Assembly: GCF_000025605.1 (NCBI RefSeq)
Contig: NC_013894.1
Location: 1-64,000, forward strand
DNA from: Thermocrinis albus DSM 14484
GTDB taxonomy: Bacteria; Aquificota; Aquificia; Aquificales; Aquificaceae
DNA length: 64,000 nucleotides
Direction: 5' to 3'
Shown here: positions 1 through 64,000 of the stretch, one piece after another
How positions within the stretch are numbered: position 1 is the stretch's first letter
How the letters are laid out: the number at the start of each line of letters is the position of its first letter
Notes under the pieces: generated by a model
The model's database searches: none
Told to the model about the DNA's origin: nothing
Seen by the model: only the letters and a program-made list of their open reading frames with translations
Made by a program: the position numbers and the translations under genes

Positions 1-90
1 CAACTCCACACGGTACATTAGAAACTCCAGCTCGGGCGTTTCCTCAGTCCCTTGTTCTTGCCTTTCAACTCCACACGGTACATTAGAAAC
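1..90 (-). CRISPR. Leader-proximal end of a CRISPR array (truncated by window edge)
   Basis: Two identical repeat copies are visible: a partial one at 1-25 and a full one at 62-90, separated by a 36-bp spacer (26-61). The full repeat is 29 bp on the + strand. Its reverse complement begins GTTTC and ends GTTGAAAG, the usual 5'-handle form of crRNAs, so the array is most likely transcribed on the - strand, away from the cas genes. The AT-rich flank on the right is then the leader and 26-61 is the most recent spacer. The rest of the array lies outside the window. Repeat boundaries could shift by a base or two with only two copies to compare. Confidence 0.9.
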
Positions 91-101
91 CTCAACTCTT
101 C

Positions 102-130
102 ATATTAATCTTATCTTACAGAATCAACAA
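102..130 (-). promoter_or_regulatory. Putative CRISPR leader promoter
   Basis: On the - strand TTGTTG (125-130) and TAATAT (102-107) are separated by exactly 17 bp. The predicted start of transcription falls about 5 nt before the first repeat at 90, which is the correct direction for precursor crRNA. This is pattern matching only. Confidence 0.5.
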
Positions 131-340
131 CTTTAGAGAGGGGGTACCCTTCGCAAAATGAAGTTTATTTTCGGAAACTCCAGGTGTCTCGGAGAGCATT
201 CAAAAGTACCCCTCTCTGAGCTTACTCTCTCAAGCATTAGAAATTTCTGCATCAAGACATCAATACTAAAAAATGTCCAGATGCCTAAAAGTCACTCTTG
301 CAAAGAAATACCAACCCTCTATTCAGTTGCCAAGATAACA

Positions 341-359
341 AGGGTCCTATGTGGACCCT
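341..359. promoter_or_regulatory. Perfect 7-bp inverted repeat upstream of the cas operon
   Basis: AGGGTCC (341-347) and GGACCCT (353-359) form a perfect dyad around a 5-nt centre, about 60-75 bp upstream of the predicted operon start. No T-run follows on the + strand, so an operator is more likely than a terminator. The binding protein is unknown; autoregulation by a Calp protein is only a hypothesis. Confidence 0.45.
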
Positions 360-404
360 CTTTACCACTTGATATTATATTATAGCACCGTTTTGGCTTT
401 TGTG

Positions 405-410
405 TATAAT
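405..410 (+). promoter_or_regulatory. -10 box of the calp/cas operon
   Basis: A perfect TATAAT lies 6 nt before the ATG at 417, so the transcript would begin at or next to the start codon (leaderless). No good -35 hexamer is visible at the usual distance, which fits a promoter needing an activator or an alternative sigma factor. Confidence 0.5.
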
Positions 411-416
411 ACTTAT

Positions 417-860
417 ATGGGAGGGCAACCTATAAAGGGAGTGGAAAAACTCATATCTAAGGTAGAGGAGAGGTTTCTTGGTTTTGTTAAGTTGGAAGGT
501 CTGAGGTACTTGGAAGGGCTCCTTAATGTAGATTTAGGATCAGAAAAGAGGAAGGGCCGACCTTTTATAGGATGGTACAAAAACGGATGTATGTTTTTGG
601 TGTTTCTTACCACTAAGCGCCGGGCTTATAAAGTATTTGTCAACGGATGCAATAAACAAGAGCTCTGCCAATGGATTGACGAGGAAAGCTATGTTTTTTA
701 TGATTATCGACATAGAGGCTACTTTGTGTACAAAGTTAAGGAAGACCAGTTGAAGTGGAAAGAACAAATTGTGTTTTGTGGTTTTTGTCATCCGGAAGCT
801 ACAAGTGCTATAGATGTATTGAGGAGTTATTATGAAGGAGAAGATTCTTGCTCTCATTAA
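417..860 (+). CDS. Small unknown protein, possibly MazF-like, first gene of the calp operon
   Basis: This 147-residue protein is not firmly recognised. Its middle (VDLGSEKRKGRPF, then a hydrophobic strand ending FLTTKRR) resembles the early beta-strands of MazF/PemK toxins, where an RP motif is followed by a hydrophobic strand and a P/L-T-[ST] turn. It has several cysteines, including a CGFC motif near the C-terminus that could bind metal. I chose the ATG at 417 because it lies 6 nt after a TATAAT; an upstream in-frame start would lie within the promoter. Its 3' end overlaps calpS by 29 bp, implying co-translation. The published CalpT is itself a MazF homologue, so this could be a second MazF-type partner or toxin. 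The gene is likely real; its function is unproven. Confidence 0.7.
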   Translation: MGGQPIKGVEKLISKVEERFLGFVKLEGLRYLEGLLNVDLGSEKRKGRPFIGWYKNGCMFLVFLTTKRRAYKVFVNGCNKQELCQWIDEESYVFYDYRHRGYFVYKVKEDQLKWKEQIVFCGFCHPEATSAIDVLRSYYEGEDSCSH

Positions 861-1485
861 TGGAGATCTAAAGACTAAGTCCTTTTTCTTGAACCTTATA
901 ATGAAGGAGGCAAGATTGACGCAAAGAGACATATTTTTAAAGAAGTATTTAGGAGAAAACTACGAAGAGGAGGTATTTTCTCAACTTATTCTTAAGCTTC
1001 TTAGCATAAAGGATGCCCTCTCTAAGAAAGAAGAAATAAACTTTCACTATGTAAAGAAACTGATAAGAAGCGCCATAGAAGAAACTCTTAAGCTGTACTC
1101 TCACAGGTTTGTGAGCCTTGAAAAGCTCACAAAAGAAACAAGTGATGGTAAAGAAATAAGATACGAAGAGTTATTAGGTAAAGATGAAAGATTAGACATA
1201 AATATAGAAGTGAATGAGTTAGTAAACGCTATCCTTTCCATCCTCTCCGAAAAAGATATGGAGGTTTTGTGCTACTACCTTGAGAAGGAACTTTACGGGA
1301 AAAGCAACATTGAACCATCTATGACTAAAGATGCTCTCTATAAAAGATGGGAAAGACTTAAAACCAAGATAAGAAAAAATGTATATGTGCCAGATGAAAC
1401 TACCCTAAGGTATGCCTTAGAAAAAATACTGTCAGATTTCTGTAGCAAAGGGAGGTTTATAAAAGGTGGATATGGTAGAGATTAA
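832..1485 (+). CDS. calpS: CalpS-like ECF-type sigma factor of the CRISPR protease cassette
   Basis: This 217-residue protein resembles an extracytoplasmic-function sigma factor. Residues about 25-105 look like region 2 helices. Residues about 135-180 (LSEKDMEVLCYYLE, a spacer, then TKDALYKRWERLKTKIRK) look like the region 4 helix-turn-helix. It is identified mainly by context: it overlaps a MazF-like protein and a Lon-SAVED protease, as in the CalpL-CalpT-CalpS complex described by Rouillon et al. In that system CalpS is held inactive by CalpT and released when cA4-activated CalpL cleaves CalpT, linking phage detection to transcription. The start at 832 has a GAGGAG ribosome site. Sequence divergence from ordinary ECF factors is high. 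Confidence 0.75.
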   Translation: MKEKILALINGDLKTKSFFLNLIMKEARLTQRDIFLKKYLGENYEEEVFSQLILKLLSIKDALSKKEEINFHYVKKLIRSAIEETLKLYSHRFVSLEKLTKETSDGKEIRYEELLGKDERLDINIEVNELVNAILSILSEKDMEVLCYYLEKELYGKSNIEPSMTKDALYKRWERLKTKIRKNVYVPDETTLRYALEKILSDFCSKGRFIKGGYGRD

Positions 1486-2278
1486 GAAAAAACTTCTCAA
1501 CCGCTTTCTAAGAAGCATTGGTGATGAGGTTTTAGAGGTACCTGAAGAGAGCAGGATCTCAGGCAAGGAAGGTCAGATAAGACTCTTCCTCATAGATCCT
1601 CCGGAGTATGTTTTAGTATTGAAGAGGGATCTGGATCTAAACATCATCGTACCTCTCACGCCGTACTTTGAGCTCCTTCCGGAAGAAGCGCCCATACTGG
1701 TTCTGGAGGGACCGGCACCTGATCATCCATTCTTTAGGGGAGATAAGGCTCGCCTGGTCCTCAAACCGCTTCCCTTTTGGGTCCATGTGCATGAAAAGAT
1801 ACTAACAAGATACTCAACACTTATAAACATGCATATTGTAAACGAAGAGGTGGTGGGGGAGATAAAGGAATACATAAAGCTTGACATAAAGAGTATCAAA
1901 GACAAATATGTGCGGAAGTTTGTGGAGAAAAATTTAGAAAGATGGCAAGACATAAACTGGAGCAGTATACTTTACAACGTCATAAAGGGAGAGGAAGAAG
2001 AAGAAATTTCCGAAATTGTAGTGCAAGCTCCCGAAGTTTTTAAGGAAGGTTCCTATGCTTTGGCAGCTGATATATCTGCTTTACGGGGAGATAATTGGTT
2101 AGGTGTTAAGGAAGAGAACAAGCTGGTTATTTATCCGGCACGAAAAAGCGCAAAAATAAAGGTGGTTTACAAAGACACCATCATATACGAAGGTCCTTTT
2201 ATCAGTAAGATTGTTGTAGAAGGGATAAAGGATGTTCCAAAGGATATAGAGGAGGGCTTACATGTGGAGTTTTTCTGA
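1466..2278 (+). CDS. calpT: CalpT-like protein: MazF-related inhibitor of the CRISPR sigma factor and CalpL substrate
   Basis: This 270-residue protein lies between the sigma factor (20-bp overlap) and the Lon-SAVED protease (17-bp overlap), the place of CalpT. Residues about 30-90 show alternating beta-strands with IIVPLTP, reminiscent of the MazF fold. A helical part covers about 120-185. An acidic linker (EEEEE near 178-182) leads to a beta-rich C-terminal domain (about 195-270). In the characterised system CalpT is a MazF homologue cut into about 23- and 10-kDa pieces, freeing CalpS. The two-part layout here fits, but the cleavage site cannot be read from sequence. The GTG at 1466 is 9 nt from GGAGGT; the ATG at 1472 is the alternative start. 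Confidence 0.72.
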   Translation: MDMVEIKKKLLNRFLRSIGDEVLEVPEESRISGKEGQIRLFLIDPPEYVLVLKRDLDLNIIVPLTPYFELLPEEAPILVLEGPAPDHPFFRGDKARLVLKPLPFWVHVHEKILTRYSTLINMHIVNEEVVGEIKEYIKLDIKSIKDKYVRKFVEKNLERWQDINWSSILYNVIKGEEEEEISEIVVQAPEVFKEGSYALAADISALRGDNWLGVKEENKLVIYPARKSAKIKVVYKDTIIYEGPFISKIVVEGIKDVPKDIEEGLHVEFF

Positions 2279-3722
2279 AATAGAGGAGAGGCACTTCGAA
2301 GTTTTATTGTGGTCCGGTAAGATGGATGATCTCTTAGACGAAGTTATGAGAGAGTTTTATTCTCTACCTGCTAAATCTCAGTTTAATTTGGTATGGTATA
2401 TAAAGGAAAAACGGGTTCATCCTTCTGTCAACCTTATGGCAGAAGTTTGGGAAGTGCCAGAAGAAGATGTAGAAGCTTGGTTAAATGGACCTTATAGGCT
2501 CTTTCTGGTACCGGTAGTGGACGAGAAAGGTGAGGCACACCTTGTAAAAGGCCTTTCGGTAAAGGGCGCTGGACAAAGCATTATAACTAATCAAAAACAC
2601 CTTCTTAAATACATGAAGGAGCTTAAGGAATTTTTAAAAGAAGGTTTTGGCTTGTTTTTTGAAGAAGATATAAAGGGAGAGAGTTTCCTATTACCTGCTG
2701 CTGTAAGTCTCTACATAGAAAACCCTCCTGAAGACGCGGTCTTTACAGGGAGAGTAGACAGAGAAGGTAAGATTTACACCGTTGATAACATTTCTAAAAA
2801 AAGAAAAGCGGCGCAAAAAGAAGGAAAAAGGTTAATAGATTCATCCGGCATAAAATCTCTACAGGAGTTAAAAGAATGGTGTGATGCCAAAGAGCACCAC
2901 GTTCCTTTCATGGTTACCACCAAAGGATCAGAAGATTGGCTAAGCAAATGGCGTGATTTTCTCTCTTATATGAAAGATTCAGAAAACATAGTTCGTAAGC
3001 TGGAAATTATAAATGGCATCACAGCAGAAGATTTAGTTTTGTATACAGAACAACTACCTAAAGGTGACTGGACAAAGTATATGATGGATTTTTATAGAAA
3101 GCTAACAGATGTGGAAAAAAGATTGAAGGGGAAAGTGATATTTCATTTGGCCATAGATGGGCCTGCCAGTTTTGCCTTTGGTTTGGGTATTCTGTTTGGT
3201 AGTCAAAAGCCTTTTACCGTATATCATTACCAGAATGGCAAATATTACCCGATAGAAGTAGAAAATGTGCGAGAACTTAAACAAAGAATGGAGTTATCAG
3301 AGATCACTTTAAAGTGGAGCTTAGAATCACGAGACGATCGCCTTGCTGTGGTAATAGACCTTGCCCATCACACATCTATAGGAACCGTGAAAGCTTATAT
3401 AGATGATGGTATGTCTCTGCTACATGTAGAACACCCCCACAAAGGTAACCTGAAGGTAGAGGAAATCTCCCAAATAGCACGTCAGTGCGCCAGTCTTTTA
3501 CAAGAAATAAGAACCGAAAGAGACTATAAAGAATTTCACTTCTTCTTCTCATCTCCTGTAGTATTTGCCTTTATGTTGGGTGTAGCCTTCGGACATTACT
3601 CACCCGGGTACATATACCAATACTTTGACGGTACCTATGTAAAAGTTTTGGATATATCTCATCTGAAGGCTATAAGGGAGGGTAAGAACCTTGCGCTTTC
3701 TGGTGAGACTAAAACCCCTTAA
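2262..3722 (+). CDS. calpL: CalpL: CRISPR-associated Lon-like protease with SAVED sensor domain
   Basis: This 486-residue protein joins a Lon (S16) proteolytic domain to a SAVED domain. The Lon part runs to about residue 210. It shows GESF with Ser141 as nucleophile, then FTGRVDREGKIYTV, and ISKKRKAAQ with Lys180 aligned to the Lon catalytic lysine. No AAA+ module is present. Residues about 290-470 carry two SAVED-type half motifs: HLAIDGPASFAFGLGILFG followed by a YHYQNGKYYP strand, and FFFSSPVVFAFMLGVAFG followed by a YQYFDGTYV strand. In the known system cA4 binds SAVED, CalpL oligomerises and cleaves CalpT; the SAVED domain was later reported to degrade cA4 as a ring nuclease. The ATG at 2262 follows GGAGGG. 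The protein should be soluble, with no signal peptide or membrane segment. Confidence 0.9.
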   Translation: MWSFSEIEERHFEVLLWSGKMDDLLDEVMREFYSLPAKSQFNLVWYIKEKRVHPSVNLMAEVWEVPEEDVEAWLNGPYRLFLVPVVDEKGEAHLVKGLSVKGAGQSIITNQKHLLKYMKELKEFLKEGFGLFFEEDIKGESFLLPAAVSLYIENPPEDAVFTGRVDREGKIYTVDNISKKRKAAQKEGKRLIDSSGIKSLQELKEWCDAKEHHVPFMVTTKGSEDWLSKWRDFLSYMKDSENIVRKLEIINGITAEDLVLYTEQLPKGDWTKYMMDFYRKLTDVEKRLKGKVIFHLAIDGPASFAFGLGILFGSQKPFTVYHYQNGKYYPIEVENVRELKQRMELSEITLKWSLESRDDRLAVVIDLAHHTSIGTVKAYIDDGMSLLHVEHPHKGNLKVEEISQIARQCASLLQEIRTERDYKEFHFFFSSPVVFAFMLGVAFGHYSPGYIYQYFDGTYVKVLDISHLKAIREGKNLALSGETKTP

Positions 3723-4410
3723 AGAACAGGCTGTTATAAATGTTGACTACAGGAGAAGATTTATCTCCCTTCTCAAAAAGATACTAGGAACTGATTATTT
3801 TGAGTCTATCAAAACAAAACCTTACACCTTTGCAGTGTATATGGGAAAGGAAGCCAAATTTACGCAAGACAAAATAGAAGGAGTCAAAACCATCAATTTA
3901 CGTTTCTCCACAGGTGATACCATGCTGGCTATAAGGTTCTACAACGGTGTGTTACGATTTAAGAGGGATAATCAGAAGCATTTGATAGGTGACACTCTTT
4001 TTGTGATAGATCTGATAAGGGAAGAAAAGGAAAAACCCATAACTGGAGTTTTTAAAACCCTTTCCCCTGTGGTGGTAGAAAGGATGGGCTTTACCAACTC
4101 AAGAGATCCAGAAGAAAGGTACATAACACCCGATGAGGAAGGCTTTCAAGAATCTTTTATAGAAAACACCCTAAGGCGCTACTACGATGTGAAAGGCTTT
4201 CCAGGAAACTTCGGAAACTTCTCCTTAAGAGTTCTGGAATACAAAAAAGAGTATGTTAAACACTACGGAGGGGTTGTGAAGTGTTTTATAGGAAAGTTCA
4301 TAGTAATGTCAGATAACAAAGAAATTCAGGAGTTTATATATAAATACGGAGCTGGGTTAAGAACAGGTCAAGGTTTTGGCTATCTGGAGGTAGAAGAATG
4401 GAAAAGCTGA
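3691..4410 (+). CDS. cas6: Cas6 crRNA-processing endoribonuclease
   Basis: This 239-residue RAMP protein has the expected Cas6 length and the C-terminal glycine-rich loop (GAGLRTGQGFGYLEV, about residues 220-234) that contacts repeat RNA. Cas6 cuts the precursor crRNA in each repeat and here probably supplies guides to both the type III-B and type I-B complexes, since it is the only processing enzyme in the locus. It begins with TTG inside the end of calpL (32-bp overlap), after a GGGAGGGT ribosome site. Its 3' end overlaps cmr1 by 13 bp. Confidence 0.88.
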   Translation: MRFLVRLKPLKEQAVINVDYRRRFISLLKKILGTDYFESIKTKPYTFAVYMGKEAKFTQDKIEGVKTINLRFSTGDTMLAIRFYNGVLRFKRDNQKHLIGDTLFVIDLIREEKEKPITGVFKTLSPVVVERMGFTNSRDPEERYITPDEEGFQESFIENTLRRYYDVKGFPGNFGNFSLRVLEYKKEYVKHYGGVVKCFIGKFIVMSDNKEIQEFIYKYGAGLRTGQGFGYLEVEEWKS

Positions 4411-5501
4411 CCTCTCTTGAGTACACACTTGAGTTTGTAACACCTGCCTTTATAGGTGGAGCTGACCCTGAAAAGGCAGAACTTAGACCGGCTAGCATAG
4501 TGGGAATGCTCAGGTGGTGGTTCAGGGTTCTTGTAGGAGCCTTTGTGGAAAGTATAGAGGAACTTTTCCAGTTAGAAAGTGAACTTTTCGGGAATCAGGA
4601 CAAAGCAGGGAAAATCTGGGTGAGAGTGTTAGAATACCCCGCTCCAAAATCTATAGAAACTAAAACTAAAGATAAAGATTATAATTACCTGCTTGGTTTA
4701 TCAAAGAGAGGAAAAGGCTTTGATAAAGGAGAAAAGGTAAAGCTTCGTATATTAACCCCTGATAATCTTAAGGAACTTACAGAATTTTTAGTAAGGTTTG
4801 CTTTCACCTTTGGGAATTTAGGAAATAGGGCAAGGAAGGGCTTTGGTAGTCTAGATTTTTCCCAAGGAGATCTACTAATAGACCCCACTAAAGATCTGTC
4901 TATAGAAAAATTGAAAGAGATACTAAGGCCGTTAATGAAAGAGGAAGATCTAACTTTCCACAAAAACTCTAAATATCCCAACATATCAAACATGAAAGTT
5001 TTTAAAAAGTCATATAGAAACTTAGATTCAGAACTTAGTTACCTATCCGAACAGTATAGAAACTTCAGAGCGCCGTCGGGATTAACTGAGGAATACAAGA
5101 AAGTTATATCTCTCTTCATGGATAGGAAGCCTATAAGTGATCGTGATGTAGTTAGTGTTTTCAAAAATCACATGTTCGGACTACCTATAATGTTTTTTAG
5201 CAGAAAACGTAATGCTAAAGTCATGCTAAGTTGGACAAGTGAAGGTCAAAATGGTAGAAAAGTGGGGGATAGGAGGAGAGCCGCCCCGTTCTGGATTTCC
5301 TTCAAAAGGGAAAAGATATACATAACACTATTTAGAAGTTCATTTCTGCCCGAAGGCTCGAAAATAGTACTGCAGCCAAAAGGCCGACATGGAAACAAAA
5401 AGCAATTTGAGGAAACGTTTCCAGAAGATTATGACTACTTGGAGAGATTCTTCAAAAAAATCGGCTTTGAAGAAGTCTTTGACGGAGGGAGCTTAAAATG
5501 A
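4398..5501 (+). CDS. cmr1: Cmr1, type III-B effector subunit
   Basis: This is a RAMP (Cas7-like) subunit of 367 residues. The N-terminus has the Cmr1 signature TPAFIGGADPEKAELRPASI followed by GMLRWWFRVL (about residues 15-45). A second conserved stretch, TFGNLGNRARKGFGSL, lies near residue 135-150. Cmr1 sits at the 3' end of the crRNA in the Cmr complex and helps capture target RNA. The start has GGAGG 7 nt upstream. The stop overlaps the cmr2 start as ATGA. Confidence 0.93.
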   Translation: MEKLTSLEYTLEFVTPAFIGGADPEKAELRPASIVGMLRWWFRVLVGAFVESIEELFQLESELFGNQDKAGKIWVRVLEYPAPKSIETKTKDKDYNYLLGLSKRGKGFDKGEKVKLRILTPDNLKELTEFLVRFAFTFGNLGNRARKGFGSLDFSQGDLLIDPTKDLSIEKLKEILRPLMKEEDLTFHKNSKYPNISNMKVFKKSYRNLDSELSYLSEQYRNFRAPSGLTEEYKKVISLFMDRKPISDRDVVSVFKNHMFGLPIMFFSRKRNAKVMLSWTSEGQNGRKVGDRRRAAPFWISFKREKIYITLFRSSFLPEGSKIVLQPKGRHGNKKQFEETFPEDYDYLERFFKKIGFEEVFDGGSLK

Positions 5502-7357
5502 GCTACCTTCTCATCTTCACCTTCTCTCCTGTTCAAGGGTTCATAAGTACCTCCAGAAGAACAAGGGATCTGTTTACAGGCAGCCTTATCCTCTCGCATC
5601 TTACGGAGAAACTTTTAGACTACCTTAGCAGTCTTAGCAGTAAAGGAAACGTAAAGGTTATATATCCTTTCAGAAGTGAAAAAGAGGATTCTCAAGAAAC
5701 TCTCGCCAACTTTCCCAACAGATTAGTTGCTAAAGTTGAGGATGAAAAGTTATGTAAGGAATTAAAGAAAAAGTTTTATCAAGAATGGAAAAAACTGTGG
5801 AGCAAAACTTGGGAAGGTATCAAGAAGGAAGCAAAAGATAGGAAAGCTCTAGATGGAGCAGAAGAGCAGTTTAAACTCCATGTGAAAAATTACTTCTTCT
5901 GTTTCTGCATAAAAGAGTCCATGGAAGGTAAGAGTTATGCCGAAGTTTATGACTCTGCTGAAAGGAAACTGGGAGCTGTTAAATCTTGGAGGCCTTATAG
6001 AGGATTAAAAGACTATAGCACTCTTGAGGAAGATGGTAAAAGAATCTATCCGGATGGATGCACTATGTGTGGTGAGAGACCTCATCTTGCCATAAATTGG
6101 AAGAAAAAAGATGAAATATTCGGTAAAAGTATAGCCAGTCATATAAGGGATTCCGAAAAACTATGTGGTGTTTGTCTTGTAAAAAGGTTTGCAGTAAAGT
6201 TCTGCGCAGAAGATCTTGGTTTGGGAGAAGATAAATGGAACTACCCTTCAACAGAAGAGATAGCGGGTATAAAATTCAAAGAGTACCTAATAAAAAAGGT
6301 GGAAGAACATCCGGATATCAAGGAGAAATTAAAAAAGCTAAGCGAGAAATTAAAAGAGACACCTTATTATGTTAGAACATTACCTTTGAAGGTAACAGAT
6401 GAGCAAAAAGAATACCTGTCCTTTGACTCCGAACTCTTAAGGGAAGAGGCTTGGGACGCGCTTTTTCAGGAAGAAGGTCTAAAGGAGCTGAAGAAAGATT
6501 TAGAGGATCTTTATGAGCAACTAAAGAACTTGGGTCTCGAACATAAAAACCCCTACTTTGCAATTATGCTATCAGATGGAGACAGTATAGGAGCATGGTT
6601 AGGGAAAAACAGTAGTATTAGGAAAGAGGAATTAAATGAAGAGTTCCACACTGAGTTTTCCAAAAGGCTTTCAAATTATGCAAAAAGGGTTGTTGAAGAA
6701 CCATATCCTTTCAGACAGGTGATTTATGCAGGAGGCGATGACCTTCTGGCCCTTCTCCATCCTCACGATGCCATCTTTTATGCGAGGAAGTGTGCGCAAA
6801 TTTTCGAAGAGCAGCTAAAGAGTCTTGCCAAAGAAGGAGGAAAACCTTCGGTAAGTGCAGGGATTCTTGTAGCCCATGCAAAAACCAATTTCCAGATGTT
6901 ACTGGAAAAAGTAAGGTTTCTTGAGAGTAAAGCCAAATCTGTAAAAGGTAAAGGAGCGGTTTGTATGGGTTTTATGACCAGGACAGGAGATATCACCTAT
7001 TTTGTGGCAAAGTGGGATCACTTAGAGCTTTATGACGAACTTTTCAAAGCCTTCAGAGAAAAGGCGCTGAGCTCAAGAATTGTGTATGATCTTAGAATAC
7101 TTTCCGAAGTCTTTAATGGAGAGAAGGAAATAGATATAATAACCCCCCTCATAAAGAGGTCTTTTAAGAGACATGTGAATGATAAAAATAATGAACTGGT
7201 ACAAAAACTTAGTGATATATCCTTAAAATTTATCAAAGAAACGTTAGATTATTGGGATACTAGTGATGAAGAAGAAAAAATGAGAAGAAGTGTGAATAAT
7301 TATCTCAACCTTCTTTATGTAGTAAGAACTGTTGGAGTTAGGATAGAGGAGGTTTGA
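5498..7357 (+). CDS. cmr2: Cmr2/Cas10, HD-less cyclic oligoadenylate synthetase of type III-B
   Basis: This 619-residue Cas10 starts directly with the Cmr2 motif SPVQGFISTSRRTRDLFTGS, so the N-terminal HD nuclease found in many Cas10 proteins is absent. A zinc-binding insert has CTMCGE (C188, C191) and CGVC (C223, C226). The palm domain carries YAGGDDLL (G412-D415), the active site that makes cyclic oligoadenylate from ATP when target RNA binds. With CalpL and Csx1 nearby, cA4 is the likely product. Loss of HD suggests that signalling, not DNA cutting, is its main output. It is short for the family because of the missing HD domain. Confidence 0.95.
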   Translation: MSYLLIFTFSPVQGFISTSRRTRDLFTGSLILSHLTEKLLDYLSSLSSKGNVKVIYPFRSEKEDSQETLANFPNRLVAKVEDEKLCKELKKKFYQEWKKLWSKTWEGIKKEAKDRKALDGAEEQFKLHVKNYFFCFCIKESMEGKSYAEVYDSAERKLGAVKSWRPYRGLKDYSTLEEDGKRIYPDGCTMCGERPHLAINWKKKDEIFGKSIASHIRDSEKLCGVCLVKRFAVKFCAEDLGLGEDKWNYPSTEEIAGIKFKEYLIKKVEEHPDIKEKLKKLSEKLKETPYYVRTLPLKVTDEQKEYLSFDSELLREEAWDALFQEEGLKELKKDLEDLYEQLKNLGLEHKNPYFAIMLSDGDSIGAWLGKNSSIRKEELNEEFHTEFSKRLSNYAKRVVEEPYPFRQVIYAGGDDLLALLHPHDAIFYARKCAQIFEEQLKSLAKEGGKPSVSAGILVAHAKTNFQMLLEKVRFLESKAKSVKGKGAVCMGFMTRTGDITYFVAKWDHLELYDELFKAFREKALSSRIVYDLRILSEVFNGEKEIDIITPLIKRSFKRHVNDKNNELVQKLSDISLKFIKETLDYWDTSDEEEKMRRSVNNYLNLLYVVRTVGVRIEEV

Positions 7358-7358
7358 G

Positions 7359-8357
7359 GTGAGGCTTGTTAAGATAAGGGGGTATAACGCTTTTTGGTTT
7401 GGTGGACTTAAACACTTTACAGAGGAAGAGCATTACCTACCGAGAATCCAACTTCCCAACATAATGAGGACTTTTAGACTTCTCAAAAAAGGAACACCTT
7501 GTTATGGTGTCTTCTTCTGGAAAGAAGAAGAAAAGGACATATTCTTTCCTGTCCCTGCAGATGTGGTAGGAGTAAGAAAGAAAAAACGTTTTGAAAGTGG
7601 AGATCTAAGGATCGCTTACTACAACGGGAGAATACCGGAGATAGATGACAAAGAGAAAGCTTACGAAACCTTGGAGCAGTATTTTATAAGCTCCGAAAAA
7701 CTGAGCATCGGTTGGGCAAAAGGAAAGCAAGATAGTTTAGAGGTGTTTGGAGCAGAAGAATTTTTTGTGGCAGAAGATAAAGTAGGTTTAAAACTTAACA
7801 AAGATAGGATGAGTGGAGAAGAAAAAATGCTTTACTTCCATAAGAGAATGAGGCTTAAGAAAGGCGTAAGTTTGTGTTTTCTTGCAAAAGAACTTGACGA
7901 CTCGGCAAAGAGATTCTTTGGAGGAGAGAGAAACCCTGTGGAGATAGAAGAAAGCACAGATCTACCTCAACATTTTAAAGAACTTTTAAAGGAAAGGAGC
8001 GTAAAGCGAGATAAACAATACAAGTTTTACACATTGACCCATACGTTTGTGGAAGGAGGACTGATGAAGGAAGAGGATGAAAAAATACTCTTGGTTTTTA
8101 GGGACGAGGAAGGGAGAGAGGTAAAATTCCAGCTATTATGGCTTTTCTCCAGAGGATCGGAACTTATCTCTGGTAGAGGGAAACCTGCCCTTGAGATGTT
8201 AAAGCCCGGAGCTGTAATGATTCTAAAGGCTATGGAAGATGCCGAAAGTTTTGGTTCTTTGTGTCAGATTAAAAGCCATCCGGAAGGTTTTAATACATTC
8301 CTTGAGAGAGGATGGAATACAGGAATATTAGTTGAAGATATAAAAGGAGGTAACTAA
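7359..8357 (+). CDS. cmr3: Cmr3, Cas5-like subunit of type III-B complex
   Basis: This 332-residue RAMP protein holds the position and length of Cmr3, between cas10 and cmr4. The N-terminus (RGYNAFWFGGLKHFTEEE) and a late glycine-rich segment (LFSRGSELISGRGKPALEML, about residues 262-281) fit the family. Cmr3 caps the crRNA 5' handle next to Cas10. It starts with GTG, one base after the cmr2 stop, with GAGGAGG upstream. Confidence 0.88.
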   Translation: MRLVKIRGYNAFWFGGLKHFTEEEHYLPRIQLPNIMRTFRLLKKGTPCYGVFFWKEEEKDIFFPVPADVVGVRKKKRFESGDLRIAYYNGRIPEIDDKEKAYETLEQYFISSEKLSIGWAKGKQDSLEVFGAEEFFVAEDKVGLKLNKDRMSGEEKMLYFHKRMRLKKGVSLCFLAKELDDSAKRFFGGERNPVEIEESTDLPQHFKELLKERSVKRDKQYKFYTLTHTFVEGGLMKEEDEKILLVFRDEEGREVKFQLLWLFSRGSELISGRGKPALEMLKPGAVMILKAMEDAESFGSLCQIKSHPEGFNTFLERGWNTGILVEDIKGGN

Positions 8358-8358
8358 G

Positions 8359-9279
8359 ATGAGAAAAGAACTTTACTACCTGAAGGTTCTGACACCCCTC
8401 CATGTAGGCACCGGACAGGGAATGGATCACATTGATCTACCCATTTACAGAGAAGCCCATACAGGATTTCCAGCCATACCCTCTTCCGCCATTAAGGGAA
8501 CTCTCAGAACAGAGGAGATAAAAAAACTCTACATGAAAAAGAAGCAGACCAACAAAGAACTTAAGCTTTCTGAAATAGAGGAACAGCTTGATGGGTTTGA
8601 TCCTGAAGACACAAAAACAGAAGAAGATGATGATATTAAACGGCTTGCGAAAATCTTTGGTAGTAAGAAAGTGGAAGGGGAGGTTGTTTTCACCGATGCA
8701 AGAATACTTCTCTTCCCCGTTAAGTCCCTGAAAGGCATCTATGCTCTGATAACATGCCCCTACGTTCTGGAAAGGTTTGCAGAAGAATCAGGTAAAGAAA
8801 AACCTCATATTGATGATTTATCTGAAAGCTCTTGTATTGTTTTTAAAGACTCACGTAACACGATCAATATAAAGGACAAGAAGGCTGTTGTCCTTGAAGA
8901 GTTTGCCTTTGAAGTTAAACGTGAAGTTGAAGATGATTCCAAAAACACCATTGCGCATCTGTTGCAGGATCCCAATATAGACAAAAAAAGAGTGGTTATA
9001 GTAAGTGACGACGTTTTCACCCACATGGTAAAATCTTTCACAGAGGTTCAAACCCACATAAAGGTAGACATAGAAAAGGGAACGGTAGAAGAGGGGGCTC
9101 TTTGGACAGAAGAGTATGTTCCATCAGAAGCCATCTTTTACTTCTGGATTATAAACTATAGAGATGAAGAGTTTTCAATAGAAAACGGCGAGAACAAAAA
9201 AGTCTTGCAGCTTGGAGGAAACACCAGCACAGGAAAAGGTTTTGTGGAGGTGTGGAATGATGGCAGTCAAAAATCTTGA
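8359..9279 (+). CDS. cmr4: Cmr4, Cas7-like backbone and target RNA cleavage subunit
   Basis: The N-terminus has the Cmr4 pattern TPLHVGTGQGMDHIDLPIYR followed by TGFPAIPSSAIKGTLR. This is the Cas7 RRM core that polymerises along the crRNA and cuts target RNA at 6-nt intervals through a conserved aspartate (the Asp of MDHIDLP, near residue 24-27, is the candidate). The C-terminus has the glycine-rich LGGNTSTGKGFVEV loop. It follows cmr3 by 1 bp and overlaps cmr5 by 23 bp. Confidence 0.94.
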   Translation: MRKELYYLKVLTPLHVGTGQGMDHIDLPIYREAHTGFPAIPSSAIKGTLRTEEIKKLYMKKKQTNKELKLSEIEEQLDGFDPEDTKTEEDDDIKRLAKIFGSKKVEGEVVFTDARILLFPVKSLKGIYALITCPYVLERFAEESGKEKPHIDDLSESSCIVFKDSRNTINIKDKKAVVLEEFAFEVKREVEDDSKNTIAHLLQDPNIDKKRVVIVSDDVFTHMVKSFTEVQTHIKVDIEKGTVEEGALWTEEYVPSEAIFYFWIINYRDEEFSIENGENKKVLQLGGNTSTGKGFVEVWNDGSQKS

Positions 9280-9640
9280 ACAGGAGAGGATGAGGATAGC
9301 TTACGAAAGTGTTATGCGTGTAAAAGGTGAGAACTTTGAGTCCAAATACAGCATCCTTGCCAAAAGGCTCCCGGCGATGATAAGCCACAACGGCCTTTTA
9401 ACGACCCTTGCCTTTTTAAAGTCTAAAGGAAAAGATGAACACAAACGGCTAATAGAAGACATCTGTAAATACTTGAGCCACAGGTTTGGTAATGAAATAA
9501 GATCCTACAAAGAATTAATCAGTATGCTGTTTCAGGCTGATACAACAATGTACCTCTTTTACACCCGTGAAGTTCTTTCCTTTGCGGTATGGCTAAAAAG
9601 AATAGCCGAAGGTGAGCTGAAAAGCGAAAGGGAGGGATAA
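9257..9640 (+). CDS. cmr5: Cmr5, small helical subunit of type III-B complex
   Basis: This small, all-helical protein of 127 residues has the RMRIAYESVMRV start and the KYSILAKRLPAMISHNGLLTTLAFLK segment typical of Cmr5. It forms the inner filament that stabilises target RNA in the Cmr complex. The start is placed at the first of two adjacent ATGs (9257/9260) because GGAGG at 9246-9250 gives normal spacing; the longer in-frame extension upstream overlaps cmr4 further and looks non-native. Confidence 0.88.
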   Translation: MMAVKNLEQERMRIAYESVMRVKGENFESKYSILAKRLPAMISHNGLLTTLAFLKSKGKDEHKRLIEDICKYLSHRFGNEIRSYKELISMLFQADTTMYLFYTREVLSFAVWLKRIAEGELKSEREG

Positions 9641-9641
9641 C

Positions 9642-10496
9642 GTGAAGGTTGAGGACACAGTAAAGTTAATAGCGGATGATAAGACTAAGTTCTCCAACAT
9701 CGCCCTTGCTTTTTACAAATTGAATATCTTCAAATTGGATATCTTCAAATATCTTGAAAAGGATATAAGTGAGATACGAAAGAAGGAATATTTAAAACTA
9801 TTTAAAGACAGCCTCAATTGGGATGAAATAACTTTCATACAAGAAAAGATAACAGACTTATATAAGAGCATCGAAAAAACACACTATGTAAAGTATATAA
9901 AAGCCTATGTAGGCTACCGTTTTGTGTCAGGTATGGGATACCCCTCTCCCATAGAGAACGGTTTTCTGCTACATCACACCTATGGTATTCCTTATATTTC
10001 AGGAGAATCCGTGAAAGGACTAGTAAGATACATGTATATTTACAAAAACTTTACTGAAGAAAATTTCTCTAAAGAACGCCTAAAAGGTCTGGAAGAAGGA
10101 AAGTATCAAGAAAGCGAACTTAATGAAAAAGAGAAAATCTTTGTCAAGCTTTTTGGTACACAAAAAGAAGAAGGTAAGATTGTTTTCTTTGATGCTTACC
10201 CTGAATCCCTCACAGAAAGAAACCTATCTATAGATGTTATGAATAATCACTACGGTGAGTATTATGAGACAAAAGGGGAAAAAGAGCCTGGCGATTGGTA
10301 TAATCCTAACCCTGTATTCTTCCTGACATTGGAGAAAGTTACCTTCATTTTCAGAATAGGTATTGAGAAAGATGTTGAAGAAGCCGAAAAATTACTTGAT
10401 CAGACTTTGGAGCTTCTTAAAGAAGGTCTTGAACTATTTGGACTAGGAGCAAAAAGGAGGAAAGGCTATGGGTGGTTCAGAGTCCAAGAAGCATAA
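9642..10496 (+). CDS. cmr6: Cmr6, Cas7-like subunit of type III-B complex
   Basis: This 284-residue RAMP protein ends with the G-rich loop FGLGAKRRKGYGWFRV and contains GIPYISGESVKGLVR, both Cmr6-like features. It occupies the crRNA 3' side next to Cmr1. It starts with GTG after GGGAGGG. The 29-bp overlap with csx1 indicates coupled translation. Confidence 0.9.
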   Translation: MKVEDTVKLIADDKTKFSNIALAFYKLNIFKLDIFKYLEKDISEIRKKEYLKLFKDSLNWDEITFIQEKITDLYKSIEKTHYVKYIKAYVGYRFVSGMGYPSPIENGFLLHHTYGIPYISGESVKGLVRYMYIYKNFTEENFSKERLKGLEEGKYQESELNEKEKIFVKLFGTQKEEGKIVFFDAYPESLTERNLSIDVMNNHYGEYYETKGEKEPGDWYNPNPVFFLTLEKVTFIFRIGIEKDVEEAEKLLDQTLELLKEGLELFGLGAKRRKGYGWFRVQEA

Positions 10497-11190
10497 GGTT
10501 ATTATAGCACCTTGGGGAGATTGTAAAAGTTGGAAATCCGTCGAATATAAATACAAGAGTGACGAAATAAAGGCAAATACAACTCTTAAGGTTCTTTGTC
10601 ATGACCTTAAACCCGATGGTGTGTTGGTACTTGTCCCTGACACACTTTTTGGCAGTAACAAGCTTTTTGGTAATGGTAGTGCTAAAGATAAAGTAGGCAG
10701 GTACGAGGATCTTATTAACAGGGTCAGGGAGAAGGTATATGTTGTTACCGAAAAGAAGGTTGAAAGAAGATTGCACTTTACAGATACCATGGAGATACTA
10801 TTGAAAGGTTGGTTTGTTTCCGAGCTGTTGGATCTATATCAACCAAATATAGATATGGAAGAAGGAATAAACCTTAGTGAGTTGAAGAAATTTACTGAGC
10901 GTATATACAAAGATAGATGGACCGCTGCTAGAATTAATAGGGATCTGGGAGAATTAGAAGAAAGTCTCAAAAAATTAGAAGCAGATAAAGAATGGAAACT
11001 ATACGCAGAAGTTATTGGGAAGGATGAAAATGAAAAAGAACCTCAAGTTGACCCCAGAAACCTAGTAGCTCATTCTGGACTTCTCTACCATACTACTGAG
11101 ATAAAACGTGATGGTGACGAGCTTTATGCGAGACTAAGGGAAGGGCTGAAGGATGAGATCAAAAAACAGCTACCCTGTCAGGATATTTGA
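10468..11190 (+). CDS. csx1: Csx1-like CARF-HEPN ribonuclease
   Basis: The N-terminal half matches the Csx1 CARF sensor: KVIIAPWGDCKSWKSVEYKY, then GVLVLVPDTLFG near residue 53-64. The C-terminal part has a compact HEPN domain with the catalytic RxxxxH motif RNLVAH (R197, H202). Csx1 proteins bind cyclic tetra-adenylate and then degrade RNA non-specifically. At 240 residues it is short compared with Csx1 proteins of 400 or more, so the HEPN part is minimal. It is the second predicted cA4 effector of the locus, so a single alarm would trigger both RNA decay and CalpL proteolysis. Confidence 0.85.
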   Translation: MGGSESKKHKVIIAPWGDCKSWKSVEYKYKSDEIKANTTLKVLCHDLKPDGVLVLVPDTLFGSNKLFGNGSAKDKVGRYEDLINRVREKVYVVTEKKVERRLHFTDTMEILLKGWFVSELLDLYQPNIDMEEGINLSELKKFTERIYKDRWTAARINRDLGELEESLKKLEADKEWKLYAEVIGKDENEKEPQVDPRNLVAHSGLLYHTTEIKRDGDELYARLREGLKDEIKKQLPCQDI

Positions 11191-11226
11191 TTTTGGTAAG
11201 TTTATAGTAAACAAGGAGGTGAAAAG

Positions 11227-12216
11227 ATGGGCGGAATAACGCTAACTATCATCACCCACAAGGCAAGCAGCCTAAACTACGGAGAGACAGTGGGGAACGT
11301 CTCCATTTTAAAGAAAGTAACCCTAGGAGATGGTACACAGAAGACCTTTGTTTCCGATAAGGCTCTTAAGTATGATATGAGAAGGAAGGGAAAGGAAGAG
11401 AAGGGTTGGAAACTGCTTGATGAACTGTTAAAGGAGTATATAGAAAAAAGTCAAAAAGATGGAAAACTGGACGTAGACGAGTTTGGAAGAAATCTTGTAG
11501 AGAATTACGAGGAGTTTGATCTTTTTGGGGGACTTTTCACAAATCTAAAAGACAAGAAAAACAAGGAAGTATCACTAAGCTACGGAGATAGTGTAAAGAG
11601 AGTATGTGCTGTAAAAGTTACTTACGCCTTTTCTGTCTCAGATTTTAAAGGGGACATGAATTTTCTCAATAACATAGACGCTTATAACAGGTATATAAAG
11701 CACATTGAGGGAAAAAAAGCACAAGCTATAGCCCAAACGGAAGAACATACATCCCACTACGTATATACCATAACTATAGACCTTGACAGGGTAGGCGTTT
11801 GGGAAAAGGAAGATGGAACTCGTGAGCCTATCCTGGATCCACAAAAAAGAGCAAAGAGAGTGAAGGATCTCCTGGACATAGTGATGACCTTAAACAGACA
11901 GATAAAGGGAAGATGGGAGAATCTTTCACCCGTGTTTGTAGTGGGAGGCCTCTTCGGTACTAAGCATCCCTTCTTTATGAACGCTGTTGATGCTTCCGAA
12001 ATGAACGGAAGGCTCTTTCTCCAAATAGATAGACTGAGAGATGCCATTGACATGGTCCCCGAAAACGAAAGAAGTAAGGTTAAGATAGGAATGCTCTCCG
12101 GGATTTTTATCAACGAAGAGGATATAAAGAGTAAGTTACAAGCCAAGTCTATCGGTGAACTTTTTAGGGAACTTAAGCAGGAGGTGGACAACTACTATGG
12201 AGTTTCTGAAGGTTGA
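11227..12216 (+). CDS. cas7: Cas7 (Cst2/DevR family), type I-B Cascade backbone
   Basis: This 329-residue protein fits the Cas7 DevR/Cst2 family: N-terminal ITLTIITHKASSLNYGETVGN, central VVGGLFGTKHPFFMNAVDA, and a conserved helical end. Six or so copies would coat the crRNA in the type I-B complex. It follows a 36-bp gap after csx1, the largest inside the operon, with GGAGGTG before the ATG. The type I-B genes could therefore have some separate transcription, although no strong promoter is seen. Confidence 0.88.
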   Translation: MGGITLTIITHKASSLNYGETVGNVSILKKVTLGDGTQKTFVSDKALKYDMRRKGKEEKGWKLLDELLKEYIEKSQKDGKLDVDEFGRNLVENYEEFDLFGGLFTNLKDKKNKEVSLSYGDSVKRVCAVKVTYAFSVSDFKGDMNFLNNIDAYNRYIKHIEGKKAQAIAQTEEHTSHYVYTITIDLDRVGVWEKEDGTREPILDPQKRAKRVKDLLDIVMTLNRQIKGRWENLSPVFVVGGLFGTKHPFFMNAVDASEMNGRLFLQIDRLRDAIDMVPENERSKVKIGMLSGIFINEEDIKSKLQAKSIGELFRELKQEVDNYYGVSEG

Positions 12217-12853
12217 GCTCTTAAGCCCCTGTGTTACTTTCAAAACTCCCCTCTCTCTGAAAGGCATAGAAACATACCCTTTACCGCCTCCATCCACGGT
12301 GATAGGACTTCTTTACACGGCTTCAGGTAGAAAGTGGAACGGAGAGAGGTTTTCTTTGTCTATACAGGGAGACTACGAAGCCATCTTCAGGGATTACATA
12401 AGACTGAGAAAATACAATAAAGATGAAAAAAAGCTTGAAGTTTTACCTACTGAGATTCCAAAACTTTACAACTTTAAGTGTGTTGTTCATATAGGTGCGG
12501 AAAGGCAACTCATTGAGGAGTTTTTAAAGGCGTTAAAATCGCCTTCAATATATCTTTACTTGGGAGGTGGAGAGTATCCTGTTCTCGTGAGAGATGTGAA
12601 GATAGTCAATGCTTGGGAGTATTCTGGTGAAAGGGAACTTAAGATGAACGCTTTTGTGTCAGAAGCAGCAAAGGACTTATTCTACAGGTCTAACTTCATA
12701 CAGTTTAGGGTGTCCACCTTCTGCAGAAAGGAGAAAGGAGAAAGAGTATGTGACTGGTTAAGCGTATACTACGTCCAGAAAGGTGAAAGTGTTGAAGGAA
12801 ATATTCTCGTAGATGAAGAGGGGGATATAGTATGGTTGTTAGGTTCTATGTAA
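12197..12853 (+). CDS. cas5: Cas5 (Cas5t), type I-B Cascade subunit
   Basis: The 218-residue protein begins MEFLKVELLSPCVTFKTPLS and contains YPLPPPSTVIGLLYTASG, the classic Cas5 N-terminal RAMP motif, followed by the GGGEYPVLVRDVKIV loop. Cas5 binds the crRNA 5' handle in Cascade. I placed the start at the ATG at 12197 (GGAGGTGG upstream, 20-bp overlap with cas7) because the longer frame adds residues unlike the family. Confidence 0.87.
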   Translation: MEFLKVELLSPCVTFKTPLSLKGIETYPLPPPSTVIGLLYTASGRKWNGERFSLSIQGDYEAIFRDYIRLRKYNKDEKKLEVLPTEIPKLYNFKCVVHIGAERQLIEEFLKALKSPSIYLYLGGGEYPVLVRDVKIVNAWEYSGERELKMNAFVSEAAKDLFYRSNFIQFRVSTFCRKEKGERVCDWLSVYYVQKGESVEGNILVDEEGDIVWLLGSM

Positions 12854-14313
12854 GAGACTGGGTTAGCGCTTCTGCCGCAGTTGGTCTTTTAAAAGCTTTA
12901 GAAAAGTTAGGTCAAGAGCCGAAGGAGTTTATAGATGGTAACTCCCTTATCTTTGAAGAGAAAGACATTATAGAGATTTTCCCTTCTGCTTTTACAAAAA
13001 AACTTATAGATGTTTCAAGTCAGAAGAACCCTAAAAAAGACTCCTTTGTAGATCGTGCCTATTCTGTACTTTCTTTTCTTCAAAAAAATTTTTACTCTAA
13101 CAGTCCATTGAGCAATCCATCTTCTGTTCCAAAGAGACTTGAGGAGAAGAGTAAGGAGTTGGAAGATCTGTACAGGTCAGACCCAGATAAGGCGGTTTTT
13201 GAGCTCGTCAAGCGCTTTGTTGGTGATACGTTTAAAAAGATTCTGGAGAGAGAGACGTCGGACCACACTTGCTTCTTCTGCGGAGAAAGAAAAGCCAGCA
13301 TTCATAACGGTGAGCCCAAAACCTTTGAAGCAACTAACTTTACGCCTCTTTCTGCAAGTCCCAATACGGTGGAAAACTTATTTTATAACGGTAAAAACAA
13401 CCTTTATCTTTGTTCTGTATGCGAGATAGTCTTTTATTTCGCAGGCTTCGGTTTTACTAAAGTGGATAAAATGGATAATAGGTATATTTTCGCTTATGTC
13501 TCCGATATTAAAGAAACTTTAAGACTTAACAATACTTTAGAATACTATAAAGGCTTCAATAAGGAGTTTGTAACGTCCTTTTTGAAAGATTTGGAGCATC
13601 ATAAATCAAGATGGATCCTTGAAAATATATATATTGTTGAAGTCGAAAAAGTATCTAAAGTACAATCAAATATCTACTCCTTTTCTATACCACCGAGGGT
13701 AGCAAAGGCTATGAAGGAATACCTCCCTAAATATCCTAAAACTCTCGAACCTGTTTTCAATGAATTTCTGAAATATATTTATTTTGGAAGAAGTCTTTAC
13801 CAGCTTCTTTTTGAGATTCTCTATGGATATTTTCACGAAGAAGAACTGCCAGATTCTAAAGATTCTAAAAAAATAACAGATGCTTTAAGATTAGGTATGA
13901 GGCTAGCAAAAGGAAATAAAGGTTTGTATCCTTCTCTTCTTTTCCTATCAAAATTTCAGGAGGTGGTAGAGATGAAAGACAAGAGCTTTGTAGAAAAGCA
14001 AGTAGGATGGGCGTATAGGGAAGGTCTCCAGTTGAAAAATGCCCTCCTTAAAGAGTTAGGTGATAAGGCACTGGACAGAATAAGATCCATATCTTACAGT
14101 ATTCTTGAGGCTATAAGAAGGAGGGATATAGATGCTTTTCAACAGAATCTAATAAGAGCCTACCTTAGTGTGGAGAGGGAAATACCGAGAGTTTTCGTTG
14201 ATGCTCTTAAGGATGAAAGCTTTAGCCGGATAGCTTACGCCTTTCTTATAGGATTAAACGGCACAGAGAGGAGAGAAGAAGATGGAGGAGAAGCTGAGGA
14301 AACTATGGGCTAA
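12832..14313 (+). CDS. cas8: Cas8 (Cst1/Cas8a1-like) large subunit of type I-B Cascade
   Basis: This 493-residue protein is assigned by its place between cas5 and cas3, its size, and a zinc-finger insert: CFFCGE (C147, C150) with CSVC (C194, C197). That insert is typical of the Cst1-type large subunits, which recognise the PAM on foreign DNA and recruit Cas3. Sequence conservation in this family is low, so the exact subtype is less certain than the role. It overlaps cas5 by 22 bp and cas3 by 32 bp. Confidence 0.8.
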   Translation: MVVRFYVRDWVSASAAVGLLKALEKLGQEPKEFIDGNSLIFEEKDIIEIFPSAFTKKLIDVSSQKNPKKDSFVDRAYSVLSFLQKNFYSNSPLSNPSSVPKRLEEKSKELEDLYRSDPDKAVFELVKRFVGDTFKKILERETSDHTCFFCGERKASIHNGEPKTFEATNFTPLSASPNTVENLFYNGKNNLYLCSVCEIVFYFAGFGFTKVDKMDNRYIFAYVSDIKETLRLNNTLEYYKGFNKEFVTSFLKDLEHHKSRWILENIYIVEVEKVSKVQSNIYSFSIPPRVAKAMKEYLPKYPKTLEPVFNEFLKYIYFGRSLYQLLFEILYGYFHEEELPDSKDSKKITDALRLGMRLAKGNKGLYPSLLFLSKFQEVVEMKDKSFVEKQVGWAYREGLQLKNALLKELGDKALDRIRSISYSILEAIRRRDIDAFQQNLIRAYLSVEREIPRVFVDALKDESFSRIAYAFLIGLNGTERREEDGGEAEETMG

Positions 14314-15988
14314 GTCAGACGGCACAACGATAAGGGAACACACCGACAAACTTCTTGAAAATCTTAAAAAACTCAAAGAAGAATATGGAGACATCATAGA
14401 GGAGAGAATACCCGATAGTATGAGAGGTATTTTTTGGCAAACTCTTGAACTAGCTTGTGAGTATCATGACTATGGAAAGGTGCACTATCACTTTCAGAGG
14501 AAGTTGGGAAACAAAAATGTAAAACCTCCTAAAGGTAACCTACCTGAGGTGAGACATAACCTTCTTTCCCCGGCCTTTTTGCCAGAAGACAAAAATCCTG
14601 TTGTGAGAAAACTGGCCGCTCTTGCTATAATTCATCATCATAAGCATGACGCAGGAAAAGAAGAAGTAGAAAAAGTTCGTGAGGTTCTTGAAAAAGAGTT
14701 TGGAAAAGAGCTGAACTATAAAAACCTGATAAAGTATAGGGAAGATGAAATTCTTAAAAAGTTAGCTAAAGACAAAAATTTGGAGGAGGAAAGTGTTAGA
14801 AAGTTTTACATAATGTTAAAGGGTTGCCTTCTTAGAATAGATCATGCCAGCAGTAATAGGTATTCTCCTTATGTTGAAACTTACAGGAAGAAGGAGCCTG
14901 AAGGAAAAGTTAGAGAGTTTTTGCAAGGTAAAGGTTCAGATTTTAACGATCTTCAGAGGTTTGTCCTAGAAAACAGAGAGGACAATCTGCTTGTGTGTGC
15001 TTCTACCGGGTATGGAAAGACAGAAGCCGGTTTTATTTTTCTGAAGGATAAAGGTTTCTTTACGTTACCCGTCAGAGTTTCTGCCAACGCCATTTACGAA
15101 AGGGCAAAGGGAGTTTTCGGGGAAGAACTGGTGGGGCTTCTTCACAGCAGTTCTCTATTGGAGATGGCACTAAGTGAGGATGAAGCTAACATATACTGGG
15201 AAAACATCGTACTTGATCACCATCTTACTAGCAACTTTGCCAAGCCTATAATAGTATCCACTCCGGATCAAATAGTTCCCTTTGTTTTTAAATATCCCGG
15301 TTACGAAAAAATAGCGTCTCTTTTAGCTTATTCTCGTGTAGTTTTTGATGAACCTCAACTGTTTGAACCACACACCATGGGTTTTCTGGTAAAAGGTATC
15401 GAAAAGATAACTCATCTGGGTGGTAAGGTTATGGTTATGTCAGCTACTCTTCCTCCCTTTGTGGAAGAGGATCTAAGCTTTCTAGATTTTAAAAGGGGAA
15501 AGTTTCTCACAGAGAAAGTCAGGCATAACCTAAAAGTTGTCCGTCGATCAATAAAGGACTTTACCGAGGATATAAGAAGATTAGCGGAGGAAGGAAAGGT
15601 TCTCGTAGTAGTGAACACTGTTAAGAGAGCTATAGAACTTAAGGAAATTCTCCCTGAGGCTCAACTTCTTCACTCCCAGTTTATACTTAAGGACAGAAAA
15701 GAGAAAGAAAAACAGATAAAAGACTTCTTCGATAATGCAGACAGAGGTGTGTGGATAACTACTCAGTTGGCAGAAGTCTCCTTGGACCTTGATGCTGACT
15801 TTTTGGTAACGGAGCTTTCTACTGTGGATTCTCTCCTTCAGAGGATGGGGAGAGTGAACCGAAGGGGCGAAAAACCTGTGGACAATCCTAATGTTTTTAT
15901 CCTTACCGAAGAGTGTTCGGGAATAGGTAGCGTTTACAGGGAGGCTATACACGAGGAAACGAAAAAATTTTTAGAGATGGACCAATAA
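14282..15988 (+). CDS. cas3: Cas3 helicase-nuclease, main reading frame (ends prematurely)
   Basis: This 568-residue frame holds an N-terminal HD nuclease (YHDYGKVHYHF near 61-71; IIHHHKHDAG further on) and a DExD/H helicase. The helicase motifs are STGYGKT (241-247), DEPQ (356-359), the SATLPP motif III, and QRMGRVNRRGE motif VI. Cas3 is recruited by Cascade to nick and unwind target DNA. All core motifs precede the stop at 15986. The C-terminal tail normally following TKKFL is encoded in the -1 frame (see next entry), so the product is either truncated or completed by frameshifting. Confidence 0.9.
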   Translation: MEEKLRKLWAKSDGTTIREHTDKLLENLKKLKEEYGDIIEERIPDSMRGIFWQTLELACEYHDYGKVHYHFQRKLGNKNVKPPKGNLPEVRHNLLSPAFLPEDKNPVVRKLAALAIIHHHKHDAGKEEVEKVREVLEKEFGKELNYKNLIKYREDEILKKLAKDKNLEEESVRKFYIMLKGCLLRIDHASSNRYSPYVETYRKKEPEGKVREFLQGKGSDFNDLQRFVLENREDNLLVCASTGYGKTEAGFIFLKDKGFFTLPVRVSANAIYERAKGVFGEELVGLLHSSSLLEMALSEDEANIYWENIVLDHHLTSNFAKPIIVSTPDQIVPFVFKYPGYEKIASLLAYSRVVFDEPQLFEPHTMGFLVKGIEKITHLGGKVMVMSATLPPFVEEDLSFLDFKRGKFLTEKVRHNLKVVRRSIKDFTEDIRRLAEEGKVLVVVNTVKRAIELKEILPEAQLLHSQFILKDRKEKEKQIKDFFDNADRGVWITTQLAEVSLDLDADFLVTELSTVDSLLQRMGRVNRRGEKPVDNPNVFILTEECSGIGSVYREAIHEETKKFLEMDQ

Positions 15989-16398
15989 CTGAGGAGGAAA
16001 AACTGGGACTCTTAGAGGAGGTGTATAAAAAAATAGAGCAGGTAGATCAGGGCTACAAAGAGGATTACGAAAAGGCAAAGAGATTTATAGAAAACTTATG
16101 GGAAACTGACGAGTTTAAGTTGGAAAAAGAAAAAGCTCAGCAGCTTTTTAGAGATATATACACAAAGACAATTATTCCTGAAAAGTTCAGAGATGATCTG
16201 GAGAATGGACTTTTAAGAGAGTACATAAACAACAAGGATATTAATGAGAGGGTAAAACTTTTGGCAAAAATTCTTGAGTACACTGTGACAGTTCCTGAAT
16301 ATAAAGTGAAGGGGAAACAACTGGAACCTGTTAAGAAACTGAAAAATGTGTACTGGCTTAAGGCGGATTATTCTCCTGAGACAGGAGTAGAGGAGTAG
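15931..16398 (+). pseudogene. cas3: Cas3 C-terminal tail in the -1 frame
   Basis: After the cas3 stop, the -1 frame (open from 15931) continues with RDGPITEEEKLGLLEEVY and about 125 helical residues to 16398. This is the kind of tail expected after a Cas3 HEETKKFL segment. The crossover lies in 15931-15985 and includes an A6T5 run (15962-15972). A one-base loss, sequencing error, transcriptional slippage or programmed -1 frameshift would all explain it. Independent translation is less likely: the GTG at 16021 directly abuts its AGAGGAGG, which is too close. The fragment itself has no catalytic motifs. Confidence 0.75.
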
Positions 16399-16422
16399 TA
16401 TATCCAACTGAGTTTTCTATTT

Positions 16423-16459
16423 TTGACAATATATCGTCGTTAAAGTATAATATATCGTC
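16423..16459 (+). promoter_or_regulatory. Leaderless-type promoter with two direct repeats before the mod regulator
   Basis: A consensus promoter, TTGACA (16423-16428), 17-bp spacer and TATAAT (16446-16451), ends 8 nt before the ATG at 16460, so the mRNA probably starts at or near the start codon. The 11-bp word AATATATCGTC occurs at 16428-16438 and again at 16449-16459, exactly 21 bp (two helical turns) apart. The copies overlap the -35/-10 region and the start site, as expected for an autorepression operator. Confidence 0.75.
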
Positions 16460-17449
16460 ATGCGCAACAGGGTGAAGGAGCTGAGAGAAAGGGCGGGGCT
16501 TTCTCAGGAGGAGCTGGCGAAGCTCTGTAAGATTCCGAGAACTACCTTAAGCGCCATAGAGAGGGAAATGGTGGTTCCTTCTGTAAGCCATGCTATCCGT
16601 ATAGCCAGAGCTTTGGGTTGTAGTGTAGAGGAACTCTTTCCCCAAGAGGAAGTCCTACGTGTATCTCCCACCTTGAGGGAAGGTACCACCTTCGTGGCAG
16701 GATACGTAGGAGAGAGTATAGTTTTACACCCTTCCTTTTCATCTTTTGTGGGTCATCTCATACCGGACGGTGTGTTGAAAGAGGGAGAACCTCGGTTCTT
16801 TAACAGAGGTTACCTCCATAAAACCATTTTCTTTGCAGGGTGTGATCCGTTATTCAGTAGCCTTCACCACTCCTTTAAGGAAAAAGGTTACCGTGTAGTA
16901 CCTTATCATGCTAACAACACAGAAGCTCTTTATCTTCTCAAAGAGGGCTTCCTTCACGTAGCAGGTGTCCATTTGGGAACCTATCAAGAGACCTTAGAGA
17001 TGCTTAAAGAGAAAGTAGGTAGGGGGTTCTTGGTGCTGTCTGCTTACGCTTGGAAGGAAGGAATCATCAGCAGGGATCCTGTAGAGTCTTTGCAAGAAGT
17101 CAAGAGAGGTGTTTGGTTAGTTAGAGAAAAGGGTAGCGGTGTGAGGGATGTTTTTGACAGGTATATAGAAGCCAAGGTATACAGAGAGGTGAGGGGTACT
17201 CATTGGGATATGGCGAACCTTATCTTCAATGGTCTGGGTGATTACACGGTGGTACCTCTGTCTGTTGCACTGGAGCGTGGGCTTAGTTTTTATAGCCTAA
17301 GAGAGTCCGATTATGTATTGGTTATAAGAGAAGATACCGATCCACTTTTCGTAAAATCCCTAAGAGAAGAGTTAAAAAAGCTTACAGGTATGGCTCTTTT
17401 ACCTTTAGGATACACACCTAAGAGAAAAGTAGAGGAGGTAGTGCTATGA
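16460..17449 (+). CDS. HTH regulator fused to a periplasmic-binding-like domain, heads mod operon
   Basis: Residues 1-60 are an XRE-type helix-turn-helix (RVKELRERAGLSQEELAKLC, then IPRTTLSAIERE). The remainder, about 75-320, resembles the PBP-like domain of one-component regulators found beside molybdate/tungstate transporters. It lacks a signal peptide and so acts in the cytoplasm. Binding of the oxyanion or of a molybdopterin-related ligand is inferred from the neighbours; its stop overlaps modA as ATGA. It probably controls its own operon through the direct repeats at 16428-16459. It takes the place of ModE, which is absent here. Confidence 0.82.
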   Translation: MRNRVKELRERAGLSQEELAKLCKIPRTTLSAIEREMVVPSVSHAIRIARALGCSVEELFPQEEVLRVSPTLREGTTFVAGYVGESIVLHPSFSSFVGHLIPDGVLKEGEPRFFNRGYLHKTIFFAGCDPLFSSLHHSFKEKGYRVVPYHANNTEALYLLKEGFLHVAGVHLGTYQETLEMLKEKVGRGFLVLSAYAWKEGIISRDPVESLQEVKRGVWLVREKGSGVRDVFDRYIEAKVYREVRGTHWDMANLIFNGLGDYTVVPLSVALERGLSFYSLRESDYVLVIREDTDPLFVKSLREELKKLTGMALLPLGYTPKRKVEEVVL

Positions 17450-18189
17450 GGGTATTGCTGTTTTTGCTGTGGACCTTTTTGGCCTTTTCTGGGGAGATAA
17501 GGGTGTTTGCTGCTGCAGATTTGCAGCATCCTCTTTCTGAGATTGTCAGGCTTTATGAGAGGAGGCATCCTCAAGATAAGGTAGTTCTTACCTTTGGTTC
17601 GTCAGGAAAAGGTGCTACTCAGATAAGACAGGGGGCACCCTTTGATATCTATATGGCCGCCAACATGAAGTTTGTGGAAGATCTGTATAAGGAGGGATAC
17701 GTGGTGACACCTCCTAAGCCTTATGCGGTAGGTAAGCTGGTGATATGGGTAAGAAAAGACAGCGGTCTTGATCCCTCTAAGTTCCCTCAGGTTCTTTTAG
17801 ATGATCGTGTCAAGAAGATAGCTATAGCAGACTGGAAAGTGGCACCTTACGGTGCAGCGGCCAAAGAACTTCTTGAAAGAACTGGTTTGTGGGACAGAGT
17901 GAAGGAAAAATTGGTTATAGGTGAGAATATATCTCAAACAGCCTCTTTTGTTTTCTCGGGTGCTGCAGATGTAGGGCTGATATCCTTGTCACAGGCCTTA
18001 TCCAAAGAGCTGTCTGCCAAGGGTATCTATTGGGTGGTACCAAAAGACAAGTACACACCCATAGTACAAGGTTATGGAATAACTAAACGGGGATCCGAGA
18101 AGCCGGAAGTAAGGCGTTTCTATGAGTTTATTCTGTCCAAGGAAGCCAGAGAAGTTTTCAAAAAGTACGGCTTTGATGAACCATACTGA
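17446..18189 (+). CDS. modA: Molybdate/tungstate ABC transporter, periplasmic binding protein
   Basis: This 247-residue protein starts with a short hydrophobic signal peptide (MRVLLFLLWTFLAFSGE). It then shows ModA motifs: AAADLQHPLSEI, FGSSGKGATQIRQGAPFDIY, and the late GAADVGLISLSQALS. ModA captures the oxyanion in the periplasm for ModBC. Sequence alone does not decide between molybdate and tungstate; a hyperthermophile could use either. It is translationally coupled to the upstream regulator. Confidence 0.92.
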   Translation: MRVLLFLLWTFLAFSGEIRVFAAADLQHPLSEIVRLYERRHPQDKVVLTFGSSGKGATQIRQGAPFDIYMAANMKFVEDLYKEGYVVTPPKPYAVGKLVIWVRKDSGLDPSKFPQVLLDDRVKKIAIADWKVAPYGAAAKELLERTGLWDRVKEKLVIGENISQTASFVFSGAADVGLISLSQALSKELSAKGIYWVVPKDKYTPIVQGYGITKRGSEKPEVRRFYEFILSKEAREVFKKYGFDEPY

Positions 18190-18219
18190 AGGTAGAAGAC
18201 TACATACTGGAGGTACTCC

Positions 18220-18897
18220 ATGCCTGATGAAGTACTCACCGCCATGTATCTCACCCTCAAACTGGCTTTTATAACATCCTTCCTTCTTCTTTTCATATCC
18301 ATACCTCTGGCTTACATAATAGCTTTTTCAAAAGGACGGTGGGTCTCTTTTCTGGAGGCTGTTGTGAGCTTACCCTTAGTTCTTCCTCCCACAGTGCTGG
18401 GCTTTTATCTTCTTTTACTTATGAGCAAAAAGGGTCCAATAGGTGCTGTTTTTTACCAGCTTACTGGACATCAGTTAGTTTTTCACTTTGAAGGTCTTGT
18501 GCTGGCATCGGTAATATACAGTTTGCCCATGATGGTTCATCCTATAGCTTCCGGGTTTGCTTCTGTACCTAAAAGACTTATAGAAGCCAGTTATAGTTTA
18601 GGGAAAAACCCCCTCCAGACGCTTTTTTTGGTAATACTTCCCAACAGCAAAGGTTCAATTCTATCGGGCATAATACTTTCTTTTACTCACACGTTGGGAG
18701 AGTTCGGTGTGGTTCTCATGGTGGGTGGCAACATAGAAGGTGAGACAAGGGTGATGTCGGTTCTCATTTATGACAGTGTGGAAGCTCTAGACTACAAAAC
18801 CGCCCATATTCTTTCTCTTATCATGCTTAGCTTTTCCTTTTTTAGTTTATTTATGCTGTACTATGTGCTACGCCATAAGCCTAAGGTCCTGTCATGA
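18220..18897 (+). CDS. modB: Molybdate/tungstate ABC transporter permease
   Basis: This 225-residue membrane protein has about five or six hydrophobic segments and the permease loop EASYSLGKNPLQTLFLVILP (EAA motif), which docks on the ATPase. The strong GGAGGT lies 6 nt before the ATG. It follows modA by 30 bp and overlaps modC by 4 bp (ATGA), so ModABC is made as one unit. Confidence 0.93.
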   Translation: MPDEVLTAMYLTLKLAFITSFLLLFISIPLAYIIAFSKGRWVSFLEAVVSLPLVLPPTVLGFYLLLLMSKKGPIGAVFYQLTGHQLVFHFEGLVLASVIYSLPMMVHPIASGFASVPKRLIEASYSLGKNPLQTLFLVILPNSKGSILSGIILSFTHTLGEFGVVLMVGGNIEGETRVMSVLIYDSVEALDYKTAHILSLIMLSFSFFSLFMLYYVLRHKPKVLS

Positions 18898-19754
18898 TAT
18901 ACCTGCGTGCCAAGAAGAAGTTACTGGGATCTAAGGGTGAGTTCTGGTTAGACGTGGAACTGAAGATAGAGGACGGGATTACTGTCATATTTGGGCCATC
19001 CGGTTCGGGTAAAACCACCATCCTGAGAATACTGGCAGGATTAGAAAAACCCGACGAAGGTTTTCTGGAGGTTGACGGAGAGATATGGATGGACACCAAG
19101 AGGGGTATATATCTCCCGCCCTACAGAAGAAGGGTGGGTTTTGTCTTTCAGGAAGATACTCTCTTTCCACACCTTACCGTTATGGAGAACATCCTGTTTG
19201 GTATGGATAAAAAGGATAAAGGGAGGGCTTTGCAGTTACTCAGGAAAGTAAATATGGAACCGCTGAAGGACAGCTACCCTTACCAACTTTCGGGTGGCCA
19301 GAGACAGAGAGTGGCTCTTCTTAGAGCCATAGCCAGAGATCCGCGCATAATGTTACTGGATGAGCCTTTCTCTGCTCTTGATGAAAATATGAGATCTTTC
19401 CTCCAAGAGGAAGTGAAGGCTCTTCAAAGGCAGATCTCTATCCCCATGCTTATGGTGACTCATTCGGTGGAAGAAGTTTTTAAGATGGCAGACAGAGTTT
19501 ACATAATTGAGAACGGCCGGATAATAAAGGAGGGAACACCTCACGAAGTGTTCTTACCTACTCAGGTGTCTGCCCGTATGAGTTTTGTAGCTACAGTTCT
19601 GGATGTAAAAGAACAGGGTAATCTGCAGCTCGTAACCATAAAATCCGATATGGGAATATCTCAGATCCTGTGCCGTGATCTGTCCCTTAAGGTAGGAGAC
19701 AAGATAATGGTTTATGTGAAAGCATTTTCGCCCTCTGTGGAAAAGAACTCTTAA
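18894..19754 (+). CDS. modC: Molybdate/tungstate ABC transporter ATPase
   Basis: A full ABC ATPase of 286 residues: Walker A GPSGSGKTT, Q-loop FQEDTLFPH, signature LSGGQRQR, Walker B RIMLLDEPFSALDE and switch His in VTHSVEE. The last 65 or so residues look like a single, short TOBE/Mop-type domain, smaller than in classical ModC, so oxyanion sensing by the ATPase may be reduced. It energises import through ModB. Confidence 0.92.
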   Translation: MIYLRAKKKLLGSKGEFWLDVELKIEDGITVIFGPSGSGKTTILRILAGLEKPDEGFLEVDGEIWMDTKRGIYLPPYRRRVGFVFQEDTLFPHLTVMENILFGMDKKDKGRALQLLRKVNMEPLKDSYPYQLSGGQRQRVALLRAIARDPRIMLLDEPFSALDENMRSFLQEEVKALQRQISIPMLMVTHSVEEVFKMADRVYIIENGRIIKEGTPHEVFLPTQVSARMSFVATVLDVKEQGNLQLVTIKSDMGISQILCRDLSLKVGDKIMVYVKAFSPSVEKNS

Positions 19755-19782
19755 CGTAAGATTAACACACTTACCTTATATT
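19751..19782 (+). promoter_or_regulatory. Possible Pho box and promoter before phoU
   Basis: TTAACG (19751-19756) and TTAACA (19762-19767) repeat with an 11-bp period, followed by TTACCT (19771-19776) and a TATATT -10 candidate (19777-19782). Direct TTAACA-like repeats at 11-bp spacing are the form of PhoP/PhoB boxes, which suits the phoU gene downstream. Only two units keep exact spacing. Confidence 0.45.
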
Positions 19783-19807
19783 AATAAAGCTAAGGAGGAG
19801 GTGTAAG

Positions 19808-20476
19808 ATGAGACTAGTTTCGGAACTGGAAGAGACCAAACAACTGGTTTTAAGAATGGCCACTCTGGTAAACACCGCTATAGAGAAAGCTATAGAGTCC
19901 CTCAACAAACAGGACACTTTGTTAGCCCAGGAAGTGATAAAGGGTGATGATGAGATAGACAAACTTGAGGTGGAGATAGAGAAAAGATGTGTGAGGATGA
20001 TAGCCCTTTACCAACCGGAAGCGGGGGATCTCAGACTCATAATGGGTATATACAAGATGGTGTCGGACCTTGAGAGGATAGGAGACGAGGCAGAGAACAT
20101 AGCGGAGCGTTCGCTACTTTTGGCACAAGAACCACCTCTGAAGCCTTATGTAAACCTCAAAATGATGGCCAACACTGTTAAAGCTATGGTGGAGGATGCT
20201 GTTCTCTCTTTCTTTCACCGAGACACGGACCTGGCCAAAAAGGTGATAGAGAGGGACGATATGGTGGACGAACTTTACCACCAGCTGGAGAGGGAGCTTA
20301 TAACCTACGTTATGGAGGATCCCAGAAACATAAAGAAGGTCATAAGTCTATCTTTTGTGGCAAGACATCTGGAGAGGATGGCGGACCATGCGGAGAACAT
20401 AGCGGAGATGGCCATCTACTGGACGGAGGGAGAGGTGGTGAAACACCAGCACATAAAGGAAAGGAAGGAGGGTTAA
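19808..20476 (+). CDS. phoU: Phosphate-signalling protein PhoU
   Basis: This 222-residue, all-helical protein has the two PhoU repeats, each with a metal-binding E/D-rich motif: VSDLERIGDEAENIAERS (about 83-100) and ARHLERMADHAENIAEMA (about 187-204). PhoU restrains the PhoR kinase and the Pst phosphate importer. Here it stands alone with no pst genes next to it. GGAGGAGGTG precedes the ATG. Confidence 0.95.
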   Translation: MRLVSELEETKQLVLRMATLVNTAIEKAIESLNKQDTLLAQEVIKGDDEIDKLEVEIEKRCVRMIALYQPEAGDLRLIMGIYKMVSDLERIGDEAENIAERSLLLAQEPPLKPYVNLKMMANTVKAMVEDAVLSFFHRDTDLAKKVIERDDMVDELYHQLERELITYVMEDPRNIKKVISLSFVARHLERMADHAENIAEMAIYWTEGEVVKHQHIKERKEG

Positions 20477-20490
20477 AATAAATATAGTGA

Positions 20491-20580
20491 GGAGGGGTGG
20501 CCGAGTGGCCGAAGGCGGGTGATTTGAAATCACCTGTGGGTCTTTAGGGCCCACCGGGGGTTCGAATCCCTCCCCCTCCG
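20491..20580 (+). tRNA. tRNA-Ser (anticodon UGA)
   Basis: A complete class II cloverleaf is visible: acceptor GGAGGGG paired with CCCCTCC, the D-arm, an anticodon stem GGTGA/TCACC with loop TTTGAAA (anticodon TGA at 20525-20527), a long variable arm with paired GTGGG/CCCAC, and T-arm loop TTCGAAT. The discriminator is G, as in tRNA-Ser. CCA is not encoded. The 3' 37 bp overlap, on the opposite strand, the end of the NlpC/P60 gene. Confidence 0.97.
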
Positions 20581-21623
20581 TTCTGTGAAGATGGAAGAAC
20601 TAGGACCGCCGTAACCCTCCTGTAAAGATTGGTGAGTCTATCTCTCTGAAGGAGGTTTTTTACCACCGAACGCGGATAGTACTCGGTGCCGTCATCCCTC
20701 TTAGTACCGTAAAGGGCATGGTAAACCACCACGTCGCCATCCTCAATGCCTCCGTATATCATCACATGACCTTTCATAAACAGGAGAGTTTGGAAGGGTG
20801 GCAGCCTTTGGAGAAAGTTTTTAAAAGCCTGGTAAGTTTCAAAACGGATCTCTACGCTACCTTCGGTTTTTGACTGTTGTGCCGAATTACGGGGAAGTTC
20901 TATGCCGTATATGGCGTACAAGTTCTGTACCAAAGCTGAGCAGTCGTACCTTCCTCCCCATACGTATGGTCTTCCCAAAAGGGCCTCTAGTCTGGCTCTT
21001 ATATCATCTTGTGAAAACTTTAAGAAGCCTTCGTGTAAGAATTCGTTTTTTCTAATCCATAGCTTCCTGCCATCAGGAAGTAAAACAAGGTAAGAGTCTT
21101 CTGTTTTTTCTTCATAAGGTACGCGAGATCCTATGCCGAAGGCAGTCCCACCTATCAAAACATCATCCTTTAAAACCACCAAGAAGGGTAGTGTTTGAAC
21201 ACGTTCCCAATCCTCATAAGGTACCACTGCCACCGCATCCCTCTTTACCCATCCCCTTATCCATGGAGTTTGTACGTAGTACCATCTACCGTCGTAGGAG
21301 GTGTGTAGGATCTTGACAGGTGTGAAGGCCTCCAACGTGGTGTACTGGTTGTAGTCCATATGGGGATCTTTCCTGTATACCTTCAGTTCAGTGGGGTAAA
21401 GTTTCATATCTGTCCTGTGGAGAATAAAACCGTAAAGGGGCTTCACCTGAGGGGGTATCTTATCCAGGTTGAGTTGTTTTTTTATATGCTCCAAAGTTTC
21501 CTGTGAAAGGGTGACACCCGGAGGGTAGTGATCTTCTGTTATCCAGTTTAAGACCTGTAGTCTGTCCAAAAGTTCTTCTGCAAAGGCTGTAAGGACTGTT
21601 ATCAGCACCAGTATCGGTATCAT
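20544..21623 (-). CDS. Secreted NlpC/P60 cell-wall peptidase with SH3-like domains
   Basis: This 359-residue protein has an N-terminal signal peptide (MIPILVLITVLTAFA) and two SH3b-like segments (about 90-135 and 150-200), where WYYVQTPWIRGWVKRD is characteristic. A C-terminal NlpC/P60 domain follows: YVWGGRYDCSALVQ with the nucleophile Cys, GHVMIYGG with the His, and a later polar residue. It likely cleaves peptide cross-links in peptidoglycan. Its last codons read antisense through the tRNA-Ser gene, giving a tail (GGGGIRTPGGP) that is probably non-conserved. Confidence 0.88.
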   Translation of the reverse strand: MIPILVLITVLTAFAEELLDRLQVLNWITEDHYPPGVTLSQETLEHIKKQLNLDKIPPQVKPLYGFILHRTDMKLYPTELKVYRKDPHMDYNQYTTLEAFTPVKILHTSYDGRWYYVQTPWIRGWVKRDAVAVVPYEDWERVQTLPFLVVLKDDVLIGGTAFGIGSRVPYEEKTEDSYLVLLPDGRKLWIRKNEFLHEGFLKFSQDDIRARLEALLGRPYVWGGRYDCSALVQNLYAIYGIELPRNSAQQSKTEGSVEIRFETYQAFKNFLQRLPPFQTLLFMKGHVMIYGGIEDGDVVVYHALYGTKRDDGTEYYPRSVVKNLLQRDRLTNLYRRVTAVLVLPSSQNGGGGIRTPGGP

Positions 21624-21856
21624 ACCTTCATGTCTATTCTGAGAGTTTTCTGAAGACTTTCTAACCAGCCTAGGGCTATTCTGTAGTTTCTCTCCACCCA
21701 GGCACGGATGGTGGGCATCATTTCTAAAAGTTTCTTCCTATCCTCTTCCTTCATGTGAGGGATACTTCTCATAAGTTCCTCAAGATCTTGTAGGACTGCG
21801 TCAGGTTTGAAGGGATCCTGAAGGTCCATCTCCAACTTTTTGAAGAGTTCATCCAT
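21620..21856 (-). CDS. Small helical hypothetical protein between trmI and NlpC/P60
   Basis: This 78-residue, charged, mostly helical protein is not recognised. It is likely real because it overlaps the upstream trmI by 8 bp and the downstream peptidase by 4 bp in one operon, and its composition looks like coding sequence. It has no signal peptide or membrane segment. Confidence 0.65.
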   Translation of the reverse strand: MDELFKKLEMDLQDPFKPDAVLQDLEELMRSIPHMKEEDRKKLLEMMPTIRAWVERNYRIALGWLESLQKTLRIDMKV

Positions 21857-22592
21857 CCTTTATCTTTCTCCCGAAAACAAGGTACGCGGTGTGGGCCACC
21901 ATTCTGTCCTCAGGCCTAAACCTTTCGGGATTTGTTTTGTAATATCTGTGAAAGATCTCCAGAACTTCTATACTGGCGAACTTCCCATTCAGGTGAGAGA
22001 GAAGGGTACATACCTGATTGGTGGTAGGTAGAAGAAAACCACACACCGCTCCTCTTTTGAGGACTCTGTGGACCTTATCTACGTAATGCCACGGCTCCCG
22101 TACATCCACAAAGGCAGCGTCAAAACTCTCTTCTTCCAGCGTGGCTTCGCTGAAATCCATCAGGAAGGCTCTCACGTTCTTACACAGCTGGAATCTCTCC
22201 CAGTTTCTGAGGGCTAACTGGTAGAACTTTTCAGACTGTTCGTAACTGTAAACTTCCATAGCTATATGGGATAAGACCGCGGTGAGAGCACCACTTCCCG
22301 TACCAAACTCTAACACTCTGCTTGATCTGTCTATACCTAGCTTGAAGGCTATGTAGAAGGCGTCCTTTGGGTAGATTATCTGGGTCTTTCTCTCAAAACC
22401 TAACAGTATTATGTCCTCTAAGGTAGGCTCAAAGAGGTAGAAATCTCCCACCTTATCACCGCTCTCTCTTCCTATTACATCCTCGTACCGTAGCGTCCGA
22501 TCCTTCACATTCAGATGAAAGTTCTTTGTAAGTTTTTTAAGGTACTTTTTGTCCTCTATCTGTATAAGGACGAGGTCCCCTTCCCTAAACAT
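21849..22592 (-). CDS. trmI: tRNA (adenine-58-N1)-methyltransferase TrmI
   Basis: This 247-residue enzyme fits bacterial/archaeal TrmI. An N-terminal beta-domain precedes QIIYPKDAFYIAFKLGI, the SAM site is VLEFGTGSGALTAVLSH, and VDVREPWHYVDKVHRVLKRGA follows (about residues 148-168). It methylates A58 in the T-loop of tRNA, which supports tRNA stability in thermophiles. Confidence 0.92.
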   Translation of the reverse strand: MFREGDLVLIQIEDKKYLKKLTKNFHLNVKDRTLRYEDVIGRESGDKVGDFYLFEPTLEDIILLGFERKTQIIYPKDAFYIAFKLGIDRSSRVLEFGTGSGALTAVLSHIAMEVYSYEQSEKFYQLALRNWERFQLCKNVRAFLMDFSEATLEEESFDAAFVDVREPWHYVDKVHRVLKRGAVCGFLLPTTNQVCTLLSHLNGKFASIEVLEIFHRYYKTNPERFRPEDRMVAHTAYLVFGRKIKDG

Positions 22593-22596
22593 ACTT

Positions 22597-23061
22597 CTAT
22601 TTTATATGCCGTGCTAAGGTCAGTATAGCGGTTCCAAGAAGGTAGGAGGCATGGGAGTACTTGAGGGCGTAGTTGTAATCCTTTACACGCCTGTTTTCTA
22701 TGGCCACCCGGTAGAAGAGAAGTTGGTAAAAGTAAAGGTCTGGATAAGATTTCTTATACTTCCTTGTTTCATTTAAGAGTAGTAGTGCCTTTCTCATACG
22801 TTTGTTGGTTATGCTAGAAAGGATCTGTCCTTTGGCGTCTAACTCAGGCATGGTGAGAGTTTCGAGGGCAGAGAGTACGTCATCTGCAGCTTTCAGGCTG
22901 TGTTTTTTCCCCGCGCAGCCCTCCTCTATGAGTTTCTGAGCCTGAAGGGTGAGATCCTCGTATATGTTCTGAGTTCTTATACTGTTGAGTCTTGCAGTTA
23001 AACTCTCACAGTCCTGTGACATACCCCACGAGAGGATGACCAGTAGTAAAAGTACCAGCAT
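22597..23061 (-). CDS. Hypothetical exported helical protein
   Basis: The 154-residue protein starts with a clear signal peptide (MLVLLLLVILSWGMSQD, cleavage after about residue 16) and is otherwise helical with two cysteines (CESL and GCAG) that could pair. No family was recognised. It heads the leftward operon with trmI and the NlpC/P60 gene. A TAAAAT box (on the - strand, + 23071-23076) lies 9 nt before its ATG. Confidence 0.75.
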   Translation of the reverse strand: MLVLLLLVILSWGMSQDCESLTARLNSIRTQNIYEDLTLQAQKLIEEGCAGKKHSLKAADDVLSALETLTMPELDAKGQILSSITNKRMRKALLLLNETRKYKKSYPDLYFYQLLFYRVAIENRRVKDYNYALKYSHASYLLGTAILTLARHIK

Positions 23062-23111
23062 GGACTTTCTATTTTACAATTATCTAAAGCGGTGGCTTTG
23101 TATTTTGTGCA

Positions 23112-23117
23112 TATAAT
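23112..23117 (+). promoter_or_regulatory. -10 box for nuoG
   Basis: TATAAT lies 31 nt upstream of the nuoG start in the 87-bp divergent intergenic region. GGTGAGGT before the ATG provides ribosome binding, so this transcript has a leader. No strong -35 hexamer was found. Confidence 0.5.
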
Positions 23118-23148
23118 TAGTTAGGTAATCTTCTGGTGAGGTAAGGCT

Positions 23149-25059
23149 ATGTCTACTGTGAAGATAAAGGTAAACGGTCAGGAGTACGAGGTAGAGAAGG
23201 GAAGGCCTTTACTGCAGACCCTTTTGGACCTTGGTATATCTGTACCTTACTTCTGCTACCATCCCAAGTTGAGGATAATAGGTGCTTGCAGGATGTGTGT
23301 AGTTTACAACGAAAAGACCGGAAGGCTCATGACTTCTTGCAACGTACCTGTGGAGGAGGGTATGGAGATATCCACCCAGCATCCCTCTGTGGTGGAAAAT
23401 CAGAGATATCTGCTACAGGCTTTTATGAGCAGACACCCTCTGGACTGTCCCATATGCGATAAAGCGGGAGAGTGCGATCTTCAAAACTTGGGTGCCCTCT
23501 TTGGACCTCAGAGACAGATAATCCCAATATCCGCATTGGAAAAGGAAAGACACCAGATAGATTGGGAGAGCGATTTTCTTGAGTACTACTCCAACAGATG
23601 TGTGGTGTGTTATAGATGTACCCGAGTGTGTGATGAGGTGGTGGGTGCGCGAGCCCTTTACGTGGAGGAAAGAGGCTTTCATACCAACATAGTACCCGCA
23701 GTACGACCTATGGACACTTCCAGCTGTGAGATGTGCGGATTGTGTGTGTACGTTTGTCCAGTGGGAGCCATAATTTCTAAACCCTTCAAGTATTGGACAA
23801 GAAGCTGGCTCCTTAAGAAAGACAGAACGTTGTGTAACGTGTGTCCAGTGGGTTGTGAGATACAGGTGGAGTACGGTGTGGGAGACTGGAGATCCCACAG
23901 GAAAGTTTACAGGACAAAGCCAACCGATGACCTTGACATATGCGCCAAAAGCTTTTTCGGGTACGATGTTCTCAACAACAACAGACTAAGGCAGCCGGAG
24001 ATATACGGGAAAAAGGAAACACCTGGTAGCGTGGTGCACCTTTTAGGTAGTATGCTGAAGACGGCGGGAAGGGAGACAGCTATAGTGCTGTCCGCCTATC
24101 TCAGTAACGAGCTCTTAGTTATGTTTAAACAGCTGGTAGAGAGAAGTGGTGCCTTTGTAACCTCCACCCTAACCGCCAACTTCTACCCCTTCCTTAGGGG
24201 ATACGGTGAGTACCAACCTCCCCAGTGGGAGGAGGTAAAAAGATGCCAACGCTTCTTGCTGATAGGTGACGATATAACATCCACCGTACCTGTCCTCTCT
24301 TACTACATAAAGGGTGAGGTCTACAGGATAGGACCTTACAGTAGGGATGCCAAGCTGAGACCTAAGGAGATAACTTGGGAAGAGGCAAAAACCTTGGACA
24401 AAGAGGGTATCATAGTGGTAAACATCTCCCGCATACTGGACCAAGAGGCTGTCCAGCTAGGACGAAGGGTGAGGGAAATAGCCCAGGCCACAGGTTGGAA
24501 GGTGCTGGTAATCTCCAGAGAATCCAACTTCCTAGGTTTTTACAGAGTCTTCGGGGATAACATCTTATCTCCCGTGGAAGCTGTTTTGAAAGGATGCGAG
24601 GAGGGTAAGATAAAGAATCTGTGGGTGGTGGGAGAAGATCTGTTGGATCTTTATCCTGCCAGTAGGTTTGAAGCTCTGAAAGCTAAACTGGAGCACTTGG
24701 TAGTTTTCTCACCCTTTGAAGATGGTCTTTCCCAGTACGCCCACATAAGGGTACCTATAGGACTTTACGGAGAACTGGAGGGAACCTTTACCACCCTTAT
24801 GGGAGAACGTAGCGGAAGATCCTTCCTACCAGATGTTTTTGACGTGACAGAGTTTCTCACAGGACTTCTTGAGGAACTCCCATCCCAAAAGGTCTTACAG
24901 CCTCCCCTTGCGGAAGGGGTGACTTCCTCCACCCCATCCGAAATACACCTTTACAGGAGTAACTGGATAACCAGAAGGAGCGAGAACCTGGGAAGACTCT
25001 ACGAAAAAAATGTAGCTCTTCAGATGGTGGAGAGGGACCTGAAAGGTGCTGGATCCTGA
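23149..25059 (+). CDS. nuoG: NADH-quinone oxidoreductase subunit G (iron-sulfur)
   Basis: This 636-residue NuoG-type protein has the N-terminal 2Fe-2S ferredoxin domain (CYHPKLRIIGACRMC, later C in TSCNVP), a His-Cys 4Fe-4S motif (HPLDCPICDKAGECDLQ), and two further clusters (CVVCYRCTRVCDE and CEMCGLCVYVCPVGA). A CNVCPVGCE motif then opens the molybdopterin-oxidoreductase-like domain. It passes electrons from NADH toward quinone in complex I. Other nuo genes are not adjacent, so it is an isolated subunit gene, or it could serve a related hydrogenase/formate module. Confidence 0.9.
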   Translation: MSTVKIKVNGQEYEVEKGRPLLQTLLDLGISVPYFCYHPKLRIIGACRMCVVYNEKTGRLMTSCNVPVEEGMEISTQHPSVVENQRYLLQAFMSRHPLDCPICDKAGECDLQNLGALFGPQRQIIPISALEKERHQIDWESDFLEYYSNRCVVCYRCTRVCDEVVGARALYVEERGFHTNIVPAVRPMDTSSCEMCGLCVYVCPVGAIISKPFKYWTRSWLLKKDRTLCNVCPVGCEIQVEYGVGDWRSHRKVYRTKPTDDLDICAKSFFGYDVLNNNRLRQPEIYGKKETPGSVVHLLGSMLKTAGRETAIVLSAYLSNELLVMFKQLVERSGAFVTSTLTANFYPFLRGYGEYQPPQWEEVKRCQRFLLIGDDITSTVPVLSYYIKGEVYRIGPYSRDAKLRPKEITWEEAKTLDKEGIIVVNISRILDQEAVQLGRRVREIAQATGWKVLVISRESNFLGFYRVFGDNILSPVEAVLKGCEEGKIKNLWVVGEDLLDLYPASRFEALKAKLEHLVVFSPFEDGLSQYAHIRVPIGLYGELEGTFTTLMGERSGRSFLPDVFDVTEFLTGLLEELPSQKVLQPPLAEGVTSSTPSEIHLYRSNWITRRSENLGRLYEKNVALQMVERDLKGAGS

Positions 25060-25330
25060 GAAGATCATAAAACAGCTTAGAGAGGAGGGTTACGAGAATC
25101 TTTACACATGGTGTGATCCACCGGGAACCTTTTACTCTTGGCACACTCACCCTGATGACGAGGTGAGGGTAGTCTACAGAGGTTCTATGGTGATAGGCAC
25201 AGAGGAAGGAGAGTTCTTACTGAAGGAAGGCGACAGGTTGGAAGTGAAGGCAGGGACACGCCACTGGGCCAAGACGGAGGAAGGTGTGTGTTACGTATGT
25301 GGCACTAAAAGGCCTTCTTCAGGAAGATAG
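25046..25330 (+). CDS. Small cupin-domain protein
   Basis: This 94-residue single-domain cupin has motif 1 as [20 protein letters not shown] and motif 2 as [16 protein letters not shown], with the His/Glu metal ligands present. Its substrate is unknown. It starts at GTG inside the end of nuoG (14-bp overlap) and its last 26 bp overlap, antisense, the end of glgB. Confidence 0.8.
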
Positions 25331-27164
25331 CTCCTAAGGGTGGGAGAGTGAGCTCCAAAGAGTAGGGTCTTGAGTGGAAAACTACAGGTTGTGCCTCCAC
25401 TTTGCCCATATTCCCCACGTTACTACCCCAGTATATCTCTGAGTCGGTGTTGAGGATCTCTCTCCACGTACCTCCTGCTGGAGCACCTACTCGGTAACGG
25501 TATCGGACCACAGGTGTGAAGTTAAAAACACACAGAATCACTTCCCCCTCCTTGGATTTCCTGAGAAAGCTTATGACACTTTGTTCCCAGTCATGGAAGT
25601 CTACCCACTCAAAACCTTCGGCCTCACAGTCCAGTTGGTGGAGAGCTTTCTCCTCTCTGTAAAGTCTGTTAAGATCTTCTACCAACTTTTTTATACCTCG
25701 GTGACTTGGATACTCTAACAGATCCCAGCGAAGGCTGCTTTCGTGGTTCCACTCCTCCCACTGGGCTATCTCGTTACCCATAAAGAGAAGCTTTTTGCCG
25801 GGAAAAGCGTACATGTAAGCCAGCAATAACCTTAGATGGGCAAACTTTTGCCACACGTCACCCCACATCTTTTGAAGCAGAGAACCTTTACCGTGAACCA
25901 CTTCGTCGTGAGAAAGGGGTAACACAAAGTTCTCCGAAAAGGCGTACCATGTGTTGAAGGTGAGAATACCGTGATGGTACTTTCTGTAGATGGGATCAAG
26001 GGAGAAGTAAAAGAGGGTGTCGTTCATCCATCCCATGTTCCACTTAAAGCCGAATCCTAACCCACCCAGGTAAACGGGACGGGACACCATAGGCCAGGCG
26101 GTGGATTCCTCGGCATAGGTCTGTACATCGGGAAACTGAGCATACACGGTAGTGTTGAGCTTTTTCAGGAACTCTATAGCTTCAAGATTCTCCCTCCCTC
26201 CGTACACGTTAGGCTTCCACTCGGAGCGTGAGTAGTCCAAGTACAACATGGAGGCCACCGCATCCACTCTGAGACCGTCCACGTGATACAGGTCCAGCCA
26301 AAAATGGGCGCTGCTGAGAAGGAAAGATCTTACCTCTCCCTTAGAGTAATCAAAAACGTGACTGTTCCAGTCAGGATGCCACCTGAGGCGCCAGTCTTCG
26401 TACTCGTAAAGACACGTACCGTCAAAGAAGGCAAGACCGTGAGGATCTGTGGGAAAGTGGGATGGTACCCAGTCCAGTATCACACCTATACCCTTCTGAT
26501 GAAGAAGGTCTATGAGGTACATAAAGTCCTGAGGGGTGCCGTAGCGTGAGGTAGGCGCAAAGTAGCCTGTTATCTGATAACCCCACGATCCGTAAAAAGG
26601 GTGCTCCATAACAGGCATCAGCTCCACATGGGTAAACCCTATCTCTGTCACGTACTGGGAAAGTTCGTGAGCCAGATCTCTGTAAGAGAGACCCTTCTTC
26701 CAAGAACCTACATGCAGTTCGTATATGCTTATAGGAGCCTCCCTGCTGTTCTTTGATCTCCTTGTGGCCATCCATACCTGATCGTTCCAGTGGTAATCAA
26801 GATCCCATACTAAGCAAGCGGTGGAGGGTGGAGGCTCCCAGAAGAAGGCAAAGGGGTCAGACTTCTCCTTAGGGTTCCCCCAGGCGTCTACGAGAAAGTA
26901 CTTGTAACGTGTCCCTTTTGGGAGATTGGGTACAAAGGTCTCCCATATACCTGACGGATCTTCCCTCCTCCTCATGGGGTGTTTATGAGGATCCCATCCG
27001 TTAAAATCCCCTATTACAGAGACCTCTCTCGCGTTGGGAGCCCAAACGGCAAAGTAAACACCTCCCTCCACAAGGTGAGCGCCCAGTTTTCTGTAGAGTT
27101 TTGTGTGACTCCCTTCCTTAAAGAGATAAACATCGTAGTCGGTAATGAGAGAGACTTTAGTCAT
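25305..27164 (-). CDS. glgB: 1,4-alpha-glucan branching enzyme
   Basis: This 619-residue GH13 enzyme has an N-terminal CBM48 beta-sandwich ([20 protein letters not shown], about 32-51) and a catalytic barrel. Its nucleophile motif is [16 protein letters not shown], the EESTAWP acid/base motif follows, and [15 protein letters not shown] carries the conserved His-Asp. It introduces alpha-1,6 branches into glycogen. No other glycogen genes are adjacent. It overlaps the upstream methyltransferase by 8 bp. Confidence 0.97.
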
Positions 27165-27789
27165 GTTTTTTCACCGCAGATACCACCACAAAACCCCCTT
27201 TACCGTAACCAGAGAGGGAAGGTTCCGGTTCTTTTACCTGGTGTGGAAGATGGAAGACTGTTTGGGATATCTTCTCCACCCAAAAGTTTTCCTCTTGGAG
27301 AAGTTGTGCAACGTCCCGGGTAGAGTAAAAGGTAGCGTGACGGTAGAAAGGGTTTTTGTCCTTCATACTTAGGTAGTATTTTCCTAAGAAACTGTCTTTG
27401 TCTACAAAACCTAACACCAACTTACCCCCTCTCTTTAAAACACGGTACGCCTCTTTCAAGGTGGATCTCACATCGTCCACAAAGCACAGGGTGGTGGTGA
27501 TGAGAAGGTAATCCATGACTTCTCCCTTTAGAGGTAGGTACTCAGCAACACCCCTTATCACTGTCATACCCCTCTCCTTTGCCACAAGAGCCATACTCCT
27601 TGATGGTTCCACACCAAGAAAGATACCTAAAGGTGGACCAAAACGTCCGGTACCCGTACCTATCTCTGCTCCTGTCCCCTCCTTAGGTAGATGTTCCCTT
27701 ATAGCCTCCAGTTCCGAGACATAGACCGCCCTGTGTCTTTCGTACCAATCATCGTATAGCTTTACAAGATCCTCAAAGATCCTGTACAT
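27157..27789 (-). CDS. SAM-dependent methyltransferase, type 11
   Basis: The 210-residue protein is a class I methyltransferase: [16 protein letters not shown] (motif I), a VEPS motif [15 protein letters not shown] (motif IV) and [14 protein letters not shown]. The substrate cannot be told from sequence. It lies between argH and glgB in the same leftward operon, 1 bp after argH. Confidence 0.85.
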
Positions 27790-27790
27790 C

Positions 27791-29164
27791 TCACAGACCC
27801 TCTTCCCTCTTGGCCAGTTCTATCTGCTCTTTAACTCGCTCTTTTGATGTACCACCGTAAGTTTGGCGCCTGTCTGCCACCACGAGAGGATCCAAAAGTT
27901 TTAACACGTCTTCTTGAAAGAGAGGAGAGAAGGTCCTAAGATCCTCTAAGGTAACATCCTGAAGACTCCTACCTTCTTCCACCAGCTTGGCCACCAGAGA
28001 GCCCACGATACGGTGCGCCTCTCTAAAAGGCACACCTTTACCTACCAGATAGTTGGCCAGATCGGTGGCTAACGTAAAGCCTCCGGCTGCTGCCCTCAGT
28101 TTGTCTTCTCTCACCTTCAGGCCCTCCAACACCAGAGAGGCACCTTTCAAACACCCCTTCAGGGTATCCAGACTGTCAAAAAGGGGTTCCTTGTCCTCCT
28201 GAAGGTCCCTGTTGTAAGCCATAGGCAGTCCCTTTAGGACCGTCAGGAGGCTCAGAAGGTTTCCATATAATCTCCCTGCTTTACCTCTTATGAGTTCAAG
28301 GACATCAGGATTTTTCTTTTGGGGCATGATGGAACTGCCGGTACACAGCCTGTCAGGAAGTTCCACAAAACCAAACTCTTCACTGGACCACAGGATGAGA
28401 TCCTCCGAAAGGCGAGAGAGATGCATACCACACACCGCACAACTGTACAGAACATCCAAAAGGAAACCCCTGTCTCCGGTGGCGTGCATAGAGTTGCGCA
28501 GAACAGATCTAAAGCCCAGTTTTTGAGCTGTGAAAAATCTGTCTAAGGGAAAGTCTACTCCCGCCACAGCACCGCTACCGAGAGCTAAAGCATCCACCCT
28601 TCTAAAAGCGTTTACAAATCTATCTGTATCTTCCAAAAAGGCCTCCCGGTAAGCCAGAAAATAATGAGCCAAACGTATAGGCTGTGCCCTCTGCAGATGA
28701 GTGTAAGAAGGAGCCACCACTTCCAGTGTTTCTTCTGCCAACCTCACCAACCGTCTTCTAAGGCCAGATAGGAGATCCAAAATATGATTTATCTCCTCCT
28801 TCAGGTAAAGTCTTAGATCAGTCACCACCTGATCGTTACGGGACCTCCCCGTGTGAACCTTTCCTCCCATAGGACCCAGCTCCTCAATAAGGGCTTTCTC
28901 TATGTTCATGTGAACATCTTCTAACTCCCTTCTGAAACTAAACTCACCTTTTGTGATCTTTTCTTTAACCTTCAAAAGAGCTCCTTTTATACTTTCGGCT
29001 TCCTGCTGGGACAGAATGCCGGCTTTCTGAAGGGTCTCTACGTGAGCCAGACTTTGCTGGATATCGTACAGCGCCAGTCTTTTGTCAAAGCTCACCGACT
29101 GAGTAAACTCTTCCACAAACTCTTCGGTAGGTTCTCTGAAACGTCCTTCCCAAGCCTTCTCCAT
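27791..29164 (-). CDS. argH: Argininosuccinate lyase
   Basis: This 457-residue fumarase-superfamily enzyme shows VHTGRSRNDQVVTDLRLY, SYTHLQRAQPIRLAHYFL and the signature loop GSSIMPQKKNPDVLELIRGK. It splits argininosuccinate into arginine and fumarate, the last step of arginine synthesis. A - strand TAAGAT (+ 29172-29177) lies 7 nt before the ATG, so its mRNA may be leaderless. Confidence 0.97.
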   Translation of the reverse strand: MEKAWEGRFREPTEEFVEEFTQSVSFDKRLALYDIQQSLAHVETLQKAGILSQQEAESIKGALLKVKEKITKGEFSFRRELEDVHMNIEKALIEELGPMGGKVHTGRSRNDQVVTDLRLYLKEEINHILDLLSGLRRRLVRLAEETLEVVAPSYTHLQRAQPIRLAHYFLAYREAFLEDTDRFVNAFRRVDALALGSGAVAGVDFPLDRFFTAQKLGFRSVLRNSMHATGDRGFLLDVLYSCAVCGMHLSRLSEDLILWSSEEFGFVELPDRLCTGSSIMPQKKNPDVLELIRGKAGRLYGNLLSLLTVLKGLPMAYNRDLQEDKEPLFDSLDTLKGCLKGASLVLEGLKVREDKLRAAAGGFTLATDLANYLVGKGVPFREAHRIVGSLVAKLVEEGRSLQDVTLEDLRTFSPLFQEDVLKLLDPLVVADRRQTYGGTSKERVKEQIELAKREEGL

Positions 29165-29184
29165 GAAGAATATCTTATTTAGTT
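29165..29184. promoter_or_regulatory. 20-bp divergent promoter region between argH and ttuA
   Basis: Only 20 bp separate the two divergent ATGs. On the - strand TAAGAT (29172-29177) is 7 nt from argH; on the + strand TATCTT (29171-29176) is 8 nt from ttuA. The -10 boxes overlap and there is no room for ribosome sites, so both transcripts would be leaderless and mutually exclusive at any one moment. Confidence 0.5.
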
Positions 29185-30120
29185 ATGAGAAGATGCGTCA
29201 AGTGTAAAGAGAAGGCATCCATATATCTGCCTCATCACCGCCTATCTCTCTGTAGCCAACACTACGTGGAATGGTTTGAAGAGAGGGTCCAAAGGACCAT
29301 AAAGCAGTTTGGTATGATGGAAAAGAGAGACAGGGTACTGGTAGCCGTATCGGGGGGTAAAGACAGCCTGTCCCTCTGGCAGGTTCTCCACAGGTTAGGA
29401 TACGAGGCGGATGGCCTTTACATAGATCTGGGTATAGGAGATTATTCGGCTAAATCTAAGGAGCTGTGTAAGAAATTTTCCGAGAGGATAGGCAGAAAGT
29501 TACACATAGTGGACCTCTCACAGGAACTGAGTACCATTCCCCAGATAAAACAGCTGGACTCAAGGCCTGCCTGTTCTTTCTGTGGCAGTATCAAACGCTA
29601 TTATATGAATCTTTATGCTAAGAAGCTGGGGTACACGGTGGTGGCTACGGGCCACAATCTGGATGATGAGACGGCGGTTCTTCTCTCCAATGTGCTGAGT
29701 TGGAACCTCCAGTATCTGGAGAGACAGACACCTCTTTTGGAGGAAAAGGATGGTTTTGTGCGCAAGGTAAAGCCCCTTTGCCTCCTCACAGAGAGGGAAA
29801 CGGCCCTTTACGCAGTGGTGACCAACATAGATTACATAGAAGAGGAATGCCCCTTTGCGGAAAACGCCACATCCATTGACTACAAAAAGATAATGGCCCA
29901 GATAGAGGAGAAGAGTCCCGGCACCAAGCTGAGGTTTTATCTAGAATTTTTGCGCAAGGTAAGGCCAGCTTTAAGTTCTGGCACCCAACCAGTAACCTTA
30001 AAACCCTGTAGTGTCTGTGGAGAACCCACCGTGGGAGAGATATGCTCCCTATGTAGGATCAGGAGAAAACTTAGCGTAAAAACTCAAAACATCACAGAGC
30101 TCCCGGACCCTTCTCCTTAA
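29185..30120 (+). CDS. ttuA: tRNA-5-methyluridine(54) 2-sulfurtransferase
   Basis: This 311-residue enzyme is of the TtcA/TtuA family. It has an N-terminal zinc finger (CVKC and LCSQH), the PP-loop ATP site VSGGKDSLS, conserved cysteines that bind the Fe-S cluster (ACSFCGS near 129-133 and ECPFAENA near 227), and a C-terminal zinc finger (CSVCGEPTVGEICSLC). The two zinc ribbons favour TtuA over TtcA. It makes 2-thioribothymidine at tRNA position 54, a heat adaptation. Its 3' end overlaps coaE antisense by 72 bp. Confidence 0.88.
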   Translation: MRRCVKCKEKASIYLPHHRLSLCSQHYVEWFEERVQRTIKQFGMMEKRDRVLVAVSGGKDSLSLWQVLHRLGYEADGLYIDLGIGDYSAKSKELCKKFSERIGRKLHIVDLSQELSTIPQIKQLDSRPACSFCGSIKRYYMNLYAKKLGYTVVATGHNLDDETAVLLSNVLSWNLQYLERQTPLLEEKDGFVRKVKPLCLLTERETALYAVVTNIDYIEEECPFAENATSIDYKKIMAQIEEKSPGTKLRFYLEFLRKVRPALSSGTQPVTLKPCSVCGEPTVGEICSLCRIRRKLSVKTQNITELPDPSP

Positions 30121-30660
30121 AGAGTCCAGATCTCCCCTGTTGTCTATTATGTAGTGGGCCTTCTTAAGTTTCTCTTCGGGAGGCATCTGCATCCGCCAGC
30201 GCCTTTCAAAATCCTCTTCCGTGAAACCTTTTCTGATGGCCCTCTCTTTGCACGTAGCGTAGTCTGCATACACCACCACCAGAAAGTGGTACCTTCTGTA
30301 ACTGCCTTTCTCTACCAGTAGGGATGCCTCTACCACCATAACGTCACCTGGTGAAAGCTTCCTCTCCTCCTGCTGTAGGTAACTGTAAAGAGCTGTGTGG
30401 GTTATCTCCTCCAGGATCCTCAGTTTCTCCTTATGGGCAAAAACCTCGTCTGCCAGTTTTTTGGTGTCTACACTTCCGTCCTCTTTCAGTATACTTTCGC
30501 CGAAGGCAGATACCACCTTTCTGTAAACTTCCCCTCTCTCTTGGTAAAAGCTCTTTATGATGGTGTCAGCATCGTAGACCTTAAACCCACACTCCCTAAA
30601 AAGGGTGGCTACAGTGGACTTTCCGCTCCCTATGTTTCCCGTAAGTCCCACCGTGAGCAT
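30049..30660 (-). CDS. coaE: Dephospho-CoA kinase
   Basis: The 203-residue enzyme has the P-loop GLTGNIGSGKSTVATLF and the CoaE DADTI motif. It performs the last step of coenzyme A synthesis. I start it at the ATG at 30660, giving MLTVGLTGN; an upstream frame start would overlap the divergent gene. A - strand TATAAT (+ 30667-30672) sits 6 nt before this ATG. Confidence 0.95.
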   Translation of the reverse strand: MLTVGLTGNIGSGKSTVATLFRECGFKVYDADTIIKSFYQERGEVYRKVVSAFGESILKEDGSVDTKKLADEVFAHKEKLRILEEITHTALYSYLQQEERKLSPGDVMVVEASLLVEKGSYRRYHFLVVVYADYATCKERAIRKGFTEEDFERRWRMQMPPEEKLKKAHYIIDNRGDLDSLRRRVRELCDVLSFYAKFSPDPT

Positions 30661-30681
30661 TACATCATTATAATAACTGTT
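30661..30681. promoter_or_regulatory. Overlapping divergent promoters between coaE and aspC
   Basis: The 21-bp gap contains ATTATAAT. It reads as TATAAT on the + strand (30669-30674, 7 nt before the aspC ATG) and as TATAAT on the - strand (30667-30672, 6 nt before the coaE ATG). The two boxes share four bases, and both -35 regions would lie inside the opposite gene. Confidence 0.65.
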
Positions 30682-31863
30682 ATGCTTTCGGAGAGAGTAA
30701 AACATATAAAACCAGCACCTACCTTAGCACTCACAGCCCGTGTCAATCAGCTGAAGGCTCAGGGTGTGGACATAATAGGATTCGGTGCAGGAGAGCCGGA
30801 CTTTGACACCCCCGACTTTATCAAGGAAGCCTGTATAAAAGCCCTCAGGGAAGGAAAAACCAAATACACACCCTCCGCAGGTATACTGCCTTTGAGAGAA
30901 GCTCTTTCCGAGAAACTAAAGAAAGAAAACAGAGTAGAATACAGCCCCTCCCAGATAGTGGTGACGGCAGGAGCCAAGATGGCTCTGTATCTGGTCTTCT
31001 TGGCTGTCCTCAACGAAGGTGATGAGGTTCTTTTACCTTCCCCCTACTGGGTTTCTTATCCAGAACAGATCCAGCTGTGTGGCGGTAAACCTGTAGTGGT
31101 ACCCCTTTCGGAGGACAAGGGTTTTGTATTGACGGCGGAAGACCTCCTGCCCTACATAACGGAGCGCACCCGTATGCTGGTGCTTAACTCACCTTCCAAT
31201 CCCACAGGTGCCGTTGTGCCACCTAAGGAGCTGGAACGTATAGCCCAGCTGTGTGTAGAGAGAAGGATATTCATAGTATCTGACGAATGTTACGAAGCTT
31301 TCGTCTACGAAGGTGAGTTTGTGAGTGTAGCTTCTCTGTCTCCCGAGGTGAGAGATATAACCTTTACTGTTAATGCCTTTTCTAAAACTTTTTCCATGAC
31401 AGGATGGCGCGTTGGGTACGTAGCATCCCCCGAGCCCTTTGCCCGCGTTATCGCTGACCTCAACAGCCAGACCCTTTCCAACGCCACCAGTTTTGCCCAG
31501 TACGGTGCCTTAGAGGCCCTCACCAATCCACAGGCGCGTAGCTTTGTGGAGAAGATGAAAGAAACCTTCCGTGAGAGAAGAAACACAGCCCTCAGACTCC
31601 TCTCCCAAATTCCCCACGTGAAGGTGGTAAAACCTAGCGGAGCCTTCTATATCTTCCCCAACTTCCGTTACTACTCCTCCCTCCTTGGTTCCGACCTGGC
31701 TTTAGCCGATTATCTGGTGGAAAAGGGAAGGGTGGCCTGCGTTCCCGGTTCGGCTTTTGGAGCTGAAGGCTACCTCCGACTCTCCTACTGCCTTTCTTCT
31801 CAGGAGATAGAAGAAGGCATAGGCAGGATAAAAGAGGCCCTTTCACAGCTGCTTCACGCATAA
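30682..31863 (+). CDS. aspC: Aspartate aminotransferase (class I/II, PLP)
   Basis: This 393-residue class I aminotransferase has an N-terminal GAGEPDFDTPDFI, a central SPSNPTGAV and the PLP-lysine motif NAFSKTFSMTGWRVGY with Lys at about residue 235. It belongs to the thermophilic AspAT-I gamma type, which transfers amino groups between aspartate and 2-oxoglutarate. Related substrates or prephenate activity are possible. The ATG at 30682 is preferred because it gives the usual MLSERVKHI start. Confidence 0.92.
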   Translation: MLSERVKHIKPAPTLALTARVNQLKAQGVDIIGFGAGEPDFDTPDFIKEACIKALREGKTKYTPSAGILPLREALSEKLKKENRVEYSPSQIVVTAGAKMALYLVFLAVLNEGDEVLLPSPYWVSYPEQIQLCGGKPVVVPLSEDKGFVLTAEDLLPYITERTRMLVLNSPSNPTGAVVPPKELERIAQLCVERRIFIVSDECYEAFVYEGEFVSVASLSPEVRDITFTVNAFSKTFSMTGWRVGYVASPEPFARVIADLNSQTLSNATSFAQYGALEALTNPQARSFVEKMKETFRERRNTALRLLSQIPHVKVVKPSGAFYIFPNFRYYSSLLGSDLALADYLVEKGRVACVPGSAFGAEGYLRLSYCLSSQEIEEGIGRIKEALSQLLHA

Positions 31864-31870
31864 CCCACCG

Positions 31871-31881
31871 TAGGTCACCTA
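31871..31881. promoter_or_regulatory. 11-bp palindrome upstream of the pilus tip operon
   Basis: TAGGTCACCTA is an 11-bp dyad 24 bp before the first start codon of the PilY1/minor pilin operon. It is followed by an AT-rich stretch and an AGGAGGAAGG ribosome site. A regulator site is possible; the length is close to what chance allows. Confidence 0.3.
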
Positions 31882-31904
31882 GATTAAAAAACAGGAGGAA
31901 GGAA

Positions 31905-32180
31905 ATGAGAGCTTTACTCTCTTTGCTGACAGTTTTATCCATAAGTGCTGCTCAAGACAATCTTATGGTGGTAGGCAGGGTTTTGGGATATGATCCTAGG
32001 AAGGGTATCCTGAGGGTGGATGTAGAAAGTGGTGCGTGCAGAGGCGTGCAAGAGTTTACCTATACAAAAGGCATGAACCCATCAATCCTTGTCAATAAAA
32101 GGGCGATGATCCTCCTAGATTCTTCTCACTGTGAAGAAGGTTCTAAGGTGGTTCAAATAATAGTGGAGGGTGAAAGATGA
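31905..32180 (+). CDS. Small exported hypothetical protein, first gene of minor-pilin operon
   Basis: This 91-residue protein has a signal peptide (MRALLSLLTVLSISAAQ) and a small beta-rich mature domain with two cysteines (GACRG and SHCEE), probably a disulfide. No family is recognised. Its stop overlaps the PilY1-like gene as ATGA, so it is likely part of pilus assembly or tip biogenesis. AGGAGG precedes the ATG. Confidence 0.75.
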   Translation: MRALLSLLTVLSISAAQDNLMVVGRVLGYDPRKGILRVDVESGACRGVQEFTYTKGMNPSILVNKRAMILLDSSHCEEGSKVVQIIVEGER

Positions 32181-35100
32181 ATAGCCGGAGCTCTTTGCTC
32201 CTCTTTGTAACCCTTATGCTTTTTCTCTTCTTCCCTTCCTCTCAGCGCATAAAGGCGGCCAGTATCAACAATTACTGTTACGTCCCCCCCTTCGTGGGAA
32301 CTGCAGCAGCGCCCAACGTAATGCTTCTTATAGACGTAAGTGGTTCCATGTCTTGGTGTGCTTACAATCCGCAAAGTAATAAAAGTTTCTGTTGTACCAA
32401 CTCTTCAGGCTGTGGATGGACTTATAAAGGCAATGAGGAAGGCTACTTTGACCCCAACAAAGTATACAGATATAATTCATCACAAGGATACTGGGAAGAA
32501 ACTACGGGAACTCCAGCACCTTGTCCAAAAAGTGCGTATACATGCTCTGTGTTGGGGTGTGTTGAGACTATTGACAAAACTAAGATCTACTCAGGTAGCT
32601 GTCTTAACTTTCTGTACATGACGAGGATAGACTTAGTAAGATGGGCTCTAACGGGAGGAACGCCAGATAGCTGTCCAACGGATGTAAATGAAAGTCCCCA
32701 AAACAATATAAGAAGGTGCGATCCAGAAACTTACGGTCAGCCAGGTAGTCAAGTGAGTTGTGACAGTTATGGGTGTGTTCTCAAATCGTATCTTGGTGCT
32801 AGGGTGAAAGTTCCTTGGAGCAGGATAAACTCCGCACTACTTTTCCAGTTTAAAAACCTTTCCCTCAAGCCTCGCATAGGTGCTATGTTCTTCAGCGATG
32901 CTGGCATTAGAGATAAGGCAAGCGTTTACATAGGAGATTTTACAGGGAGCAACAACTTTGATTCTCTTAATCCTTATAAAAACACTATAACCGCCGTAAA
33001 CACTGAAGATCCATATGGTGCTACTCCCACGGCACCTGCTCTGTGGGATACTTACAACTACTTTGCACAGCAAAATCCTCAGTACGGAGGTCTCAAACCT
33101 CAGAGTGGACAAGGTGATCAATGGAAAAACCCCATGTACCAGTGTTTTGATTCCAACAACGATGGTCAGTGTCAAGGTAGTGAGCTTAAACTAGTTCCGT
33201 GTGCCAAAAACTTCGTGATACTTATGACGGACGGCCAGTGGAATGTAGGAGGACCACCTGATAATGTTGACGTGGCATGCAGTATAGATTACGGTTTTGA
33301 GCAGTATTCTGCAGATCCAGTGGTTCCCGCTTATTGGCTTCACAAGAAGGGATTTACCAATCAAAAGACGGGTATATACTCCTACGTGGAGGCTGTTTAC
33401 GGTATAGGACTCTTCCTGGGAGGTACTGGAGAGAGAGCTCTTAAGAATGTAGCTATGTATGGTTCCTTTGATAGGAGCAAGAGCTGGCCAGACAATCTGA
33501 GTGGTTATCCACAGAATACATGTGTTATGGATGACTGTGGATATGGAAAAGGTAGTGGATGTACTCCTCTTCCACCCTCTTCTCCAGACTGGGATAAAAA
33601 CGGCGATAATGTACCCGATACTTTTTACTCAGCATCCAATGCCATTGAAATAAAACAGGCTATTTACAATGCTTTCTTGGACATTCTACGTAGGTCTTCC
33701 TCAGGAGCTACGGTTGCGGTTCTCACCTCCAGATATCAAACGACAGCTACAGTTCTTCAACCTCTTATGCTTCCCAGCTATACCACACCTACAGGTGATA
33801 CCATCAAGTGGCTGGGTTTCTTTAGAGGTTACTGGGTTGACCCTTCGCAACAGTTTAGAGAAGATACTGTCATGGACAAGATACTTGTTTTACTGGGTAC
33901 TTATAGAGACAAGATTTTTCAGTACTTCTTTACATCTTCAGGAGAGACAAAGGCAGCTATAGTAACAGACCAGTGTAGTAAAGAAGCAGAAAAGACGCCT
34001 CTTGGACCCACCAACCAGGGACTTCATCCAACCCTCATGTTTGACTGTAAACTAGCCATAACTGACAAGAACAGTAGAAGGATCTATTACCACGATGGTA
34101 CAGGTAACCTAAAAGAATACAAAGGTAACCTCAGTGATGTGCGCAGCATATGGTCTTTGGTGGACAATCAAACACCTCAGGACATAAGCTCAATAGTAGA
34201 CTACCACCGTGGGGCATACTTTAACCCACCTCCTAACAATTTCGTGAAGAGAAACAGATATTTCGACGTATCAAACTTCTGCCCTTCTTATCAACCTGGA
34301 TCTAACACCACATGGAAGTTGGGTATGGTGAATGCTTCCACACCCTCTGTTATCAGTAACCTTCCCCTTAACCTCAAGTGGATTTTTGTTTACAACGACG
34401 ATACTTACAGGCAATTTGTAACTTCTGATGATTATAAAAACAGGACTGGTATAGCGGTAATTGGATCATATGACGGTATGCTTCATTTCTTTAGAGTAGG
34501 TTATATGAAACTCACCAACGACACACAGGCCCCCACCAAGGCGGTAAACGCACCTAACAACGACGCACAGGATCTTTTAGAAAGGGAAGAGTTTGCCTTT
34601 ATACCTTACAACGCTCTACCTTATATGCTGTGGTATGGGACAAACGACTATAATAACTGTCCTGTACCAATTGTTGATTACAGAAGTTATGCCTTTGATG
34701 CTTCCATAAACGGTGATCCTAATGCTCAAAAAACCAAAGACTCTTGGAGAACCTTACTGCTGGGTGTTATGGGTCTTGGTGGTAAACGGCTGGGTAATTT
34801 TAGCTCTTCCGTATTTTTGCTGGATGTTACAGATTTTATGAAGAATCCTTCTCAAAATATGCCTAAGCTCATGTGGGAGGTAAAGCTTTCCAACGGTACT
34901 TTAACCACTTCTTTCCCTGCAGTCTTGAGGTTAGGAGAAAGAGACAAAAACGGTGAGTTTTGGGTTGTTCTCGGTGATGGTCCTAAAGATCCTTACGCTG
35001 ACAGCTATGATAAGTTTGTACAGAATCCTAAGCTTTACTTCATAAACGCGAGAACAGGTCAGGTAAGGGAGGTTAACATACCTATACCTCCCAACACCTA

Positions 35101-36067
35101 CGCTGCGGTAGGGGACATATACACTGCCGATCTAGATTTTGATGGTGCGGACGATGTGATATACTTCGGTATGTACGGCTACGATAAGAACAACAAAGTG
35201 TGGGGAGGTTTCTACAGAGTAGCTCTTAAACAAGGACAGGGATATAGATCTATAACCAGCATATCAAGCAGCGACATCAAGGAAGCCGTTAGTCTCAGCA
35301 CTTTTAAAACCAACAACAACACACCACCTGTATTTGGAAGACCAGCGGCTACATTAGATGATAATGGTAATCTCTGGGTATATCTGGCAACAGGTCTTTA
35401 CACAAGTTCCCAACACAGGATCCTCACATACTCTAACTATATCATAGGTTTCAAAGATCCATGTTGGGATTCCAACAACAGAACCTTCCTACAGAACTGT
35501 GGAACCTCCGTGAAACAGAGTGATCTTTTGGATAGAACTAACTTCCAGCTCACTTTTTCGCAGGTGTTGGAACAGGAAAATGTTTGTTATTGTGATAGTA
35601 ACGGTTGCGGCAGCCAGACAGTTCCTGTAAGAGTTGTTCCTGATAACTGGAACGATGCTATGAATCTACAGGGTAAAAATGGATGGTACATAACCCTTAA
35701 CGGTATGATGTCTTACTCTTCTGTATCCATATACGGTGGTATAGTTTACGTAAGTGCCTACCAACCCAACGAAGATGTGTGTAGTGCAGGAGGAAACACG
35801 TATGCCTACGGCCTATACTATCTTTCTGGAACGCCTTACTTTGACATACCTTTTGTAGCAGTGGGTAATGTTAGTGGTAACAAAGTCAATCCTTCCATAC
35901 TCCTCGGTTTAGGCGCATCTCCTTATGGGCAAGTCTTTCAGGTATCTCAGACAAGTTCTAAGGGTGCTGTTCTTGTGTTCCAAACATCCACAGGATCATT
36001 GGGTACAAAACAGATCCAAACAGCAGAAGAACAGGCTACGAGGTTCATACTATGGATAAACAAATGA
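32177..36067 (+). CDS. pilY1: PilY1/PilC-like type IV pilus tip protein with VWA domain
   Basis: This 1296-residue exported protein has a signal peptide (about 1-30). A von Willebrand A domain follows with MIDAS motif DVSGSMSW (near residue 53), and a second acidic motif is seen in LMTDGQWN. Two candidate calcium loops are DSNNDGQCQG and DKNGDNVPD. The C-terminal half resembles the PilY1 beta-propeller, including YTADLDFDGADDVIYFG. PilY1 proteins cap the pilus, with roles in adhesion, surface sensing and retraction. Many cysteine pairs suggest extracellular disulfides. It lies directly before four minor pilins, the usual priming set. Confidence 0.88.
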   Translation: MNSRSSLLLFVTLMLFLFFPSSQRIKAASINNYCYVPPFVGTAAAPNVMLLIDVSGSMSWCAYNPQSNKSFCCTNSSGCGWTYKGNEEGYFDPNKVYRYNSSQGYWEETTGTPAPCPKSAYTCSVLGCVETIDKTKIYSGSCLNFLYMTRIDLVRWALTGGTPDSCPTDVNESPQNNIRRCDPETYGQPGSQVSCDSYGCVLKSYLGARVKVPWSRINSALLFQFKNLSLKPRIGAMFFSDAGIRDKASVYIGDFTGSNNFDSLNPYKNTITAVNTEDPYGATPTAPALWDTYNYFAQQNPQYGGLKPQSGQGDQWKNPMYQCFDSNNDGQCQGSELKLVPCAKNFVILMTDGQWNVGGPPDNVDVACSIDYGFEQYSADPVVPAYWLHKKGFTNQKTGIYSYVEAVYGIGLFLGGTGERALKNVAMYGSFDRSKSWPDNLSGYPQNTCVMDDCGYGKGSGCTPLPPSSPDWDKNGDNVPDTFYSASNAIEIKQAIYNAFLDILRRSSSGATVAVLTSRYQTTATVLQPLMLPSYTTPTGDTIKWLGFFRGYWVDPSQQFREDTVMDKILVLLGTYRDKIFQYFFTSSGETKAAIVTDQCSKEAEKTPLGPTNQGLHPTLMFDCKLAITDKNSRRIYYHDGTGNLKEYKGNLSDVRSIWSLVDNQTPQDISSIVDYHRGAYFNPPPNNFVKRNRYFDVSNFCPSYQPGSNTTWKLGMVNASTPSVISNLPLNLKWIFVYNDDTYRQFVTSDDYKNRTGIAVIGSYDGMLHFFRVGYMKLTNDTQAPTKAVNAPNNDAQDLLEREEFAFIPYNALPYMLWYGTNDYNNCPVPIVDYRSYAFDASINGDPNAQKTKDSWRTLLLGVMGLGGKRLGNFSSSVFLLDVTDFMKNPSQNMPKLMWEVKLSNGTLTTSFPAVLRLGERDKNGEFWVVLGDGPKDPYADSYDKFVQNPKLYFINARTGQVREVNIPIPPNTYAAVGDIYTADLDFDGADDVIYFGMYGYDKNNKVWGGFYRVALKQGQGYRSITSISSSDIKEAVSLSTFKTNNNTPPVFGRPAATLDDNGNLWVYLATGLYTSSQHRILTYSNYIIGFKDPCWDSNNRTFLQNCGTSVKQSDLLDRTNFQLTFSQVLEQENVCYCDSNGCGSQTVPVRVVPDNWNDAMNLQGKNGWYITLNGMMSYSSVSIYGGIVYVSAYQPNEDVCSAGGNTYAYGLYYLSGTPYFDIPFVAVGNVSGNKVNPSILLGLGASPYGQVFQVSQTSSKGAVLVFQTSTGSLGTKQIQTAEEQATRFILWINK

Positions 36068-36543
36068 AAAAGGGCATGACGATTGTAGAACTGGTGATAG
36101 TTATAGCGATAATCTCTATACTCATGTCTTTCGCTTACTCTTGGATAAGAAGCTTTATTCTAAGGGAGCGACTGAGAGAGGCAGCTTATGATATAAAAAG
36201 CCAGCTGGATGACCTCAGAATGAGATCCTACACAGGTAACGTAAGCTGGTGCGTTAGGATAAATAACAATGCTAACTCTTATGAAATAAGAAATAGAGAT
36301 TTTACAGATTGTGGCAGTCAAGGTAATCTCGTGAATACTATAAATTTACCACCTGGCGTGAGGTTTGGCAGAGACGTATTCCTTTGCTTTAGTAGAATGG
36401 GATACCCTGTAAACAACGTGTGTGGGTTTGGTGCAGACAGGATAGTACTTACCGATGATTTAAACAGGAATTCTGTGATATGTATAAACAGATACGGACG
36501 TATAACGGTATTACATGACACGGATCAGTGTCCTGGAGGATAA
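36052..36543 (+). CDS. Minor pilin, FimT/GspH-like
   Basis: The 163-residue protein has a type III signal: a short charged leader ending KKG, then MTIVELVIVIAIISILMSF, with Glu at +5 and a hydrophobic helix. FimT/GspH-type pseudopilins start the pilus with the other minor pilins. The ATG at 36052 has a GAGG site; 36064 is an alternative. Confidence 0.85.
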   Translation: MDKQMKKGMTIVELVIVIAIISILMSFAYSWIRSFILRERLREAAYDIKSQLDDLRMRSYTGNVSWCVRINNNANSYEIRNRDFTDCGSQGNLVNTINLPPGVRFGRDVFLCFSRMGYPVNNVCGFGADRIVLTDDLNRNSVICINRYGRITVLHDTDQCPGG

Positions 36544-36545
36544 GT

Positions 36546-37379
36546 ATGCTAAACAAGAGACATGGTTTTACAATACTGGAGATATTGGTAGCTACGTTAA
36601 TAATTATGCTGGTAGGTATAGCTCTTCTTACAGGCATACTACAGTATAACCGTTATAGTATGAAAGTTCAGGCTAAAAGAGAAGCGGAGAAGATATTACA
36701 AAGTATGGCAGATTACATTAGAAGTCTCCCTTACGATTCATGGCTTTTAAATCCCAATGATCAACTCCATTACTGTAATGACTGTATATACAACAGAGCA
36801 TTTTGTGATGCACAACAAGGGTCCTGTAGCTTTATGCAACCTTCTGGCGGGTTTGATCCTGACGGAGATGGCCTCCCCTCCATAATGGACCCTTACTACG
36901 GCAACAACAACTGTAAACAGGTAGTTTTAAACCAGCAGGGGAACATAAACTGTGAGAGTTTTGGTGCCTCTTACAAGTATAGGGGACCTACGGAAAACAT
37001 GGCGGGATGGTTACGCCTTGTGCCGGACTTCTTAAGCGGAACTTCCTTCTGTAGGTGTGCTCTTGGTAACTGTAAGAAGAGTGATGGCACTGATGCGCCT
37101 TTGGTAGCACAGATAGGATCAGGCACATATTACAACAACTTAGACTTTTTACCAATAAGATGTTATTATGAGTTTAACACAGGGCAACCAGTAGGTGGTA
37201 GTGTTTGGACCGGTAAAACACTTTCTATGTACGCTGGTATGGTGGTGGTAAACTACACAACACCTAAAGCACCAGTAACAATAGTAGGTAAAGCCATAGG
37301 CGTAATAGTGTGGTGGTTTGACCCTGTAGACCATAACTACCGTTATGTTTATAAGATCATCTTTAGGGAGAAGCCATGA
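36546..37379 (+). CDS. Minor pilin, PilV-like
   Basis: This 277-residue prepilin begins MLNKRHG followed by FTILEILVATLIIMLVG, with the prepilin peptidase site after Gly and Glu at +5. The large cysteine-rich C-terminal domain includes DPDGDGLPSIMD, a possible calcium loop. The ATG at 36546 is chosen over the upstream in-frame GTG because of its GGAGG spacing and normal leader length. Confidence 0.83.
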   Translation: MLNKRHGFTILEILVATLIIMLVGIALLTGILQYNRYSMKVQAKREAEKILQSMADYIRSLPYDSWLLNPNDQLHYCNDCIYNRAFCDAQQGSCSFMQPSGGFDPDGDGLPSIMDPYYGNNNCKQVVLNQQGNINCESFGASYKYRGPTENMAGWLRLVPDFLSGTSFCRCALGNCKKSDGTDAPLVAQIGSGTYYNNLDFLPIRCYYEFNTGQPVGGSVWTGKTLSMYAGMVVVNYTTPKAPVTIVGKAIGVIVWWFDPVDHNYRYVYKIIFREKP

Positions 37380-38272
37380 GGGACAAAAGGGGTATGACGT
37401 TGGTGGAGCTTCTGGTGGGTATTGTATTGTTTGTTATACTGGGCGCAGGTATCATAACTCTATACAGGACCTTTGTAGCACAGCGTATAGCCTCGTCCAC
37501 TCTCGTAAAGACCGAGGGAGATCTCATTTACTTTCAACAACTTTTAGAGAGAATAACCAAAAACGCTGGCTTTGGTATACCTGCAAATCAGCAAGTGTTT
37601 AGCTACGACAACGGAGTCTTTTCCTTCAACAGTCTTGCAGTACGTCAGGAGAACGGCATAGGATGTTGGAGGACTTCTACTTTCACCGCTCCCTCTGACA
37701 TAAACGGAAGGACGTGTCCCAACGACGGATATAACATATGTTTGGATTCTCAGAAACGTATAGCCCCTCCCGACAGAAGTGTAGCATGTTTCTTTACAGG
37801 TAGCAGAACTTTAGATGATTTAGGTGATTTTCTTGTAAGGATATTCACAAGTGATGACAACCTTCCAAGAGAGTGTTTAGACGAAAGAGACGAAACATCC
37901 GGAAGACCAAAACTCAAGAATCTCATGATTCAGGTAGGAAACGATGTACCTCAACCAATAGTATCTTGTGTAAGCGATTTCAAAGTAAGATTTCTGGTGC
38001 AGGATCCCAATAATGGTATAGTAAAGATTCAGGATTCACCTCCAAACGATGTAAGACTTCTTAAAGGTGTAAGATACTGTTTCTTTGTTCAGCTTATAGA
38101 AGAGAAGAGAAAAGAGCCTACAAAGGAAGTAGTAACATCATACATAATAAAATCATATATACAACCTACCTTTTCAAATGAATGTGGTGGCACACCTATA
38201 AGTGTACAAAATTGGGAGGCCGTAAAATGGGCAACTGTAGAGATGAACGTAGAGCTGCCCAACTTAAGATGA
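37376..38272 (+). CDS. Minor pilin, PilW-like
   Basis: This 298-residue prepilin has the leader MRDKRG and helix MTLVELLVGIVLFVILGAG with Glu at +5. The remainder is a beta-rich globular domain with several cysteines. Its order between PilV-like and PilX-like proteins matches PilW. It overlaps both neighbours by 4 bp. Confidence 0.83.
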   Translation: MRDKRGMTLVELLVGIVLFVILGAGIITLYRTFVAQRIASSTLVKTEGDLIYFQQLLERITKNAGFGIPANQQVFSYDNGVFSFNSLAVRQENGIGCWRTSTFTAPSDINGRTCPNDGYNICLDSQKRIAPPDRSVACFFTGSRTLDDLGDFLVRIFTSDDNLPRECLDERDETSGRPKLKNLMIQVGNDVPQPIVSCVSDFKVRFLVQDPNNGIVKIQDSPPNDVRLLKGVRYCFFVQLIEEKRKEPTKEVVTSYIIKSYIQPTFSNECGGTPISVQNWEAVKWATVEMNVELPNLR

Positions 38273-38706
38273 GACAGAGAGGTGTGGCCCTTGCTGGTGC
38301 CCTTCTGATAGCCCTTGTGGTAGCTTTGGGTTTAGTGCTTTTGTTTAATATACTCACTAGGTTCTTCAGAGCAGGGGAGAGTGTAAGAACTTACACCACC
38401 ATCCAAGCTGCTGCCGAAGGGGGTGTCCAGTTTGCCCTCTCTGTCATGCCTCAGTTAGTAGAAGAATTTATACCAAACAGATGCACTACCTTAAACCTTC
38501 CGTGCAGGGTAGAGGGTAGAAGTAGTTGCAGCAATACTGTGCAGGTGTGCTACGAAGGGTACTCTTACGTAGGTGGCACTGAGGTAAGCGGAGCAATGTA
38601 TGAACCTTTAGGTGGAACTGCTGCCAAGGGACTTCTTATAAGGATAATATCAACGGCTACAGCCGATGGTCAGTCTGCCCGTGTGGAAGCTCTAGTGAGA
38701 CGATAG
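38269..38706 (+). CDS. Minor pilin, PilX-like
   Basis: The 145-residue protein starts MRQRGVALAGALLIALVVAL, which resembles the PilX/GspK N-terminus in lacking the usual +5 Glu. GspK-type tip pseudopilins also lack it. The start is the ATGA overlap at 38269 rather than the longer upstream frame. It ends 9 bp from the stop of the convergent pilin. Confidence 0.8.
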   Translation: MRQRGVALAGALLIALVVALGLVLLFNILTRFFRAGESVRTYTTIQAAAEGGVQFALSVMPQLVEEFIPNRCTTLNLPCRVEGRSSCSNTVQVCYEGYSYVGGTEVSGAMYEPLGGTAAKGLLIRIISTATADGQSARVEALVRR

Positions 38707-38715
38707 AAGGTAACA

Positions 38716-39138
38716 CTATTCTAAGTAACACCTGAAGGGGCGCACATCAACGCTGCACACCACTTTGAGTTGAGGGGATGAACTGAAGTAACCTTTAACC
38801 AAACCTGACGTCAATATACCAGAAGAGGAACACTCTACCTGTGTGGCTTCCATAACCACGTTACCTGCCGGTGTGTTGTAGTGGGTACAGTTAGGAAATC
38901 TTTTATCACCTACGGGGTTACTGTATACCTCCTCACCGTTAACAGCGCAGTAAGAAGAGATATCTGCCATACAAGCCCGAACTCGTGGTAGAACGTAAGA
39001 GATAACCTCCGCTCTACGCTTTTGGTTAACATACTGAACTACAGCTATAGAAGAAAGGACCGCAAGGATAGAGACGACTATGATAAGTTCTACTAAAGAT
39101 ACCCCCCGCGAGCGGGGGGATGTATGAACACACTTCAT
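38716..39138 (-). CDS. Type IV pilin, second gene of the pilA pair
   Basis: This 140-residue prepilin has the leader MKCVHTSPRSRG and helix VSLVELIIVVSILAVLSSIA with Glu at +5. Four cysteines lie in the globular part. The start overlaps the stop of the upstream pilA (ATGA coupling). A strong C6/G6 hairpin lies inside its leader codons (39102-39119), which should lower its translation relative to pilA. Confidence 0.87.
   Translation of the reverse strand: MKCVHTSPRSRGVSLVELIIVVSILAVLSSIAVVQYVNQKRRAEVISYVLPRVRACMADISSYCAVNGEEVYSNPVGDKRFPNCTHYNTPAGNVVMEATQVECSSSGILTSGLVKGYFSSSPQLKVVCSVDVRPFRCYLE
39102..39119 (-). repeat. GC hairpin in the leader codons of the second pilin
   Basis: Six C, then GCGAGC, then six G form a perfect inverted repeat: a 7-bp stem with a 4-nt loop. 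In the mRNA it lies about 19 nt after the start codon, just downstream of pilA. It has no U-run, so it is not a standard terminator. It could protect the 3' end of pilA mRNA or slow translation. Confidence 0.6.
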
Positions 39139-39623
39139 TGCGCTTCAATGGTACATCTTATAGAGCTTGTACCTTGTTCAGCAAAGCACCTTGCCCTGTA
39201 ATCATTAACACCTGCTAAGGTGGCAACTATACCGTTATTATCATTAGCAGCACCAAAGGTGAGAGTACCATCTGCGTTGCATTTAGGAGTACCGTTAGCA
39301 GATAGTGTTACTGTACCACCGGCAGTGGAAAATGTTACTTGATTTTGATTTTGATTTTGATTTTGATTATTGCCAGTGGTACCTCTGCAGTTAGCTGCCG
39401 GTGAACCCTGACCTACTACAGTCTGTATGTTTGCTCCCGGATTCTCCATACAGAAAGCTGCAAGGTCCATTATACATCCTCTAGCTATCGGTTCTGCGTA
39501 GGAGCTTACCTTAGCTTTCCTTTGATAGGAAAGATACTGAGGTATAGCCAATGATGCCAGTATGGCTATGATGGCTATAACCACTAGCAGTTCAATGAGG
39601 GTGAAACCTCTCTCGTGTCTCAT
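39135..39623 (-). CDS. pilA: Type IV major pilin PilA
   Basis: This 162-residue prepilin has the short leader MRHERG and the classic helix FTLIELLVVIAIIAILASLA with Glu at +5. Four cysteines in the mature domain suggest disulfides. The centre contains an (NQ)5 run encoded by a tandem hexanucleotide. It has its own promoter, a GC-rich 5' hairpin and a strong GGAGGAGG ribosome site, fitting high expression and the role of major subunit. The GspG-like alternative is less likely given the pilus genes around it. Confidence 0.9.
   Translation of the reverse strand: MRHERGFTLIELLVVIAIIAILASLAIPQYLSYQRKAKVSSYAEPIARGCIMDLAAFCMENPGANIQTVVGQGSPAANCRGTTGNNQNQNQNQNQVTFSTAGGTVTLSANGTPKCNADGTLTFGAANDNNGIVATLAGVNDYRARCFAEQGTSSIRCTIEAQ
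39341..39364 (-). repeat. Hexanucleotide tandem repeat inside pilA
   Basis: Four exact GATTTT copies on the + strand (39341-39346, 39347-39352, 39353-39358, 39359-39364), with partial copies beside, encode the asparagine-glutamine run. Length changes by slippage would keep the frame and vary a surface linker. Confidence 0.8.
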
Positions 39624-39651
39624 GGCGTTACCTCCTCCTTTTGGTTTTTTC

Positions 39652-39663
39652 GGGGGGCCCCCC
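39652..39663 (-). repeat. G6C6 palindrome in the pilA 5' untranslated region
   Basis: GGGGGGCCCCCC lies about 7-18 nt into the predicted pilA transcript, upstream of the GGAGGAGG ribosome site. A 5' stem of this kind could stabilise an abundant mRNA. It is self-complementary with little loop, so the exact RNA fold is unclear. Confidence 0.55.
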
Positions 39664-39676
39664 TTCTACCACTATT

Positions 39677-39705
39677 ATTTTAGGTCCTCTCCACATAAAA
39701 AGCAA
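39677..39705 (-). promoter_or_regulatory. Promoter of pilA
   Basis: On the - strand TTGCTT (39700-39705) and TAAAAT (39677-39682) are separated by 17 bp, giving a start about 46 nt before the pilA ATG. This is a sigma70-like pattern. No sigma54 -24/-12 site was seen, unlike pilA of many other bacteria. Confidence 0.55.
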
Positions 39706-39710
39706 TACCT

Positions 39711-40331
39711 TCACGTTCTTTTCACGTTATCCTCTCCCTGAAGAACAAGCAGAAAGGCTAGGAGTATGCCTACAAGACCCAAGAACTTTAGAAGACCTAC
39801 GCTAAGAGACATAACGTAAAGGGACGGGAGAGGTAAAGACATACCCAGTACCGTGTAGAAGTTTCGTGGAAGAGATAGCTTCAGAAGATAGCTTGCCGGA
39901 GTCTTTTCTGTATAAAAGACGAAGGAGTAGTAATACGCCACAATGGTTGCTAAAGAAAGTATGAGGTTAACAAAAGATGCTATAGATGACACCTGTAATA
40001 TGTTGTAGAGGAGTTGGCGGAAATCTTCTGACATAATGGAGTACCTTAACAGAAGATACAGAAGGGTGGTATCCAGCCAAAGAACTACAAGACGCGCCAT
40101 CGGCATACGCCCTATGTGTTCCGGTAGTTCTTCTATTCTGAACTGACAGATTCCAGAGAGATTCTCCTCTATGATATCCCTGCTCTGAGCCTTAATTTGG
40201 ACTACCACCTCTGATGTTTCCTGAAGGAGTTGTTGGTACACTTCGTGAGGTTTCACCCCTAATTCTATGAGCTTAGTGATGAGCTCTTCTTCATTCTGTA
40301 TGTTGTATATAACAACCTTGAAGAGTTTCAT
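39711..40331 (-). CDS. Membrane protein of the type IV pilus operon, unrecognised
   Basis: This 206-residue protein has a soluble N-terminal third (about 1-65) and three or four hydrophobic segments after about residue 78. It is the last gene of the pilMNOQ run, overlapping pilQ by 4 bp, so a role in pilus assembly or its control is likely. I recognise no family. Confidence 0.75.
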   Translation of the reverse strand: MKLFKVVIYNIQNEEELITKLIELGVKPHEVYQQLLQETSEVVVQIKAQSRDIIEENLSGICQFRIEELPEHIGRMPMARLVVLWLDTTLLYLLLRYSIMSEDFRQLLYNILQVSSIASFVNLILSLATIVAYYYSFVFYTEKTPASYLLKLSLPRNFYTVLGMSLPLPSLYVMSLSVGLLKFLGLVGILLAFLLVLQGEDNVKRT

Positions 40332-42055
40332 TGTGTCAGCACAGTGGGTGTTATGAAGATGAGAAGCTCTGTGTCACTCTTGTTCAACCTCTCTTGACCG
40401 AAGAGGTACTTAAGAAGCGGTACACGAACAAAACCTGGTATACCTTCGTTGGTGGTGTAACTCTGGTTGTCTATTACACCACCTATCACAAGTGTTTGTC
40501 CATTCTCCACAATTACCTTTGTCCTGACTTCCTTTTTGTTTATAGCCGGCCCCTGTGGTGTTTGAACACCTAAAGTATCCCTCGTAAGGGAAAGGTCCAA
40601 GAGAATTCTACCGTCGGGTGACACTATAGGAGTCACGTCAAGCTGAAGTACAACGTCCTTGAACTGTATGTTGGGTACTGCTGTTCCACCAGCTCCTACA
40701 GCAGCGGTAAGGTATGGAACCTGAACACCTTGCTTAATGGTAGCCTTTTGACCATTTATGGCTACTATAGTGGGCTTTGCTAAGCTTTTCGCCAAATTGA
40801 CCCTCTCAAGTGCTGATATCCTCAGGTTAAGGGCATTGATGATACCTTTTTGATAGGTGAGAGTGAGTATGCCTCCAGGATTGGGTGACAAACCTGGTTG
40901 CAGATAAGGGGGAGTTAAAAATAAGTTGCCTGGAGTAGGGGGCGAACCTATCCCTATGTTGCTTCCTACACCACCGGACCATGCTTCTGGAAGCCGTGCA
41001 CTGCTGAGAAGCATATTCCAGTTTATACCTAGTTCTCGCAAGGCCTCCTCTCTTATCTCCACTATTCGCGCTTCTATGCTAACTCTAACAGGTTGGTCAC
41101 TTATGTACTCTTTAAATCGCTCCCTTATCCTCTCTATAACCTCGGGATAATCGGTCACCATAACCGCGTTGAACTCCTTCAGGATAGGTGTTGGGGTAGA
41201 CGGAGATTGTTGTTGCTGCTGCTGTGTCTGTTGCTGTGGTTGTGTGTAGGCACCGCCACTGAGGATAAGACCACTTTCCGACCTTAAAGGTTCTATCATC
41301 TTTATGAATTCTTCTGGTGATATGTACTTCAGGTAAAATATGGCGGTAACGGGTCTGCGCTCTGTAGGTTGTCCTGATAAAAGTCCCTTAAGTATATCTT
41401 CGTATTTCTGAATGTTTTGGGGTGTGTCTGTAATAACGAGGGCGTTAAAGGAAGGGACTTCTGTGATGAAGGTTTTGGGATTAGTATACGGTAAGATTCT
41501 CCTCTTAGCTTCGTCCAATGGAGCGTATTTTATGTAAAACACCTTTGTTATCCTTTCCTCTTCTTGTGCAGAAGGTAAAGCCCTAAGATCTTTAAAGGAA
41601 GCTTCCAGCCTCTTTATCCGTGATTCTTCATCTCTCACAAATATTTTCTTCAGAGTTCTGTCTAATACTACTTCCGCTGAGGGACTTACCCTACTCTTGA
41701 GAATCTGAATCAGTCTGTTTATCTGTTCGTCGCTCATAGAGGAGATATCTATGGTGAGCTCTCCCGCTTTCGTTATCCTGTAAACTTTAGCGTCCACAGG
41801 CACGGCTATGAGGTTGTACTCTTTGAGAATTATGTTGAAAGCCTCACCCACGGGTATGGGTCTGTATATAGCTACACTTACCGTTTTCTGAAGCTCCGAA
41901 GAGATCTGTGGGTCAAAGATAATGTTCAGTCCAGATACCTGAGAGAGTGCTTTCAAAACGGTCTCCAGCTTTACGTTCTCAAACTTCATTTCCCTGACGA
42001 CGGAGGAGTAAGCAAAGGCTATAAGTAGAAGGACGATAAAGAAGACCTTCCTCAT
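40328..42055 (-). CDS. pilQ: PilQ-type outer-membrane secretin
   Basis: This 575-residue secretin has a signal peptide (MRKVFFIVLLLIAFAYS), an STN-like domain (VKLETVLKALSQVSGLNIIF) and two or three secretin N-domains (about 150-310). A Q-rich linker leads to the C-terminal secretin core (IVAINGQKATIKQGVQVPYL; VIVENGQTLVIGGVID). It forms the gate through which the pilus leaves the cell. It is shorter than proteobacterial PilQ, lacking AMIN domains. Overlaps with neighbours are 4 bp. Confidence 0.92.
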   Translation of the reverse strand: MRKVFFIVLLLIAFAYSSVVREMKFENVKLETVLKALSQVSGLNIIFDPQISSELQKTVSVAIYRPIPVGEAFNIILKEYNLIAVPVDAKVYRITKAGELTIDISSMSDEQINRLIQILKSRVSPSAEVVLDRTLKKIFVRDEESRIKRLEASFKDLRALPSAQEEERITKVFYIKYAPLDEAKRRILPYTNPKTFITEVPSFNALVITDTPQNIQKYEDILKGLLSGQPTERRPVTAIFYLKYISPEEFIKMIEPLRSESGLILSGGAYTQPQQQTQQQQQQSPSTPTPILKEFNAVMVTDYPEVIERIRERFKEYISDQPVRVSIEARIVEIREEALRELGINWNMLLSSARLPEAWSGGVGSNIGIGSPPTPGNLFLTPPYLQPGLSPNPGGILTLTYQKGIINALNLRISALERVNLAKSLAKPTIVAINGQKATIKQGVQVPYLTAAVGAGGTAVPNIQFKDVVLQLDVTPIVSPDGRILLDLSLTRDTLGVQTPQGPAINKKEVRTKVIVENGQTLVIGGVIDNQSYTTNEGIPGFVRVPLLKYLFGQERLNKSDTELLIFITPTVLTQ

Positions 42056-42270
42056 TTTTTCTGCCCCCCTTCCTCTACTTTTTTAAGATAATTTCTTGGA
42101 TTCTTGTCCACCTTCTGGGTCTTCACACTACCATCTTTGTTCTCAAACACGACATAGTTCTCCACTTTTCCGTTCTTCTCAAGGACGATGTACCCCACCA
42201 CTGCATCTGGGTCCGCAAAGTTTTGAGCAAAAGCTACGTTTACAAACATTAGAAGTATAAGTCTCCTCAT
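42052..42270 (-). CDS. Small exported protein in the PilP position
   Basis: This 72-residue protein has a signal peptide (MRRLILLMFVNVAFAQ) and a small mature domain of about 55 residues. It lies between pilO and pilQ with 4-bp overlaps, the place of the PilP lipoprotein. It is much shorter than PilP and has no lipobox Cys, so a PilP-like role is only inferred from position. Confidence 0.65.
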   Translation of the reverse strand: MRRLILLMFVNVAFAQNFADPDAVVGYIVLEKNGKVENYVVFENKDGSVKTQKVDKNPRNYLKKVEEGGQKK

Positions 42271-42971
42271 AGCTTTTCCTCCTCCCTAAAGATAACCTTT
42301 ATGGTCAGTTCGCCCTTCACCTTGCCTTTCTCTCCTCTGGAAAGGCTCAGGGACTGGGGATACGAAACTACACCACCCCTTTCTAAGGCTGTTAAAAATG
42401 TCCTCACCCTCTGAGGTGTTCCCTCAAAGACTAGCTTCAACTCTCCTGTAGGATACTCTACAGAAGGTTTTGCTGGTTTAACTTCCTTCTGCTGTTTCTG
42501 CTGCTGTTGCTGTTGTGGTTGCTGTTGTTGTACTACGGTTACTTTTTTCCTTTCCTTATCTTCAAGCACGTAACGCGTTTTCTGAGGGGTAGAGAGATTT
42601 ACGGAGAGAATGACCACACCTGTAGATCTGGCCATCTGACCTATTGCTCTTATCACAGATCCGCCATCCTTTACGGTAGGTATTTGACCCACTACGGCCT
42701 CCAGCTCAGCCTGTTTTTGTCTTAGCTGTGTTTCCATCTCTTCCTCTCTTTTTTTAAGATTCTCCAAAGTACGTGGGTCGGATGCCACCTTCAGATTTTT
42801 TATCTCCTGTTCCAGCTGCGCTTTTTCTCTTCTCAGGCTCTCCAACTTCTCCACGTTGGGAGATACCAGCATCATCCATACGTAAGCACCTGCCAGTATG
42901 GGCAGAAGAAACAGGAGGATGTACTTCTGCCACTGAGGTAACTGTTCCCACTGCCTCCTGAGGCTCTCCAT
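42267..42971 (-). CDS. pilO: PilO-like inner-membrane pilus assembly protein
   Basis: The 234-residue protein has a cytoplasmic tip, one membrane helix (about 18-36, YILLFLLPILAGAYVWMML) and a periplasmic coiled coil (about 40-90). A ferredoxin-like domain includes LKLVFEGTPQRVRTFLTALE. PilO pairs with PilN to align the inner and outer membrane parts. A glutamine-rich linker (about 148-165) is unusual. Confidence 0.85.
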   Translation of the reverse strand: MESLRRQWEQLPQWQKYILLFLLPILAGAYVWMMLVSPNVEKLESLRREKAQLEQEIKNLKVASDPRTLENLKKREEEMETQLRQKQAELEAVVGQIPTVKDGGSVIRAIGQMARSTGVVILSVNLSTPQKTRYVLEDKERKKVTVVQQQQPQQQQQQKQQKEVKPAKPSVEYPTGELKLVFEGTPQRVRTFLTALERGGVVSYPQSLSLSRGEKGKVKGELTIKVIFREEEKL

Positions 42972-43603
42972 TACCTCCCCTCCGTCTCTACAGCTATCTT
43001 GGCGGTATAGTACTCAAAACCGTAGGGGTTTACCTTCCTTTCCATTTGGTTCACAAGAAGAGACCTGTTGCTCTGACTGACACGGCGAGTGTAACTGCCG
43101 ATGGAGGAGTAATCTAGAGACTCTACACTTACCTCAGCCTTTATGAGACCTGTAGCCATATCGAGATTTTGCTGATAACTGTTTACGTAAAGGGTAGGTG
43201 GCATGTAGTCCAGCAGATGTCTCATGGTGTTGTTGAAAGACAGATAGTACCCTTTCAAACCCATAAGGATATCCTTACTGTCCTCCACATCCTTTAGGCT
43301 CTTTTCAAGGGTTTTTATACGTTCTTCCAACATCTTCTTCTCTTCGCTCAGTTTTTTAGCCTTTGCCTGAAGGAACTGTTTCTGTACTCTCAGATCCTGG
43401 AGTTCCCTCTCCTCTTCTTCCAGCCTTCTGCTTATGTGTAAATGGTAGAGAAACAGTAAAACGGGTACCGTCCAGAGAAGTAAGGCTGCGTAAGGTAACA
43501 CTCCTTTGGGTAGTCCCTTGACTGCCGTTGGCTTGCCCACTGGAAAGGGCATCCTAAAGGAAGGTTTGTCCCTTCTTTCCTTCACCAGGTTTATTCTTAT
43601 CAC
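42971..43603 (-). CDS. pilN: PilN-like inner-membrane pilus assembly protein
   Basis: This 210-residue protein starts MIRINLVKERRDKP, matching the conserved PilN INLL motif that binds PilM. It has one membrane helix (about 37-55) and a coiled coil (about 58-110), followed by a small periplasmic fold. It works with PilM and PilO. Its stop touches the start of pilO. Confidence 0.87.
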   Translation of the reverse strand: MIRINLVKERRDKPSFRMPFPVGKPTAVKGLPKGVLPYAALLLWTVPVLLFLYHLHISRRLEEEERELQDLRVQKQFLQAKAKKLSEEKKMLEERIKTLEKSLKDVEDSKDILMGLKGYYLSFNNTMRHLLDYMPPTLYVNSYQQNLDMATGLIKAEVSVESLDYSSIGSYTRRVSQSNRSLLVNQMERKVNPYGFEYYTAKIAVETEGR

Positions 43604-44484
43604 TCCGTTACCCCCCTCAAACTTAGCATATAAGGAACCAGCATACTGGGTTTAACATCACTTATATCCAGTATGCCTAGGACGGGCAGGTTCCCCAAAA
43701 TGCTCTCCAACAGATCCTCATCGGAAAGGGCCACCCCTGCCAAGTACACGTTGGAAAGATCGTTGATGACTATGTAGTTCCTCACCTCGGTAAAGAAACT
43801 TTCCAGATACTCCTCATCCCGATTCTTCAGGTAGTCTCTTAAGCTCCAATGAATCACTGAGTAAGATAGAGCTAGGGGAGAGAAGATGGTGAGTATACTG
43901 TAGTCCCAGTCGGTGTAAAGTATGGAGAAAGATTCAGGTAAGCGAAAGTAAAGGCCGTAGTTAATGAGAGCCAGCACTTCGTAATCTAAAATCTTTAGCT
44001 TTAAACCCGCCTTGCTGGTAATTCCTTGAAGTCTTTTTACCGACTCTTCTCTGGCTATACAGAGAAGCACCATGTAGTGTCTGTCTTTGGAGGGTTTAAG
44101 AACGTAGTAGTCGTAAAGGGACGGTTCTTTTATAGTGGAAAGTTCCCTGCTTACAGCCCAGCTTATGGCGTTTTTAAGGTCTTTCTCGCTCATAGTGGAC
44201 GGATACCTGTAAAACTTCAGGAGAGCCTCGTCCACTGAGAGAGCCGCTATAACCTCCTTACCGCTCAGAGAGTGTTTGTTAACCAAATCCCTCAGCACCT
44301 TTATCTTTTCTTCAGGATCGTCCACGTCAAAAAGAACCTCTACAGGTTCCCATAGGGGTTTCTGTGTTTCAGGAGAAAGCTCCAGAAGCCTTAGGTAATG
44401 GGAACCTATCTGGAGAGAAAGACCCACCTTACCTTTTTTCAGGGAAGGTAGCTTAATTTTGGGAAGAGAAAGAGCAAGCTTCAC
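43600..44484 (-). CDS. pilM: PilM-like cytoplasmic actin-fold pilus protein
   Basis: This 294-residue protein fits PilM by position before pilN and by content: KVGLSLQIGSHYLRLLEL, VIAALSVDEALLKFYRYP and KNAISWAVSRELSTI. PilM is an FtsA-like ring protein on the inner face of the membrane. It overlaps ppsA by 4 bp, so the pilus genes are co-transcribed with central-metabolism genes. Confidence 0.83.
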   Translation of the reverse strand: MKLALSLPKIKLPSLKKGKVGLSLQIGSHYLRLLELSPETQKPLWEPVEVLFDVDDPEEKIKVLRDLVNKHSLSGKEVIAALSVDEALLKFYRYPSTMSEKDLKNAISWAVSRELSTIKEPSLYDYYVLKPSKDRHYMVLLCIAREESVKRLQGITSKAGLKLKILDYEVLALINYGLYFRLPESFSILYTDWDYSILTIFSPLALSYSVIHWSLRDYLKNRDEEYLESFFTEVRNYIVINDLSNVYLAGVALSDEDLLESILGNLPVLGILDISDVKPSMLVPYMLSLRGVTE

Positions 44485-47039
44485 ACTCTGGCGCCTCCTT
44501 TGTTCTTCTCTGCTTCCACCACCACCAGGAGGGTTTTGAGGACGGAGTCGGGATTAAGGGATATGCTGTCTATACCTTCCTCCACCAGGAACTGGGCAAA
44601 GTCGGGGAAATCAGAGGGACCCTGTCCGCATATACCCACTTTCTTACCTTTCTCCTTTGCCACCTTTATGAGCTGGGATATAAGCCTTTTGACAGCTTCG
44701 TTACGTTCGTCATAAAGGTGAGCCACCAGACCTGAGTCTCTATCTAGACCTAAGGTTAGCTGAGTAAGATCGTTGGAGCCTATGGAGAAACCATCAAATA
44801 TCTCCGCAAACTTATCGGCCAGTATAACGTTGGACGGCAGTTCCGCCATCACGTACACCTCAAGACCGTTGTCGCCTTTCTTAAGTCCGTACTCTTCCAT
44901 CACCTCAAGGACCTTCTGTCCTTCCTCGGGTGTCCTGCAGAAAGGTATCATCACCTTAGTGTTGGTAAGACCCATCTTGTTTCTGACTCTCAGTATGGCC
45001 ATACACTCTAACCCGAAGGCTTCTTTATAGGCTTCTGAATAGTAGCGGGATGCACCGCGCCATCCCAGCATGGGGTTTTCCTCTTCGGGTTCAAAGAGAT
45101 CACCTCCTATGAGACCCCTGTACTCATTGGACTTAAAGTCGGAGAACCTTACTATCACAGGATTTGGGTAAAAGGCAGCGGATATCTTGGCTATCCCATA
45201 AGAAAGCTTCTTTACAAAGTACTGGGCTTTATCTTCGTAGCCAAAGGTGAGATTCTCTATATCCTCCAGAATTCTCTTAAGGTTAACCTGTCTCCTGTCT
45301 TTACCCTTTGCCAGCTTACTCTTAAGGGGCTCTTTGGCAAAGCGGTAAATGTGGGACATACTGCAGTTACCCTTCTCGTCCACTAATCCCTGTATATGTA
45401 GTTCTTCGTACAGAGCCTTAAGATCCTGGTAATGGAGAAGGGCCAGAGGATGTACCTTTATGTAGTTGGCTATGATAAACTCCTCCCGCGCCAGACCCAC
45501 ACCATCGTTGGGTATGAAAGAGTACCTGAAGGCAGCTTCAGGATTACCCACGTTCATCATTATCCTAGTGTTGGGTCTGGGTAAATCCTTAAGGTTTATC
45601 TCCTCCACTTCGTAGGGGACGTACCCTTCGTAAACGTATCCTATCTCACCTTCCGCACAGGACATGGTGATCTCCATACCAGTGCTGAGGACCTCTGTAG
45701 CCTTGTGGGTACCTACTATGGCCGGTATACCCAGCTCCCTGGCCACTATGGCGGCGTGAGCGGTTCTTCCTCCCCTGTTGGTTATTATACCGGCTGCTTT
45801 CTTCATAACAGGTTCCCAGTCTGGGTCCGTTATGTCGGTAACCAGTATTTCACCCTCCTGGAACTGACCGGCATCCTTAAGATCGTGTATGACCCTCACT
45901 TTCCCGTGGGCTATCTTGTCACCCACCGCTATTCCATATAGGATGCGCTTTTTGGCGCGTTCTTCTATAGGTTCTAACAGTTTGTAGACTTTGAGAATGT
46001 TCTCCTCTCTGCGAGAGTGGACAGTTTCTGGGCGTGCTTGTACTACAAAGAGCTGGTTAGATAGTCCGTCCTTCGCCCACTCTATGTCCATAGGTGTCCA
46101 GCGCCCGTTCTTCTTGCTGTAGTGCTCCTCTATCAGTATGGCCCACCTTGCCAACTTCAGTATCTCATCATCCTCCAAAGCAAACTTCTTTTGCTCCGAC
46201 AGAGGTACGTTAACGATCTTGGTTCTCTCAGGCCCAGTACCGTAAACCATCTTTCTGTCTTTTCTTCCCAGTTTTTTTTCTATGATGGCTGAGTAACCTG
46301 CCTGCAGTGTAGGTTTGAAAACCATATACTCGTCGGGTGTGACCATACCCTGTACTAATAGCTCTCCTAGACCGTAGGTGGCGTTTATAACCACCACGTC
46401 TTTGAAGCCTGATTCTGTATCTAACGTGAACATAACACCTGAAGCACCAAGATCGGATCTCACCATCTTCTGTACACCCATAGCTATGCCTACCTTAAAG
46501 TGGTCAAAACCGAAGGATTCTCTGTAGGATATGGCTCTGTCTGTAAAGAGAGAGGCAAAACCGTTCTTGACCGCCGTCAGTACGTTCTCCGCCCCCACTA
46601 CGTTCAGATAGGTTTCTTGCTGACCTGCAAAGGAGGCATGAGGTAAATCCTCCGCGGTGGCAGAGGATCTTACTGCCACGTCTACTGCAAAGGATCCATA
46701 GCGCTCGGAAAGCTTTCTGTAGTACTCTTTTATGAGATCTTCAAGACCCGGAGGAAACTCTCCACCCTTTATAAGTTCTCTTATCTGGTAACCCCTTTTG
46801 GCCAGATCCTCCGTGTTCTTAGGATCAAGGCCAGACAGGATTTTCTTTATCTCCGTCTCCAACTTGTTGTACCTTATAAACTCGTAGTAAGTTTCTGAGG
46901 TAACCACAAAACCGTAGGGTATGTTTATGCCCAGCTGGGAGAGGTTACGGATCATCTCACCCAGGGAGGCATTTTTACCCCCCACTAGGGGGATGTCCTC
47001 TATACCTACCTCGTCCAGCCACACCACGTATCTCTTCAT
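44481..47039 (-). CDS. ppsA: Phosphoenolpyruvate synthase
   Basis: This 852-residue enzyme has an N-terminal ATP-grasp part (VGGKNASLGEMIRNL; VRSSATAEDLPHASFAGQQE), the swivelling phosphohistidine domain (GGRTAHAAIVARELGIPAIV) and a C-terminal TIM barrel (FSIGSNDLTQLTLGLDRD; GICGQGPSD). It converts pyruvate to PEP for gluconeogenesis, which suits an autotroph. It lies 12 bp after glyS. Confidence 0.97.
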   Translation of the reverse strand: MKRYVVWLDEVGIEDIPLVGGKNASLGEMIRNLSQLGINIPYGFVVTSETYYEFIRYNKLETEIKKILSGLDPKNTEDLAKRGYQIRELIKGGEFPPGLEDLIKEYYRKLSERYGSFAVDVAVRSSATAEDLPHASFAGQQETYLNVVGAENVLTAVKNGFASLFTDRAISYRESFGFDHFKVGIAMGVQKMVRSDLGASGVMFTLDTESGFKDVVVINATYGLGELLVQGMVTPDEYMVFKPTLQAGYSAIIEKKLGRKDRKMVYGTGPERTKIVNVPLSEQKKFALEDDEILKLARWAILIEEHYSKKNGRWTPMDIEWAKDGLSNQLFVVQARPETVHSRREENILKVYKLLEPIEERAKKRILYGIAVGDKIAHGKVRVIHDLKDAGQFQEGEILVTDITDPDWEPVMKKAAGIITNRGGRTAHAAIVARELGIPAIVGTHKATEVLSTGMEITMSCAEGEIGYVYEGYVPYEVEEINLKDLPRPNTRIMMNVGNPEAAFRYSFIPNDGVGLAREEFIIANYIKVHPLALLHYQDLKALYEELHIQGLVDEKGNCSMSHIYRFAKEPLKSKLAKGKDRRQVNLKRILEDIENLTFGYEDKAQYFVKKLSYGIAKISAAFYPNPVIVRFSDFKSNEYRGLIGGDLFEPEEENPMLGWRGASRYYSEAYKEAFGLECMAILRVRNKMGLTNTKVMIPFCRTPEEGQKVLEVMEEYGLKKGDNGLEVYVMAELPSNVILADKFAEIFDGFSIGSNDLTQLTLGLDRDSGLVAHLYDERNEAVKRLISQLIKVAKEKGKKVGICGQGPSDFPDFAQFLVEEGIDSISLNPDSVLKTLLVVVEAEKNKGGARV

Positions 47040-47051
47040 TCCAATCCTCCT

Positions 47052-49016
47052 CTATGTGATGAGATCAAAGTTGGCAAATCTCTCCATAAGTTTTCTTACT
47101 CTCATCAGAAGAGCCAATCTGTTGGTTCTTATAGCTTCATCTTTGTCCATCACCAGAACACTGTCGAAAAACTCATCTACCACAGGTTTTATCTTCCACA
47201 GATCGGAAAGGCTTGGGCTTTCCTCTAGCTGGAGGAGCTTTTCGTAAAGTCTCTTTTCCGCCTCTTCCCTCAGGAGCGTCTCTTTCACCTTGTCCTCCAG
47301 CCATCCCTTGGGCAGAATCCTGACCACCCTCCTGTACACCTCCACCACATCTTTAAATCTTTCCTCCTCCCTTATGTTGGCAATGCTCCTTACCAATTTT
47401 ATCACTTCCAGAGGTCTTAGGGGAGAGTGCACAGACAGAACGGCTCTAACTACATCCTGTCCGTAGGGTTCCAGATAAGCCTCCAGCCGGTTTCTCAGAA
47501 ACTCCTCCAGTTTTGGACTCACCTCCACAAGATCATCTATGTGAAGATCCAGTTGATGGGCATCTATGATGGCCAGTACTCCAAAGGCGGCACGCTTGAG
47601 GCCATAAGGATCCGAACTACCTGTGGGAACTTCCCCTGCTTCTAAGAGGGTCTTTATGGTATCCAGCTTGTCGGCAAGAGAGAGAACGTAAGAGACGGGA
47701 CTCAGAGGGACTGGATCATGGGCTCTGGCAGGAAGGTACTGCTCGTAAAGAGCACGTGCCACCTCTTCATCCTCACCTTGTGCCTTGGCATACACGTAAC
47801 CCATATAACCTTGAAGTTCGTCCATCTCCCTCACCATATGGGTAAGTAGGTCTGCCTTGGAAAGGTAAGCGGCTCTTTTTATCTTCTCTTTGATCCCTTC
47901 TTCTAAATTAAGGGTACCGGCTATTTTCTGAGATAGCTCCATCACCCTTATGGTTTTGTCCCACATACTGCCGGCTCGTGGATGAAACACCACACCCGAG
48001 AGCTGTTCCACCAGCTGGTCCAACGGACGCTTAAGATCCTCCTTATAGAAGAAGAGGGCATCCTCCAGCCTAGCCTTTACCACTTTCCTGTATCCTTCCA
48101 CTATTTCACCGTTCTTCGGGGCGTTGTTACTGACAGCTAAGAAGAAAGGTAGTAGTCTATCTTCCTCTTGAGACCTTACACAGAAGAACCTTTGGTGATG
48201 GGCCAAAACCGTAATTATCACCTTCTCAGGAAGTTCCAGGTACTTATCTTCAAAGCTTCCCACCACCACAAAGGGAAACTCCACCAGGTTGGCCACCTCT
48301 TCTTGGAGGCCTTCAGGATACTCGGGTACACCCCCTAACCTGTAGGCCTCTTCCTTTAGCATGCTGAGGATTAGTCCCAGCCTCTCGTTAAACTGGGGTA
48401 TTACGTAAGCGTCTGTCAGTTTCTGAAGATACTCCTCTGCGGAACCTAGCTCTATCCAACCGGAGGAGAGAAATCGGTGACCCTTTGTCTTTCTGTCAGC
48501 CTTTATGTTTCCGAAGGTGAGGGGAACTATTTGATCACCCCAAAGGGCACATATCCACCTTACGGGTCTTGAGAAACGCACACCGGAGGAGTCCCACCTC
48601 ATGCTTTTGGGAAAAGGTACCGAAAGAAGGATCTCTTCAAAACTCTTGGAGAGAAGCTCCAAAGGGCTCTCCTCTTTGACTATTCTGCGTACAGCTACGT
48701 ACGTACCTCTGTCCTTCTGAAGGTGGATAAGATCCTCCTCACGTGCCTTCACCCTATCCAGAAAGGCAAGGAGTGCTTTTGTAGGTTTACCATCCTGGTA
48801 AGCCACCGAAAGGGGTGGACCCACAATCAGCTCCTCTCTTTCCTCTCCTTCGTTCTTAAAGTCCTTCAGGTAAAAGGCCAGTCTGCGGGGTGTGGCGTAG
48901 GTGATTAAATCGTCCCTCTTCAGGAGGACTGAAAATCTCTCTCTAAGATACTCTACCGCCAGTGGTATAACACGGGCTGGCAGCTCTTCCGTACCTATCT
49001 CTATCAGAAGGTCCAT
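47052..49016 (-). CDS. glyS: Glycyl-tRNA synthetase beta subunit
   Basis: The 654-residue protein begins MDLLIEIGTEELPARVIPLA, the hallmark of GlyS, and continues with FPKSMRWDSSGVRFSRPVRW and the late KRAAFGVLAIID segment. It binds tRNA-Gly; the catalytic alpha subunit (glyQ) is not in this window. It is 1 bp after the TPR gene. Confidence 0.97.
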   Translation of the reverse strand: MDLLIEIGTEELPARVIPLAVEYLRERFSVLLKRDDLITYATPRRLAFYLKDFKNEGEEREELIVGPPLSVAYQDGKPTKALLAFLDRVKAREEDLIHLQKDRGTYVAVRRIVKEESPLELLSKSFEEILLSVPFPKSMRWDSSGVRFSRPVRWICALWGDQIVPLTFGNIKADRKTKGHRFLSSGWIELGSAEEYLQKLTDAYVIPQFNERLGLILSMLKEEAYRLGGVPEYPEGLQEEVANLVEFPFVVVGSFEDKYLELPEKVIITVLAHHQRFFCVRSQEEDRLLPFFLAVSNNAPKNGEIVEGYRKVVKARLEDALFFYKEDLKRPLDQLVEQLSGVVFHPRAGSMWDKTIRVMELSQKIAGTLNLEEGIKEKIKRAAYLSKADLLTHMVREMDELQGYMGYVYAKAQGEDEEVARALYEQYLPARAHDPVPLSPVSYVLSLADKLDTIKTLLEAGEVPTGSSDPYGLKRAAFGVLAIIDAHQLDLHIDDLVEVSPKLEEFLRNRLEAYLEPYGQDVVRAVLSVHSPLRPLEVIKLVRSIANIREEERFKDVVEVYRRVVRILPKGWLEDKVKETLLREEAEKRLYEKLLQLEESPSLSDLWKIKPVVDEFFDSVLVMDKDEAIRTNRLALLMRVRKLMERFANFDLIT

Positions 49017-49017
49017 G

Positions 49018-49572
49018 TTATATCACCTCAGACAGGATAAGTCGGGAGAGATTTTCCCAATAGGTTCCCCTGTATTTCTCAGCTATCGTGTTTAATATCT
49101 TAGTGGCTTCTGATTTGTTACCTAAGGCCATCTGTACCTGTGCTTTCAGAATCTGGGCAGAGGGATAGTTGAAGTTCTCCTCCGTTATGGAGGTCAGTTC
49201 TTGAAGAGCTTTGTTGTACTGGCCCTTAGTGTAGTAGTAAAAAGCCAACCTCTCCCTGTAGAGGGCAGACAGGTCCCTATCCTTGGTAGATTCCAGTATG
49301 TCCTTGAGGATTCCCTCCTCGTTGGTATCCTGCATCTTCAGTAGGTAGGAAAGAAGGAGAGGTCTCAGTGGACCGGCATTGTCCTTGGTTTTCTGTATAA
49401 GATCTCTAGCCTTTTGGTAGTCTCCTGCCTGTAAGAGCCTTCTTATCTCCCACTCGGTGTAAGAAACCCTCTGAAGGTTCTTCTGGCGGTTTTGCTGATA
49501 AAGGAAGAAAATCCCTGCCGATAGGGTCAGTACTCCCGCCGCTGCGAGACCAGCCCAGATAATCCTACGCAT
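49018..49572 (-). CDS. TPR protein with N-terminal membrane anchor
   Basis: This 184-residue protein has one membrane helix (about 5-24, WAGLAAAGVLTLSAGIFFLY) followed by helical repeats (about 38-180) resembling the YfgM/TPR_21 type. These proteins act as periplasmic scaffolds or chaperones near the Sec machinery, but the function here is unknown. The start is set at the ATG at 49572: it gives MRRIIWAG and lies 8 nt from a - strand TAAAAT (+ 49581-49586). A longer upstream frame would run through dapA. Confidence 0.8.
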   Translation of the reverse strand: MRRIIWAGLAAAGVLTLSAGIFFLYQQNRQKNLQRVSYTEWEIRRLLQAGDYQKARDLIQKTKDNAGPLRPLLLSYLLKMQDTNEEGILKDILESTKDRDLSALYRERLAFYYYTKGQYNKALQELTSITEENFNYPSAQILKAQVQMALGNKSEATKILNTIAEKYRGTYWENLSRLILSEVI

Positions 49573-49602
49573 TGGGAAAAATTTTAAACTATAATTAGAG
49601 AC
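49573..49602. promoter_or_regulatory. Divergent promoters between the TPR gene and dapA
   Basis: In this 30-bp gap the + strand has TATAAT (49590-49595), 7 nt before the dapA ATG. The - strand has TAAAAT (49581-49586), 8 nt before the TPR gene. Neither gene has room for a ribosome site, so both mRNAs look leaderless. Confidence 0.6.
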
Positions 49603-50499
49603 ATGTTCAGCGGTTCTATAGTGGCCCTCATAACGCCTTTCAAAAACGGAGAGGTGGATTATGAAGCCCTCAGGAACTTGGTGGAGTTTCACATAAGGGG
49701 TGGTACCGACGCCATTCTGGTTTGCGGGACTACGGGAGAGGCACCCACCCTTACCTTTGAGGAGCACGAGAAGGTAATAGAGGAGACGGTAAAGTATGCG
49801 GCAGGCAGGATAAAGGTCATAGCGGGGACAGGTGCCAACGCCACCCACGAAGCTATAGAGCTTACCAGTCATGCCAAGAAGGTGGGGGCCGATGCCTGCC
49901 TTTTGGTGGTTCCTTACTACAACAAACCAACGCAGGAAGGCATATATCGCCACTTTAAAACAGTGGCTGACGAGGTGGATATTCCCATAATCCTTTACAA
50001 CATTCCCTCTCGCACAGGGGTAGAGATCGCTCCCGAAACCATCTACAGGCTGGTGAAAGAATGCCCTAACGTGGTAGGTTCCAAGGAATCTACACCCAGT
50101 ATGGACAGGATATCGGAACTGAGAAGACTGTTGGGGGACAACTTCACCATACTTTCCGGAGATGACTCTCTCACACTACCTATGATGGCCTTGGGAGCAA
50201 AAGGCGTCATATCTGTTGCCAACAATGTGTTGCCCAAAGAGGTGAAGGCTCTCACGCGTTATGCCCTTGAAGGTGACTTTAGAAGGGCTCGTGAACTCCA
50301 CTACTATCTTTGGGATCTCTTTAAGATCCTCTTTGTGGAGACAAACCCCATACCTGTGAAAACAGCCTGTTGGTTGATGGGATTGTGTGAGAAAGAGTTC
50401 CGTCTTCCCCTCTGTGAGATGAGACCTGAAAACGAGAGAAAGCTGGTGGAGGTCCTCCGTCGTTATAACATTCCCATAGTGAGGGATGTACAATATTAA
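49603..50499 (+). CDS. dapA: 4-hydroxy-tetrahydrodipicolinate synthase
   Basis: This 298-residue TIM-barrel enzyme has GTTGEAPTLTFEEH, the catalytic-Tyr motif VVPYYNKPTQEGIYRHF, YNIPSRTG and the Schiff-base Lys161 in VVGSKEST. It condenses pyruvate with aspartate semialdehyde toward lysine and diaminopimelate. The gene begins directly behind a -10 box. Confidence 0.96.
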   Translation: MFSGSIVALITPFKNGEVDYEALRNLVEFHIRGGTDAILVCGTTGEAPTLTFEEHEKVIEETVKYAAGRIKVIAGTGANATHEAIELTSHAKKVGADACLLVVPYYNKPTQEGIYRHFKTVADEVDIPIILYNIPSRTGVEIAPETIYRLVKECPNVVGSKESTPSMDRISELRRLLGDNFTILSGDDSLTLPMMALGAKGVISVANNVLPKEVKALTRYALEGDFRRARELHYYLWDLFKILFVETNPIPVKTACWLMGLCEKEFRLPLCEMRPENERKLVEVLRRYNIPIVRDVQY

Positions 50500-50504
50500 A
50501 TAGT

Positions 50505-51287
50505 ATGAGATTTAAGGAGCCTTACAAAGGCTGGGAACTGGAGTTCCAGCTGGTACCTGTGGAGAAGATACGCATACCTTCCATACAGAGGGAACTCTCC
50601 GATATGCATATAAAAAGATTGGTGGAGTCTATAGAGAAGGTGGGTTTCATAGAGCCCATCACCTTGGTACCCGCCCAAGAGGAAGGTTATTACGAGGTGA
50701 TAAACGGCCAGCATCGTCTGGAAGCCGCCAAAATTCTGGGTATAAGGGAGCTCCCCGCCATAATTCTTCCCTCCTCTGCCAAAAACTACATCATAGCCCT
50801 AAACACGGAGAAAGTGCCTTCTCTTAAGGACAGAGCACACCAAGCCTACGAGATCTTCATGGATCACCTGAAGGCCAACCCTGATACCAAGGAGTACGAG
50901 CTGGAGCCTATGGTGGAGGATGCTTATCTCCTCACTATAGGTTTTGTGGTGGATCACTTTAAAGACAAAAAGTTTCCAGGGTATGCCTTTGAGAAAATCC
51001 TGAAGAAAGTGGATTTCTTCTTGAACGATCCTCTCTCCGCAGCCAAGGAAGAACGCCAGAAGAGGGCTGAGGTTCTTCTGAAAGCTAAGGAGATCCTCAA
51101 CAGAAGGTACGAAGAGCTTCAGCTTAAGAACCCCCTTCAGAAGGAGGCGATAGTAAGCAAAGCTTTTCAAGAGGTGTACGGTAGGTACGTGAGGGTGGTG
51201 GGAGATGACTTTTATGAGGTCTTTGACAAACTTATAGAGGCTATGCAGAGGATCACCTTTGAAGAAGGAGAACTTCAGGAGCTTTGA
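50505..51287 (+). CDS. ParB/sulfiredoxin-fold nuclease-domain protein
   Basis: This 260-residue protein has a ParB N-terminal domain (about 15-110), with the nucleotide-binding motif NGQHRLEAAKILGI near residue 67-80. The rest is helical and lacks the clear HTH and dimer regions of a chromosome-partition ParB. It may be a CTPase/nuclease-type regulator; its function is unknown. It lies 5 bp after dapA and overlaps the P-type ATPase by 29 bp. Confidence 0.75.
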   Translation: MRFKEPYKGWELEFQLVPVEKIRIPSIQRELSDMHIKRLVESIEKVGFIEPITLVPAQEEGYYEVINGQHRLEAAKILGIRELPAIILPSSAKNYIIALNTEKVPSLKDRAHQAYEIFMDHLKANPDTKEYELEPMVEDAYLLTIGFVVDHFKDKKFPGYAFEKILKKVDFFLNDPLSAAKEERQKRAEVLLKAKEILNRRYEELQLKNPLQKEAIVSKAFQEVYGRYVRVVGDDFYEVFDKLIEAMQRITFEEGELQEL

Positions 51288-53676
51288 AGGTCTCACATCT
51301 CAAGAAGCGGCCAGAAGACTAAAACACTACGGTTATAACCTCCTTGAGGCAAAAGGTTTTTCGTCAGACATAAAGCTCCTCTTGGAGCAGTTCTACAACC
51401 CTGCTCTCCTTTTACTTCTGGTGGCAGGTTTTCTCTCCTTTGGACTTGGAGATAACGCCGACGGCCTTATCATAAGCGTCATAGTAATCTTCTCTGTTCT
51501 TCTCACCTTCCTGCAGGAAAGATCCGCCATAAGGTCGGTGGAAGATCTCGTTGCTCAGACCAGTATTAGGAGTGAGGTCCTGAGGGATGGAACGTGGAAG
51601 GAGGTGAGGGTAGAGGAGGTGGTGCCCGGAGACGTGGTACGGCTCGCTGCTGGAGACGTGGTGCCCGCAGACGGTGTCATCTTAGAAGCCAGGGATCTCT
51701 TTATCAGTGAAGCCTTACTGACGGGTGAGGTTTATCCTGTGGAAAAGATAGAGGGGGATGAGGTCTTTAGGGGCACCCACGTGGTTAGTGGTTTCGCCAT
51801 CATGTCGGTACAGAAGACAGGGATGCAAACGAAAATGGGGGAGATATGGAGCAGGATAAAGGTTTATAAAACATCCACCGAGTTTGAAAACTCTCTTCGT
51901 CAGTTTGGTACAACCATCATGGTGCTGGCCTTTGTACTCAGCTTTGTCATATTTGCCACTCATATGTACTTCAGAAGGTCTTTTTTTGAATCTCTGACTT
52001 TCTCTCTTGCTGTGTCTATAGGTATGTCTCCTGTACTTCTTCCCGCTATAGTGAGTGTGAGCTTGGCGCGCGGAGCGCGCCGTATGGCCAAAAAGAAAGT
52101 GGTGGTAAAGAAGCTATCTTCCCTTTATAACTTGGGTAGTATGAACATTCTGTGTTGTGATAAAACGGGGACACTCACAGAAAATGTGTTGCACCTTTCG
52201 GATTGCAAAGGTTCTATAGGACAAGAAGAGCCTTTGGTCTCTTACTTTCTTTACCTCAACTCTCACTTCCAGACGGGGTACAGAAACCCAATAGACGATG
52301 CTGTTTTGAAGGCTCTAAGGTACGATGTTGTTCATATACGTAAGCTGGATGAGATTCCCTATGACTTTGTTCGTAAAAGGTTGTCGGTTCTGCTGGAGTT
52401 CCCTGAGTGGGGTAACGTGATGATATGTAAGGGAGCCTTTTATCAAGTGCTAAGGGGGTGTAGTAAAGTCTACATAGGCGGTAGAGAAGAGGACATAGAG
52501 GATTATCTCACCGATATAGAGAGCTACTATCTGAAACTTTCGCAACAAGGCCTGAGGCTGATAGCGGTTGCCTACAAAAAGATAGAGGGTGACAGGATAG
52601 GAAGGGAGGATGAGCAGAACATGGTCTTTTTGGGCTTTGCCATCTTTGAGGATCCGGTAAAGGCAAGTGCCTACGATGCGGTAAGAAGGTTACGGGAGAT
52701 GGGTGTAGGTCTTAAGATCATAACGGGAGATAGTAAGGACGTAGCGGTTTACGTAGCCAAGAAGTTCGGTCTGGGTGATGCTGTGACAGGTAAGGAGCTG
52801 GATCTTCTGACGGAAGATGCTCTTATGGCTGTGGTGGAAAAGCACGATGTGTTTGCGGAGGTAAACCCCTTTCACAAAGAGAGGATAGTGAGAGCCTTGA
52901 GAAAAAAAGGTTACGTGGTGGGTTTCTTGGGGGATGGTATAAACGACATTCCTGCCATGAGAGAAGCCGATGTCTCTATATCCGTTAACAATGCGGTAGA
53001 CATCGCCAAGGATAGTGCCGATATACTCCTGATGGAAGAGGATCTGTCGGTGATGGCAGATGGCATAGAGGAGGGTAGAAAAGTGCTCCAGAACACTTTC
53101 AAGTACCTGCGGATACAGAGCAGTTCCAACTTTGGGAATATGTTCTCCATGACGGGAGCCAGTTTACTGATACCCTTTATCCCTATGCTCCCTCAGCAGG
53201 TACTTTTCAACAACTTACTTTCGGACCTCGCTCTGAGCACCTTACCCTTTGACCGGGTGCCTGACGAAAACGTAAGGAGGCCTGTGAGACTACGTGTGGA
53301 TGATATTGTGAAATTTATGGTGGTCTATGGTCCCCTCTCGTCGGTGTTTGATTACATCACCTTCTTCTTCTTACTGGGATACCTACATACCACTGAGACA
53401 GTTTTCAGAACCGGCTGGTTTTTAGAGTCCGGAATAACCCAGATGATGGTGGTCTTGGTTCTGAGAAGTAGGCTGGATCCGTGGAAGGACGTTCCTGCAA
53501 AGCCCCTCCTTGTCAGCACTTTGGGAATATCGCTCCTTTACCTGCCGCTCCTTTACACTCCCGTGGGGTATCTTCTGGATCTGGTCCCACTACCCTTGAA
53601 GATACTTGTAGGGATACTCTTGATAAATGTAACCTACCTTATATGCGCTAACATCACCAAACGTTTCGTATACTAA
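51259..53676 (+). CDS. P-type ATPase, MgtA-like (P3B) magnesium transporter
   Basis: This 805-residue P-type ATPase has the TGE actuator loop (EALLTGEVYP), the phosphorylated Asp301 in CCDKTGTLTEN, and the hinge motif GDGINDIPAMREADVSISV. The stretch after it (SSSNFGNMFSMTGASLLIPF, then MLPQQVLFNNLLSDLALS) closely follows MgtA, arguing for Mg2+ uptake rather than H+ export. About ten membrane helices are expected. It begins with TTG inside the ParB-domain gene; the start is plausible but weakly supported. Confidence 0.85.
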   Translation: MKKENFRSFEGLTSQEAARRLKHYGYNLLEAKGFSSDIKLLLEQFYNPALLLLLVAGFLSFGLGDNADGLIISVIVIFSVLLTFLQERSAIRSVEDLVAQTSIRSEVLRDGTWKEVRVEEVVPGDVVRLAAGDVVPADGVILEARDLFISEALLTGEVYPVEKIEGDEVFRGTHVVSGFAIMSVQKTGMQTKMGEIWSRIKVYKTSTEFENSLRQFGTTIMVLAFVLSFVIFATHMYFRRSFFESLTFSLAVSIGMSPVLLPAIVSVSLARGARRMAKKKVVVKKLSSLYNLGSMNILCCDKTGTLTENVLHLSDCKGSIGQEEPLVSYFLYLNSHFQTGYRNPIDDAVLKALRYDVVHIRKLDEIPYDFVRKRLSVLLEFPEWGNVMICKGAFYQVLRGCSKVYIGGREEDIEDYLTDIESYYLKLSQQGLRLIAVAYKKIEGDRIGREDEQNMVFLGFAIFEDPVKASAYDAVRRLREMGVGLKIITGDSKDVAVYVAKKFGLGDAVTGKELDLLTEDALMAVVEKHDVFAEVNPFHKERIVRALRKKGYVVGFLGDGINDIPAMREADVSISVNNAVDIAKDSADILLMEEDLSVMADGIEEGRKVLQNTFKYLRIQSSSNFGNMFSMTGASLLIPFIPMLPQQVLFNNLLSDLALSTLPFDRVPDENVRRPVRLRVDDIVKFMVVYGPLSSVFDYITFFFLLGYLHTTETVFRTGWFLESGITQMMVVLVLRSRLDPWKDVPAKPLLVSTLGISLLYLPLLYTPVGYLLDLVPLPLKILVGILLINVTYLICANITKRFVY

Positions 53677-53681
53677 CAGGT

Positions 53682-54161
53682 TCAGTTGAGCATGGCCAGT
53701 ATCTGGTGTTTCAGAATATGAGCGGGCTTAAAGTTGGGTTCTATCTTCAGAGCATTTTCCAACTCTACGAGAGCATCTTTGTACATTCCCTTTGCCAGAT
53801 ACACCTTTGCCAGGTTGATGTGGGGAAAGTGGCGTGGTTCATAATTTTTGGCTACTATCGCTCTCTTAAGCCAGGGTATAGCCTCGTCGTACCTACCTAG
53901 GGCTATCAGGTAAGATCCTATGTCGTTGTACGGGTTTCCCAACTCTGGGTCCAGCTCTATGGCCTTTAGACAGAGTTCTATAGCCTTTTCGTAATCTCCC
54001 AGCATGCTGTAAGCCCATCCCATGAAAGTGTAAGCTATAGCGGTGGGTTTCTTCTCTATGGACCTTTGGTAAAACTCTATGGCTCGCTTTATATCTCCCA
54101 TCATATGAAGTTGGTATGCCTTTCGGAAAAGTTCTTCCGCCTCTCTCTCCAGGTCCTTCAT
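53682..54161 (-). CDS. Cytoplasmic TPR protein
   Basis: The 159-residue protein consists of about four tetratricopeptide repeats, for example IAYTFMGWAYSMLGDYEKAI and GNPYNDIGSYLIALGRYDEA. It has no signal peptide. TPR proteins are protein-binding scaffolds; the partner is unknown. It is a single gene, convergent with the P-type ATPase (5-bp gap) and divergent from dnaJ. Confidence 0.85.
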   Translation of the reverse strand: MKDLEREAEELFRKAYQLHMMGDIKRAIEFYQRSIEKKPTAIAYTFMGWAYSMLGDYEKAIELCLKAIELDPELGNPYNDIGSYLIALGRYDEAIPWLKRAIVAKNYEPRHFPHINLAKVYLAKGMYKDALVELENALKIEPNFKPAHILKHQILAMLN

Positions 54162-54200
54162 GGCTCTCCTCCTATAGTTAATTTAATCTTGTTAACAAAC

Positions 54201-54261
54201 TTGACAATATGGGACTAAATGGTATATAGAGACTTGACAAAGGTTTGCTAAAACTTATTAT
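54201..54261 (+). promoter_or_regulatory. Tandem promoter region of dnaJ
   Basis: TTGACA occurs twice, at 54201-54206 (TATATA at 54223-54228) and 54234-54239 (TATTAT at 54256-54261), each with a 16-bp spacer. The surrounding 9-mer ACTTGACAA repeats exactly 33 bp apart (54199-54207 and 54232-54240). Its CTTGA core resembles half of an HspR-binding HAIR site, which suits the hspR gene downstream, but no full inverted repeat is present. Confidence 0.55.
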
Positions 54262-54282
54262 GAATATGCTGGAGGTGAAGGA

Positions 54283-55428
54283 ATGCCCGCCTCTAAGAAG
54301 GATTACTACGAGATACTAGGTGTGCCGAGAAACGCTTCCCAGGAGGAAATAAAGAAGGCATACCGTAGGCTTGCGCGTAAGTACCATCCCGACTTTAACA
54401 AAGACCCAGAGGCTCAGGAGAAGTTTAAGGAAATTAACGAAGCTTACCAAGTGCTGTCGGATCCGGAGAAGAGAAGGCTTTACGATCAGTACGGTCACGA
54501 CGCCTTTGTGGCGCAACAGGGGGGAAATTCATATCAGGACTTTGGCACACCTTTTGGGGACTTGGGAGAGATACTGGAGGAGATGGTACGCAACTTCGGT
54601 TTCAGTGATATCTTCGGTAGAGCCACGAGGGAGAGGAGGCGGACCACCAGGAGACCCGTTAAGGGTGAGGACATATATTACACCGTGGAGATATCTCTGG
54701 AAGAAGCCTTCAGTGGGACCACAGTCAGTATACCTCTGGTGAGGGAGATAAGCTGCGATGTGTGTGGGGGTGAGGGTTACGATCCTAGCAAGGGTAGTAG
54801 GATATGTCCCACATGCGGAGGTTCAGGTTTTGTGGCTCAAAGGGTGGCCTTCATCAACATATCCCAGACGTGTCCCACATGTGGTGGTGAGGGAGTGTTG
54901 AGGGAGCCTTGTTCTAAGTGTGGTGGTAAGGGTACTGTCTCCGTCAGAGAAGAGATAAAGGTGAGAATACCGCCGGGTGTAGATAACGGCAGTAAGGTAC
55001 TGGTGGAGGGTAAAGGGCACGCGGGTATGTATGGGGGTCCTCCCGGTGATCTTTACATACTGATAAAAGTGAGACCTCATCGTGTTTTTGAAAGGAGGGG
55101 GGACCATCTCTACGTGGACGTGAATCTTAAGTTCAGTGAGGCCGTACTGGGAACAGAGTTGGAGATACCCACTCTATCGGGTGAAAGGGTAAGGGTAAAG
55201 GTACCTGCTGGTGTTAGGGAAGGGGAGGTTATCCGTGTGGAAGGTCACGGTATGCCACGTCTAAGGGGATCTGGGAGGGGTGATCTTATGGTGAGGGTGC
55301 ACATAGATGTTCCCAAGCTCAGTCTTTTAGATAGGTTGTGGGGTGATGGTAAGAGGTTGAAGGACCTACTTCAGGAACTGGATAAACTTCTTCCTGAACC
55401 TAAGAGACTGGTGGAGAGGGAAACATGA
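54283..55428 (+). CDS. dnaJ: Chaperone DnaJ
   Basis: This 381-residue type I J-protein has a J domain with KYHPDFN (HPD motif, near residue 37). A short G/F-type linker follows, then four zinc motifs ([32 protein letters not shown]) and a C-terminal substrate domain. It stimulates DnaK ATPase activity in protein folding. GGAGGTG precedes the ATG; its stop overlaps hspR. Confidence 0.97.
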
Positions 55429-55832
55429 GGCAGGAGAGGAAGGAGAAGTTCACTATAGGTATAGTGGCGGAGATGTACAAAATACATCCCCAAACCTTGA
55501 GACTCTATGAGAAGGAGGGGCTTTTAAAACCTTCTCGCAGTAAAGGAAGGACCCGTTACTATACACGGGAAGATCTGGAGAGGTTGGAGTTTATCCTCTT
55601 CCTTTCCAGAGAGCTAGGTGTTAATCTGGCGGGTATAGACATAATCCTCCGTATGAAAGATCAGATAGAGGAGTTGGAGAAGCAGCTGCAAAAGTTGGTA
55701 GAGTTTATACAGCGCGAGCTTTCTGAGAAGTACGAAAGAAACGAGGAGATAAAGTCCATAGTGCTGGCTCAAAGAAGAACTGTTATAAAATTGGAGGACA
55801 TACTGAGCAGAGATGAAGATAAGGGAGACTGA
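55425..55832 (+). CDS. hspR: HspR-like MerR-family heat-shock regulator
   Basis: The 135-residue protein has a MerR-type winged helix ([20 protein letters not shown], then [19 protein letters not shown]) and a C-terminal coiled coil (about 75-115). The [12 protein letters not shown]-like stretch and its coupling to dnaJ by an ATGA overlap are typical of HspR, a repressor of chaperone genes that may need DnaK as partner. It probably controls its own operon from the region at 54199-54261. Confidence 0.88.
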
Positions 55833-56301
55833 TCTTCCGGGAATAGGGAAGAAGTACGCTGTCACCCTCAAAGAGGGTAGGGATCTGGTCATCATCATAT
55901 ACAACACGGGAAGAAGGGAGATATACCTTATGGAAGATGAAGAAGCTGTGTGCGTGGTGGAACTTACCGACGAGGAAGCCAAAGAGTTGGGGTTCTTGAT
56001 AGCAGGTGCTGTTTACCAACCCGTAAGTTCTGAAAAGATGGAGATATTCCTCCGACAGATGGTGATGGAGTGGGTGAAGGTAGAAAAGGGCTCATCCCTT
56101 GTAGGGAAGAGCATAGCTCAGTTACAGATAAGAAAGCGTACAGGTGTGTCGGTGGTGGCTATAGACAGGGGAGGGAGTATGATACCAAGCCCTGATCCTT
56201 ACAACGAAGTGATAAAGGAGGGAGACGTTCTCATAGTGGTGGGTACAAGACAGCAGATTAACAGTTTCATGGAGTTGTGTGGAAGGTGTAGCACTAAATG
56301 A
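55813..56301 (+). CDS. KhtT-like TrkA-C regulatory subunit of a K+/H+ antiporter
   Basis: The 162-residue protein has an N-terminal cytosolic domain starting [17 protein letters not shown], as in KhtT. A TrkA-C (RCK-C) domain follows (about 75-158), with GSSLVGKSIAQLQIRKRTGV and VIKEGDVLIVVG. It likely gates the antiporter encoded next to it in response to a nucleotide. It overlaps hspR by 20 bp and the antiporter by 4 bp. Confidence 0.88.
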   Translation: MKIRETDLPGIGKKYAVTLKEGRDLVIIIYNTGRREIYLMEDEEAVCVVELTDEEAKELGFLIAGAVYQPVSSEKMEIFLRQMVMEWVKVEKGSSLVGKSIAQLQIRKRTGVSVVAIDRGGSMIPSPDPYNEVIKEGDVLIVVGTRQQINSFMELCGRCSTK

Positions 56302-57452
56302 ACCAAACCCACATCCTATGGGAGACAGGTATTCTGTTTACCACCCTCTATCTGTGGGCATACCTTCTGGCTAGATGGAAAGTACCTTACATAGTCTCCT
56401 TCTTGCTGGCAGGTTTTGTGGGAAAACTCCTCTTTCCCCTCAGCTCCCTTCACGTTCTGTCCTTGCTGGAGCAGTCAGCGGTTATCCTTTTGTTCTTCTT
56501 TGTAGGTCTTGAGTACTCCTTTGAGAGGCTTGCGGGTATGTGGAGGGTGATAACACCCTCCCTCGTAGATCTCTTGCTGAACTTGATACCCCTCTTCCTG
56601 TTAGCCTACTTAATCACAAAAGATCCTCATCTATCCTTTGTACTGGCAGCGGCTCTGTATCCTTCCAGTACAGCCATAGTGGCTAAACTTATGACTGATT
56701 ACCGAAGGCTTATTCTTCCAGAGGCGGACCTTCTGATAGGGATCCTCATATTTGAGGATCTGGTGGCCATACTTCTCCTATCGGTGGTATCTGCAAAGAC
56801 ATCCTCCCATCAAGTACATCAGGTTTTTCTTACGGTGATACTAACTCTCACTCTCTTTGTGGTTCTAAGAAGACAGATAGCTTCTGTCTGGGGGCGTTTG
56901 GAAAGGCAGAGTCAGGAGAACATCTTTCCCCTCCTACTCTTAGGCCTTCTCTTAGGTCTTGCCGGACTTTCTTCTATGGTAGGTGTGCCGGAGGCTCTTG
57001 TGGCCTTTCTTTTAGGTGTGTCGGTACCTGAAGAGTCACAGACCTTTAGGAACATAGAGCGTAGCCTGTGGAGTTTGAGGGAACTCGCTGTAGCGGTGTT
57101 CTTTTTCTCTTTCACTTATCACACAGATCTTTCTCAGACCTTAGAGTGGAATCTGATATTGGTCCTTTTACTGGCCTCCTTGCTTCTGAAAACCTTATCC
57201 ACCTTTCTGGGGGGTCTTCTTTACGGTCTTAGTAGAAGAGTTTCTCTGAGGGCAAGTCTCTCCTTTTTACCGAAAGGAGAGTTCTCGGTAATAATGGCCA
57301 GTTACGTACCGGCCGCTCAACCTATCGTGTTCCTGGTGGTTATCTCCACAGCCCTTTTGGGAAGTATTTTCTTTATACTGGCTCCATACTTAACGAAGCT
57401 GCTCTTCTCTTCAACAAAGAAAGTAGGACCTCCTCCAGCTCCGCCCTCCTGA
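56298..57452 (+). CDS. KhtU-like cation/proton antiporter (CPA2 family)
   Basis: This 384-residue integral membrane protein has about 12 hydrophobic segments. CPA2 features are VILLFFFVGLEYSFERL, the helix with ALYPSSTAIVAKL, and IFEDLVAILLL with its conserved acidic residue. It exchanges K+ (or Na+) for protons, controlled by the KhtT-like partner. The last 80 bp overlap the 3' end of the convergent acyltransferase gene. Confidence 0.88.
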   Translation: MNQTHILWETGILFTTLYLWAYLLARWKVPYIVSFLLAGFVGKLLFPLSSLHVLSLLEQSAVILLFFFVGLEYSFERLAGMWRVITPSLVDLLLNLIPLFLLAYLITKDPHLSFVLAAALYPSSTAIVAKLMTDYRRLILPEADLLIGILIFEDLVAILLLSVVSAKTSSHQVHQVFLTVILTLTLFVVLRRQIASVWGRLERQSQENIFPLLLLGLLLGLAGLSSMVGVPEALVAFLLGVSVPEESQTFRNIERSLWSLRELAVAVFFFSFTYHTDLSQTLEWNLILVLLLASLLLKTLSTFLGGLLYGLSRRVSLRASLSFLPKGEFSVIMASYVPAAQPIVFLVVISTALLGSIFFILAPYLTKLLFSSTKKVGPPPAPPS

Positions 57453-58026
57453 CCTCCAAGTCATCCTCCGGTGCAACCTGTATCTCTTCAGCCACCAACA
57501 ACTTAGCCTTTGTAAAAGGAAGAGGTATGACCATTCTGTCCCATGTAGGAAGCTCCAGCTTTTTCTCAAACCAAGCATAGGCAGGTACTATGGGAGCTGA
57601 GGTTTTCTGGGCCAAGAAAACAACACCTTCTTTAACCCTAAAGGCCGGACCCTTGGGACCATCCACGGTGATGGCTATGTTTCTACCCTCCTTGATATAT
57701 TCCATCAGCTTTAGGAGGGCCACCCTTCCACCCTTTTCCACCTTACCTTCTTCAGAAGAACCCCTAACCACTATATATCCCAGCTTTTCCAAAAGGCGTG
57801 CTGCCAGCTCACCGTCTCTGAACCTACTGGCTAAAGTGACGATACCTCTGTCTATACCCAAAAGAGCTATACCCAGAGCGTTCCCGTGCCATATGGCGTA
57901 GATCTTTCCCCTGTCTCTGTCAAAGTCGTAACGTTTCTCCCACCTTATGGTTCTAGAAAGGAGCCTCAGTAGAAGGGAGAAAACAGGTGTGAGAAGAAGG
58001 GCCAGTAGTAGGAGTTTTCTCTTCAT
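57373..58026 (-). CDS. DUF374 lysophospholipid acyltransferase-like protein
   Basis: This 217-residue protein has one N-terminal membrane segment, then YAIWHGNALGIALL (the H-containing acyltransferase motif), VVRGSSEEGK and ITVDGPKGPAFRVKEGVV. This is the DUF374 family, related to LpxL/PlsC acyltransferases and probably acting on lipid A or phospholipids at the inner membrane. The start is the ATG at 58026 (MKRKLLLLALL), which overlaps the M23 gene by 4 bp. Confidence 0.85.
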   Translation of the reverse strand: MKRKLLLLALLLTPVFSLLLRLLSRTIRWEKRYDFDRDRGKIYAIWHGNALGIALLGIDRGIVTLASRFRDGELAARLLEKLGYIVVRGSSEEGKVEKGGRVALLKLMEYIKEGRNIAITVDGPKGPAFRVKEGVVFLAQKTSAPIVPAYAWFEKKLELPTWDRMVIPLPFTKAKLLVAEEIQVAPEDDLEVRRAELEEVLLSLLKRRAASLSMEPV

Positions 58027-59339
58027 CTGAGGGCCTCCAACACGCTTTCTACGTGGTTCTTCAACCACTTTTCGTCCAACCAAGGGAGGGGATTTACCTC
58101 ATAGCCCTGCACCAAAATGCCAAAGTGAAGATGATCTCCCAGCGCGAGCCCCGTTTTTCCTGTCCGGCCTATTATGTCACCCTTCCTCACATACTGACCT
58201 TCCTTCACCTGTATACTGGACAGGTGTCCGTACAGGCTCATGAGACCCAAACCGTGATCTATCACCACAGTGTTACCGTATATGCCAAGAGGTCCGGTGA
58301 AGACCACCACACCGTTGTTGGAGGCTTCCACAGGCGCTCTCTCCACAGAGGCAAAGTCGTAACCCATATGTCTACTGGAGCTTACCAGTTGATCTTGGTA
58401 GTAGTAATACCTTACATCACCGTAAGTGGCTAGCACTTTACTGTTTCTGAGTTGGAGGAAGGCACCCTCCCAAAGTTTTTTGGGCTCACTTCTTGAGCCT
58501 ATCTCTGCAAGCTTTTCTACGTTCTTTCTCCTCCACTCCTCGTTAACTTTTTTAAAGGCGGTGATGGGGTCCAGTCCTTTACCCTCTTCTCCTAAAAGGG
58601 GTAGTATAGCTTCCTTTACAAAGGTTTCATCTATCTTCAGCTTGTCTTCTTTAAACTTCTGAGCTACGATTTTTATTATCAGATCCTCTCTAGATACGTT
58701 GCCTGCCTGATCCTGTGCTGTTATCTCCAGTCTCATGTCGTGAATAGCATCTACATGTACGGGGAGCATGAGAAAGTATCTTCCTTTTCCCAAAGGGTAA
58801 AACTCATATTCTTTACCTTCCACACGCGCCATCAGTTTAGCACCCTCTTCGCTGAAAACACCTACAGCCACCACACCACCCTGCTGTGCCTGTCTTGAGT
58901 AAGCTACCACCTCCAAAGGTGGTGGTGTGAGGTCTACAAAACTGTCCAACTGATAGCTTCTCTTTCTGAGAAAACCGGAAGAAAGCTCCACTGTGAGCTT
59001 TACTCTTCCTTCCTTTAATCCCAGTTTCTGAGCATCTATGGGAACTATCCATTTCTCTGAACCTTCTTTCTTCTCTCCTTTGAAGATCTCTATCTTTTTC
59101 CCATTCTGCTCGGCTGTTATCACCACTTCACGGGCAGGGGGACTTACCATCAAGATCTTTTCAGATTTAAGAGGCAGAAAACCTAAAGCCTCCGGATTTT
59201 TAAGAACAGGTCTTCCGGTGATGGCTATATAGAGAAGGTAGATGGAAAGGAGCAGGAGCGATAGGAGGGCTAAAGGTTTCAAGAAACGCAGAGGGTTCCT
59301 CCTTTCAGTGTACGAGTAGCGTGGGTATCTGTACCTCAT
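58023..59339 (-). CDS. M23-family metallopeptidase, membrane-anchored
   Basis: The 438-residue protein has a short cytoplasmic N-terminus, one membrane helix (about 22-43), a central beta-rich region (about 60-230) and a C-terminal LytM/M23 domain. Zinc ligands are seen in SSRHMGYDFA and GDHLHFGILV. It probably cleaves peptidoglycan cross-links or activates an amidase. All key M23 residues appear present. Confidence 0.9.
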   Translation of the reverse strand: MRYRYPRYSYTERRNPLRFLKPLALLSLLLLSIYLLYIAITGRPVLKNPEALGFLPLKSEKILMVSPPAREVVITAEQNGKKIEIFKGEKKEGSEKWIVPIDAQKLGLKEGRVKLTVELSSGFLRKRSYQLDSFVDLTPPPLEVVAYSRQAQQGGVVAVGVFSEEGAKLMARVEGKEYEFYPLGKGRYFLMLPVHVDAIHDMRLEITAQDQAGNVSREDLIIKIVAQKFKEDKLKIDETFVKEAILPLLGEEGKGLDPITAFKKVNEEWRRKNVEKLAEIGSRSEPKKLWEGAFLQLRNSKVLATYGDVRYYYYQDQLVSSSRHMGYDFASVERAPVEASNNGVVVFTGPLGIYGNTVVIDHGLGLMSLYGHLSSIQVKEGQYVRKGDIIGRTGKTGLALGDHLHFGILVQGYEVNPLPWLDEKWLKNHVESVLEALR

Positions 59340-60055
59340 TTCTCCAAAACCACCCCGTACCAGCCTCTCATCTTCACTATTTTAACCACCTTATGATCCT
59401 GAAACAGTTTTAAGAACTTTTCCAGATCATCTCCACCGTAAAGTCCAGAAAAGACTCCCCTTACCGAAAAGAGCCTCTTTATGTGGGTAGCCTCCTTCTC
59501 AAAGATGGGTAGTTCCAGATTGGCTACCAGAAACTGATAACTCTCTTCAAGGTCTGCGGGCGTAGCCTGCTTTACTTGGAGGCTCACTCCGTTCCTCTTG
59601 GCGTTCTCCTTAGTTTCCTCTACAGCCCTTTCGTCTATGTCTATGGCCAGCACCTCTCTCGCCCCTAACTTGGCCAGAGCTATAGAGAGAATACCGGAGC
59701 CACACCCCACATCTAAGGCTGTCCAACCTGGCAGAAAGTACTTTTCTATAAGCCTCAGGCACACCTTAGTGGTGGGATGTAGGCCTGTTCCGAAAGCCAT
59801 GCCCGGATTCACACTTATGGGTATAAGGTCAGGCCTGTGGATGAGGAAGGACCCTACTGTGAAGGGTCTGAAAATCCTCTCTTGTGGTACTATCTTTACC
59901 TCCTGAACCGCCTGTGGAGTGAGGTCTTCCACAGGTTCGTAGGTGGCAAAGGTTATCAAGTTCTCTTCCTGAGATATCAGTTCCACACCCTTCTTGTAAG
60001 CCAAAAGGAAGTTGTAAAACTCCTCTTCCGAAAGCTGGTATATGTACTTCTTCAC
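59336..60055 (-). CDS. prmA: Ribosomal protein L11 methyltransferase
   Basis: The 239-residue enzyme has GMAFGTGLHPTTKVCLRLIE and LDVGCGSGILSIALAKLGA (motif I), followed by AIDIDERAVEETKENAKRNG, the PrmA pattern. It trimethylates L11. It is shorter than E. coli PrmA, mainly in the N-terminal substrate-recruiting domain, as in thermophile versions. Confidence 0.93.
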   Translation of the reverse strand: MKKYIYQLSEEEFYNFLLAYKKGVELISQEENLITFATYEPVEDLTPQAVQEVKIVPQERIFRPFTVGSFLIHRPDLIPISVNPGMAFGTGLHPTTKVCLRLIEKYFLPGWTALDVGCGSGILSIALAKLGAREVLAIDIDERAVEETKENAKRNGVSLQVKQATPADLEESYQFLVANLELPIFEKEATHIKRLFSVRGVFSGLYGGDDLEKFLKLFQDHKVVKIVKMRGWYGVVLEK

Positions 60056-61032
60056 AGGAAGCGCTCCCTGAGAGTTTGAGCGTAATATTTACTGAGAGAG
60101 AAGAACTTTCTGGCCCTCAGAAGATGTTTCTCTTTCTCCTCTTGAGATAAGTAAGGATCATCCAGCAGGAAGGACTCTACCTTTCCTCTAACATAAGCTC
60201 TGTAACTTTTAAAGAAAGGTAGTAGGATATCCATGTCTTCATCTTGAGAGAACTCTCTGTAACTCTCTTCGTAAACTCGTGCCAGATGATGGTATCCTTC
60301 AAACTCCAACTCCATGGAAAGAAAACACATATCGTTTATAACATCACCACATCTGAATCTGTCGTTAAACTCTATGCAGTCAAATACACATATACCTTCT
60401 TCCAAAAAAGCCACGTGCTCCAGTCTTATATCGCCGTGTCCGTCCCTTATCTTACCCTCTGCGATCCGCCTCTCCATAAGAGAGGAGTACCTTTGGTAGA
60501 AGTCATCTACTGTATCCTTTATAAAGTGGTAGTCATGGTGGGATATGGATAATCCTATGTATTTTTCTGTCTGTACAAAGTTCTCATCGGTGTTGAACTT
60601 CATCACAGAGACAGCGCCCCATTCGTCCCTCCTTTCAGCTCTCTGGTGAAAAGAAGCTATGTGCTGCGCCAGTGCCTTCATATGAGATTCTTCTACCTTA
60701 TCCAGCATGTTTATAAGGAGCCTCTCCTGGGGAATTCTCCTCATCTTTACCGCGTACTCCACCACAGAGCTCTCGTCTTCCAACAGATACTCTTCTCCCC
60801 TCCTGCTTATGGGAACCACACCCAGATACACCCATGGGCACAGTCTCCTGTTGAGAATCACCTCCTTCTGACAGAACTCCTTCCTTTTTTCCAAAGTGGA
60901 GTAATCCAAAAAGCCAAAGTTGACAGGCTTTTTTATTTTGTAGACTACATCGCCTGCTACGATAACCCAACTGGCATGAGTCTGTATTAAGGTTCCACCA
61001 GTTTCAGACAGAAGCCACTTTATGAGCTCCAT
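60052..61032 (-). CDS. Aminoglycoside-phosphotransferase-like kinase (COG2187 type)
   Basis: This 326-residue protein has the APH-type kinase core: VVYKIKKPVNFGFLDYST (nucleotide-binding Lys), the catalytic loop IRDGHGDIRLEHV, and CVFDCIEFNDRFRCGDV with a metal-binding Asp. In some bacteria this domain is fused to a P-loop kinase; that half is absent here. The substrate is unknown and resistance should not be assumed. The ATG at 61032 lies 7 nt from a - strand TAATAT (+ 61040-61045). Confidence 0.8.
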   Translation of the reverse strand: MELIKWLLSETGGTLIQTHASWVIVAGDVVYKIKKPVNFGFLDYSTLEKRKEFCQKEVILNRRLCPWVYLGVVPISRRGEEYLLEDESSVVEYAVKMRRIPQERLLINMLDKVEESHMKALAQHIASFHQRAERRDEWGAVSVMKFNTDENFVQTEKYIGLSISHHDYHFIKDTVDDFYQRYSSLMERRIAEGKIRDGHGDIRLEHVAFLEEGICVFDCIEFNDRFRCGDVINDMCFLSMELEFEGYHHLARVYEESYREFSQDEDMDILLPFFKSYRAYVRGKVESFLLDDPYLSQEEKEKHLLRARKFFSLSKYYAQTLRERFL

Positions 61033-61060
61033 GCTCAGTATATTAAATTTTTTTATAGCC
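61033..61060. promoter_or_regulatory. Divergent promoter region before mnmG
   Basis: The 28-bp gap is almost all A/T. On the - strand TAATAT (61040-61045) is 7 nt from the kinase start. On the + strand TATATT (61039-61044) is 16 nt from the mnmG ATG. The two boxes overlap. No ribosome site precedes mnmG. Confidence 0.45.
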
Positions 61061-62905
61061 ATGTTGGTGGACGAATTTGATGTGGTGGTAATAGGTGGTG
61101 GTCATGCTGGGATAGAGGCGGCCTTGGCCAGCGCCCGTATGGGTGCAAAAACCGCCATGTTTGTTTTAAACGCAGACACCATAGGACAGATGTCCTGTAA
61201 TCCGGCTATAGGTGGTGTGGCCAAGGGTATAGTGGTGAGGGAGATAGACGCTTTAGGAGGGGAGATGGGTAAGGCTATAGACACCACCGGTATACAGTTT
61301 AAGATGCTCAACACCCGGAAGGGAAAGGCTGTATGGTCTCCCAGAGCTCAAGCAGATAAGAAGCGCTACAGGGAGTATATGAAAAGGGTGTGTGAACAGC
61401 AGGAGAACCTCTACATAAAGCAGGATGAGGTGGTAGACATAGTGGTTGAGAACGACAGAGTAGTGGCGGTGAGAACACGTCTGGGACTGGAGTACAAAAC
61501 TAAAGCGGTGGTGGTAACCACGGGTACTTTCCTCAACGGTGTTATCTACATAGGAGACAAAACCTTCCCTGCGGGGAGAGCCTGGGAGCCTAGTTCCAAA
61601 GATCTTTCCCAGTTTTACAAAAGGCACGGTTTTCCTCTTCTCAGGTTCAAGACAGGTACACCAGCCCGTTTGGATGGCAGAACTATAGATTACTCTGTCT
61701 TGGAACCGGCGCCGGGTGATGACCCACCTCCCAAGTTTTCCTTCTGGACTGAACCGATGGGCAGTTACTGGTTCCCTCCAGGAAAGGAACAAGTTCTGTG
61801 CTGGATAACCTACACCACACCCAAAACTCACGAAATCATACGGAAAAACCTTCACAGAACAGCTCTGTACGGTGGCCTGATAAAGGGAATAGGACCGCGC
61901 TACTGCCCATCCATAGAGGATAAGGTGGTGAAGTTTGCCGACAAGGACAGACACCAGGTTTTCCTTGAACCTGAAGGGTTGGACACTATAGAAGTGTATC
62001 CTAACGGACTTTCCACATCTCTGCCGGAGGAAGTTCAGTGGGAACTTTACAGATCAATACCTGGCCTTGAGAAAGTGGAACTTATTAGGCCCGCCTACGC
62101 TATAGAGTACGATGTAGTACCACCTACAGAACTTTACCCCACTTTGGAAACCAAGAAGATAAGAGGACTGTTCCATGCAGGCAACTTTAACGGTACCACC
62201 GGGTACGAAGAGGCTGCCGGCCAGGGTATCCTTGCCGGTATCAACGCCGCACTGCGTGCTATGGGTAAAGAACCTATATACCTAAGGAGGGACGAAAGTT
62301 ACATAGGTATCATGGTGGACGATCTTACCACCAAAGGTGTGACGGAACCCTATCGCTTGTTTACTTCCAGATCCGAGTACAGGTTATACCTAAGGCAAGA
62401 CAACGCCATTTTGAGGCTGGCCCACATAGGTAGAAACTTGGGTCTTCTGTCGGAGGATCAGTACAGAATGGTGAAAGAACTGAAAGAGGAGATCCAGAGG
62501 TGGATAGAGTTTTACAAGAGTGCCAGGGTAGTAGTAGCCGTTGGATCTGACACTAGACCTTACACACCCTCTCAACTTCTCACCTCCCAGTACACCCTAG
62601 AGGATCTTACCAGGTGGGGTTTTGAGATACCTTCTCATCCTTACGTGAGGGAGGAGGTGGAGATAGAACTTAAGTACGAACCCTACATAGAGAGGGAGAA
62701 AAAGCTTAACGAAAAACTTAAGAAACTAGAAGATACTGTCATACCGGAGGATATAGACTATGACAAGGTGCCCGGACTCACCACCGAAGCAAGGGAGAAA
62801 CTCAAGAAGTTCAGACCCATCACCGTGGGACAAGCCTCCCGCATAGATGGAATAACACCTGCTGCCATAACCGCCCTCTTGGCTTACTTAGGTAAGCTGG
62901 ACTAA
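61061..62905 (+). CDS. mnmG: tRNA uridine-5-carboxymethylaminomethyl modification enzyme MnmG (GidA)
   Basis: The 614-residue flavoprotein has the FAD motif VVVIGGGHAGIEAALASARM, SCNPAIGGVAKGIVVREIDA and the GTFLNGVIYIG motif. FNGTTGYEEAAGQGILAGINA and the helical C-terminal MnmE-binding domain follow. With MnmE it modifies wobble uridines in tRNA. The ATG at 61061 gives the usual MLVDEFDVVVIG start; an upstream in-frame start would cross the divergent promoter. Confidence 0.97.
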   Translation: MLVDEFDVVVIGGGHAGIEAALASARMGAKTAMFVLNADTIGQMSCNPAIGGVAKGIVVREIDALGGEMGKAIDTTGIQFKMLNTRKGKAVWSPRAQADKKRYREYMKRVCEQQENLYIKQDEVVDIVVENDRVVAVRTRLGLEYKTKAVVVTTGTFLNGVIYIGDKTFPAGRAWEPSSKDLSQFYKRHGFPLLRFKTGTPARLDGRTIDYSVLEPAPGDDPPPKFSFWTEPMGSYWFPPGKEQVLCWITYTTPKTHEIIRKNLHRTALYGGLIKGIGPRYCPSIEDKVVKFADKDRHQVFLEPEGLDTIEVYPNGLSTSLPEEVQWELYRSIPGLEKVELIRPAYAIEYDVVPPTELYPTLETKKIRGLFHAGNFNGTTGYEEAAGQGILAGINAALRAMGKEPIYLRRDESYIGIMVDDLTTKGVTEPYRLFTSRSEYRLYLRQDNAILRLAHIGRNLGLLSEDQYRMVKELKEEIQRWIEFYKSARVVVAVGSDTRPYTPSQLLTSQYTLEDLTRWGFEIPSHPYVREEVEIELKYEPYIEREKKLNEKLKKLEDTVIPEDIDYDKVPGLTTEAREKLKKFRPITVGQASRIDGITPAAITALLAYLGKLD

Positions 62906-62907
62906 GG

Positions 62908-64000
62908 ATGTTACTACTCTTTGTTATCCTCTACATACTTCTAACTCTACTTTTGGGTGTTCTGGCATCAAGTTTTGTAAAAAACTCCAAAGATTTTCTT
63001 TTGGCTGGGAGAAACTTACCTCTGTACATGGCCACCTTCGTGGCCTTTGCCACATGGTTCGGTTCCGAAACGGTACTGGGAGCTTCCTCCGTCTTTGCCA
63101 AGGAAGGTCTCTACGGCGTCGTAGAAGATCCCTTTGGTGCTTCTTTGTGTCTTATCCTCATAGGTCTCTTCTTTGCCAGACCCCTTTACAGAATGAACTT
63201 GATAACTTTTGGTGACTTTTACCGTGTCACCTACGGCAGAAAGGTAGAGGTAGTGGCCAGCGTCATGCTGGTTATGTCTTACTTTGGCTGGATAGCCGCT
63301 CAGATGGTGGCCATAGGTGTCATTCTGAAAACCTTGATAGGTTTACCGCAGACCTACGGCACTTTTATAGGAGCTGTTGTAGTTCTCTCTTACACCTTCC
63401 TCGGAGGTATGTGGGCTGTTTCTCTCAACGACTTTCTGCAGACTATAATGATAGTGGTGGGGCTTTTGGTGGCTCTTTACGAAGTTTCTTCCGGCTTTTC
63501 TGACGTAATACCCTCCTTAAGATCTCAACCTCCTGAGTTCTACAGGTTTGTACCAAACATGGATCTTAGGGACATCCTCCTCTACATATCAGCCTGGATC
63601 ACCATAGGTTTAGGTTCTATACCTCAACAGGACGTTTTTCAGAGGGTCATGTCATCTCGATCGGAGAGGGTGGCTGTTCTCTCCTCTCTGATGGCAGGTT
63701 TCATGTACCTGACGGTAGCCATGATCCCCTTACTTCTTGCTCTCATCGCCAGAACTCGTTATCCGCAACTCCTTCAGCTTGATCCCCAGTTGATGTTACC
63801 TACCCTTATACTGGAGCATTCGTCGGTACCAACTCAGGTGCTTTTCTTTGGTGCTCTACTGTCTGCCATTATGAGTACCGCCAGCAGTGCTATGCTGGCT
63901 CCTTCCGCCATAATAAGCGAGAACCTCATAAGACCTTACCTTAAGAACCTATCGGACAGAGGATTTTTGTGGCTCACCAGACTGTGCCTGGTGCTGGTGG
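62908..64000 (+). CDS. Sodium:solute symporter family protein, 5' part (runs off the window)
   Basis: I translated this by hand: the frame from the ATG at 62908 stays open to the window end (364 codons). It has repeated hydrophobic helices beginning MLLLFVILYILLTLLLGVLA. SSS-family features are KDFLLAGRNLPLYMATFVAF with FATWFGSETVLGAS after it, and SYTFLGGMWAVSLNDFLQ. The substrate (proline, pantothenate or other) cannot be told. It starts 2 bp after mnmG. Confidence 0.9.
   Translation, partial: MLLLFVILYILLTLLLGVLASSFVKNSKDFLLAGRNLPLYMATFVAFATWFGSETVLGASSVFAKEGLYGVVEDPFGASLCLILIGLFFARPLYRMNLITFGDFYRVTYGRKVEVVASVMLVMSYFGWIAAQMVAIGVILKTLIGLPQTYGTFIGAVVVLSYTFLGGMWAVSLNDFLQTIMIVVGLLVALYEVSSGFSDVIPSLRSQPPEFYRFVPNMDLRDILLYISAWITIGLGSIPQQDVFQRVMSSRSERVAVLSSLMAGFMYLTVAMIPLLLALIARTRYPQLLQLDPQLMLPTLILEHSSVPTQVLFFGALLSAIMSTASSAMLAPSAIISENLIRPYLKNLSDRGFLWLTRLCLVLV

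Follow-up and report, generated by a model that had tools for sequence, protein, structure and literature searches.

In the 64,000-nucleotide stretch of the Thermocrinis albus genome analysed here (the window), a gene for a putative regulator of 329 amino acids is followed by the molybdate-uptake genes modA, modB and modC and preceded by a promoter and two candidate operators, designated O1 and O2. The features are listed below in window coordinates.

16423-16428, plus strand: -35 hexamer TTGACA, part of a promoter that matches the consensus at 12 of 12 positions; kept in nearly all orthologues
16425-16438, no strand assigned: putative operator O1, GACAATATATCGTC, a 14-bp dyad overlapping the -35 hexamer; 6 of 7 dyad pairs match (family consensus GACAATATTTTGTC)
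16439-16445, no strand assigned: 7-bp linker between O1 and O2, poorly conserved by column information content
16446-16459, no strand assigned: putative operator O2, TATAATATATCGTC, an imperfect dyad here (4 of 7 pairs; family consensus TACAATATATTGTC) that contains the -10 hexamer and abuts the ATG
16446-16451, plus strand: -10 hexamer TATAAT, ending 8 nt before the ATG
16460-17449, plus strand: XRE-PBP regulator, 329 aa, with HTH_3 at residues 5-59 and PBP_like at residues 141-292; predicted leaderless start at 16460, conserved in orthologues
17446-18189, plus strand: modA, overlapping the regulator stop (ATGA); TIGR01256 over cut-off
18220-18897, plus strand: modB; TIGR02141 over cut-off
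18894-19754, plus strand: modC; TIGR02142 is the best NCBIfam match but scores under its cut-off; the modABC order is kept in relatives

An earlier sequence-only reading of this locus had called the regulator an HTH/PBP fusion, and the Pfam models confirmed both parts, with PF01381 (HTH_3) scoring 60.1 bits against a cut-off of 23 and PF12727 (PBP_like) 65.5 bits against a cut-off of 27. Among the domain models, other Cro/CI-type entries matched together with HTH_3, and no match was found to HTH_17, ModE or TOBE. A PBP-type sensor domain is visible in an AlphaFold2 model of the protein (mean pLDDT 76); a fold search with this model returned generic PBP relatives and singled out no ligand or oxyanion. 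The nearest solved relatives of the HTH include C proteins; the CI-type repressors of phages 434, P22 and lambda are related to it as well.

The order regulator-modABC is retained in the relatives examined. A PhoU-like gene (19808-20476) follows modC and is the same neighbour in many relatives, where it is 78-81% identical; it is an unexplained conserved neighbour of the molybdate-uptake genes. Five relatives (L114, L115, L116, L117 and L123) carry between modA and modB a gene of 132-133 aa, missing from the window operon, which by eye resembles a Mop/ModG-type oxyanion-binding protein. On the other side of the promoter, cas3 (14282-15988) ends in a stop codon. The next ORF (16021-16398) runs on upstream, in a different frame, as GPITEEEKLGLLEEVYKK and seems to encode the C-terminal portion of this Cas3; a single frameshift near ACGAAAAAATTTTTAGAG would account for the split (window 14282-16398), which may reflect a broken gene, an error in sequencing or slippage. 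At 16383-16398, across the stop codon of this ORF, stand two head-to-tail copies of AGGAGTAG.

Two tandem sites over a consensus promoter

The sequence-only reading had described two 11-bp direct repeats 21 bp apart on a consensus promoter. Exact copies of AATATATCGTC are indeed found at 16428-16438 and 16449-16459, with a start-to-start distance of 21 bp. The hexamers TTGACA (16423-16428) and TATAAT (16446-16451), separated by 17 bp, match the sigma-70 consensus at 12 of 12 positions, and the 8 nt described between the -10 hexamer and the ATG at 16460 are as stated. No Shine-Dalgarno sequence precedes this ATG; sites of the GGAGG type stand before the next two genes, modA and modB. With E. 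coli-type initiation, transcription starts about 7 nt past the -10 hexamer, and the predicted leader of the regulator transcript is therefore 0-3 nt long.

A genome search for the 11-mer, proposed together with that reading, recovered the promoter pair and a third copy inside a coding ORF, three copies in all in 1,500,577 bp. Taken alone, the bare repeat is not extraordinary and proves little, because the window contains 8 close exact 11-mer pairs, against about 0.6 expected per window from first-order Markov copies. As judged by comparison of sequences, what raises the site pair above chance is its conservation at the same place before all 14 intact copies of the regulator gene.

A match to the regulator was found in 16 of 64 Aquificaceae genomes, the home genome included: the gene is intact in 14, broken in one (G026) and represented in one (G049) only by fragments at contig ends. 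Identity to the window protein is 40-45% for the 13 other intact regulators. Both sites and the leaderless layout stand before the start codon in 14 of 14 intact copies, in line with the leaderless-type promoter proposed earlier, and the O1-O2 spacing is 21 bp in 13 loci and 22 bp in one. At the window locus the centres of O1 and O2 lie 21 bp apart, which agrees with the claim of two tandem sites two helical turns apart. Throughout the family O1 overlaps the -35 hexamer and O2 contains the -10 hexamer, ending 0-1 nt before the ATG or GTG, so the sites appear placed, as had been suggested, to block the regulator's own promoter.

Across the 14 loci the linker is mostly poorly conserved, and the right halves of O1 and O2, which fall outside the promoter hexamers, are conserved and repeat the reverse complement of GACAA. 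Because these loci share a dyad consensus as well as the conserved right halves, the 11-bp repeats are seen to be the right-hand parts of two tandem 14-bp dyads, and the description as direct repeats, although exact in position, was incomplete. The further remark that direct rather than inverted repeats are unusual for an XRE protein is not supported: the orthologue sites are GACAATATATTGTC-like dyads, an ordinary XRE dimer target, and a tandem pair of them is an ordinary phage-repressor or C-protein arrangement. Both features of an XRE/Cro-CI regulator, an HTH_3 domain and a dyad operator, were found. With two tandem dyad operators in place of direct repeats, the earlier interpretation was mostly right.

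The site pair keeps company with the regulator. In a tandem model scored with each close cluster held out, the 14 regulator promoters reached 24-41 bits, while upstream of 14 modA loci of the same family that lack the regulator no sites were found (up to 1.1 kb upstream, best score 8 bits). Apart from O1/O2, the best score in the rest of the window, on either strand, was about 9 bits. The dyads, their spacing and overlap with the promoter, their conservation, their co-occurrence with the regulator and the gene order are all read from the DNA. In G026, whose regulator gene is a pseudogene, most of O1 is still present, and the start region has been lost together with O2. The six other genomes of the genus (G051-G056) have no regulator; G052, G054 and G056 have modA, two of them with internal stops. 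The pattern of the regulator within the genus suggests patchy loss or gain.

The regulator looks local, since among home-genome sites within 3 mismatches of GACAATATATTGTC only O1 lies within 1 mismatch, and the four candidates fetched beyond O1/O2 (929785, 420544, 1438671 and 895678) all lie inside ORFs. No second convincing site was found among these four candidates for a wider regulon. Two additional near-perfect sites, in G038 and G039, are coding too.

Sites before distant XRE-PBP relatives

XRE-PBP proteins also occur in an Acidobacteriota class and a Verrucomicrobia MAG, with 29-33% identity to the window protein. At the two loci whose surroundings were scanned (L160 and L028), the adjoining genes encode SBP_bac_11 binding proteins, the family of ModA. 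The distant loci retain two 14-bp sites 21-22 bp apart (22 at L174). At L169-L173, DNA of the type TTGACAGTTTTGTATC-N7-GATACTTTTGTATC stands directly before the ATG, with the same geometry and the half-site GATA/TATC (GATA-N6-TATC), and the recognition helix reads SRAA or SRAE. L028 and L026, with an Aquificaceae-type helix (IPRTTISAIE), have GACA-N6-TGTC-type sites 21 bp apart that are shifted downstream, the -10 hexamer falling in the linker and O2 over the start codon. The spacing thus stays when the sites move relative to the promoter, and contact between two bound dimers, rather than the 17-bp promoter spacer alone, probably fixes it. The layout was not seen by eye at L177-L186, which have an SRQT/TRQT-type helix, and L176 offers no usable start at the expected place.

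We put forward the match between helix and half-site (PRTT with GACA, SRAA with GATA) as a hypothesis, not as a demonstrated code: its support comes from some five independent lineages; of the five GATA-type loci, four encode proteins that are at least 92% identical, which leaves about two independent cases; and the half-sites GACA and GATA were chosen after the sequences had been seen. By analogy with the 434 repressor, the outer G of GACA/GATA may be read by Arg27, an invariant residue with which the recognition helix begins.

Proposed autorepression and its alternatives

We consider it likely that O1 and O2 are tandem dyad operators of the XRE-PBP regulator and serve local autorepression of regulator-modABC, with the oxyanion most likely favouring binding. 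Two regulator dimers would sit next to each other on the same face of the DNA at O1 and O2, presumably with cooperativity, and would cover both promoter hexamers, the point where transcription starts and the margin of the start codon. RNA polymerase would then be blocked sterically at a promoter that needs no activator, and the regulator would be repressed together with modABC downstream. The PBP_like domain would sense molybdate or tungstate, and the bound anion, as a co-repressor, would most likely favour DNA binding and shut off uptake when it is plentiful. We infer binding, its cooperativity, the leaderless transcript, the ligand and, by analogy, the polarity; repression under plentiful oxyanion, already proposed in the sequence-only reading, is plausible from the example of ModE. 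That a fully consensus promoter is wholly covered by the sites argues for repression. A point against the operator reading is that O2 is a poor dyad here (4 of 7 pairs), its left half being the -10 hexamer.

The same operators and autorepression might also work with the opposite polarity, the ligand-free dimer binding and a bound molecule releasing it, or with a ligand other than molybdate or tungstate. PBP_like sensors bind varied ligands, the fold search favours no oxyanion and the sequence gives no polarity; however, the linkage to modABC in the relatives examined speaks for these anions, and if abundant substrate switched on the operon for its own uptake, this would run contrary to ModE logic. 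We regard this version as unlikely. A dual control in which a dimer on one site aids RNA polymerase at low dose, and filling of the second site brings repression, is known from C proteins, whose transcript is leaderless and which act through two tandem dyads (PMC4824078); as noted above, they are also close solved relatives of the HTH. Yet the promoter already matches the consensus at 12 of 12 positions, which makes an activator needless, and O1 overlies the -35 hexamer rather than sitting upstream of it; such behaviour seems to us very unlikely here.

It is more improbable still that the sites are mere promoter elements, chance AT-rich repeats or the property of another regulator such as ModE. 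The left halves are explained by TTGACA and TATAAT, the window is not short of close 11-mer pairs, and the AT-rich sites loosely resemble ModE half-sites. Nevertheless, the right halves are conserved outside the hexamers, the sites are absent from the 14 modA loci scored that lack the regulator, and other phyla show this spacing with different half-sites and a different register to the promoter. ModE was rejected as the owner, the genome having no ModE over cut-off (20 bits at the best place, against 98.5).

The proposed autorepression by the XRE-PBP regulator has close parallels. C proteins (such as C.Csp231I, C.PvuII and C.Esp1396I) have two tandem dyads (OL and OR) in their own promoter and a leaderless transcript (PMC4824078). 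They share with the regulator an XRE-type HTH, tandem dyads in the own promoter, a leaderless layout (read from sequence here) and presumed autoregulation, but they are small stand-alone HTH proteins encoded with restriction-modification genes, whereas here a protein of 329 aa with a PBP domain precedes modABC, has its operators on the -35 and -10 hexamers and presumably controls molybdate uptake. Phage 434, P22 and lambda CI-type repressors likewise share the XRE/Cro-CI HTH and, as in 434, tandem 14-bp dyads over a promoter; unlike them, the regulator here belongs to a chromosomal metal-homeostasis operon and has a ligand-sensor domain.

Among metal-oxyanion regulators, ModE has the same presumed role, molybdate control of modABC, but differs in its DNA-binding and sensor (TOBE) domains and in its site, ATCGNTATATA-N6-TATATANCGAT (PMC545781). 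The TaoR family comprises HTH + PBP-like regulators (PMC11980592). It resembles the regulator here in this architecture and in its context of tungstate/molybdate enzymes and transport. TaoR itself reportedly carries an excisionase-like DNA-binding domain of the HTH_17 type, in contrast to XRE/HTH_3 here. A literature search with thin coverage of subscription journals found no published XRE-PBP operator, and the TaoR study may already predict some sites.

C proteins thus provide precedents for tandem operators with leaderless autoregulation, and TaoR for oxyanion regulators of the HTH+PBP kind; to judge from its sequence, the site pair is an ordinary kind of autoregulatory operator, well conserved, on a regulator architecture for which no published operator was found. 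At slightly less than an even chance, XRE-PBP oxyanion regulators may form a family apart from TaoR and ModE, present in three phyla or more, whose operator is imposed by the protein (at a leaderless start, two 14-bp dyads with a spacing of 21 bp) and whose recognition helix follows a readable code (PRTT-GACA, SRAA-GATA), each member mainly controlling its own operon. The sites provide a presumed metal-oxyanion regulator with an operator that can be tested and that makes predictions for single bases, in the genome of a hyperthermophile where the search for ModE was negative. If the helix-to-operator match is true, the targets of other XRE-PBP regulators could be predictable from sequence. A role in ordinary metal homeostasis is likewise suggested for leaderless, self-blocking promoters of the phage-repressor and C-protein type.

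Follow-up and report, generated by a model that had tools for sequence, protein, structure and literature searches.

A candidate bidirectional −10 element in the 21-bp gap between the divergent genes coaE and aspC of Thermocrinis albus

Earlier publications describe bidirectional promoters as well as leaderless genes, and divergent leaderless promoters that lie side by side have also been reported. At the bidirectional promoters of Escherichia coli, 18, 10, and 23 bp are given as common start separations, and opposing polymerases are stated to be unable to occupy such promoters simultaneously; five promoters tested there had too little basal activity for competition, and this set in once transcription in one direction was raised (PMC12825309). 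A symmetry rule for the −10 element has been described, with a range of 7–25 bp used for the start separation (available text of PMC10268837). Among leaderless genes, those designated TA-led account for 20.7–32.4% of the genes in two out of five Aquificae genomes, according to the accessible part of PMC3160421. Here we describe a locus from the Aquificaceae in which both themes appear to meet. It is located in the first 64,000 nucleotides of the chromosome of Thermocrinis albus DSM 14484 (NC_013894.1; referred to below as the window), a genome that consists of one contig of 1,500,577 bp.

The coaE/aspC gap and its palindromic core

The locus comprises the following features:

30049–30660, minus strand: coaE, dephospho-CoA kinase, 203 amino acids (TIGR00152; codon model)
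30661–30681, no strand: coaE/aspC intergenic gap, 21 bp between the start codons, as read in the sequence
30667–30674, no strand: ATTATAAT, palindromic core common to both −10 hexamers and identical to its own reverse complement
30667–30672, minus strand: TATAAT, putative −10 for coaE, an exact match 6 nt 5' of the coaE ATG
30670–30675, minus strand: TATTAT, possible alternative −10 for coaE, 9 nt 5' of the coaE ATG and in an 18-bp register with the plus-strand TATAAT
30669–30674, plus strand: TATAAT, putative −10 for aspC, 7 nt 5' of the aspC ATG
30682–31863, plus strand: aspC, aspartate/PLP aminotransferase, 393 amino acids (best match NF041091; codon model)

Gene calls based on open reading frames missed coaE, because an open frame passes through coaE into aspC; a codon model comparing all six frames separated coaE from this frame extension of aspC. 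From the starts given above, coaE (11.6) and aspC (15.9) both score as coding, and an aspC start at position 30397 was rejected since the extension through coaE scores −12.7 and is hence non-coding. The coaE product matches TIGR00152 with 137.1 bits (cut-off: 65.55), while the best match of aspC (NF041091; 406.1 bits) stays under the model cut-off of 550, so that the name aspC is meant at the family level only. A similarity search in E. coli with the coaE/aspC locus returned no match. At its 3'-end, coaE overlaps the convergent TtuA-like gene on the plus strand by 72 bp (30049–30120). Downstream of aspC, a 1296-amino-acid open reading frame (32177–36067) and the 91-amino-acid one preceding it matched no NCBIfam family; judged by eye, the larger one may be von Willebrand/PilY1-like. 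Elsewhere in the window, the GC content is 0.39 over positions 1–16000, compared with 0.43–0.49 beyond, and there is a strong positive GC skew.

The start codons of coaE (ATG, 30660–30658, minus strand) and aspC (ATG, 30682–30684, plus strand) can be read directly in the sequence, and an earlier note on this DNA had correctly located between them an 8-bp core that provides a perfect −10 on both strands, 6 and 7 nt away from the two ATGs. The two perfect hexamers lie on opposite strands and have four base pairs in common (30669–30672); used as a pair, they predict start sites 21 bp apart, while TATTAT (minus) combined with TATAAT (plus) predicts a separation of 18 bp. No usable −35 element accompanies them (the best matches are 3/6 on the aspC side and 2/6 on the coaE side), an extended −10 (TG) is lacking on either side of the core, and no Shine-Dalgarno sequence precedes either ATG, within the gap or immediately outside it. 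Each gene would depend on the −10 element alone. The predicted RNA starts fall at or beside A30660 for coaE and at or beside A30682 for aspC. In the start region of coaE (30658–30668, minus strand; ATGATGTAATG), an out-of-frame two-codon reading frame, ATG ATG TAA, overlaps the coaE ATG; it would be relevant only if transcription started farther upstream than predicted.

By itself, the 8-mer ATTATAAT is unremarkable: it occurs twice in the window, with 0.80 occurrences expected, and 20 of 100 shuffles reach this count. Its placement is remarkable, as just 815 out of 300,000 composition shuffles of the 21-bp gap yielded a perfect TATAAT 5–11 nt away from both ATGs. A sigma-70 scan of positions 29000–32300 reported six sites (2.5 expected), from which the shared core is absent because it is without a −35 on both sides. 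One of the reported sites (9/12) is found inside coaE on the plus strand (30467–30495), and this promoter-like sequence could provide aspC with a long leader.

From these features, we consider it probable that the gap constitutes a −10 element that works in both directions, for two genes that are leaderless or nearly so. In the mechanism that we propose, polymerase carrying the housekeeping sigma factor would melt a single A/T palindrome in either orientation and would begin transcription of coaE or aspC at or beside the A of the respective ATG. Both directions would be used, from start sites that we infer, and the two polymerases would presumably exclude each other. The pair itself probably arose through a rearrangement that brought two genes of this sort into head-to-head orientation at a single −10 element.

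Leaderless-type starts in T. albus and its relatives

Judged by the placement of hexamers, leaderless starts are usual in the T. albus genome. Within a sample of 464 kb (the window plus 20 further stretches), TATAAT with at most one mismatch is positioned 5–11 nt before 86 of 438 starts, compared with 26.3 for a background of equal width. The same peak appeared with a cruder gene call, which placed the hexamer at 6–10 nt in 64 of 430 starts. In the whole genome, TATAAT-N6-ATG is present 20 times and the reversed pattern 10 times. The other five sampled Aquificaceae of the main set carry the hexamer signal at 17.9–22.0% of their starts, and it is also present in genome G015 (50 of 184 starts; background 21.3). 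No hexamer signal was detected in two genomes from another family, G036 (13 of 181 starts; background 18.3) and G039 (11 of 177; background 24.7), or in E. coli (1 of 164 starts; background 5.3); Thermus pTT27 was uninformative, with the hexamer at 3 of 148 starts and one compact divergent pair out of eight.

The base preceding the ATG is C or T at 74 of the 82 hexamer-bearing starts versus 214 of the 354 other starts, and a pyrimidine in this position would help RNA synthesis to begin at the A of the ATG. At aspC this base is a T, in line with the leaderless-type starts; at coaE it is an A, which is uncommon among them (4 of 82) and counts against a leaderless start of coaE. Matches to the −35 sequence 5' of the 82 leaderless-type starts are close to the shuffled expectation, so that reliance on the −10 element alone is common for starts of this type.

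We then compared each −10 element across species. Upstream sequence was available for 20 Aquificaceae aspC loci (a 21st ends at a contig edge), and 16 of them possess an exact TATAAT 6–11 nt upstream; the exceptions are L052, L056, L064, and L069. None of nine aspC loci taken from the order's other families has TATAAT, a loose negative result because in all nine the alignment places something other than a start codon at this position. For coaE, the hexamer with at most one mismatch is present 5–11 nt upstream in 8 of 23 Aquificaceae loci, in an alignment that has a triplet other than ATG at six of the 23 starts; the match is exact in T. albus only, and the remaining 15 loci have no hexamer within one mismatch at these distances. 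Leaderless starts gain support from this comparison, and the case is firmer for aspC than for coaE. The divergent, overlapping leaderless promoters claimed in the earlier note are supported by the position of the hexamers, the missing −35, extended −10 and Shine-Dalgarno sequences, the conservation at aspC and the genome-wide accumulation before start codons; the claim is weaker for coaE.

Changing neighbours and compact divergent gaps

A survey of 30 coaE and 30 aspC loci with 1.5-kb flanks (one locus of each gene was without upstream sequence, and eight further coaE matches yielded no locus) found the two genes together in a single one, that of T. albus. In 11 of the 23 Aquificaceae coaE loci, T. 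albus included, a coding-like open reading frame starts 14–43 bp away on the opposite strand; in L029, and in L032 at the shorter gap, this partner begins with GTG. A Pfam scan of the neighbours, from which L027 and L032 were left out, identified these divergent partners of coaE as DUF190 (G002 and G004), a 2-thiouracil desulfurase/DUF1722 protein (G012), an E1 dehydrogenase (G007), an NAD epimerase (G011), a cytidylyltransferase (G019), and GatB (G010); a short open reading frame in G016 resembles cytochrome c under the Pfam cut-off. Not all of these divergent coaE gaps carry a −10 on both strands. A compact divergent neighbour of aspC was found in two of 20 loci, those of T. albus and G007, and in the latter aspC stands opposite an AIR-synthase-related (PurL-like) gene.

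Gaps of this kind are frequent in the family. Start codons of divergent ATG pairs lie 14–40 bp apart in 61 of 180 cases in six Aquificaceae samples, compared with 2 of 29 for the two Hydrogenothermaceae sampled (Fisher p 0.002) and 2 of 20 for E. coli (p 0.04), where the two compact pairs stand unchecked against annotation; G015 contributes one such pair out of 12, and Thermus pTT27 one out of eight. These numbers have to be read with the knowledge that our procedure favours short gaps in every genome because it picks the closest ATG pair; T. albus itself yields 22 of 57 compact pairs, or 23 of 57 when gaps below 14 bp are dropped before the closest pair is chosen. Leaderless use alone was rejected as a predictor of compact pairs, as G015 displays the leaderless signal and yet has one compact pair out of 12.

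A neighbouring gap in the window has the same layout:

29165–29184, no strand: 20-bp gap between argH (minus) and the TtuA-like tRNA thiolation gene (plus), adjoining the coaE/aspC locus

It contains the weak hexamers TAAGAT/TATCTT (8/12) in an 18-bp register. Two more compact divergent ATG pairs are present in the window at 49573–49602 (30 bp) and 61033–61060 (28 bp), both with A/T-rich centres.

Among the 23 compact gaps sampled from the T. albus genome, 13 carry hexamers on both strands (at least 9/12; 2.62 in composition shuffles) and 11 have overlapping hexamers (2.09 in shuffles); the coaE/aspC gap is the sole one with a 12/12 score. Both hexamers are perfect, anywhere in the gap, in five compact gaps over the six Aquificaceae genomes. 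Reversed gaps also score high, with 8 of 23 versus 13 of 23 forward in T. albus, and 14 of 49 versus 25 of 49 forward in four genomes, so that A/T-rich, roughly symmetric centres explain much of the −10 signal. We therefore do not rest the class on −10 content alone; compactness is the firmer result, and the −10 excess over A/T richness is uncertain. The best registers in 25 gaps predict a start separation of 18 bp in nine, 21 bp in three, and 23 bp in three, and reversed gaps likewise favour 18 bp (8 of 14), as the symmetry of the motif alone would. Partners change here as well: of 15 relatives of the 23 T. albus compact pairs none has kept the partner, and in four of them a different divergent open reading frame lies within 45 bp. 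These 15, taken by best-hit orthology from sampled stretches with upstream room (approximately one-eighth of each genome), include six without an ATG near the aligned start, which were hence left unscored for the −10.

We tentatively extend the reading of the coaE/aspC gap to the family, as an idea that is somewhat less probable than its opposite: a bidirectional core of 14–40 bp may be a standard divergent promoter of the Aquificaceae. The geometry of polymerase on a shared, symmetric −10 would set the distance between the start codons, leaderless initiation would let the gap shrink to little beyond the −10 element, and the core would survive rearrangements by swapping partners, as might be the case for coaE with its at least six other kinds of neighbours.

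Competing explanations and comparison with known systems

The uneven conservation of the two hexamers could mean that only the aspC direction is a real promoter, in which case the TATAAT facing coaE would be a side effect of the palindrome, and coaE would be transcribed weakly or from within aspC. The 16 of 20 loci with TATAAT before aspC against eight of 23 before coaE (one exact) speak for this, as do the many two-strand matches that A/T-rich centres yield in the reversed-gap controls and the inherent near-symmetry of TATAAT noted in the available text of PMC10268837. However, coaE stands head to head with aspC and must have a promoter within the gap or close to it, it is without a Shine-Dalgarno sequence that would serve a leader, and it has a perfect hexamer at a leaderless distance; we regard this explanation as unlikely. 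Somewhat less likely still are ordinary leaders, with transcription starting inside the neighbouring genes and the core being incidental. The sigma-70-like site within coaE (30467–30495, plus strand) would suit such a scheme, and A/T-rich sequence does generate −10 look-alikes by chance, but neither ATG has a Shine-Dalgarno sequence, and the positional signal is strong before aspC family-wide and across the T. albus genome.

The earlier note had gone further and linked CoA synthesis and aspartate metabolism in a see-saw, with competition of polymerases at the core as a selected regulatory connection. Aspartate feeds pantothenate and CoA synthesis, which fits the idea, as does the four-base-pair overlap of the hexamers. 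Opposing polymerases are likewise unable to bind together at such promoters, as far as the available part of PMC12825309 describes them. Against it, coaE and aspC adjoin in T. albus only among the 30 loci of each gene, genes of at least six other kinds lie opposite coaE in relatives at a distance of up to 43 bp, and, according to the same text, the bidirectional promoters tested in E. coli, five in number, had a basal activity too low for competition. The two directions at coaE/aspC most likely fire independently at basal activity; given this and the lack of conservation of the pair, we infer no metabolic see-saw and consider the claim highly improbable. The reading that we prefer remains a bidirectional −10 element with two leaderless or nearly leaderless genes, in which a complete divergent promoter would fit into 21 bp.

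The family-wide compact layout with its changing partners is the part that deserves the attention of specialists. If the class is real, leaderless genes together with a bidirectional −10 would explain near-touching divergent genes in small thermophile genomes and offer a simple natural system for testing interference between oppositely oriented polymerases. Full-text searches, whose coverage leaves out most subscription journals, returned no title on divergent leaderless genes of Aquificales that use a common −10 element.

Several described systems resemble the coaE/aspC locus in part. In Mycobacterium tuberculosis, the divergent genes prpD/Rv1129c are both leaderless by mapped starts, a property that is predicted for coaE/aspC; the available portion of PMC3898074 leaves a shared −10 unstated and gives no start distance. 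The TA-led leaderless genes, including those of Aquificae (PMC3160421), and genes of Deinococcus-Thermus (PMC12340547) have, in the accessible text, a −10 that sits just 5' of the start codon or adjoins the open reading frame, with no leader. A −10 approximately 6–8 nt before the start characterizes TA-led genes, and the distances are 7 nt at aspC and 6 nt at coaE. As far as their available text goes, both reports concern single genes, and divergent or bidirectional terms were not found in that of PMC12340547. The closest relatives of the arrangement proposed here are the bidirectional promoters of Warman, Grainger, and colleagues, at which one near-symmetric −10 is used on both strands (available parts of PMC12825309 and PMC10268837). 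The predicted separation of 21 or 18 bp falls within the 7–25 bp range of PMC10268837; 21 bp lies outside the common values of 18, 10, and 23 bp in the accessible text of PMC12825309, and the 18-bp register is also present via TATTAT. Unlike these promoters, as they are described there, coaE/aspC has two perfect hexamers and no −35, and its divergent starts are predicted to give rise to two leaderless mRNAs.
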